From the IMG/VR virus record IMGVR_UViG_3300032285_000795, positions 1 through 30,372 of that record: a stretch of 30,372 bases of DNA; one strand, 5' to 3'. Made by a program: the position numbers and the translations under genes. Of this stretch, positions 1 through 30,372 are shown piece after piece; the stretch's first letter is position 1, and every line of letters begins with the position of its first letter. The notes beneath the pieces are model-generated. The model was not told where the DNA came from. It ran no database searches and worked only from the letters and a program-made list of their open reading frames with translations. This DNA is from a virus.

Positions 1-1159
1 ACCAATCAGCAGCTTTACCAGCTTTGTCTTTGATCCAATCCATTGGACCTTCATTGAGTTGTTCAACTCGATTGAATAATACATAGACTTGACCTTCGCT
101 TAGTGGGCGAGTCTGACGATAAACACTTTCTTTTTTGCTGTTACCTGTGGCTGCTGTACCAGCACCTTGAGCAACGTCAGCCATCTTGCCAAAGAATCTA
201 GACATTTCTTCAGCACCCTGTTTCATCATCTGTGCTTTGTCAACAGTGGCGGCAATAGCATCTAGATATTGCGGGTCAGCTAATTTTTCAGTCATGTCTT
301 GTACTGTTCTAAAACCCTGTTCAGCTTGGTCGTAGGCTCCTGCTTTCCATGCTCCTACTGCATCTTTCCAAACATCTCTAATGTCTGCAACATCTGCTGC
401 CTTACCATAGAGTTCGCCTGTTGCAAATGTTCCAAATCTATCGCCAAACTCACCGCCTATTTCATCAATAGTTGCTTTGTAATTTGCCGTGACAATGTCT
501 TTGCCCATAGCATTAGCTTGTTCTATAGCCGGGGCAGTAAGAGCGTGACCAATAAAGTCAACTGCTTTACCAGTTAACCAACCAAAGGCCGCGGCTTTAG
601 CACCTTTACCTATAGCTGTTGAAAGTTTTTCGCCTTTGAGTAATTCTGCTGAGCCTTTTAAAATCTGACCAGCGATTGCGCCGCCTACAGGACCTCCTGC
701 AAGAGAAGCCATAGTAGTTAAAATACCAATAATGGCCGCAGTCTTTCCTGGATTTTCTTTAGCCCAATCACCCATACTGGCTAGGCTTTTTGCCAGCTTA
801 GGAAACTTACCTGCAACCTTGCCCTTGAGTTGTTCAAACTTCTGATCAAACATCTTAACAGGTGTGGTATTCTGCATCCACTTGCCTAGATTGTTTATGG
901 CATTGTTGGCTTCTTTGGCAACATCAACACCAAGCCCTAGGCCAGTTCTGTTATCACCACCTGCGGTAGCTGCTTTCTCTATCTCGCCAAATAGCTGTTG
1001 TATTTGTTGAGGAGCCAAACTAGCTTCAATTAGAGGAGACAGGTCATTGTAGATACCTTCTACGATAAATCTCTGATGATCAGTTAAACCATCACAAGAT
1101 TCAGCAAGTAGTTTACGACCTGCTAGAACGTGATATTCCATTAAAGTTGATATTTTCAT
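1..1159 (-). CDS. Gly/Ala-rich late structural or ejected protein, N-terminal part (partial, runs off left edge)
   Basis: The minus-strand frame is open from an ATG at 1159 to the left edge, giving 386 codons with no stop. The protein starts MKISTLMEYHVLAGRKLLAE. Residues 48-75 are a segment rich in Gln, Gly and Asn ending in GGDNRTGLG. Residues 138-166 are a Gly/Ala-rich hydrophobic stretch (AAIIGILTTMASLAGGPVGG) and a second one lies at 183-205, so the protein could enter or cross a membrane. There is no signal peptide. Near the edge it reads RPLSEGQVYVLFNRVEQLNE, then a Lys/Ala-rich helix. I recall the same N-terminal layout in uncharacterised proteins of marine T4-like phages, but I cannot name a function. 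The late-promoter motif at 1183-1190 points at this gene, which suggests a virion protein made late. A protein packed in the head and ejected into the host is one possibility; that is inference. Confidence 0.75.
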   Translation of the reverse strand, partial: MKISTLMEYHVLAGRKLLAESCDGLTDHQRFIVEGIYNDLSPLIEASLAPQQIQQLFGEIEKAATAGGDNRTGLGLGVDVAKEANNAINNLGKWMQNTTPVKMFDQKFEQLKGKVAGKFPKLAKSLASMGDWAKENPGKTAAIIGILTTMASLAGGPVGGAIAGQILKGSAELLKGEKLSTAIGKGAKAAAFGWLTGKAVDFIGHALTAPAIEQANAMGKDIVTANYKATIDEIGGEFGDRFGTFATGELYGKAADVADIRDVWKDAVGAWKAGAYDQAEQGFRTVQDMTEKLADPQYLDAIAATVDKAQMMKQGAEEMSRFFGKMADVAQGAGTAATGNSKKESVYRQTRPLSEGQVYVLFNRVEQLNEGPMDWIKDKAGKAADW

Positions 1160-1182
1160 TTAGTACTCGAAGACATATTTGT

Positions 1183-1190
1183 TATTTATT
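1183..1190 (-). promoter_or_regulatory. T4-type late promoter motif (AATAAATA) for the leftmost gene
   Basis: Read on the minus strand the bases are AATAAATA, matching the NATAAATA form of the late promoter known from T4-like cyanophages (TATAAATA in T4). It ends 23 bases before the ATG at 1159. That places a transcript start near 1176-1178 and leaves a short leader containing GAG. It would be recognised by the phage sigma factor gp55, encoded in the same window. Confidence 0.55.
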
Positions 1191-1194
1191 ACAG

Positions 1195-1690
1195 CTATGA
1201 GCTAAAGCTCATATTCGTTTTCGCTAGACGCTCAACGAATTTCTTTTCTTTTAACAGTGATGTATTATTAAGTGCGAAGCACTTAGATATTATCTAGATT
1301 GTTCAGTCACACTTAGCCCTTGCGGGCTAAAAATGAACATTATCTGAGTTGAACATGATCACTTAGCGTTACAGCATTACAGTGGCGGTTGTCCGGTACC
1401 ACGAGCTGAGTCTTAATTACAACGGCGGGTCTATACAAATACGCTAACATAGGTATAGCCGCGGGTTTTTCTCCCTCTTTTAGCCTTGATTAATACTTTC
1501 TTGTACAGTAAACCGGTTTTATAGGCATATCCGATCGTGGTCCTGTTAAGGATACTACTGTTACAACCCCTCTACCAAGTAGGGAATTCCATTGACTGCG
1601 ATCCGAGATCCAGCTTTAAGGGCACTTTAACAACGCCAGTGCAGGCTTATTTGGCAGTTATTTGCCTGGATTTATTGAGCCTAAATGTGC
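1195..1690 (-). ncRNA. Candidate structured noncoding RNA or RNA leader region
   Basis: About 550 bases between the GIY-YIG gene and the leftmost gene hold no convincing reading frame but many inverted repeats. They are TATGAGC/GCTCATA at 1196-1213, ATTCGTT/AACGAAT at 1213-1240, AAGTGC/GCACTT at 1270-1284, a 7-bp stem at 1313-1330 inside GTTCA/TGAAC at 1301-1338, GTGG-CGG/CCG-CCAC with a 3-base bulge at 1382-1402, GCGG-CTATAC/GTATAG-CCGC with a 2-base bulge at 1425-1462, TCCT/AGGA at 1541-1552, GCACT/AGTGC at 1622-1642, and AGGCT/AGCCT around GGCA/TGCC at 1643-1682. On the minus strand the 1313-1330 stem is capped by GCAA, a GNRA-type tetraloop, which favours a minus-strand RNA. I recognise no tRNA, riboswitch or named RNA family. 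It could be one large RNA, a chain of small hairpins, or partly decayed genes. Confidence 0.4.
1288..1368. repeat. Degenerate direct repeat of about 30 bases, two copies
   Basis: The plus strand carries ATTATCTAGATTGTTCAGTC followed by ACACTTAGCC from 1288, and ATTATCTGAGTTGAACATGA followed by TCACTTAGCG from 1339. The ends ATTATCT and CACTTAGC are identical and the middles differ. A third CACTTAG at 1280 belongs to the 1270-1284 hairpin. The repeats lie inside the structured intergenic region, so they may be duplicated RNA elements or protein-binding sites. Confidence 0.4.
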
Positions 1691-1710
1691 CTAACGGCTG
1701 TGTCTGTCTA

Positions 1711-2145
1711 TTATATTTTGGGTTTTTTGAGGATATGTGAGCCGTGAACTCGAACCTGTATGTGACCGTTATACCAGTCTGTAGATTCTAGAACTTTGTG
1801 TTTGAACTGTTCTCTTGCCTCGATGTAGCTGCATTCTGACTTGTTTTTGCAGTAAAATAGAATTTCTCTGGTGAAGTTTTCTTTGCCTAGTGACTCAACG
1901 TCTGCTGTTAGCGCATCGCTAGAACCATAATAGTCCTTCCAATCGCTTTCAATCTTGCCTCTAATCTTCTTTTTCTTCTTTTTGCCGTTCTTTAACGTTA
2001 CCGTCTTGTAGGTTGTTTTTGCAAATTTTGCTAGTTTCTTGCCTATGTACTTGCGCCCAGAGATGTTGTTGGTTATAAGATATACGAATCCAATATACTC
2101 TTCAGAGATTTCTTCAACGATTTTTTTCTTATAATACCAAGTCAT
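1711..2145 (-). CDS. GIY-YIG superfamily endonuclease-like protein
   Basis: This 144-aa protein has a compact GIY-YIG-type fold. The first motif is degenerate (GFVYL, residues 19-23, in place of GIY) and the second is intact (KYIGKK, 32-37). After a very basic loop with a run of six lysines (about 50-65), the pattern SDWKDYYGSS (67-76) and a later Glu in SYIEARE (E109) fit the region of this superfamily that holds the catalytic Tyr and metal-binding Glu. GIY-YIG enzymes cut DNA. In T4-like phages they include the Seg homing endonucleases, and close relatives next to gene 46 are common in marine T4-like phages. It is the last gene of the minus-strand recombination operon, starting 3 bases after the previous stop. 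It could be a homing nuclease, or a repair or host-DNA nuclease serving gp46/gp47. The superfamily call is fairly sure and the role is not. Confidence 0.7.
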   Translation of the reverse strand: MTWYYKKKIVEEISEEYIGFVYLITNNISGRKYIGKKLAKFAKTTYKTVTLKNGKKKKKKIRGKIESDWKDYYGSSDALTADVESLGKENFTREILFYCKNKSECSYIEAREQFKHKVLESTDWYNGHIQVRVHGSHILKKPKI

Positions 2146-2148
2146 CCC

Positions 2149-2376
2149 TTATGTAGTCTTCTTCGGCCTCCCAACCATGCCTTTTCTGGCTGCTCTGCGT
2201 TCTTCTCGTTTGTTTTGTATTTCTGTACGCCTTGTGCTTGCCTGATTGCGTATTTCACTTAGCCAATATCGTGCCTTAATGCCTGCTTCGTCCGAGCCTC
2301 GGTATTCAAAACGGTCCTGCCATTTAAAATACTCCTGGAAGGCCCGGATCATTTTATCGTGTGCTTCTGTGGTCAA
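2149..2376 (-). CDS. Small basic protein of the recombination operon, TTG start
   Basis: This 75-aa protein has a highly charged helical body (DKMIRAFQEYFKWQDRFEYR, then SDEAGIKARYWLSEIRNQ) and a strongly basic tail ending GMVGRPKKTT. The GRPKK tail resembles the core of an AT-hook, so binding to DNA is plausible but unproven. The start chosen is TTG at 2376. It overlaps the gp46 stop as TTGA and has a good Shine-Dalgarno GGAG 8 bases upstream (2385-2388). An ATG at 2352 would give a 67-aa protein with a weaker site. Similar small proteins sit between gene 46 and the GIY-YIG gene in marine T4-like phages, where they have no assigned function. Translational coupling to gp46 suggests it is made with the nuclease complex. 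Confidence 0.7.
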   Translation of the reverse strand: MTTEAHDKMIRAFQEYFKWQDRFEYRGSDEAGIKARYWLSEIRNQASTRRTEIQNKREERRAARKGMVGRPKKTT

Positions 2377-4151
2377 GCAACAATCTCCACATCATTGCTG
2401 TAACTTGTAAACCCGTTCTCTTTAATAACTTTGAGTACATGATTTACCCTGCTGGTTAGATCATCTCTGTGACTGATCAAGAACACATTCTTGTTTCTTT
2501 CACGAGTCATCTTCTTAAGCACCGCAATACTAGATTCTACACCCGATGCATCCATGCCGCTATCTACAAGTTCGTCAATGAATAACAAGTTGATAGCTTG
2601 ATACAGGTTTTCCCATACATCACGGAATGCCCATGACATAGACAAAATAAGTCTGTTGCGTTCGCCACGACTTAGATTATCAAAGTCTAGATCCTGTCCT
2701 AGTTGTGTAATCAACACGCTTAGGTCATTTTGAAATTCTACAGTATGCGGAAGACCAATACGATCAAGATAATAAGTTAAACGTTGATTCAAGTAAGCCA
2801 AGTTTTGATCAATAATACGCTTACGAATAAAACTATCTTTGTTTGTTAGCAACTTGTGTAAGAACTCTTGATGGTCTTTAACACGTACTAGTTGATTTAC
2901 TGATTCGTAGTCAATTTCCTGCACCGCAGTTTTCTTTAATTCTTCAATTTGTTCAAGATAAGGATTAGATTCTTTATCTTTGATTTCAATGTCACGTTCT
3001 AAACTGCTAAGTGTATTTTTGTGATTCAATGCCTGCTCTAAATTGTCATAGACAACACTAGGACAATCACCTAATTCACCTAGTTCTTTAAGAGAGTCAG
3101 TATGCTCCATTAATTGAGTATTAGTTGCTAAAGCCTGAAGTGCAGTTTCCTGCAGATCCTTGCGTTTCTTTTCTAATAGTGCTACCTGTTTTTCATCGTG
3201 AAAGCCTTGTCCGCAACTGTGACAGGTATGATTTTCTAAGCTGGCAATTTCTGTTTTTAATCTAGCTATATCTTTATTTTCACGAGCTTCATCTAGATTA
3301 CAACGATTGATCCAATTGGTTAATTCGTTGATGGCCTTGCGTTTTGTATTATATGCATCTAGTGCTCGATGTGCAGCAATTTCTTGATCAATGTCAATGT
3401 CTAGAAGTTTTTCAATAGCTTTTGCTAGATTAGCAATATTAGTTTCATGTTGCTCTTCCCACAATCTTTGTTTGCGTTCTAATGCATCAATACTCTGTTG
3501 AATACGATCGTTGCTGGCTTTGATAGTTTCTATCTTGGTATTTTCTGTAGCAATCTTATCTTTGCTGTTTTTAATCTGCTCTTTAAGAGCTTCTGCTTTT
3601 TCACTTAATTGAGTAATACCTAACAACTGCTCAATGATCGCACGTTGATCAGCAGCTTTCATACTCAAGAAAGGTTCAGTGTAGGTGTTTAAGGCAACCA
3701 AATGCTTAAACATATCATGAGTCATGCCAAATACTTCTTCGATGGCCTTTTGTGTTTCTCTACTGTCACCTTGTGCTTCATCTGTTTCTTGTGCAGATTG
3801 TTCGTGTCCGTTAACACTAAACTTTAACACATTGGGTTTGCGACCTCGTTCAATGTGATAGTCGACACCATCTTTTTCAAAACTAACAGTACATAACATG
3901 CCTTTGTTGTTAATTTTGTTAACAAGGTTGTCTTTCTTGATATTAGTTAAAGCATTGCCGTAGATAGCGTAACTAAGACCGTTGATGATTGTGGTTTTAC
4001 CTGTACCATTACGAGCTCCGCTATCATCTCCACCTAGATCTAGATTTTCACCTAATACCAGAGTCAACTGTCCTTTGTCAAAATCTATAGCCTGGGTCTG
4101 TGCGCCCACACTCATAAAGTTTCTTACTGTGAGATTTTTAATTTTAATCAT
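2373..4151 (-). CDS. 46: gp46-like recombination endonuclease subunit (Rad50/SbcC family ATPase)
   Basis: At 592 aa this is a full-length SMC-type ATPase. The N-terminal half-domain has the P-loop GARNGTGKTT (residues 45-54), preceded by a Gly/Asp-rich insert (GENLDLGGDDS). Long charged coiled coils follow (about 180-300 and 320-440). A zinc-hook CxxC (C310, C313, in HTCHSCGQ) marks the turn between them. The C-terminal half has the ABC signature LSRGERNR (493-500), Walker B LLFIDEL (522-528), the D-loop region at D531 and the switch His in LISHRDD (H561). In T4, gp46 with gp47 resects DNA ends for recombination-dependent replication and helps degrade host DNA. Its ATG overlaps the gp47 stop as ATGA, so the two subunits are probably translationally coupled. 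Every expected motif is present, so the protein should be active. Confidence 0.96.
   Translation of the reverse strand: MIKIKNLTVRNFMSVGAQTQAIDFDKGQLTLVLGENLDLGGDDSGARNGTGKTTIINGLSYAIYGNALTNIKKDNLVNKINNKGMLCTVSFEKDGVDYHIERGRKPNVLKFSVNGHEQSAQETDEAQGDSRETQKAIEEVFGMTHDMFKHLVALNTYTEPFLSMKAADQRAIIEQLLGITQLSEKAEALKEQIKNSKDKIATENTKIETIKASNDRIQQSIDALERKQRLWEEQHETNIANLAKAIEKLLDIDIDQEIAAHRALDAYNTKRKAINELTNWINRCNLDEARENKDIARLKTEIASLENHTCHSCGQGFHDEKQVALLEKKRKDLQETALQALATNTQLMEHTDSLKELGELGDCPSVVYDNLEQALNHKNTLSSLERDIEIKDKESNPYLEQIEELKKTAVQEIDYESVNQLVRVKDHQEFLHKLLTNKDSFIRKRIIDQNLAYLNQRLTYYLDRIGLPHTVEFQNDLSVLITQLGQDLDFDNLSRGERNRLILSMSWAFRDVWENLYQAINLLFIDELVDSGMDASGVESSIAVLKKMTRERNKNVFLISHRDDLTSRVNHVLKVIKENGFTSYSNDVEIVA
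2385..2388 (-). promoter_or_regulatory. Shine-Dalgarno GGAG that decides the TTG start of the 75-aa gene
   Basis: On the minus strand GGAG lies 8 bases before TTG, which overlaps the gp46 TGA stop. The spacing and sequence are much better than those in front of the downstream ATG at 2352, so the TTG start is preferred. Confidence 0.5.
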
Positions 4152-5158
4152 AGTTCTTTATAGATCTCCAACAACAATCCTTTGTCGTAGGTACCACTGT
4201 CAATGGCATTGATTTGATTCATAACAATTGTGTCAACACTTTCAAAGTTGATATCAATAGGAGCAGATTGTGCATCTACTTCTACTTTCTCTGGAATCAG
4301 CATAAGTTCTCTTAACTTATACTGCGGCATAAATGTTTCTTTGATAAAGTTGGCTTCTTCAAAGCTGATAGGCAAGTCAATGGTTACACGGCAATGCATC
4401 TTTTCACGCAAGAGTTCGTCGGGTTTGTCAATGATTTGACTTAGCTTATAGGTTCTATAAACAGGTTGCTTAGGCCAAGTTTTATATTCAGGTGTACCGC
4501 CCCACTCTAACAACATCATGCCACGATCGTCATCTCCTGCATCTGCATAATTGTGCGGAAATGCGTTGCCAATATAGCTGATGTTTCTGCTGTGTTGACG
4601 TTTATGAAAATGTCCTGTAAACACATGATCTTGATTGGCAAAGTGAGGCGCCTGTAACTGCCCATGATCGGGCATCTGTACCATGGCGTTCATATAGAAG
4701 CTAGGTAATTCGAGATGTCCAAACATGTACTTGCTTTTGATGTTAGGAATATTTTTCCATTCATCAGCAACCAACCAAGGCATGATAGTTACGTCACCTA
4801 GGGTTAGTGTTTCTTTGATAGGTACCACATTAGGGAACAGCCGCATAAACTCAACAGAGTTAATTTCACGTTTGTCTTTGTAGAACAAGTCATGATTGCC
4901 TAGAATAAAATATACCTTTTCAAAGTTTTGACTTAGTCGTTCTAAGTTTGAAACAGTATAGTTCATTGTGCTGACATCAGTGGTACTGCGATTGTGATGC
5001 CAGTCGCCAAGGAAGATGCAAGTTTCTGCACCTTCCTTTTTTGCCTGTTCACAAAACCAAATTACGAAATCTTCGCAGTCTTGGTTGTGTGTACGGCTTC
5101 CTGATTTGAGTCCGAAGTGTATATCGGTAAAACATGCAACTTTTTTAAATAGATTCAT
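4148..5158 (-). CDS. 47: gp47-like recombination endonuclease subunit (Mre11/SbcD family nuclease)
   Basis: This 336-aa protein is a calcineurin-like metallophosphoesterase with all metal-binding motifs in order: DIHFG (D12, H14), GDWHH (D52), GNHD (N88-D90), GHLE (H148) and GHFHKR (H183, H185). The C-terminal third is the variable capping and gp46-binding region. In T4, gp47 is the nuclease partner of gp46 in the complex that trims DNA ends before strand invasion. T4 gp47 is about the same length. The gene lies 31 bases downstream of gp55, and its stop overlaps the gp46 start. No clear Shine-Dalgarno is visible before the ATG at 5158. A promoter-like TTGATC-17-TAAAAT in the gap would start RNA about at the ATG. 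Confidence 0.96.
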   Translation of the reverse strand: MNLFKKVACFTDIHFGLKSGSRTHNQDCEDFVIWFCEQAKKEGAETCIFLGDWHHNRSTTDVSTMNYTVSNLERLSQNFEKVYFILGNHDLFYKDKREINSVEFMRLFPNVVPIKETLTLGDVTIMPWLVADEWKNIPNIKSKYMFGHLELPSFYMNAMVQMPDHGQLQAPHFANQDHVFTGHFHKRQHSRNISYIGNAFPHNYADAGDDDRGMMLLEWGGTPEYKTWPKQPVYRTYKLSQIIDKPDELLREKMHCRVTIDLPISFEEANFIKETFMPQYKLRELMLIPEKVEVDAQSAPIDINFESVDTIVMNQINAIDSGTYDKGLLLEIYKEL

Positions 5159-5164
5159 ATGACT

Positions 5165-5193
5165 ATTTTACAGGATTTTTTAAAGTAGATCAA
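5165..5193 (-). promoter_or_regulatory. Possible sigma70-type promoter in front of gp47
   Basis: On the minus strand TTGATC (5188-5193) and TAAAAT (5165-5170) are separated by 17 bases, the standard spacing for -35 and -10 boxes. The predicted start falls at about 5158, the gp47 ATG, so the RNA would have almost no leader. In AT-rich DNA such matches arise by chance, so this is weak. Confidence 0.25.
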
Positions 5194-6059
5194 TCCCAAT
5201 CACCACCAACTTCGCCAGATGACACACCTGCGGTAGCGGTAACAGCACCACTGCCCCCTCCGCTGTTCTGTCTAGTCCAGCTGGGATTCATGCCGTTCAT
5301 CTCAAGTATATCGTCTCGAATATTTTGATTGCGCTTTTCGATATTGATGATTCTAACAAATGAATTAGTGACAGCAGCGGTATAATAAGCAAAAGGATTA
5401 TCAGACTTACTCTCATCAAACTGTAGGCCAATTTGGGTGAGTTGAAGAATTGCTTGGCCGCGCATTTCATCGTTATAAGTATATCCACGAACGTTTCCTC
5501 TGGTTGCATATCGCTCACATAGCTTGATAAACATACGAGCTAGATTGTTGGTCATCTGACCGTGTTCTTTATTGAACTCGCCTTTTTCTAAATCTCCCTT
5601 CCAATGGCTTTTTCCTACTAGAATTAAGTTGTCGTTGTCATCAAACTTCCAATGCTGGAACGGCGGAAAGTTAACCTTGTCGTGACTGTCGGCAGTATTC
5701 TTTAGGGTCTTTTTACGACCAGGCGCTAACGGAATATGTTCAAAGGTCATGATGCGAAAAACCACATCAGTTTTTTTAATAGTTTTATAGTCTACTTCGA
5801 ATTCTTTTGCAGGTAACTTTTTGCCGCCTGTTAGTACCGCTAGTTCGTGAGCCTGTTTGCCCATCCTAATTGCTCTAGCACGTTTTGCATCTGCTATTGT
5901 GCGGATATTAACCTTAGATAAGTTAGGTAAAATAATATCGTATTCACTGTGTTCAGGTGCTAGAAATGCACAGTAGGTGTTTTTGCTTAGGTGTATTTCT
6001 CTTAATAAATCTTTGTTGGTTAGGTACTTTATTTTAGGTGGCTGCGTTATTAACGTCAT
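5190..6059 (-). CDS. 55: gp55-like sigma factor for late transcription
   Basis: From the ATG at 6059 this gene encodes 289 aa. The sigma-like core is at residues 160-252: GEFNKEHGQMTNNLARMFIK, then RGYTYNDEMRGQAILQL and DESKSDNPFAYYTAAVTNSF, ending in an Arg/Asn-rich helix. This matches T4 gp55, the small sigma70 relative that directs host RNA polymerase to late promoters with help from the sliding clamp. T4 gp55 is 185 aa. The extra 160 residues here include KTDVVFRIMTFEHIPLAPGR, which I recall as usual in marine T4-like phages. The C-terminus is a Gly/Ser/Ala-rich linker ending in GDWD; in T4 gp55 the extreme C-terminus binds the clamp. A GTG at 6095 in the same frame was not chosen because it lies at or before the likely transcript start. 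The first gene of the operon, it faces gp48 across a shared control region. Confidence 0.9.
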   Translation of the reverse strand: MTLITQPPKIKYLTNKDLLREIHLSKNTYCAFLAPEHSEYDIILPNLSKVNIRTIADAKRARAIRMGKQAHELAVLTGGKKLPAKEFEVDYKTIKKTDVVFRIMTFEHIPLAPGRKKTLKNTADSHDKVNFPPFQHWKFDDNDNLILVGKSHWKGDLEKGEFNKEHGQMTNNLARMFIKLCERYATRGNVRGYTYNDEMRGQAILQLTQIGLQFDESKSDNPFAYYTAAVTNSFVRIINIEKRNQNIRDDILEMNGMNPSWTRQNSGGGSGAVTATAGVSSGEVGGDWD

Positions 6060-6085
6060 AGTTATAGGAATCTCCAAGTTATATA

Positions 6086-6094
6086 ATAATAGCA
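6086..6094 (-). promoter_or_regulatory. Host-type extended -10 promoter driving gp55
   Basis: The minus strand reads TGCTATTAT, an extended -10 element (TGn followed by a TATAAT-like box with one mismatch). A run of A/T lies upstream and no good -35 is needed for this class. The predicted start is near 6079, followed by GGAG at 6072-6075 and the gp55 ATG at 6059. It would let host polymerase make gp55 and the recombination nuclease early. Confidence 0.4.
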
Positions 6095-6106
6095 CATTTT
6101 TTTAAT

Positions 6107-6114
6107 AATAAATA
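6107..6114 (+). promoter_or_regulatory. T4-type late promoter motif (AATAAATA) for the baseplate operon
   Basis: AATAAATA on the plus strand fits the NATAAATA late promoter of T4-like cyanophages. It ends 19 bases before the gp48 ATG. The predicted transcript start near 6120 leaves a leader that carries the GGAG Shine-Dalgarno at 6123-6126. It is in the right place to drive gp48 and the genes downstream. Confidence 0.6.
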
Positions 6115-6133
6115 GTCTAAACGGAGTCTTTTT

Positions 6134-7165
6134 ATGTCTTTATCGCTCAATCCATTTACATCAGTTATATCCTCAGCTAAGAGTGCGGTTAGCTCTGCTA
6201 CCAACGCTTTTGGCGGTGGCTTTGGCGGTGGCATGTCAACAGGAATGGCAGATTTAGAAAACAAAGTGGCCGGCTTAAGTGGGTCTATTGGTTCTTCTCT
6301 TAACGGAGCCACAGTAGGAGGTATGCCCGACCTGGGAACAGCAATGAAAGGTATTGGAAGCATTGCAGGAGGCATTTCAAATGCCGGAGGTGATATTGGT
6401 CGTGCTATCAATGGTTTAGGCATAGGTGGTGCTATTGGTGCAATTGGCGGCATTGCTGGAGCGGTATCAGCAGCCGCAGGACAACTGAACAATGTACTTA
6501 GCCTTTTTAGGGGCAAGAACCTGCCCAGTAGTGGCGAGCTATTTCAGTCTAGAGGATCATTTGTTGAAGTACAAAGTTCCGATGCTAATGATTGGCGAGT
6601 TAGAGTTAATTGCAATTTTGGCCTATTTGGTGAAGGAGCATTTCCCAGACTGCGTGACACTAATGGAGTAGTATGGCCTTATCTTCCTAGCGTGACAATC
6701 GCCACCAAGGCAAATTACAGCACAATTGATCCTGTACATAACAATTATCCTTTCCAAGCCTATAAAAACAGTTCGGTAGAAGACATTCAAATTGCTGGAG
6801 AGTTTAGTTGTGAAACTCAAACTGATGCACAGTACTGGATTGAAGCTACAACATTTTTTAAAGCAGCTACAAAAATGTTTTATGGCGCCAGCGACAATGT
6901 TGGTAACCCTCCGGTTATCTGTAATCTATCTGGTTACGGCCCTGCGGTATTAAACAGTGTGCCAGTAATAATTAAAAGTTTCAGTGTTGATCTTCCTGAA
7001 GACGTTAACTACATCAAGTGTAATACAGCCTTCGGAGTATCTTGGGTACCTATTCTTAGCAAAATATCCGTTACTGTTTCGCCAATATACAATAGAACAC
7101 GTCTAAGACAATTTAGTCTTCAACAATATGTTGCTGGAGATATGAGCATGAAGGGTTATATCTAA
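6134..7165 (+). CDS. 48: gp48-like baseplate protein, cap and start of the tail tube
   Basis: This 343-aa protein has an N-terminal third (1-125) that is very rich in Gly, Ala and Ser with a hydrophobic run (GIGGAIGAIGGIAGAV, about 96-111). The conserved domain (about 130-343) has motifs typical of marine T4-like gp48: DPVHNNYPFQAYKNSSVEDI (about 199-218), QTDAQYWIEA, KMFYG, and a C-terminus around SPIYNRTRLRQFSL. T4 gp48 is 364 aa and sits on top of the central hub, where with gp54 it forms the platform on which the tail tube polymerises. The gene is the first of the plus-strand baseplate operon. It has a GGAG site 7 bases before the ATG and a late promoter just upstream. gp54, a paralogue with a similar fold, is the main alternative. 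Confidence 0.8.
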   Translation: MSLSLNPFTSVISSAKSAVSSATNAFGGGFGGGMSTGMADLENKVAGLSGSIGSSLNGATVGGMPDLGTAMKGIGSIAGGISNAGGDIGRAINGLGIGGAIGAIGGIAGAVSAAAGQLNNVLSLFRGKNLPSSGELFQSRGSFVEVQSSDANDWRVRVNCNFGLFGEGAFPRLRDTNGVVWPYLPSVTIATKANYSTIDPVHNNYPFQAYKNSSVEDIQIAGEFSCETQTDAQYWIEATTFFKAATKMFYGASDNVGNPPVICNLSGYGPAVLNSVPVIIKSFSVDLPEDVNYIKCNTAFGVSWVPILSKISVTVSPIYNRTRLRQFSLQQYVAGDMSMKGYI

Positions 7166-7166
7166 A

Positions 7167-7484
7167 ATGGCAAATGTTGATAAGAAAGTTAAGTATAGAA
7201 AAACCAGCCCATGGGCCTTAACTAAACAAAATAAATTATATTTGGAATTAATGAAGGTTAGACCGGTACCTTCAGAGAAAGATGATTTCAAATATGTTTT
7301 AGAAAATCAATATCGACATCGTCCAGATTTATTAGCCTATGATCTCTACGGGGATCCTAAACTATGGTGGGTATTTGTTCAACGAAATATGGATGTGATT
7401 AAAGATCCTATCTATGATTTTGAACCAGGTATTGTAATTTACATTCCTAAAAAAACTAACTTACAAAATTACTTAGGAATATAA
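7167..7484 (+). CDS. 53: gp53-like baseplate wedge protein
   Basis: This short protein of 105 aa carries the signature of the gp53 baseplate wedge family: HRPDLLAYDLYGDPKLWWVF (51-70), followed by VQRNMDVIKDPIYDFEPG (71-88) and a short IYIP segment with LysM-like character near the end. In T4, gp53 (196 aa) joins neighbouring wedges around the hub and is needed for baseplate assembly. The version here is about half that length and keeps only the conserved core. The gene starts one base after the gp48 stop. The weak AAGGG 11 bases before its ATG suggests coupled translation. Confidence 0.85.
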   Translation: MANVDKKVKYRKTSPWALTKQNKLYLELMKVRPVPSEKDDFKYVLENQYRHRPDLLAYDLYGDPKLWWVFVQRNMDVIKDPIYDFEPGIVIYIPKKTNLQNYLGI

Positions 7485-7485
7485 T

Positions 7486-9900
7486 ATGTGGGATGATTAT
7501 GAATTTAACGGAAACGTTAATAATGAAGATCCTGGAGTTCAGAACATACGTCAGGGTGTTGCCACCGTAACAACCAATCAAACAGAAAATGATTCAGCAA
7601 GTGTTCAGGTTGATACCGAGTTTGGCGACCTCGACGGAGCAATAGCAAAAAATTCTCTTAGCCTGTTTACGGGACTCGCATCAATCCCAACTTTAAACGG
7701 GCCTCCTTATGAAAATGTCTTAGAACAATTTGCATCATATGCTCCTCTTTGGACATTATGTTGCCTAAGCCCGGATCAGTTTAACAATCCTAGTTCATAT
7801 AGGGGAATACCGGGTGCATTAGAAAATGTTGTATTCTCTAGTGCTGGCCGATATGACAGTAAACGTGCTAATACTATTGTAGGTGAACCCGAGTATTATG
7901 TCAACAATTTTTCTATGGACATGACAACAGCGGCTACAGCAAAGACTGGATCTACTAACATGATCACAATGTCGTTTGATGTGTACGAACCTTACTCTAT
8001 GGGATACTTCTTACATAGCCTACAAACTGCATCAATCAATGCCGGCTACCCTAATTACAACGGTACTCCATTTTTATTAAAATTAGAATTTGCAGGACAT
8101 AAAGACAACGGTCAGATGTTTGGTAGTTCAGATGCTCTAGAAAAATATTTTATTATAGCTTTTAAAAAAGTTACATTTTCAACCAACGAAGGCGGATCAA
8201 ATTACAAGTGTGAAGCATATCCAGTTAATCACACAGGCTTTACTAATATTGCACAACAGGTTACTACAGATTTAAAATTACGTGGCGAAGACATTAAAGA
8301 AATGCTAGTGGCTGGAAATACCAGTTTATGTGTAACATTAAACAAAGCTCAAGAAAAATTAAGAAAAGAAGGCAAACAAGATACCGCTGACAGGTACATT
8401 GTGGTGTTTCCTACAAGTTGGGCAGACCGTGTAGGCCTGCCGGGCGAAGACGACGGCGGCGCCTGGACCGCATTGGAAGAACTGGTAGCATTTGACCCAA
8501 CTGAACCTAAAAGTGCTCCGTTGAAAGGCCGAGAAGGACAACAAAGTCAAAATTTTGGAGACGGTCCGATTGGAACCAGCAGTTTAGGTTTTGGCCCTAG
8601 CAGTGGCGGTAATTTTAATTTTGGTTTCGAAGGTGATGTTACTGATAAAGAAACCGGGTTAATTGAAAGAGGAAAAATGACAATTGATCCTAAACAACGA
8701 GAGTTTCAATTTAAAGCCGGAGCAACAGTACAGAATATTATACAAGAAGTAATTTTAAGTAGTCAATTTGCCAAAGATGCGATTGATCCTAGCAAAGGAC
8801 TTGATGATGCAGGCCGCATCTCTTGGTTTAGAGTAGATGTACAAATAATTATAGGTGAATTTGATCTAATAAGAAATTGTAGACAGCGCAGTTATGTTTT
8901 TAGAGTAATACCTTTTAAGGTACATTCCAGTGTGTTTAGAAATCCTAGTGCAAATCCTCCTGGTTATCCTCAACTAAACAAAATTATTGGTAAAGAATAC
9001 AAATACATCTATACTGGACAAAATAACGATATTATAAAATTTGATATTCAAATTAATCAACTATTCCATCAGGGACAGATGCCTACTAGTGCTGAAGATA
9101 GTGAAAGCGTGGCAAACCCTGCACTCAATCAATCATACGAAGATCCGGATCAAAAATTAAAGAATGTATCTACAGGTGACGCAGAAGCCGCTACCACTCC
9201 AGATGCTAGTGCTTCCTACGGTGATTTTGCAATAACTAAAATTACCACAAAGGGCGGTCCGGGTGCTCAAACAGTAGCAAGACGTGTTGCAGAAGTCCTT
9301 AAAAATAAAATTGAAAATCAAGGCACTGGTGATATGACAAAGATCAGTCTTGAAATCATAGGAGATCCTTATTGGATTGCAGATGCCGGAATGGGTAATT
9401 ATATTGGAGATGTCTATGATGGTATAGGCGCAGGCGGTGAAGATGCAATGAGGGATGCTGCCGGCAGTTTGAATTATCAAGGAACTGATACTTATATTAG
9501 AATTATTTTTAGAACACCAGTAGAACCTAATCTAGGAACCAGTGGTAGTGGCGGCCTTTATAATTTTCCTCCAGGAGAAAGAGTCAATCCTTATAGCGGA
9601 ATTTACAAAGTAATAAAGGTAAACAATAAATTTTCTAACGGAACATTTACACAAACCTTAGAAGCTACTAGAATGCCTAATCAACCTTGGGATTACGATC
9701 CTTATAAGGGAGCAAGCAAAAATCCGTTGGCTGTGGATATTTCAGAAGAGGATACTATCAGCCTTTCTCCAAACGGTGAAGCTGCAGAATTTGTTGATTA
9801 CAGCGAACTGTTTGGTGTTGACGCAGGCGGCCTAGGTTCTGGCTACACTGATGAAGAAATAGCACAAAACAATGCCGACCTCGGCGACTTCATGGGATAA
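7486..9900 (+). CDS. Large baseplate hub protein, probably gp27-like
   Basis: This 804-aa protein begins with an acidic, Asn-rich tail (1-50). A region about 110-250 looks like a hub beta domain: GEPEYYVNNFSMDM, DVYEPYSMGYFLHSLQ and NGTPFLLKLEFAGH. A Gly/Ser/Asn-rich linker lies at about 345-385. The second half includes KMTIDPKQREFQFKAGATVQ, and the C-terminal part (about 705-740) has YKVIKVNNKFSNGTFTQTLE followed by ATRMPNQPWDYDP. The pattern of a Y-K-V strand and an F-x-Q-T-L strand is typical of the end of hub and gp27-type proteins of contractile tails. T4 gp27 is 391 aa, so this would be a much enlarged hub. Its place between gp53 and the gp5-like spike supports a hub that holds the spike. 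It has an AGGA site 7 bases before ATG. The hub role is inferred; structural protein of the baseplate is the safer call. Confidence 0.6.
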   Translation: MWDDYEFNGNVNNEDPGVQNIRQGVATVTTNQTENDSASVQVDTEFGDLDGAIAKNSLSLFTGLASIPTLNGPPYENVLEQFASYAPLWTLCCLSPDQFNNPSSYRGIPGALENVVFSSAGRYDSKRANTIVGEPEYYVNNFSMDMTTAATAKTGSTNMITMSFDVYEPYSMGYFLHSLQTASINAGYPNYNGTPFLLKLEFAGHKDNGQMFGSSDALEKYFIIAFKKVTFSTNEGGSNYKCEAYPVNHTGFTNIAQQVTTDLKLRGEDIKEMLVAGNTSLCVTLNKAQEKLRKEGKQDTADRYIVVFPTSWADRVGLPGEDDGGAWTALEELVAFDPTEPKSAPLKGREGQQSQNFGDGPIGTSSLGFGPSSGGNFNFGFEGDVTDKETGLIERGKMTIDPKQREFQFKAGATVQNIIQEVILSSQFAKDAIDPSKGLDDAGRISWFRVDVQIIIGEFDLIRNCRQRSYVFRVIPFKVHSSVFRNPSANPPGYPQLNKIIGKEYKYIYTGQNNDIIKFDIQINQLFHQGQMPTSAEDSESVANPALNQSYEDPDQKLKNVSTGDAEAATTPDASASYGDFAITKITTKGGPGAQTVARRVAEVLKNKIENQGTGDMTKISLEIIGDPYWIADAGMGNYIGDVYDGIGAGGEDAMRDAAGSLNYQGTDTYIRIIFRTPVEPNLGTSGSGGLYNFPPGERVNPYSGIYKVIKVNNKFSNGTFTQTLEATRMPNQPWDYDPYKGASKNPLAVDISEEDTISLSPNGEAAEFVDYSELFGVDAGGLGSGYTDEEIAQNNADLGDFMG

Positions 9901-9903
9901 TAA

Positions 9904-11511
9904 ATGTCACAGGTAAAAAGAGAATCAGCTAATGCGCCATCAAACATTTCCGGCGGCCCTTTCCTAGCTAAAGTTGTAGGACACTTGGATCCCAGTTTCA
10001 TGGGAGGCCTAGAAGTTACCTTGTTAAAGAAAGATGGTAATAGCGTTGGAGATGGCGGCCAAACTTTTGGAGCTCGTTACGCTAGTCCTTTCTTTGGAGC
10101 AACAGCTTTTGAGTTTCAAGGCGAAAACAAAGATGATTTTAATGACAGTCAAAAAAGTTATGGTATGTGGTTTGTTCCTCCTGATGTTGGAGTAACTGTT
10201 ATTGTATTTTTTATTGACGGCGATCCTAGTCAAGCCTACTGGATGGGCTGTGTTCCTGACAGATTTACTAATCACATGGTCCCTGCTATTGCAGGATCTG
10301 ATGCGGTAGAATTTGCCGACGGTGATTCAGAGCATTACGATGTTGACACAGTTCCAGTAGCAGAAGTAAATCGTAGAGCCAATAGTCTCGAAGAAAACAT
10401 GGAAGTTGACAAGATTAAAAAAGCAGTTCATCCTTTTGCTGAACATCTAAGAGAAGAAGGATTGCTTGCAGATGACGTTAGGGGAGTTTCAAAAAGCACA
10501 GCTCGTAGAAATGTTCCTAGTAGCGTTTATGGAATTTCGACACCTGGACCACTTGATCGAAGAGACGGTGCTAAAAAATCTTTTATCGGAAAAGTAGAAA
10601 GTCAAAGTCCAGCACCTGTTCCAGTAAGCAGGTTAGGCGGCTCGCAGTTTGTCATGGATGATGGAGATGATCGATATCAGCGTAGAACTAATACCAGCGA
10701 AGGTGGCTACGATTATGCCGACACTTTAGGAGGTGATAGTGGTGAGCCTACTATACCCAAAGATGAATATGTAAGACTGCGTACAAGAACTGGTCATCAA
10801 ATTCTAATGCATACCTCAGAAGATTTAATCTATATAGGTAATAGTAGAGGAACCAGTTGGATTGAAATGTCTAGCGACGGTAAAATTGATATCTTTGCAG
10901 AAGATAGTGTTAGCATACATACTAAACAGGATTTTAATTTTTATGCTGATAGAGATATCAACATGGAAGCCGGTCGTAACTTTAATCTCAAAGTTGCAGA
11001 ACGTCATCAAACTGAAATAGGCGGAGATAAGATTTCTATTGTAAATGGTAATGTAGCAATACAAGTAGATGGCACCAAAGACCAAACGGTATCTGGAGCA
11101 GTTGCTGAATCATTTGAATCAACCTGGGATGTTACAGTAGGAGATCAAGTCAATATGACAGTTGGTGGCGGGCTTGATGTTAATACCAGCGGAGACAACA
11201 AGTTAACATCTGGCGGAAACATGGAAATTGGAGCAGCCAATACTACTATATCCGGCGGCAGTATTAATCTTAACGGGCCAGCCGCCGCTGAAGCAGGTTC
11301 TGCAACAGCCGCTTCTCCCCCTGAGCCTTTGCCAGTATTTGAAAATGTAGTCATTGATCCTAATCAAGCAGAATGGACTTCTGATAGATATGATACAATG
11401 TCACCATTAGAAAGCATCATGAAACGTATTCCAATGCACGAACCGTGGCCCAACCACGAAAATTTAGATCCTCTATCAGTTAAACCTGATATGACAGACA
11501 GGGAAGCATAA
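9904..11511 (+). CDS. 5: gp5-like baseplate spike protein without lysozyme domain
   Basis: This 535-aa protein has an N-terminal OB-fold-like domain (about 17-120; GGPFLAKVVGHLDPSFMGGL, then MWFVPPDVGVTVIVFFIDGD) as in T4 gp5 and VgrG proteins. A linker (about 125-285) contains YGISTPGPLD and RLGGSQFVMDDGD. A triple-stranded beta-helix needle (about 285-458) is shown by short alternating repeats such as DGKIDIFAEDSVSIHTKQDF and by GGNMEIGAANTTISGGSINL. The C-terminus has RIPMHEPWPNHENLDP (508-523), a motif I associate with this family in marine T4-like phages. The lysozyme domain that T4 gp5 carries between OB fold and needle is absent. In T4 the trimer forms the cell-puncturing spike held by gp27, and the hub-like gene is directly upstream. 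The GGGATAATAA before the ATG supplies the ribosome site. Confidence 0.85.
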   Translation: MSQVKRESANAPSNISGGPFLAKVVGHLDPSFMGGLEVTLLKKDGNSVGDGGQTFGARYASPFFGATAFEFQGENKDDFNDSQKSYGMWFVPPDVGVTVIVFFIDGDPSQAYWMGCVPDRFTNHMVPAIAGSDAVEFADGDSEHYDVDTVPVAEVNRRANSLEENMEVDKIKKAVHPFAEHLREEGLLADDVRGVSKSTARRNVPSSVYGISTPGPLDRRDGAKKSFIGKVESQSPAPVPVSRLGGSQFVMDDGDDRYQRRTNTSEGGYDYADTLGGDSGEPTIPKDEYVRLRTRTGHQILMHTSEDLIYIGNSRGTSWIEMSSDGKIDIFAEDSVSIHTKQDFNFYADRDINMEAGRNFNLKVAERHQTEIGGDKISIVNGNVAIQVDGTKDQTVSGAVAESFESTWDVTVGDQVNMTVGGGLDVNTSGDNKLTSGGNMEIGAANTTISGGSINLNGPAAAEAGSATAASPPEPLPVFENVVIDPNQAEWTSDRYDTMSPLESIMKRIPMHEPWPNHENLDPLSVKPDMTDREA

Positions 11512-11945
11512 TGGCTAAATTATACAATCAACAATCAGTGGCAACTAACAAAGCCACAACAGCACAGACAAGTTCTAGTTTTACCTATCGAGGGTTCAGC
11601 TCTAACGAAATTAAAAATAACTTTAAACTCTATGACATTAATCTAGTCAAGAGAGATTTAATGAATCACTTTTATATTCGTAAAGGTGAAAAATTAGAAA
11701 ACCCTAATTTTGGAACTATTATTTGGGATATGCTGTTTGAAAATTTCACTCCTGAAATTAAAAAGATGATCACTGACGATGTACAACAAATTATTAACTA
11801 CGATCCAAGAGTCAAAGTAAATTCGTTGACTATTGATACTACAGATATGGGAATTCGTATACAAGCAGATGTTGTTTATCTGCCGTTTAATATCAACGAA
11901 AAAATGACTTTTGATTTTGATAAAAAGAATAATGTTGTTAACTGA
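11511..11945 (+). CDS. 25: gp25-like baseplate wedge protein
   Basis: This 144-aa protein matches the GPW/gp25 family. The core is IRKGEKLENPNFGTIIWDML (56-75), with the family hallmarks R57, the E60 region, NPNFG and W72. The C-terminal half forms the remaining beta strands (VKVNSLTIDTTDMGIRIQAD). T4 gp25 is 132 aa and is the wedge component that links the sheath to the baseplate; it binds gp6 and gp53. The first 35 residues, rich in Ser, Thr and Gln, are an extension. Its ATG shares one base with the spike stop (TAATG), indicating coupled translation, and gp6 follows, the same 25-6 order as in T4. Confidence 0.93.
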   Translation: MAKLYNQQSVATNKATTAQTSSSFTYRGFSSNEIKNNFKLYDINLVKRDLMNHFYIRKGEKLENPNFGTIIWDMLFENFTPEIKKMITDDVQQIINYDPRVKVNSLTIDTTDMGIRIQADVVYLPFNINEKMTFDFDKKNNVVN

Positions 11946-11961
11946 CCACTTTATTTTTTAA

Positions 11962-11969
11962 GGTAAATA
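11962..11969 (+). promoter_or_regulatory. Weak late-promoter-like motif before gp6
   Basis: GGTAAATA differs from NATAAATA at one base. It lies in the 42-base gap between gp25 and gp6, the largest gap in the baseplate operon, 18 bases before the gp6 ATG. The rest of the gap has a T-rich run (11951-11958) and the short palindrome TGATATCA but no clear hairpin. Confidence 0.25.
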
Positions 11970-11987
11970 TGATATCAGGGCGTTAAA

Positions 11988-14900
11988 ATGACAACTACTA
12001 CAAGACAAACAAATTTAATTATAAATCAGGATTGGACAAGAATCTATCAGACCTTTAAAAATGCTGACTTTAAAAGCTACGACTTTGAGAATCTCCGTCG
12101 AGTTATTATCACATATTTGCGTGAAAATTACCCAGAAGACTTCAATGACTATATTGAAAGCAGCGAATATCTTGCCCTGATTGATGCTGTTGCTTTCCTT
12201 GGACAGAGTCTTGCTTTCCGCATTGATCTAGCCAGTCGTGAAAATTTTATTGAATTAGCTTCTCGTAGAGAAAGCGTCCTTCGTATAGCTCGTATGTTGA
12301 GCTATAATGCCAAGAGAAATATCGCTAGTAAAGGTCTATTAAAGTTTGATACATTAAGCACAACTGAACCTCTATTGGATGCCAACGGAAAGAATCTAGC
12401 CCGTCAAACAATTATCTGGAACGATCCTACTAATCCTAACTGGAGAGAACAATTTGTTGCAGTGTTAAATGCAGCCATGTCCCCAAATACAGAATTTGGC
12501 CGAAGTCAAGGAAACGCTACCATACAAGGGATTCCTACAGAACAGTATCGTTTTAACACAGCCAATCGAGATGTTCCTATTTACTCTTTCCAAAAAAATG
12601 TAGCAGGCCGTAGTATGCCCTTTGAACTAGTAAGCACCGCTTTTAAAGGCAGTGAAGAAATTTATGAAGAACCGCCAGTTCCTGGAAATCAAATAGGTTT
12701 TATCTATAGAAATGACGGTAAAGGAACATCAAGCCCTAACACAGGGTTTTACCTCATGTTTAAGCAAGGCAGTTTAGAACTTGCTGATTTTTCTGTACCA
12801 GTTCCGACTACCAATGAAAAAGTTTCTATAGATGCCGATAATATCAACAACGACGATGTATGGTTATTTGCTTTAGCATCCAACGGAGCACAGCAAGGCG
12901 AGTGGACTAAAGTTTCTGCATTAGCTGGTAATAATATTGCTTATAATTCTGTAGAAAAAAATATTAGAAATATCTATGCAATATCTACAAAAAATAATGA
13001 TAGAATAGATTTAATTTTTGCTGATGGAGTCTACGGCAATCTGCCACAAGGACCATTTCGTGTTTACTATCGTACCAGTAACGGATTGTCTTACAGTGTA
13101 TTACCAAACGAACTACGAGGAATTAATATAAACATTCCTTATGTTAGTAAATCCGGAACCAAGCAGGTACTTAGTATCAGCATGAGTTTAAAATATACCG
13201 TTAGTAATAGTGTTCCTGCTGAAACGGTAGAAAGCATTAGAACAAAGGCACCCGCACAGTACTATACACAAAATAGAATGATTACAGCGGAAGATTACAA
13301 CCTTGCTCCGCTGGCTAGTAGTCAAGACATTTTAAAAGTTAAAGCAGTAAACAGAACAAGCAGCGGAGTATCAAGAAATTTTGATATTATTGATGCCAGC
13401 GGAAAGTATTCTAGTGTTAATGTATTTGCCGATGACGGATTAATTTACAAACAAGAAAGTGAAAAAAGTCTAGCTTTCAAACCTATTAATAGAATTGATT
13501 CAGTTAATTTTATTAGAAAAAACGTCGAGCCTTTGTTTACCAGTACAGGTGTTTATAATTTTTATTTTACAAAGTTTGATAAAATTTTATTCACTGATAC
13601 AAATACAATCTGGACACAGATTACCAAAGATGTTAATGAAAGCACAGGATATTTTTTAAATTCTATCGATTTAACTTTGCAAAAAGTTGGCGGTTATACA
13701 ACCAATACTTTAAAATATGTAACAGCAGGGTCATTGATAAAATTTGTTGCACCGCCCGGAAAAAGTTTTAAACGTGGCGAATTAGTAACAACCAATGTCT
13801 TAGATCCTGATCAAACTGATCGCCTATGGACTAAAATTATTCGAGTAGTAGGTGATGGTACTAATGCTGGCCGAGGCGTATTGAATACAGGTAAAGGCCC
13901 AATAGTTTTTAACGACATTATCCCAACTGGCGCTATTGCATCTAGAATTGTTCCAAAGTTTGTTAGCAATTTACCCGATGCATTAGAAACACAAATTGTT
14001 AATCTTTGTGCAGAAAACAAGAATTTTGGTTTACGATTTGACTTAACAACTTCCATGTGGAAGATTATTACAGCTCCTAATATTGATCTAATCAATGCAT
14101 TTGCTCTTGGTAAGGCTGGAGATACATCTAATAATAATGTTGACACAAGTTGGATATTAGCATTTACAAAAGAAGCAGACGAATACAAAATTCGTGTAAG
14201 AATTTTAAATTATATTTTTGGTAGCTTAGAACAAAATAGATTCTACTATGATTCCGGTCAAAAAATCTATGATAGCAAAACCGGAAAAGTAATCAAAGAT
14301 CAGATTAGAATTTTAGGAATAAATTCTAAACCAGGCGATACGGCACAGCTTAAAGAACAATTAATATTTGAAGTAGATGAATCTATCAAATATGAAGACG
14401 GTTTCCAAAGTTCAGAAGAAGTGCAAATTGCATTTGCAGACAGAGACGACGACGGAGTTATTGATAATCCAGACGCATTTGAACAAATAGTTGGAGCAGA
14501 TACTGATACACCTAAACCTTATATTTTCTTTGTTGAAAGTAAGGACACCTTTGGAAATATCATATATTCATATTTTGATAATAGTCAAGAACTTATTAAA
14601 ATAAGATCGCAGGAAAATACAGTTAGTATTACAGATTTTAACGATGGCGATTTAGTTTATTTTTACGACATTGCAGAAGATAGAGTTAAACGTGTTGACT
14701 ATGCATCAAACACCTTTATATTAGAACCTACATATAAAGCAAATATTGGTAGATCTAGATTAAATTTTCAATATGTGCATAATGCCAATGTAGATCGTAG
14801 AATTGATCCTAGTGTAAGTAACATTATTGATGTTTACCTATTAACAAAATCTTATGATAATAATTTTAGAAAATATCTGTCAGGAGGATTAACAACCAAA

Positions 14901-15392
14901 CCTGAAGCACCAAATAGTGACAGTCTACGGATAAGTTTTGGAAATACCTTAGGTGAAATCAAATCAATCAGTGACGAAGTGATCTATCATCCTGTAAACT
15001 ACAAGGTACTGTTTGGCCCAACAGCCGAATACGCTCTACAGGCACAGTTTAAAGTAGTTAAAAATACTACTAAAACCATCAATGACAACGATTTAAAAGT
15101 AAGAATTATTTCGTCTATTAATGATTTCTTTGATGCTGCTAATTGGGACTTTGGAGATAGATTTTACCTAGGTGAATTGATCACTTATATTACTAATGCA
15201 GTCAGTCCTGATTTAAGTAATTTAGTAATTGTTCCGAGACAGCCAACACAATCGTTTGGCAGTTTATTTGAAATTCAAAGTGCCACTGACGAAATTTTTG
15301 TCAGTGGGGCTACTGTAGATGACATTGTTATTGTAACTTCAATTTCAGCATCAGAAATACGTGTAAGCGCATCGGGTATTGTATCATCATAA
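11988..15392 (+). CDS. 6: gp6-like baseplate wedge protein, enlarged
   Basis: This 1134-aa protein has the gp6/baseplate-J-type layout. The N-terminal helical part (1-125) contains YIESSEYLALIDAVAFLGQ and FRIDLASRENFIELASRRES. A middle beta region follows, and the conserved segment APAQYYTQNRMITAEDYNLA (421-440) with QDILKVKAVNRTSSG (445-459) is the family's best signature. T4 gp6 is 660 aa; the region after about residue 500 is additional. In that extra part, DRDDDGVIDNPD (818-829) has the spacing of an EF-hand-like calcium-binding loop. In T4, gp6 dimers form the ring that ties the wedges to the hub and triggers the switch from hexagon to star shape. It follows gp25 as in T4. An AGGG precedes the ATG at a slightly long spacing. 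Confidence 0.9.
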   Translation: MTTTTRQTNLIINQDWTRIYQTFKNADFKSYDFENLRRVIITYLRENYPEDFNDYIESSEYLALIDAVAFLGQSLAFRIDLASRENFIELASRRESVLRIARMLSYNAKRNIASKGLLKFDTLSTTEPLLDANGKNLARQTIIWNDPTNPNWREQFVAVLNAAMSPNTEFGRSQGNATIQGIPTEQYRFNTANRDVPIYSFQKNVAGRSMPFELVSTAFKGSEEIYEEPPVPGNQIGFIYRNDGKGTSSPNTGFYLMFKQGSLELADFSVPVPTTNEKVSIDADNINNDDVWLFALASNGAQQGEWTKVSALAGNNIAYNSVEKNIRNIYAISTKNNDRIDLIFADGVYGNLPQGPFRVYYRTSNGLSYSVLPNELRGININIPYVSKSGTKQVLSISMSLKYTVSNSVPAETVESIRTKAPAQYYTQNRMITAEDYNLAPLASSQDILKVKAVNRTSSGVSRNFDIIDASGKYSSVNVFADDGLIYKQESEKSLAFKPINRIDSVNFIRKNVEPLFTSTGVYNFYFTKFDKILFTDTNTIWTQITKDVNESTGYFLNSIDLTLQKVGGYTTNTLKYVTAGSLIKFVAPPGKSFKRGELVTTNVLDPDQTDRLWTKIIRVVGDGTNAGRGVLNTGKGPIVFNDIIPTGAIASRIVPKFVSNLPDALETQIVNLCAENKNFGLRFDLTTSMWKIITAPNIDLINAFALGKAGDTSNNNVDTSWILAFTKEADEYKIRVRILNYIFGSLEQNRFYYDSGQKIYDSKTGKVIKDQIRILGINSKPGDTAQLKEQLIFEVDESIKYEDGFQSSEEVQIAFADRDDDGVIDNPDAFEQIVGADTDTPKPYIFFVESKDTFGNIIYSYFDNSQELIKIRSQENTVSITDFNDGDLVYFYDIAEDRVKRVDYASNTFILEPTYKANIGRSRLNFQYVHNANVDRRIDPSVSNIIDVYLLTKSYDNNFRKYLSGGLTTKPEAPNSDSLRISFGNTLGEIKSISDEVIYHPVNYKVLFGPTAEYALQAQFKVVKNTTKTINDNDLKVRIISSINDFFDAANWDFGDRFYLGELITYITNAVSPDLSNLVIVPRQPTQSFGSLFEIQSATDEIFVSGATVDDIVIVTSISASEIRVSASGIVSS

Positions 15393-15406
15393 TCAAGGTA
15401 TAAGAA

Positions 15407-18400
15407 ATGGCAGATCAAATTTTTCCTCAAAGCGGCGTTCCTATTAGAAGAACCGTTGACCTATTGCCTCAGGTATTTAAAACAGAAACCAATGACAAGT
15501 TCATGGCTGCTGTGGTTGATCCTTTAGTTCAACCTGGTGTATTACAAAAAACAACAGGCTATATAGGACGTCGTTGGGGTAAAACATACAAAGGTTCCGA
15601 TATCTATCTTGACGATGATACTACCTTAAGAAGTAGATATCAACTTGAGCCAGGGGTCGTAATTAACAATGAACAAGGCCAAGTTGAAAATTTTTACGAC
15701 TACATTGATTTTAAGAATCAACTGCAATTTTTTAACAATTATAACGAACGTGATGACAAGATAACAAGTCAAGAACATTATAGCTGGACTCCTCCTATTG
15801 AATGGGACAAGTTTGTAAACTTCCGTGAATACTACTGGGTTCCTAGCGGACCACCAAGTGTAAAAGTTTTAGGCCAAGGCAACGACATTGTTAGTACCTA
15901 TAAAGTAAGACAAGGAACTACATCTAGTTGGATTTTTTATCCTGATGGATTAACTAATAATCCTACAATTACTTTGTATAGAGGACAAACTTACAAATTT
16001 AATGTCAATAGTCCTAGAGAAGGTTTTTTTATAAGAACTGCTTATGATACCGGAAGTTTAAAGTATCGCCCAGAGCTTCCTTACATTCCAAATCAGTTAG
16101 CAGTCTATGACGGAAAACTATGGAGAGCAAAAAATTATGTATCAGCTAGTGTCAACGGAACAATCACAGAAGGACTAGATTGGGAAATAGTTGAAGAAAG
16201 CGTACAGACATCTAAATTTGATTACTCTGCCGGCATTACCAATAACGGTGCAATCAACGGAACAGTTACATTTGAAGTTCCTTACGATGCTCCTGATATA
16301 CTTTATTATCAAAGTGCAATTAATCCTGATAGGTTTGGAAGATTTTTAATTCAAGACATTGAAAATAACACCAGTATTAATATTGAGAAAGAAATTATAG
16401 GTAAAGAAACCTATACCAGTAGCAATGGTATTGAATTTGTTAACGGCCTAGTTGTTAGATTTGGTGGAACGGTTACTCCTACAAAATACTCTAAAGATAA
16501 CTGGCTAGTTGAAAAAGTTGGCCGCTCTATTGTTCTAATTAAATTCTCTTCGCTTGAAGTACCAATTATCACTAGTCAAATACCGGAAGTTATTTTTGAT
16601 AATACTGGTTTTGATACGGAACCCTTTGACGATGCCACATCGTATCCCGGTGAAAAAGATTACATTACTATTTGCCGAGCCAGTATTGATAGCAATCCTT
16701 GGTCTAGATATAACAGATGGTTTCACAGAGATACATTAGAAAAAGCACACCGACTTAACGGTACTGATTTTGCCGCCGGTGATAGTTTTAGAGCTAAACG
16801 CCCTATTATTGAATTCAGACCTAGTCTACAATTATTCAATCACGGCAGTGTTTCTAAAACACCAGTTGATTTTATTGATACATTTACTTCAGATGTATTT
16901 TCAACAATTGAAGGTAGTCAAGGTTATAGTGTTGACGGTGAATTTTTATACAACGGTGCAAGAATACTTGTCATCGCTGACACTGACCCGTTAGCAAATA
17001 ACAAAATATATCAGGTTAATTTTATTACCCACAACAATCGTCAACAGATAGCACTAAAATCTGTTGACGATACAGAACCTTTATTAGGTGAATGTGTGTT
17101 AGTACGATCAGGAAATGCCAATAAAGGACTGATGTATCATTTCAACGGAACAAATTGGGTAAGAAGTCAAGATAAAATCAAAACAAATCAAGTTCCTTTG
17201 TTTGATATATTTGATACCAACGGTATCAGTTTTAGCAACACTGATACCTACCCAGTTAGTACCTTTCTTGGAACCCCTATACTTGAATATAAAGTTGGAA
17301 ATAGTATTGCTGATAGTGAATTAGGTTTTAGTTTAGATTATTTAAACATTGATAATGTTGGAGATATACAATTTAAATTTAATCTTGATTCAGACGTCTT
17401 TACCTATTCATTAAATCAACAAACTATTACTGTTAATTTAAACACTGGATTTTATAGATTTAATCCGTTAGATGAATTTTATAACGGTTGGACCACAACA
17501 GATTCTGAATACCTACAACCAATATTAGATAGTAAAGTTATCACAGAGGTAACAAATTCTATAGAGTTATTAACACTAAATTGGGAAATGTTTGATGAAA
17601 AAAATTCTAAAATTTTATTTTTTCTAAACGGCATTCACTTCAAAGACAGCTATACCCGAGTTGATGGAACATTTACTTTTGCCAATAGTTTTTCAGTCAA
17701 CGATGTAATTTCGGTTAAAATTTTTACTGACCTTGATCCTGACCAAGGATACTATGCAATACCACATGGTCTTGAAAAGAATCCATTAAATGCAGAATTA
17801 AAAACATTTACATTAGGACAAGCAACAGATCATCTTAACCTAGCACTAGATGTAGACGATAGATTCTCTGGAATATTTCCAGGAACAAGCAATCTTAGAA
17901 ACATTGACGGATATCAAAATAAAGCCACAAGATTTTTAAAACACTCCGGGATAGCCTCACTAGCGATTGATGTGCTTTGTGACAAGAATACAAATCTTAT
18001 TAAAGCTCTAAGATACAATGCTAGATCATATTCAACATTTAAAAATGAGTTTATTACTAGAATAACAGAAACAATGCCCGAAGATAGCATTACAGATTTT
18101 GTTGATAATGTAATATCTAGTATGGGACTTGCTAAAGATACAGCAAATCCGTTTGCCGGCACAGACATGATTGGTAGCGGAGCTCACACAGATATAAACT
18201 ACACAGTCGAGGATGAAGGGATTAAAGTTTTTGCCCTAAGTCAAAAATTTAATCTAACCGATCTAAGTGACCGAGCAGTTTACGTTTACCTAAATGATCG
18301 ACAACTTGTACACGGAAGAGATTATACTTTTGATGACACATTTGGTTTTGTAAGATTAACAGTAACATTAAGAGAAGGCGATGTTATTAAAATAAAAGAA

Positions 18401-21400
18401 TATGTATCTACAGCTTTTAACTACATCCCCTATACTCCTACAAAATTAGGTTTGTATAAAAAGTATCTTCCTCACAAATTTTTAGATGACACATTTCAAA
18501 CTCCTAGAGATGTAATTCAAGGTCATGATGGTAGCATTATCTCTGCGTTTGACGATTACAGAGATGATGCAATTTTAGAATTAGAACTAAGAATTTATAA
18601 TAATATCAAACAACAATATGATGTCAATTTGTTTGACATAGATACAATTTTTGGCGGATATTACGGTAATGCTCTTTACACCAAAGAGGATCTAGATGCA
18701 ATTGTTTCTCCAGACTTCTTGCGCTGGGTATCAAATACAGATATTGATTATACCAATAACGATCTTTATTTTGATAGACAAAATAGTTTTACCTATACCT
18801 ACAGCAATATGACAGACCCCGACGGTCTAAAAAATCTTCCAGGATACTGGAGAGGAGTATTTCAATGGTTTTATGATACTACTAGACCTCACACCTGTCC
18901 TTGGGAAATGTTAGGATTTAGTGAAAAACCAACATGGTGGGAAAGTGAATATGGCCCTGCACCTTACACATCTGGAAATCTATTGCTATGGGAAGATATA
19001 AGTCAAGGTATTATTCGACAAGGCAGCCGAGCCGGGACATATGACCGATATGCTAGAAAATCTATTCTAAGTCATATTCCTGTTGACGGTGACGGTAAAC
19101 TGTTAAGTCCTTTAGATTCTGGGCTAGCTACAAATTACACACTAGTTAATAATAAAGGCGATTATAAATTAGGTGACCTTAGTCCTTCGGAATTTGCCTG
19201 GAGGAGTACATCTGAATGGCCGTACTCTGTTGTAATAGCATTATCTTTATTAAAGCCCTTTGAGTTTATTACTGACAACTTTGACAAATCCAGAATGACT
19301 ATTAATAAACTCGGACAAACTGTATTCAGTGAGACTGGAGTATTTGTTAAACTTTCAGATATGAAAGTTCCTACAGTTGGCAATTTCAATGTATCGGGAT
19401 TAATTTCGTTTATTACTAGTTACATTAGAAGTAAAAATTTAAATCCTGAGCAGTTAATAACTCGTATTAATAATTTAGATGTTAAGATATCATCTAGAAT
19501 TTCTGGATTCGTAGACCAGACTGAACAAAAATATCTGTTGGATAGTAAGAACCCAAGTTCTACTTCTAGCAGCATCTATGTTCCTAATGAAAATTACAAC
19601 ATTATTTTTAATGTTAGTTCACCAATTGCCAGTCTATCATATAGCGGTGTATTAATTGAAAAATTAGCAGAAGGATGGAAAGTTAAAGGCTATGACAATC
19701 AATTGTCATATTTTACCTATTTTAAAGCAGTGTCCAGCAGCACTGATCCGTTGACCAGTGTTGGCGGAGTCAGTGCAAAGTTTTATGACTGGGCTTCTGA
19801 CAAATTGTATTCTAATGGAGACATTGTTAGAGTACAAAATCTTTACTATCGAGCATTGAAATCTCATACCAGCGGAGTATCATTTGACAGATCTCTATGG
19901 AAAGCTCTACCTAAGTTGCCAGTTGTTGGCGGGATTGAAGCTTATTTTAGAAAAACATTCGACAAACTTAAAACTCAAAAAATGTACTACGGTACAGTTT
20001 TAAGAACTGTTCAGGACGTTGTTGATTTCCTATTAGGTTACGAAGCCCATTTAAAATTTATTGGATTTAATTTTGACCGTTATGATGCTGAAACACAAAC
20101 AGCATACAACTGGCAGACCAGCTGCAAAGAATTTTTATTCTGGACTAAACATAATTGGGCAGTTGGTAGTTTGCTAACACTAAGCCCTAGTGCCCAAGAA
20201 GTTGATGTGAATATACTAAGTGGTGTACCAGATAATTTATTTGATAGTTTCTATGATTATGAAATTTTTAAAAGCGATGGAACTGCCTTATTACCGATAT
20301 TTTTAAATGTTAAAAGAGACTTTCAAAAAGTAGCTGTTAGTACAGTTAATACTAATGAAGGGATTTATTTTTTAAAACTTAACTATGTGTTAAAAGAACA
20401 CGTAGTACTGTTTGATGATCGAACAGTTTTTAACGATGTTATCTATGATAAAACCACAGGTTATCGACAAGAACGTATCAAGAGTCGCGGATTCCGTACA
20501 GTTGACTGGGACGGAGATTATACCAGCCCAGGTTTCTTGTTTGACAATGTAAACATTCAACAGTGGAGTCCTTATACTGATTATCGACTAGGTGATATTG
20601 TATCTTATAAATCTTACAATTGGGTGAGCATAGAAAACCAACAGGGAACAGAAACTTTTAGCAATACTTACTGGTCAAAATTAGATACAAATCCTAAAAA
20701 AAGTTTAGTAGCAAATTTTGATTATAGAATTAATCAGTTTGAAGATTATTTTAACGTTGATGCAGACGGACTAGGATCTAGTCAACGTGATCTAAGCCGA
20801 CATGTTATTGGTTACCAAACTAGAGAATATCTGCAGGCCATGGCTGAAGATAATGTCAGCCAGTTTAGGATTTATCAAGGTTTTATTAGAGAAAAAGGTA
20901 CAGCTAATTCTATTACCAAAGTATTTGAAAAATTAAGTAGAACCGACACAGGGAGTATTGAACTTAACGAAGAATGGGCTTTCCGTGTTGGACAATTAGG
21001 CGGGACAGATCAGTTTGTTGAAACAGAATTTAGAATTTATAAAAACAATTTAAAATTAAACCCTCAACCAATTTTACTAGCACCTACAACCGAACCTACA
21101 GACGTACTAGATCTATATCTTCGTGTGCCAGTAAACGATTTTACAATTACTGCCAATCCATTTACTAAAGATATTAATCCTGTTAAAAAATATACACTAG
21201 CTCCTCGAGTTGCAGGCTATGTTAATATATTTGATGTCAATTATGTTCTTCCGACTAGAGATGATATACTGACTCTTGACAATACTGCGTTTGAAGAAAA
21301 CATGCATGTCTGGATTACATTTGATGAAAATTCTTGGACAGTTTTAAGATATAATGTATCTCCTTTATTAATTGTGACCAGCGTTGCTACAAACAAAACC

Positions 21401-24400
21401 AGAGTAGAGTTAGGGTTTAATAGAGATCACGGATTATCCGTAGGAGATATTTTTGGTATTAGAAATATAGAAAATATCACAGGCTTCCACAAAGTCACTG
21501 AAGTTCCTACTACTAGTTCTTTGGCCATACAGGTAGCAAAAGGACCATCAGATAATTCTTTTGATGCTAGTACTGTTGTAAATCTTGAATTGCTTCATGA
21601 AGCAAGATTTGAATCTTATCAATCTTTAGATCCTGATCAAATAGCGGCTCTTAATACTGGAGCTAAACTTTGGATTGATAATAACGGATTAGACAGATGG
21701 GAAGTGATCGAAAAAGAACAACAATTCATTGCAACCGATCTTTCAGAATACGGAATTTCTGCTCCTATCCGTAACGGTTCGGCCGTAGTTTATTCAGATG
21801 CTCTAGCACAGACAATTTCTTCAATGCCTGCTAGCAACATGGTTGTTGTATATGTAGAAAGAGAAGTTGGCCTTAAGCCTTTCCAAACATTGTTAAGATC
21901 TAACAATATTACATCGTCGGGCGTGTTCGGTGAAACCCTAGCAATTAGTCCGGACGGTAAGTGGCTAGCGGTAGGTTCTCCAAACGCTAGCAATGTTACT
22001 TCAGACTACAAAGGCATTTTCAATACCACATCCACATACACAAAAGGTGACATTGTATTGTATCAGGGTAGATTATGGAGAGCTACTTCTAATATTAATG
22101 GAGACGGCAGCACAATAAATCTAGTCACAACTGATTGGGAACCTGCGACAATTATCACAGCTAATGTCACTGGCACTGGAACCGGGTATACAAAACAAGG
22201 CGCAGTAACCATGTATGAATGGAGCGGACAAAATTGGATTGAACGATTTACCTTCATCAGTCCGCGACCTAACGGCAATGAAAACTTTGGAGAAAAAATT
22301 GTACTTGGCGTTGATGCTGGAAAATATTATATGGCAATATCTGCCCCAGGAGCCTTAGGTGGAACTGGAAAAGTATATCTTTATAAGTATGCTTCGGTAA
22401 CTCAAGACACTTCTCAGACTATTAGATTGTCTGTTACGGTCGGCCCTCCACAAAATTCTGACACAGGTTACAAGTATTATATTGACAATCAATATCATCC
22501 TAATTTAACATTTGAAGTTGGAAATACATATATCTTTGATCAAACTGATTTAAGTAATGTTTATTTTCCTAATCCTGTAGCAGGAACAGTTACTAACATA
22601 CACCCTATTAATATTAGTGCTGATGATATAAACGGTACATTAGCAGGCGGCACACTTTATACTACAGGAGTGACCTACTATCTAGATAATCGTCCAGTTA
22701 CTCAAACACAATACAGTTCTGGATTTGATATTGCAACAACTAGATATGTCAAGATGGTAATCACCGAATCAACAGCTAGTGTTTTTTATTATTTTGCTTC
22801 AACACTACCTTTGTCGATGGGTAATTCTATCATTAAGAAATATCCTACAATTGCTAAAGAATGGCAGTTTGAACAAAATCAAAATTACAAAGGAATTTAT
22901 GATAAAACAGGTTCAACATTTTATGAAGTTGGTGCCGTTGTTTGGTACGATAATGCATTGTGGCAATCATTAGAAGAACAATACGGAGACGGAAGTACAC
23001 TTAATCTAAATTCTAGCCAATGGCAAAAATTAGATCCTACAAGTACTCAAAGCTCGTTGCCTTCTAATCCTGCTACTGCCGATAATGATTCTACAGTTAT
23101 ATTATCTGAAGGTTTATTATCTTTTGGACAACTAGCAGAGTTAGTTAAGGAAGGCGACAGATTTGGTTCAACACTAGCCATGAATAGAGATGGATCAACA
23201 TTGGTTGTAGGGGCACCGTTAAGTGATGGACAGTATTTTGCCAACTATCAAGGAATCTGGAGCGGCTATCAAGAATATAACGAAGGATCAGTGGTCAAAT
23301 ATAATAACAATTATTACCGACTAACTGATCCCGGAACAGATTCTACTTACAAAAGTTATAACGAAATTCCATCGGCAGGAGCTCCGTGGACTTTATTATC
23401 AACACAGTCAATTGCAGCATCTGGTAAAATCTACATTTATCAAAAAAATCTCTACGGTCTCTATAGTCTAATGCAGACAATCAATGCCAACAGCTTGCCT
23501 GCTATCAGTGATATAGTTACAGATGAAAATATATTAACTGGGGATCTATTTGGATTTGCCATTGACATAGATAACGCAGGGACAACCCTAGTAGTTTCAA
23601 GTCCTAAAGCAGACATTACTCTTCAAGACCAAGGCGCAGTCTATGTATTTGTGTATGATACTGATTCTACAATTCCTAGTTTTAGATTAAAACAAAAATT
23701 ACAAAGTTTTGAAGATTTGTCAAATGAATATTTTGGATTTAGTTTATCAATTAGCGAAAGAACTGAACGTATCATTGTAGGTGCAAAAAACACTTCTTAT
23801 ATAGTTCCTACATTATTCCAGGGCACAAGTTTTAGTGGCGCTACATTCTCTGAAAATCTAGGATATCACGGTGATGTTTACGTATTTGAACTAAAAGATC
23901 AGATTTATGTACTTGCTGAAAAATTACAAACAAATTTTGTAGATAATGAAGCATTTGGTTATGCACTAGATGCCACAGCGTCTGTAATTGTAACAGGATC
24001 ACCAAATTACAAAATATCTGGAACAGCAGTTGGTCGGACCAGATTATTTAGAAAAGATCCTACTAAAAATAGTCTTACCACAATTAGTCAAGAAACTGAT
24101 CTAGTCAATATTGATTTAATAAAGAGTATTTCTTTATACGATGATGAAAATAATATCAGACTAGCTGATGTTGATATTATTGACACAAACAAGTTTAAGA
24201 TTCTTGGATCTGCCGAAGAAGAAATTAAATTTAAAACTCCTTACGATCCTGCAACCTATACTAATGGAACAGATCAAGTGGTTGTAGATGCAGACCAAGC
24301 ATGGTTTGAAAAAAATGTTGGCGCACTATGGTGGGATCTTAGCACAGTAAAATGGGCATTGCACGAACAAGGCGATGTTGCATACCGTTCTGGTATGTGG

Positions 24401-27400
24401 AATCAATTAGCAGCAGGAGCTTCTGTAGACATCTACGAATGGGTAGAAAGTTCTGTTACACCAACCGAGTGGAAAAAACTCGCAGATACAGTTGACGGTC
24501 TTGCTAATAATATTTCTGGTCAACCTGCTTACTCTAATACTGCTTATAGCATTAAAAAATTTACTAACGCAGCTACAGGTTTAGCCTACGGGACAAAGTA
24601 TTATTTCTGGGTAAAAAATAAAACAGTTATACCACAAGGTATTCCGGGAAGAAAAATTGCCGCGGCAAACGTAGCAGCTTCGATTATTAATCCAATTGGC
24701 GAAGGTATTCCTATTATTGCTATTATTGATAAAGATAAGTTTTTAGCTTATAATTTTAATTCTGTAATTAAAGGAAATTCAGCACTACTTAACATTGAAT
24801 ATTATAAATCAGAAAGAACGCCTAACAATATTCACACTGAATATCAATTATTAACTGAAGGACAATCGTCTAGTCTGCCTAGCGAAGCACTCGAGCAAAA
24901 ATGGATAGACAGTCTAGTAGGATTTAATAAATCAGGAAATCCAGTCCCAGATTCAACTCTTAGACCAAAACAAAAATACGGATTAGCCTTTAGACCGATA
25001 CAAACTATGTTTGTAGATCGTGCAACAGCTTTAAAAATTGTCATTGATAGAATTAATAATATTCTTGTAACCAAGCCATTTAGCGACTTAATTGATTTTG
25101 AATATTTAAACAAAGTAGATGCAATACCAAGCGCAACACTTAATCTCTATGACGTCACTGTAGATACTTATGAAGAATTAGCAGAGGTAGGAATTGTAAG
25201 GGTACGTCCTGCTATATTGTCGGCAAATGTTGTAGACGGTGAAATAGACACCATTGATGTTATTGATTCTGGTTTTGGTTACAGAACAGTTCCTCCAGTA
25301 GTAATCACAGGTGACGGTGTCGGCGCCAAAGCCGAAGCAGTTCTAGATAATCAAGGTCGAGTAGTTTCTGTTAGCTTGTTACAGAAGGGAAGAAAGTATA
25401 CAACAGCAGATGTGACTGTACGTAGTTTCTCTGCACTAGTACGTTCTGACTCTACATTTAAAAATTACTGGGCAATTTATTTCTGGGATACTGCAAGAGA
25501 AGGTTTCTTTAAGAGTAAAGTGCAGGCTTACAATACTCCTAACTATTGGAATTATGTAGATTGGTATGCTACCGGGTTTGATTCTACAACTAGGATTGTC
25601 AGAGAAATTTCTGATATTTTTCAAGAAATAAATTACACATTTGAGATAGGAGATGTAATTAGAGTTAAAGAATATGCCAACGGTGGTTGGGCATTAATTC
25701 AAAGAGTTGTAGACGGAACCGGAAGTATTTTATCTAACTATGAGATGATTGCTAGAAAAAACGGAACTATTGAAATAACTAAAGATTTGTATAACGTTCG
25801 AGTTTATGATTATGTTGCGACCTATGACGAAGAAGTTTACGATAATCAACCAACTAGCGAATTAAGAAATATTCTTAATGCAGTAAAGTATAATATCTTC
25901 ATCGACGATTTAAGTGCTGAATGGAATAAACTATTCTTTACCAGCATGAAATATATATTTTCCGAACAACTATATGTTGACTGGGCATTTAAGACCAGTT
26001 TCTTAAATGCTGTACACAATGTTGGCGATTTAGATCAACGTCCAAATTATAAAAATGACAACCTGCCTAGTTTCCAACAGTACCTAGAAGAAGTAAAACC
26101 TTTTAGAACCACAATTAGAGAATATACAAGTAGGTATACTGATATTGATCATCAAGGTGCCGCTATAACTGACTTTGATGTTCCTCCTAAGTATGATAAG
26201 CAAAATAAACAAGTGTTACCTGTGTTATCTAATTCTGAAGAATTAAACTACTATCCTTATAAATGGTGGAAAGATAATCACGGATATGAGATAGTAGATA
26301 TACAATTGTCAGATCGAGGAGGTGATTACAAAACTCCTCCTAAAGTTTATATTACAGGCGACGGCACAGGAGCAACAGCTCAGGCCTATATATCTAACGG
26401 TAAGTTATCCGGAATCAGAATGTTGACTACAGGTTCGGGTTATACCGTAGCTGCTGTTAGTCTAATTGGCGGAAACGGATCTTCAACAAAGATAGCAAAA
26501 GCTTCTCCAATATTAGGTAGCGGCCAAGTTAGAAGTTTTAATCTAGCATTGAAGTTTGATAGAATAACCAAAGATGGATCATATTCAACTTATCAATACG
26601 AGCAAACATTTACAGCTGACGGATTCACAGCAGTATTTGATTTAAATTATCCACCTACACGAGACAAAACTAAAATATCCGTAATCATTAACAGTGAAAT
26701 AATATTAGATAGCGATTATTCTTTGACATTTTATACTTTAGAATCTGATACTTATGATATACTAAGAGGAAAATTAAAATTAAGTTCACTGCCGTCGGCT
26801 GGTGATGTTATTACAATCACCTACGAAAAAGATGATGCTATTTTAGATTCTGTTGATAGAATTAACAAATATTATAGTCCAACCGCAGGCATGATAGGTA
26901 AAGAAGTAAATCAGCTAATGACTGGAATTGACTTTGGTGGCGTGCAAATTCAAGGTACAACATTTGATGTGTCTGGCGGTTGGGATGCTCTTCCTTGGTT
27001 TACTGATACTTGGGACAGTGTAGAATCTAATAATGATTTCCACTATATCTCAGACGGTAGCACAACTTATGTGACTCTTCCTGAAGCCCCTGCATTAGGT
27101 CAAAGAATTTCTATATATCTAAAGCGTGTGGGTGACGGCGTTCCTCGTAGCATTGATACATTAGATTCTGCAGGTGCCCCAAGAGTCGTATTTGATCCAG
27201 GCATCCCAATTCCAGAGACAATCCGTATAGACGATCCTAGTTTTGTTGTATATCCTGACGGTACTAACAATTGGGATTCTACAATTATTACAAATCCGTA
27301 TGCCCAGATGCCTACATTTATAGGCAATGGCATAAACAAAATTGTTGAGATAGGACAATATATCACAGTCAATCCCGGAGATACATTAATATTTAGACCA

Positions 27401-29638
27401 TTTGACAGTGACGGAACTGTAAATATCACTGACATTAATATTATTGATACAAATCTTTCAGGCGGAAGTCTTAGTGCTGTTAGCGGTGCCTATGTAACAG
27501 CAACTGGAACAATGGCTGAAGATATTAATATTGACGGCGGTAAATTTATTGACCCAGACCAAGTACCAGCGCCAGAAGAAAATATTCCAGGACAGGTATT
27601 AGAAAGTGTCAGTATTAAAGTTTTCCACTCTGTACAAACTGGCGCAACTCCCTTGCATTCAAAGATCGTTAAGAGTGACGGTACTACTAGAATTTTTGAT
27701 ATTGGTCAGCCTATAATAGAACCAGACTCTGTAATAGTCTATGTTGACAAAGTTAAGTGTGATTTTTATAATGTAGACAGTTCGATAACTTATAGTATTG
27801 ATTATGTTGCAAACCAAGTAGTTTTTGCAAATGCTCCTGAGATTGGAAGCACAATTGAAATACTATCTATAGGTATAGGCGGATCTGCAATATTAGATTA
27901 TCAAGAATTTGAAGCTGACGGCGATACTGTTAATTTCTTAACTAAAGCAAATTATAAAGATACTGCAAGCGTCTTAGTAACAGTAGACGGATTACAAGCT
28001 GATGTTGCGTTTGTTAACAGTTCTGAAGTAACAGATATTACTGATAAAACTTTAATTCAAATTGGAAATCGACCAGGCCGAGGCACAGTTATAAAAATTG
28101 TTTGTCTTGGATCAGCCACAGACGTTGACTCTAATCAACAAGCATTGGTTAGAATAAATCAACAGGTTATTACTTTTGACGGAAGCACGTTAAGTTACGA
28201 TCTTGATAAATTTGTAAACTTAACTAGAGCAAGTGCCACTGGTTCTGTTCTTGTAGAAATCAATGGATTTTATCTAACAGGGCCAGAAACTGAATTTGTA
28301 ATATATGACGGTACAAATAATTTAGTAAGTATTTTTAAAGATCCTGTACAGCCAACAAATACTGCAACACAAGAAAATATTGAAGTTTTTATTAATAACG
28401 AACAGAAAAAATATATTTTAGATTATGTCTATGACGGTAATAATAATACCGTAACAGTTAACCCTGAAATCTTAAAAGTTGGCGACGAAATTAAAATTGT
28501 TATTGATGTAAACAGTCAGTATACATTTGAAAATAATAACATTGTTTTTTCAGGAACAAGTTTTGTGCAAGATGACAGCACAACAACACTACAACAGGGT
28601 GATCAAGCTACAGTTACTTGGTTCAGCGAATATCCAAGCATGAATATAATCAGCGATGAATATGCAGGCGGAAAATCTAGATACCAATTATCTAGAGATG
28701 CAATTGGCGCAAGTTATATTTGGGTATACCTAAATGGACAAAGATTAACACAGGAAAAAGATTACGAGATTTCTATTCCTAGAAATCTCGTATATTTGCA
28801 AAAACCAACCATGCTAACAGATACAATTAAAATTGTACAATTTGGAAACTATGTAAGAAGACAAAGTCTAGGATTTGAAGTATTTAAAGACATGTTGAAC
28901 ATACATCATTTCAAACGTTTCAGCATTGATAAATCTGTAACATTAGTCAATGATTTATATTATTACAATCGAGAAATAATTGTTACTGATGCATCGATGT
29001 TATTTGATCCTATCCCTTCTAGAAATATTCCAGGTACAGTTTATATCAACGGTGAACGAATAGACTATTATGTTAAAAATGGAAATACTTTAACTCAGTT
29101 ACGTAGAGGAAGTTCTGGAACATCTATTGCTGAAATGTATGTAGCAGGTACACCTGTAGTTGATGTTAGTCGAGTTGAAAGTTTGCCCTATAACGAAGAA
29201 CAGGAAAGATTAGATTTTGTCAGCGACGGCAGCAGTTTATTAGTGGGCCCATTATCTTATGTTCCTGTAATCAGTGAAAAGTCATGGACTAGAACTACAA
29301 TTCCAACAGGTTTTGATAGCTGCGATCAAATTGAAGTTTTTGTTGCAGGAAGAAGACTTCGTAAAGATGCTGTTACAATTTATGATCAAACTTTAAACAT
29401 AACAAGCCCTCAGGCAGATATTGAAGTTGAACCAGAATTTACCGTTGACGGAACCAATCCTTATATTAGATTAACCAGTGTTGTTCCTGCAGGAACACGT
29501 ATCACAATCATAAGAAAATTAGGAAAAGTTTGGTATGACCGAGGAGAAAGTTCAGCGAGTTCGGGTGTAACTTTGCTTAAAAATCTAGGATCAATCCCTG
29601 AATTTTTAAAACAAAAGAGCACCGAGCTGCCTGAATAA
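15407..29638 (+). CDS. Giant multidomain baseplate/tail structural protein (4743 aa)
   Basis: A single open frame encodes 4743 aa. It starts 14 bases after gp6 with AAGG 8 bases before ATG. The N-terminus (VFKTETNDKFMAAVVDPLVQ, IGRRWGKTYKG) and the segment CPWEMLGFSEKPTWWESEYG (about 1164-1183) match what I recall of giant structural proteins of marine T4-like phages that follow gp6. T4 has genes 7 and 8 here, so this may replace or absorb a peripheral wedge protein. Visible modules are: cupredoxin-like domains (about 185-310 and 2335-2475), six aromatic CBM5/12-like modules (about 222-263, 1460-1502, 1717-1759, 2201-2247, 2494-2542, 2614-2664), six FG-GAP-type repeats (about 2171-2884), two Gly-Tyr-Pro-Pro repeats (about 3280-3339, 3632-3690) and beta-sandwich repeats with VYVNG-type strands (about 3730-4743). 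A host-surface contact role is inferred. No catalytic motif was seen. Confidence 0.88.
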   Translation: MADQIFPQSGVPIRRTVDLLPQVFKTETNDKFMAAVVDPLVQPGVLQKTTGYIGRRWGKTYKGSDIYLDDDTTLRSRYQLEPGVVINNEQGQVENFYDYIDFKNQLQFFNNYNERDDKITSQEHYSWTPPIEWDKFVNFREYYWVPSGPPSVKVLGQGNDIVSTYKVRQGTTSSWIFYPDGLTNNPTITLYRGQTYKFNVNSPREGFFIRTAYDTGSLKYRPELPYIPNQLAVYDGKLWRAKNYVSASVNGTITEGLDWEIVEESVQTSKFDYSAGITNNGAINGTVTFEVPYDAPDILYYQSAINPDRFGRFLIQDIENNTSINIEKEIIGKETYTSSNGIEFVNGLVVRFGGTVTPTKYSKDNWLVEKVGRSIVLIKFSSLEVPIITSQIPEVIFDNTGFDTEPFDDATSYPGEKDYITICRASIDSNPWSRYNRWFHRDTLEKAHRLNGTDFAAGDSFRAKRPIIEFRPSLQLFNHGSVSKTPVDFIDTFTSDVFSTIEGSQGYSVDGEFLYNGARILVIADTDPLANNKIYQVNFITHNNRQQIALKSVDDTEPLLGECVLVRSGNANKGLMYHFNGTNWVRSQDKIKTNQVPLFDIFDTNGISFSNTDTYPVSTFLGTPILEYKVGNSIADSELGFSLDYLNIDNVGDIQFKFNLDSDVFTYSLNQQTITVNLNTGFYRFNPLDEFYNGWTTTDSEYLQPILDSKVITEVTNSIELLTLNWEMFDEKNSKILFFLNGIHFKDSYTRVDGTFTFANSFSVNDVISVKIFTDLDPDQGYYAIPHGLEKNPLNAELKTFTLGQATDHLNLALDVDDRFSGIFPGTSNLRNIDGYQNKATRFLKHSGIASLAIDVLCDKNTNLIKALRYNARSYSTFKNEFITRITETMPEDSITDFVDNVISSMGLAKDTANPFAGTDMIGSGAHTDINYTVEDEGIKVFALSQKFNLTDLSDRAVYVYLNDRQLVHGRDYTFDDTFGFVRLTVTLREGDVIKIKEYVSTAFNYIPYTPTKLGLYKKYLPHKFLDDTFQTPRDVIQGHDGSIISAFDDYRDDAILELELRIYNNIKQQYDVNLFDIDTIFGGYYGNALYTKEDLDAIVSPDFLRWVSNTDIDYTNNDLYFDRQNSFTYTYSNMTDPDGLKNLPGYWRGVFQWFYDTTRPHTCPWEMLGFSEKPTWWESEYGPAPYTSGNLLLWEDISQGIIRQGSRAGTYDRYARKSILSHIPVDGDGKLLSPLDSGLATNYTLVNNKGDYKLGDLSPSEFAWRSTSEWPYSVVIALSLLKPFEFITDNFDKSRMTINKLGQTVFSETGVFVKLSDMKVPTVGNFNVSGLISFITSYIRSKNLNPEQLITRINNLDVKISSRISGFVDQTEQKYLLDSKNPSSTSSSIYVPNENYNIIFNVSSPIASLSYSGVLIEKLAEGWKVKGYDNQLSYFTYFKAVSSSTDPLTSVGGVSAKFYDWASDKLYSNGDIVRVQNLYYRALKSHTSGVSFDRSLWKALPKLPVVGGIEAYFRKTFDKLKTQKMYYGTVLRTVQDVVDFLLGYEAHLKFIGFNFDRYDAETQTAYNWQTSCKEFLFWTKHNWAVGSLLTLSPSAQEVDVNILSGVPDNLFDSFYDYEIFKSDGTALLPIFLNVKRDFQKVAVSTVNTNEGIYFLKLNYVLKEHVVLFDDRTVFNDVIYDKTTGYRQERIKSRGFRTVDWDGDYTSPGFLFDNVNIQQWSPYTDYRLGDIVSYKSYNWVSIENQQGTETFSNTYWSKLDTNPKKSLVANFDYRINQFEDYFNVDADGLGSSQRDLSRHVIGYQTREYLQAMAEDNVSQFRIYQGFIREKGTANSITKVFEKLSRTDTGSIELNEEWAFRVGQLGGTDQFVETEFRIYKNNLKLNPQPILLAPTTEPTDVLDLYLRVPVNDFTITANPFTKDINPVKKYTLAPRVAGYVNIFDVNYVLPTRDDILTLDNTAFEENMHVWITFDENSWTVLRYNVSPLLIVTSVATNKTRVELGFNRDHGLSVGDIFGIRNIENITGFHKVTEVPTTSSLAIQVAKGPSDNSFDASTVVNLELLHEARFESYQSLDPDQIAALNTGAKLWIDNNGLDRWEVIEKEQQFIATDLSEYGISAPIRNGSAVVYSDALAQTISSMPASNMVVVYVEREVGLKPFQTLLRSNNITSSGVFGETLAISPDGKWLAVGSPNASNVTSDYKGIFNTTSTYTKGDIVLYQGRLWRATSNINGDGSTINLVTTDWEPATIITANVTGTGTGYTKQGAVTMYEWSGQNWIERFTFISPRPNGNENFGEKIVLGVDAGKYYMAISAPGALGGTGKVYLYKYASVTQDTSQTIRLSVTVGPPQNSDTGYKYYIDNQYHPNLTFEVGNTYIFDQTDLSNVYFPNPVAGTVTNIHPINISADDINGTLAGGTLYTTGVTYYLDNRPVTQTQYSSGFDIATTRYVKMVITESTASVFYYFASTLPLSMGNSIIKKYPTIAKEWQFEQNQNYKGIYDKTGSTFYEVGAVVWYDNALWQSLEEQYGDGSTLNLNSSQWQKLDPTSTQSSLPSNPATADNDSTVILSEGLLSFGQLAELVKEGDRFGSTLAMNRDGSTLVVGAPLSDGQYFANYQGIWSGYQEYNEGSVVKYNNNYYRLTDPGTDSTYKSYNEIPSAGAPWTLLSTQSIAASGKIYIYQKNLYGLYSLMQTINANSLPAISDIVTDENILTGDLFGFAIDIDNAGTTLVVSSPKADITLQDQGAVYVFVYDTDSTIPSFRLKQKLQSFEDLSNEYFGFSLSISERTERIIVGAKNTSYIVPTLFQGTSFSGATFSENLGYHGDVYVFELKDQIYVLAEKLQTNFVDNEAFGYALDATASVIVTGSPNYKISGTAVGRTRLFRKDPTKNSLTTISQETDLVNIDLIKSISLYDDENNIRLADVDIIDTNKFKILGSAEEEIKFKTPYDPATYTNGTDQVVVDADQAWFEKNVGALWWDLSTVKWALHEQGDVAYRSGMWNQLAAGASVDIYEWVESSVTPTEWKKLADTVDGLANNISGQPAYSNTAYSIKKFTNAATGLAYGTKYYFWVKNKTVIPQGIPGRKIAAANVAASIINPIGEGIPIIAIIDKDKFLAYNFNSVIKGNSALLNIEYYKSERTPNNIHTEYQLLTEGQSSSLPSEALEQKWIDSLVGFNKSGNPVPDSTLRPKQKYGLAFRPIQTMFVDRATALKIVIDRINNILVTKPFSDLIDFEYLNKVDAIPSATLNLYDVTVDTYEELAEVGIVRVRPAILSANVVDGEIDTIDVIDSGFGYRTVPPVVITGDGVGAKAEAVLDNQGRVVSVSLLQKGRKYTTADVTVRSFSALVRSDSTFKNYWAIYFWDTAREGFFKSKVQAYNTPNYWNYVDWYATGFDSTTRIVREISDIFQEINYTFEIGDVIRVKEYANGGWALIQRVVDGTGSILSNYEMIARKNGTIEITKDLYNVRVYDYVATYDEEVYDNQPTSELRNILNAVKYNIFIDDLSAEWNKLFFTSMKYIFSEQLYVDWAFKTSFLNAVHNVGDLDQRPNYKNDNLPSFQQYLEEVKPFRTTIREYTSRYTDIDHQGAAITDFDVPPKYDKQNKQVLPVLSNSEELNYYPYKWWKDNHGYEIVDIQLSDRGGDYKTPPKVYITGDGTGATAQAYISNGKLSGIRMLTTGSGYTVAAVSLIGGNGSSTKIAKASPILGSGQVRSFNLALKFDRITKDGSYSTYQYEQTFTADGFTAVFDLNYPPTRDKTKISVIINSEIILDSDYSLTFYTLESDTYDILRGKLKLSSLPSAGDVITITYEKDDAILDSVDRINKYYSPTAGMIGKEVNQLMTGIDFGGVQIQGTTFDVSGGWDALPWFTDTWDSVESNNDFHYISDGSTTYVTLPEAPALGQRISIYLKRVGDGVPRSIDTLDSAGAPRVVFDPGIPIPETIRIDDPSFVVYPDGTNNWDSTIITNPYAQMPTFIGNGINKIVEIGQYITVNPGDTLIFRPFDSDGTVNITDINIIDTNLSGGSLSAVSGAYVTATGTMAEDINIDGGKFIDPDQVPAPEENIPGQVLESVSIKVFHSVQTGATPLHSKIVKSDGTTRIFDIGQPIIEPDSVIVYVDKVKCDFYNVDSSITYSIDYVANQVVFANAPEIGSTIEILSIGIGGSAILDYQEFEADGDTVNFLTKANYKDTASVLVTVDGLQADVAFVNSSEVTDITDKTLIQIGNRPGRGTVIKIVCLGSATDVDSNQQALVRINQQVITFDGSTLSYDLDKFVNLTRASATGSVLVEINGFYLTGPETEFVIYDGTNNLVSIFKDPVQPTNTATQENIEVFINNEQKKYILDYVYDGNNNTVTVNPEILKVGDEIKIVIDVNSQYTFENNNIVFSGTSFVQDDSTTTLQQGDQATVTWFSEYPSMNIISDEYAGGKSRYQLSRDAIGASYIWVYLNGQRLTQEKDYEISIPRNLVYLQKPTMLTDTIKIVQFGNYVRRQSLGFEVFKDMLNIHHFKRFSIDKSVTLVNDLYYYNREIIVTDASMLFDPIPSRNIPGTVYINGERIDYYVKNGNTLTQLRRGSSGTSIAEMYVAGTPVVDVSRVESLPYNEEQERLDFVSDGSSLLVGPLSYVPVISEKSWTRTTIPTGFDSCDQIEVFVAGRRLRKDAVTIYDQTLNITSPQADIEVEPEFTVDGTNPYIRLTSVVPAGTRITIIRKLGKVWYDRGESSASSGVTLLKNLGSIPEFLKQKSTELPE
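16070..16196 (+). other. Carbohydrate-binding-like module 1 of the giant protein, inserted in a cupredoxin-like domain
   Basis: It encodes about residues 222-263, with NQLAVYDGKLWRAKNYV then a final DWEIV. The order of an aromatic, V-x-Y-x-G, (L/Y)-(W/Y)-R-A and a closing W resembles CBM5/12 chitin-binding modules. Sequence on both sides (LYRGQTYKFNV before; TVTFEVPYDAPDILYYQS after) reads as one split cupredoxin-like domain. Confidence 0.4.
19784..19912 (+). other. Carbohydrate-binding-like module 2 of the giant protein
   Basis: It encodes about residues 1460-1502: YDWASDKLYSNGDIVRVQNL, then YYRALKSHTSG and LWKAL. This is the clearest CBM5/12-type pattern: an aromatic start, Y-x-x-G-D-I-V, YYRA, and a final W. 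Binding to chitin, peptidoglycan or surface polysaccharide is inferred only. Confidence 0.5.
20555..20683 (+). other. Carbohydrate-binding-like module 3 of the giant protein
   Basis: It encodes about residues 1717-1759: QQWSPYTDYRLGDIVSYKSY, then NWVSIENQQGTET and YWSKL. It has the same module order as the other copies, including Y-x-x-G-D-I-V-x-Y and the closing W. Confidence 0.5.
21917..24058 (+). repeat. FG-GAP-like beta-propeller region of the giant protein, with inserted modules
   Basis: It encodes about residues 2171-2884. Six copies share a pattern: F-G-x-x-(L/I)-x-(I/M/L), then D-x-x-x-x-L-V-V-G-(S/A)-P, sometimes followed by G-x-V-Y-(V/L)-(F/Y). They are GVFGETLAISPDGKWLAVGS, NFGEKIVLG with AISAPGALGGTGKVYLY, RFGSTLAMNRDGSTLVVGAP, LFGFAIDIDNAGTTLVVSSP, YFGFSLSISERTERIIVGA, and AFGYALDATASVIVTGSP. 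This is the integrin-alpha type FG-GAP repeat, which builds seven-bladed propellers used for adhesion. Three carbohydrate-binding-like modules (22007-22147, 22886-23032, 23246-23398) and a cupredoxin-like stretch sit between the blades. A seventh blade was not identified. Confidence 0.6.
25244..25423 (+). repeat. Gly-Tyr-Pro-Pro repeat, copy 1, in the giant protein
   Basis: It encodes about residues 3280-3339. The key parts are DSGFGYRTVPPVVITGDGVG, then AKAEAVLDNQGRV and KGRKYTTADVTV. This is a short beta repeat, common in phage tail proteins, built on G-x-G-Y, P-P-x-V-x-I-x-G-x-G-x-G-A-x-A. It pairs with the copy at 26300-26476. Confidence 0.55.
26300..26476 (+). repeat. Gly-Tyr-Pro-Pro repeat, copy 2, in the giant protein
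   Basis: It encodes about residues 3632-3690. The key parts are DRGGDYKTPPKVYITGDGTG, then ATAQAYISNGKLSG and TGSGYTVAAVSLIGG. Copy 1 lies about 1.05 kb upstream, and the core ITGDGxGAxA is the same in both. Confidence 0.55.
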
Positions 29639-29641
29639 ATA
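29634..29641 (+). promoter_or_regulatory. Late-promoter motif overlapping the giant gene's stop codon
   Basis: AATAAATA spans the TAA stop of the giant gene and ends 4 bases before the first ATG of the next gene. A transcript from it would begin at about 29646-29648. That would be nearly leaderless for the first ATG but would give about 28 bases of leader for the ATG at 29676. The match to NATAAATA is exact, though short enough to be chance. Confidence 0.35.
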
Positions 29642-29645
29642 TACT

Positions 29646-30311
29646 ATGGAACAGAAAAAAACAAGCGAACCGACTATGAAACACCAACAACAGCAGGAAA
29701 AACAACGTCCTAACGAATCTACAGGCTGGCACTTTCAAGGCCACATTAAGATTTTTGATCCCGACACTAAAGAAGTTTTCATTGACAAACGCAATGCTAT
29801 TCATTACGAAAATATGTCAGTAGCAATGGTTAACAGTTTGTCAAATCAAGGTCAAGGTTGGATTTATCAAATGGCATTTGGCAGCGGCGGAACTACCGTT
29901 GATCCTACTGGATTGATCACCTATCTAACTCCAAACACCATTGGTGTCAATACCGGATTATATAATCAAACCTATGCTAAAACTGTTGATCAAAATGCTA
30001 CAGATAATGTAGATCCGACCCGTAACAAAATGGAAATACGACATGTTAGCGGTGCAACCTATAGTGATATTGTTATAAGTTGTTTACTAGATTACGGCGA
30101 GCCTGTAGGACAGCAAGCATTTGATAACAGTCAAGATATGAACAGTAGCTTTGTATTTGACGAGTTAGGCTTAAAGAGCTATAACCCCAATGGGGAAGGA
30201 AAACTGTTAACTCATGTGGTCTTCCACCCTGTTCAAAAATCTTTGAATAGACTACTTCAGGTAGACTACACAATACGTGTACAGAGTTTAACTGGTTTTA
30301 CTGAGGTCTAA
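29646..30311 (+). CDS. Conserved phage structural-type protein, function unknown
   Basis: From the first ATG this gene encodes 221 aa. The first 28 residues are polar and Gln/Lys-rich (TMKHQQQQEKQRPNES). The body begins with a beta-rich segment (GHIKIFDPDTKEVFIDKRNA, then IHYENMS). It continues with MAFGSGGTTVDPTGLITYL, NKMEIRHVSGATYSDIVISC and a C-terminal strand region (THVVFHPVQKSLNRLLQVDY). I recall proteins of this type in marine T4-like phages downstream of gp6 and the giant gene, with no assigned function. The position among baseplate genes suggests a wedge or neck component. No Shine-Dalgarno is visible before the ATG at 29646. An ATG at 29676 would give 211 aa and would suit a transcript from the overlapping late motif. 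The start is therefore uncertain. Confidence 0.75.
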   Translation: MEQKKTSEPTMKHQQQQEKQRPNESTGWHFQGHIKIFDPDTKEVFIDKRNAIHYENMSVAMVNSLSNQGQGWIYQMAFGSGGTTVDPTGLITYLTPNTIGVNTGLYNQTYAKTVDQNATDNVDPTRNKMEIRHVSGATYSDIVISCLLDYGEPVGQQAFDNSQDMNSSFVFDELGLKSYNPNGEGKLLTHVVFHPVQKSLNRLLQVDYTIRVQSLTGFTEV

Positions 30312-30313
30312 AC

Positions 30314-30372
30314 ATGCCATATATTGTTAATTTTACAGACAAAGAAAACAAAGTACCTATCACGGTATATGA
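30314..30372 (+). CDS. Tail or baseplate structural protein, first 19 codons (partial, runs off right edge)
   Basis: An ATG two bases after the previous stop opens a frame that continues to the window edge, reading MPYIVNFTDKENKVPITVY. GAGG lies 8 bases before the ATG, a good ribosome site. The opening Y-x-V-N-F-T-D and P-I-T-V-Y is one I recall from the N-terminus of tail-fibre or baseplate-type proteins that continue this operon in marine T4-like phages. Too little is present for a firm call. Confidence 0.55.
   Translation, partial: MPYIVNFTDKENKVPITVY

Follow-up and report, generated by a model that had tools for sequence, protein, structure and literature searches.

Gene content of the locus

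The window analysed here is a 30,372-base IMG/VR virus record. It carries genes of T4 type, namely the late sigma factor gp55, homologs of gp47 and gp46, a SegE-like GIY-YIG gene and baseplate genes. A single ORF of 4,743 aa on the plus strand (15407-29638) takes up nearly half of the window. The region of interest lies between the SegE-like gene and the gene downstream of it:

1711-2145 (-), SegE-like GIY-YIG endonuclease gene (PF19835, E 1.6e-32)
1171-1701 (-), full conserved RNA of ~530 nt, given by the iterated nhmmer match of locus L001 (1701-1171)
1183-1189 (-), ATAAATA, read as the late-promoter motif of the downstream gene, just 3' of the RNA
2-1159 (-), downstream gene of at least 386 aa without a Pfam or PHROG match

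The stretch from 1160 to 1710 was confirmed as a real, gene-free and non-coding region, as had been proposed for these ~550 bases. The only ORFs within it are one of 36 aa on the minus strand and a 67-aa GTG ORF on the plus strand, and the maximal reading without a stop codon in the RNA body, taken over 151 homologs, is 69 aa in the median, as compared to 67 aa in shuffled sequences. A protein-coding reading was rejected on these grounds. The identity of a tRNA or tmRNA was rejected as well. The remaining gaps between ORFs in the window are as small as had been stated (0-42 bases; 0-75 in the prediction). Counting inverted repeats of at least 6 nt within 80 nt yielded 24 pairs in 1160-1710, where at least eight had been claimed; the number expected by chance was not computed. 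The folding energy is marginal, with z = -1.74 on the minus strand and -1.52 on the plus strand, and on either strand 5 out of 100 shuffled sequences fold equally well.

The order on one strand in nearly all phage loci is gp55, gp47, gp46, (small ORF), SegE-like gene, RNA. The RNA begins near the SegE stop codon and is on the SegE strand in every locus where both were located, and the gene downstream of it varies between phages. The closest relative of SegE is found in Methylophilales phage Melnitz (51% aa), in which the gene order around this relative is different.

An RNA extending beyond family RF01718

A cmscan search of the whole window against Rfam, suggested in the original prediction as a check, identified one family:

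1501-1647 (-), 5' domain, RF01718 Polynucleobacter-1 (79.9 bits, model positions 1-141 of 141)

The score is above the gathering cut-off of 37 bits across the full model, so that family membership is met. The prediction had overlooked this known family, and any other Rfam family was rejected for the RNA. The RNA does not stop at the end of the 141-nt model, since ~330 nt of conserved, covarying sequence follow on its 3' side, and the best-conserved part of the RNA by blastn falls outside RF01718. RF01718 is only the 5' third of an RNA of ~480-530 nt on the minus strand, the strand that had been suspected, with a true extent of ~1171-1701 rather than 1160-1710. The alignment of homologs covers nearly the same interval:

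1170-1698 (-), alignment span of the RNA in 151 sequences

Within the literature searched, the names Polynucleobacter-1 and RF01718 were found solely in Weinberg et al. 2010 (PMC2864571). No longer description of this RNA was found in that literature, which did not include the supplement of the 2010 paper. In Table 1 of the paper, which was available in part, the motif is listed with 'y' for RNA, 'y' for cis-regulation and '?' for switch. The catalogued 141-nt orphan motif makes up only the 5' third of an RNA that ranks among the larger structured RNAs known from phages.

Homologs in phages

Viral contigs were fetched with a conserved RNA pattern and with the SegE protein. Iterated nhmmer searches matched 153 of 200 loci over up to ~530 nt, and a second scan with a 3'-core pattern added 110 viral loci, all of which were confirmed (110/110). 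Of the 340 loci available at that stage, 264 match the RNA profile and 225 are near full length. These are counts of loci and not of phages, because many loci come from one contig. Locus L124, with a blastn match of 35 nt only, and locus L137 have no profile match; both stretches terminate at or just past the SegE gene. Removal of loci truncated at contig ends and of near-identical loci reduced the 264 loci to 218 and then to the 151 used for covariation, a set that excludes type-B (see below) and bacterial sequences.

The two parts of the RNA occur together. Of the 224 loci in which the 5' domain has at least 600 nt of contig available, 222 also contain the 3' end after it, and of the 229 loci with room ahead of the 3' end, 223 contain the 5' domain. 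The six exceptions are five type-B RNAs (L148, L176, L179, L182, L184) and locus L274. Ten loci matched in the 3' part only in the iterated nhmmer search, and RF01718 was found in none of the eight that were searched for it. Type-B RNAs (L146, L148, L170, L176, L179, L182, L184) share the 3' core and the motif pair described below; their 5' domain is different and lacks a match to RF01718. In four of the six type-B loci read, an ORF of 282-342 aa lies between SegE and an intact RNA.

The RNA is very common in metagenomic T4-like phages, yet blastn with the window region, a type-B copy, the core and a bacterial copy gave no match in 50,697 records of cultured phages, a negative result bounded by the sensitivity of blastn.

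Conserved secondary structure

Covariation in homologs, which had been proposed as a further check, was analysed in the 151 non-redundant full-length sequences. A total of 43 column pairs covary at E<0.05 under tree-preserving nulls (21 pairs in a pilot with 80 sequences). The E-values were obtained with our own R-scape-like script (20 null alignments, exponential tail) and not with R-scape. Standard pairs predominate in 31 of the 43 (64-100%), and 19 of these 31, those of two pseudoknots among them, are located outside RF01718, on its 3' side. The other 12 consist of non-standard combinations, namely six off-register neighbours of real pairs, two column pairs in the 5' domain and the four that make up the motif pair. 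The helices comprise P1, P3 and P4 in the 5' domain, P5-P8 in the core and a terminal hairpin:

1622-1642 (-), P1, hairpin of the 5' domain (5 pairs, 98% paired, 2 significant covarying pairs)
1556-1562 with 1505-1510 (-), P3, which encloses P4 (98% paired, 4 significant covarying pairs)
1531-1536 with 1511-1516 (-), P4 (98% paired, 2 significant covarying pairs)
1428-1460 (-), P6, hairpin (GCGG-CTATAC) outside RF01718 (covarying columns 233-260, 234-259, 235-258, 242-251)
1363-1447 (-), PK1, pseudoknot of the P6 loop TTAGCGT (1441-1447) with ACGCTAA (1363-1369)
1388-1423 (-), PK2, pseudoknot of GTTGT (1419-1423) with ACAAC (1388-1392) in the P8 loop
1372-1408 (-), P7 (1405-1408 with 1372-1375) enclosing P8 (1398-1402 with 1382-1386), supported by covariation
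1384-1400 (-), near-universal core GGTACnGGnnnACCGCC (nearly all columns 78-80/80)
1313-1330 (-), hairpin TTAGCCC/GGGCTAA between the motif copies (GCCC/GGGC conserved, few informative changes)
1213-1240 (-), part of the 3' double hairpin, ATTCGTT-GAGCGTCTAGCGAAA-ACGAAT
1196-1213 (-), part of the 3' double hairpin, TATGAGC..GCTCATA

The RF01718 helices P1, P3 and P4 are upheld in this clade, where they covary and are 98% paired. All seven pairs of PK1 have changed on both sides (94.2% of cells paired). In PK2, 94.5% of cells are paired, and the pair 269-299 shows two-sided changes on 19 branches and one-sided changes on none. Covariation in P7 and P8 was observed for columns 281-317, 282-316, 283-315, 287-307 and 288-306, with column 287 of the core GGTACnGGnnnACCGCC being C in 69 sequences and A in 11. 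The terminal hairpin of the 3' double hairpin (1196-1240) contains five significant covarying pairs. Some members carry an extra core stem of variable length.

In a separate alignment of 73 sequences, including five type-B sequences and one bacterial sequence, 82.9% of cells are paired in the structure that includes both pseudoknots, as compared to 70.2% after shuffling, and its covariation is 0.357 as compared to 0.154; none of 500 shuffles reached either value. Sliding the partners by 1-3 columns reduced pairing to 36-48%. Lower pairing was recorded for P6a (62%) and the 1313-1330 hairpin (67%), which is due at least partly to misalignment.

Several of the hairpins had been proposed from the sequence of the window. 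The bulged hairpin at 1425-1462 (GCGG-CTATAC/GTATAG-CCGC) is conserved and covaries. For the hairpin at 1382-1402, the outer GTGG/CCAC is conserved and covaries, whereas the inner CGG/CCG is not a conserved pairing, because the loop pairs with 1419-1423 as a pseudoknot. As for the two abutting hairpins, 1622-1642 is the first hairpin of RF01718 and covaries, but 1643-1682 as one hairpin has no support from covariation.

Palindromes in a DNA-level element, such as an origin, a packaging site or a recombination site, might mimic RNA hairpins, and the recombination genes gp46 and gp47 are nearby. However, the compensatory changes include many G-U states, the helices cross on one strand, the orientation with respect to SegE is constant wherever both were located, and the whole RNA is kept in bacterial chromosomal copies, so that we give this explanation almost no credence. 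A ribozyme or intron-like element, or its remnant, is only marginally easier to entertain and remains highly improbable. The RNA adjoins a GIY-YIG gene and has a compact, doubly pseudoknotted core, but matches to group I, group II and all other ribozyme families were absent at every threshold reported (only RF01718 was found at E<=5), no gene is interrupted by the RNA, and the GIY-YIG protein is of the SegE family and encoded outside the RNA.

The RNA meets the working definition of a large ornate phage RNA, a kind rather than a homology family, in being at least ~400 nt long, conserved, covarying, pseudoknotted, non-coding and phage-borne. The Rfam match, the compensatory changes and the absence of a protein reading support the large structured phage RNA of the original prediction, and we conclude that the RNA is almost certainly real, large and mostly uncatalogued.

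Two motif copies that change in concert

Four covarying column pairs that do not form base pairs (339/390, 344/395, 348/399 and 350/401) are each 51 columns apart and tend to have the same letter. They belong to two motifs, ACTC[X]G and ATCT[X]A, and to the base preceding X, where X is a stretch of seven bases:

1338-1349 (-), motif copy 1, ACTC[AGATAAT]G (same 7-mer as copy 2)
1288-1299 (-), motif copy 2, ATCT[AGATAAT]A (same 7-mer as copy 1)

X occurs in 12 forms, and yet its copies match each other exactly in 146 of 147 non-redundant sequences and in 238 of 239 loci, the sole exception being locus L160; when the copies were paired by permutation, a mean of 28 and a maximum of 42 were identical. 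On the tree, changes in the two copies coincide as strongly as those in true helices. For columns 344/395, changes are shared by the copies on 29 branches and confined to one copy on 6, whereas the base before X (339/390) is looser, with 20 shared versus 24 single changes. The anchors ACTC and ATCT remain different, which argues against gene conversion.

A partner of X was sought within the RNA and among the neighbouring proteins. No third strand within the RNA covaries with X. Scanning the RNA for the reverse complement of X, in a run in which ~20 motifs were mis-registered, gave 3 hits, no more than the rate in the controls, and a base-pairing partner within the RNA was rejected on account of this lack of enrichment. 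SegE, gp46, gp47 and gp55 were rejected since none of their residues accounts for more than 0.43 of the entropy of the labile column 344, as compared to 0.90 shared between the two copies of X. Columns 348 and 350 reach up to 1.0 with residues of neighbouring proteins; these have few branch changes and look clade-specific.

The simplest reading, for which no partner has been found, is that the motif copies act as a pair of equivalent docking sites, both for a single partner that differs from phage to phage. Whatever the motif pair binds must vary in step with it, which is an unusual and directly testable clue.

Putative late promoters around the RNA

The motif ATAAATA is located just 3' of the terminal hairpin in 87 of 151 flanks, with no occurrence upstream of the RNA and one inside it. 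It is depleted in the window, where 3 sites were found as compared to 15.5 expected, and each of the three (1183-1189, 6108-6114 and 29635-29641) lies in front of a gene, which we read as a clear late-promoter map. In the contigs analysed, 79 of 120 occurrences of TATAAATA are followed by an ORF start at a distance of 15-80 nt, as compared to 4 of 134 and 1 of 26 for TATTAATA and TATATATA; near-variants are intermediate (AATAAATA 42/98, TAAATATA 46/101, ATTAAATA 13/50 and TTATAATA 18/170). We read ATAAATA and TATAAATA as the T4-type late promoter. The promoter of the downstream late gene is thus often placed after the RNA, which argues against a role of the RNA as a leader. No clear promoter was found for the RNA itself on the minus strand, where the one sigma-70-like site is located inside SegE and is at chance level, and no terminator-like site was found on that strand.

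Copies in bacterial islands and a second RNA

Among 399 genomes from the order to which G350 belongs, 5 gave an RF01718 match, four of them above the cut-off; in a family-level sample, 1 of 399 genomes did so. A search of 399 genomes with the R1 model found nothing; it also missed G350, a known carrier, and this negative result is therefore uninformative. The bacterial hosts are inferred to be Burkholderiales, because G001, which carries locus L316 (a Curvibacter record), was the starting point from which this genome group was found. The label 'freshwater' rests on these bacterial relatives and on a taxon note in the table of Weinberg et al. 2010, as far as the table was available. In the genome_contigs collection, one of 29 matches is real (L328), on a contig binned as an uncultured Bacteroidetes; since a T4 baseplate gene accompanies the RNA core there, it is probably a mis-binned phage contig.

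Each of five bacterial copies (L342, L353-L356) is divergent from a DUF6641 gene (Pfam), and by eye all five contain the core. In genome G765 (L353), integrase genes are located on both sides. In total, 24 DUF6641 genes were identified in 17 of the 399 genomes, and 7 of these adjoin the RNA (L378 as judged by eye). In six of the 7 bacterial RNAs the two copies of X agree, and in L378 they are off by one base, again by eye; the forms of X in bacteria have not been seen in phages. DUF6641 was also considered as the phage partner of X and rejected, with 0 of 24 RNA-bearing virus records matching in a search in which the controls were silent, and no viral relative; the same family search matched in the 17 genomes.

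The DUF6641 genes of small-genome Burkholderiales (L342, L353-L380) were observed with variable divergent cargo, consisting of this RNA, of RNA-B with a small ORF, or of other sequences, and a TAAATA element sits between the gene and the cargo. After leaving out 7 unreadable loci of the 24, TAAATA directed towards the RNA or other cargo was present within 260 nt in 14 of 17, as compared to 0.14 expected per locus. The DUF6641 loci have the appearance of a mobile island, or of a satellite, in which the cargo can be exchanged.

RNA-B (TTGTAATAnnnCGGCTAATGA ... AGCCGTCGTnTGACTTCA) is a second structured-looking RNA, present in the DUF6641 islands (L361, L364, L371, L372, L380) and in viral contigs (L381-L401 except L386, e.g. 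L384:7600-8050), and without a match in Rfam. A basic ORF of 66-132 aa ends 1-48 nt ahead of RNA-B and is alike in bacteria and viruses (L372 versus L398, E 2e-5). For RNA-B, the 6-mer belonging to each locus recurs upstream at 13 of 13 non-identical loci, as compared to 16 of 118 for the 6-mers of other loci. RNA-B is like the RNA of the window in its occurrence in both settings, in a GAGCGnnAGCGA-like 3' element that is found in many copies, and by eye in a hairpin, GGCTATA..TATAGCCGTCGTATGAC, that resembles P6. In contrast, its sequence is otherwise different and a small basic ORF precedes it.

Possible function

The cis-regulatory label of 2010 is poorly supported, and there are no expression data. 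As a cis-acting element, the RNA would be a 5' leader of the downstream late gene or a 3'-UTR stability element of the gp46/SegE message. This agrees with the tentative 'y' for cis-regulation in Table 1 of Weinberg et al. 2010 and with the position of the RNA, which in nearly all phage loci lies after SegE and before the next gene; however, the parts of that paper that were available state that cis-regulation is usually assumed from a location upstream of genes. Conservation is lacking for the downstream gene, which in many cases has a late promoter of its own past the RNA, an ORF separates SegE from the intact RNA in type-B loci, and the bacterial copies have entirely different neighbours and a divergent gene. 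For these reasons we favour action in trans and consider a cis-acting element unlikely. The adjacency to SegE is very constant in phages, and a cis role towards SegE is therefore not excluded.

In the absence of transcript data, we infer that the RNA probably acts in trans, as a docking scaffold or within an RNA-protein particle. It would be a single molecule of ~480-530 nt, heavily pseudoknotted, noncoding and produced from the minus strand. In the phage it may form the last part of the gp55-gp47-gp46-SegE operon transcript and be released from it by cleavage or, alternatively, be made from a promoter inside SegE, and would appear before or alongside late transcription. The pseudoknotted core would hold out the two motif copies as equal docking sites for one partner, conceivably a protein dimer or an RNA in trans, which would have to change when the motif changes. 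In the bacterial islands, the RNA would be a unit of its own behind the TAAATA element.

A broader interpretation, which as a whole is speculative and more doubtful than not, is that this RNA and RNA-B belong to an undescribed mobile 'paired-site' RNA class and are a currency of conflict between phage and satellite or phage and host. If so, each RNA would show two identical copies of a variable motif and a common 3' double hairpin, and both would be common to T4-like phages and the DUF6641 islands of small-genome Burkholderiales. The island TAAATA would then resemble a phage late promoter as if expressed only upon infection by a T4-like phage, and the motif pair would be a recognition code matching the partner of its own lineage.

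Comparison with known RNAs

The 5' 147 nt of the RNA correspond to the whole 141-position model of RF01718. The model does not contain the pseudoknotted core, the concerted motif pair or the 3' double hairpin. Moreover, the RNA is mainly phage-borne here, and action in trans fits it better than the cis-regulatory label of RF01718.

No motif of ROOL or GOLLD had been recognised in the original prediction, in agreement with Rfam, which gives no match to either; for GOLLD, the model did not match at the gathering threshold over the window or at E<=5 over 1100-1800. GOLLD is often located near tRNA islands (PMC12286853, available in part), whereas the window has no tRNA, and the RNA described here is shorter than GOLLD, which it resembles in being large, ornate, phage-borne and rich in pseudoknots. 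ROOL is described in the available part of the same paper (PMC12286853) as a large multi-pseudoknot RNA of phages or prophages with unknown function. The present RNA is likewise a large multi-pseudoknot phage RNA and differs from ROOL in the lack of an Rfam match and of a tRNA in the window. The function of such RNAs is still open for GOLLD and ROOL too, and the full-length copies in bacterial islands provide tractable hosts for asking what they do.

Follow-up and report, generated by a model that had tools for sequence, protein, structure and literature searches.

A Seven-Bladed FG-GAP_2-Type Propeller Predicted to Carry CBM5/12-Fold Modules in a Wedge-Region Giant Protein of an Uncultured Phage

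Results

A giant structural protein of an uncultured phage is strongly predicted to contain an FG-GAP_2-type propeller that carries three modules of the CBM5/12 fold, and the reading that we prefer, with a probability of about 0.55, is that the face bearing these modules would bind host-surface glycans and so serve as an auxiliary platform for host adhesion. The DNA analysed (the window) is an IMG/VR virus record of 30,372 bases, a fragment of the phage genome.

The giant protein and its genes of neighbourhood

The protein is the product of a single open reading frame (ORF) of 4743 codons, preceded on the plus strand by three genes in the order of a T4-like baseplate run and followed by an ORF of 221 amino acids (aa).

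9904..11511, plus strand: gp5-type hub, lysozyme family (phrog_13211/430)
11511..11945, plus strand: gp25-type wedge protein (phrog_261/43)
11988..15392, plus strand: gp6-type baseplate wedge protein, adjoining the giant ORF (phrog_10646/219)
15407..29638, plus strand: giant structural protein, 4743 aa (phrog_10938 'virion structural protein', phrog_438 'baseplate wedge subunit')

The same gene order was found in phage PAC2 (PA5oct group), where the 3857-aa protein at this place is annotated as 'chitin-binding type-3 domain-containing'. In T4, gp7 follows gp6, and the gene of the giant protein likewise lies directly downstream of the gp6-type gene. Gene order and PHROG matches thus support a wedge-region baseplate protein at the place of T4 gp7, and to this extent the initial annotation, which had named a phage baseplate protein, stands; homology to T4 gp7 itself was not detectable. 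The hhalign probability was 0.1–0.2% for both the propeller and the region following it, so that a sequence kinship of either to T4 gp7 was rejected, and those Pfam gp7 domain models which recognise T4 gp7 itself had no match in the giant protein; 'gp7-like' is therefore a positional label. A PDB sequence search with the whole giant protein returned no match and an NCBIfam search nothing useful; the backbone was matched in 60 of 50,697 phage records searched. By eye, minus-strand ORFs of the window resemble the recombination proteins gp46/gp47, and one ORF of 144 aa (1711–2145, minus strand) is like a GIY-YIG endonuclease.

The propeller

An AlphaFold2 model of the propeller region was built from an alignment of 38 rows, and its strand list contained seven four-stranded blades, one cryptic and six of FG-GAP type. 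The elements, all on the plus strand, are as follows.

21785..24091, plus strand: seven-bladed FG-GAP_2-type propeller with insertions, residues 2127–2895 (AlphaFold2, Pfam, Foldseek)
21785..21895, plus strand: cryptic blade 0 without FG-GAP motif, residues 2127–2163 (DSSP of the AlphaFold2 model)
21926..22258, plus strand: blade 1, residues 2174–2284, module 1 in the strand 2–3 loop (AlphaFold2, motif scan)
22286..22870, plus strand: blade 2, residues 2294–2488, extra domain in the strand 3–4 loop (AlphaFold2, motif scan)
22391..22849, plus strand: extra domain of blade 2, about 153 aa, residues 2329–2481, fold of low confidence (AlphaFold2, alignment)
23162..23482, plus strand: blade 3, residues 2586–2692, module 3 in the strand 2–3 loop (AlphaFold2, motif scan)
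23549..23704, plus strand: blade 4, residues 2715–2766 (AlphaFold2, motif scan)
23732..23923, plus strand: blade 5, residues 2776–2839 (AlphaFold2, motif scan)
23954..24091, plus strand: blade 6, residues 2850–2895 (AlphaFold2)

The model had a pLDDT of 74.4 and a pTM of 0.72, with values mostly above 80 in the propeller and below 50 in much of the blade-2 insert. The six FG-GAP repeats that had been read from the DNA are present, five of them fitting the FG...GxP-type pattern and the sixth being divergent. The initial annotation had given the span as 21917–24058; a propeller does lie there, its extent being 21785–24091 with seven blades, and the start was moved because the cryptic blade precedes the earlier one. 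Pfam model PF14312 (FG-GAP_2) scored 59.6 bits in the window, with a curated cut-off of 23, and matched all 38 aligned sequences. Foldseek comparison with the PDB returned many propellers, integrin alpha chains included (integrin alphaV 8vs6, TMt 0.58); the low whole-model TM-scores are probably due to the inserts. The viral models (BFVD) that matched were FG-GAP proteins from phages and from giant viruses, such as the Atu_ph07 'hemagglutinin' (TMt 0.66).

In the strand order of the model, modules 1 and 3 occupy 2–3 loops and module 2 joins strand 4 of blade 2 to strand 1 of blade 3. Since strands alternate in an up-and-down blade, the three modules are predicted to leave the propeller on one common face and the extra domain on the opposite one. 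In integrins, the face of the 2–3 and 4–1 loops receives ligands and also bears the alpha-I domain, which is itself placed in a 2–3 loop.

To the eye, the extra domain of blade 2 (22391–22849) is similar to the N-terminal beta domain at residues 165–335, a cupredoxin-like pattern being a first impression; that it is a copy of this domain found no support by BLAST. A viral Foldseek match for the region is annotated YHYH, the link being putative.

When the window propeller was compared with the 50,697 phage records, no match was obtained at 1e-5, and the propeller of a relative gave a single weak match, in Sinorhizobium phage Phosso, to a protein other than the wedge-position one. This is a hypothetical protein of 3692 aa (record positions 57900–68978, L090) with at least 10 FG-GAP_2 repeats; the scanned part of it scored 225 bits.

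The CBM5/12-like modules

Three modules stand in the propeller, where the initial annotation had located them, and three more that it had overlooked are present elsewhere in the same protein.

22007..22144, plus strand: CBM5/12-like module 1, residues 2201–2246 (module HMMs, AlphaFold2, Foldseek)
22886..23038, plus strand: CBM5/12-like module 2, residues 2494–2544 (module HMMs, AlphaFold2)
23246..23398, plus strand: CBM5/12-like module 3, residues 2614–2664 (module HMMs, AlphaFold2)
16064..16186, plus strand: further CBM5/12-like module, residues 220–260, within the N-terminal beta-rich domain (module HMMs, conserved W)
19790..19921, plus strand: further CBM5/12-like module, residues 1462 to about 1505, with a PAC2 counterpart at about residues 1594–1640 (Pfam, module HMMs)
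20561..20686, plus strand: further CBM5/12-like module, residues 1719–1760 (Pfam, module HMMs)

The propeller modules are 46–51 aa long and have the motifs previously described for them: they begin with YKGI, YKGI and YQGI (modules 1, 2 and 3), all three close with W, and DGSTINL in module 1 corresponds to DGSTLNL in module 2. PF02839 (CBM_5_12) scored 34.1 bits in the propeller region, its curated cut-off being 26.2, and matched in 38/38 aligned sequences; module 1 scored alone gave 26.2 bits, exactly at the cut-off, and 14 of 19 individual modules of relatives matched at E up to 1. HMMs made from each propeller module found the other two, and also the three further modules; scores between modules reached 45.8 bits, whereas the best score obtained when the complete protein was shuffled 200 times was 4.1 bits. 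The repeats and modules are not due to chance, because both Pfam scores exceed their cut-offs, all 38 relatives match, and 45.8 bits stand against 4.1. The HMM searches that had been proposed thus found both families.

Module 1 modelled separately (54 residues) reached a pLDDT of 84 and a pTM of 0.68, and its Foldseek matches were CBM5/12 folds of phage and contractile-injection-system modules and of chitinases (TMq 0.6–0.74), in agreement with the fold first proposed. They included Cis13 from the baseplate of the Anabaena injection system (TMq 0.73), the tail fibres of phages A-1(L) and 7-7-1, the Milano tailspike, and CBM5/12 domains found in chitinases and chitin deacetylases. The E-values were above 0.001 (0.003 at best), as is expected for only 54 residues; the matches were consistent with one another and agreed with the sequence profile search. 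Profile matches to PDB sequences spanned just the first 25–30 residues, i.e., the first half of the module. The ligand-binding tryptophan of ChiA1, W687, is an exposed residue in the second half of the CBM5/12 domain. At the equivalent place, judged by sequence position only, nine residues before the closing W, no aromatic residue was found in the modules of the window.

The region of the Milano tailspike that matches module 1 falls in its tail-binding N-terminal module (PMC10811340), and the trimeric Cis13 attaches to the baseplate by its N-terminal domain (PMC8894136). Because these relatives are baseplate-docking domains, docking is a serious rival to sugar binding.

Relatives and nested insertions

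In IMG/VR, 158 places that encode relatives were located by a profile-guided scan, and 80 of them were retained; the alignment comprised 38 distinct sequences including the window, the other 37 being 43–85% identical to it. All three modules and their closing W were kept in every one of the 38. The blade-2 domain of about 153 aa was absent from 23 of the 37, and further domains were found inside the modules: one of 51 aa within module 2 (at window residue 2500) in L056, L058, L061, L062, L064 and L067, one of 74 aa within module 2 of L082, and one of 51 aa within module 3 of L063. L033 has an insert of 156 aa. The PAC2 homologue is without a propeller: its backbone can be aligned with that of the window as far as residue 1892 of the latter, and again from 2889 (318 aa there, 996 aa in the window), and by eye the KLWIDNN...WEV motif, which precedes the propeller in the window, and the post-propeller region are adjacent in it. 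This comparison indicates that the propeller is a domain insertion, or that it was lost in PAC2. Domains are thus nested up to three deep, with the propeller in the backbone, a module in the propeller and a domain in the module.

These phages make heavy use of the CBM5/12 fold. Four partial genomes of relatives (110–199 kb) contained 16–20 CBM5/12 matches each, mostly in two adjacent large ORFs with 7–9 modules at the N-termini; a fifth (G004) contained three only. The two ORFs of one of them (G001; L092:1879–7416 and L092:7472–12001) encode fibre-like proteins of 1846 and 2786 aa with N-terminal arrays of 7–9 CBM5/12 modules, and another (G003, L093) likewise has two adjacent fibre-like proteins with such arrays. 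Several array modules have the HTS motif of chitinase chitin-binding domains; the propeller modules are without it. A search for psbA, a marker of cyanophage origin, gave no match in 12 partial relatives.

Divergence of the modules within the clade of the window

Over 4261 residues, the complete giant protein of the window and that of its nearest relative, L009, are 91% identical. Divergence between the two is greatest in three 40-residue islands, which are the three propeller modules, and random placement was as divergent in 7 of 20,000 draws, a figure which, like the others of this kind, is descriptive, because this first pair had been noticed prior to testing and the pairs share branches. 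Third-codon identity was 32–57% at the modules and mostly 52–96% elsewhere, a drop which suggests replacement by a divergent copy and not only selection on amino acids. The other alignable modules, in the backbone at residues 1462 and 1719, showed ordinary divergence. Across the clade (the window and L009–L025), 12 of the 18 pairs tested had module 1 and/or module 3 among the bottom 4% of segments; five other clades had no such excess for these two modules, and module 2 alone was divergent in one (L037–L041), in a single pair. Localised module divergence is thus confined to the clade of the window. A general hypervariability of the modules was rejected, as 34 close pairs averaged 84% identity in the scaffold and 81, 81 and 77% in modules 1–3. 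No donor of the divergent L009 module 3 was found in IMG/VR, the sole full-length match being 46% identical. L010 and L011 differ from the window in further divergent islands around residues 4080–4240, towards the C-terminal end of the giant protein.

One could suppose that the wedge itself recognises receptors through the propeller face, on which, at fixed loop sites, CBM5/12-like cassettes are swapped by recombination in this clade, retuning glycan specificity with fibres and scaffold untouched. We regard this as a speculative proposal, and a rather improbable one.

Discussion

Phage adsorption is usually credited to fibres and spikes. In the reading that we prefer, an FG-GAP_2 propeller would have been inserted into the backbone of the wedge-region giant protein, with the three CBM5/12-fold modules growing from the 2–3 and 4–1 loops and standing together on one face. 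This face may point outward at the rim of the baseplate, where it would make low-affinity, multivalent contacts with host glycans during adsorption, supplementing the dedicated tail fibres; the CBMs in a wedge protein of a Bacillus myophage offer an analogy. Against this reading stand the absence of an equivalent of the ChiA1 ligand tryptophan, the restriction of PDB profile matches to the first half of the module, the confinement of module divergence to one clade, and the role of the best solved structural relatives, which dock fibres to baseplates. Moreover, a distal CBM of phage A-1(L) gave no host binding.

A possible but clearly less probable explanation is that the modules are putative sockets or clamps for fibres, tailspikes or neighbouring wedge proteins, engaged in protein contacts within the virion and not with the host. 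The best matches of module 1 (Cis13, the tail-binding module of the Milano tailspike and other phage fibres) speak for such a docking platform, as do the two adjacent fibre-like proteins with module arrays in larger relatives and the retention of the modules in all relatives, which an assembly role would predict; co-variation with exchanged fibres could also account for the local divergence. However, in Cis13- and Milano-type structures the module sits on the fibre side and not on the wedge side, the module loops differ in length and sequence beyond what a conserved interface would lead one to expect, and the virion partner is putative only.

It is unlikely that the propeller and its modules were accreted neutrally as mobile beta-domains, acting as spacers or decorations without a specific ligand. 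The inserts nested at several levels in L056 and its like, L082, L063 and L033 would fit such a history, but three modules with their core aromatics in 38/38 sequences, down to about 43% identity, are unexpected for dispensable filler. An integrin-type, Ca2+-dependent adhesion propeller binding ligand by its own blade loops is highly improbable in spite of the FG-GAP_2 repeats, seven blades and integrin fold matches, as the canonical Ca2+ loop D-x-[DN]-x-[DN]-G-x-x-[DE], which in integrins belongs to the 1–2 loops, is absent from the window and occurs twice in all 38 relatives together.

With a propeller that bears a row of CBM-type modules on one side, a conserved wedge-region protein would provide a second, built-in surface for adhesion or docking besides fibres and spikes. 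The propeller with its modules is common to many environmental phages, whereas the searched records of cultured phages did not reveal it. This domain offers a compact soluble construct for asking whether the body of the baseplate recognises hosts, and the giant protein is an example of three-level domain nesting.

Comparison with known systems

Both CBM-decorated baseplate proteins and phage propellers are of kinds already known. Their combination here is unusual: an FG-GAP propeller with CBM5/12 modules on a single face, inserted in a wedge-position protein, was not found in the literature searched, nor did that search find any paper on FG-GAP in phage baseplates. By fold only, the window propeller can be likened to A0A6J5S3H5 of an uncultured Caudovirales phage and to the Atu_ph07 'hemagglutinin', which share a predicted FG-GAP-type propeller. 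Beta-propellers also occur in adsorption proteins and at the tail periphery, with five blades in phi11 gp45, six in PRD1 P2 and seven in phiKZ gp131C (PMC6115969), but these are separate receptor-binding or peripheral proteins and not module-bearing FG-GAP insertions. The integrin alpha propeller shares with the propeller of the window its seven blades, the FG-GAP repeats and the insertions on the 2–3/4–1 loop face, and differs in that the latter has no Ca2+ loops, a weak sequence similarity and a phage context. In the closest solved structures of a module of 46–51 aa, unlike here, the module is carried by a fibre-like trimer, which it docks to the baseplate.

The classic case of CBM insertion into baseplate proteins is that of the evolved Dits of siphophages, a conserved baseplate protein into which CBMs have likewise been inserted, either within loops or at domain boundaries (PMC8540738); the scaffold (Dit) and the CBM families are different, and the phages are long-tailed and non-contractile. 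The closest precedent that has been tested is that of phage Vp4, where CBM folds have been added to the wedge protein Gp119 of a contractile phage and are missing in a related phage; Gp119 binds B. cereus cells and the homologue without CBMs does not (PMC11406892). Gp119 resembles the giant protein in this addition, whereas its CBMs are of the CBM16/xylanase type, its wedge is of the BW3 type without a propeller as carrier, and its host is Gram-positive.
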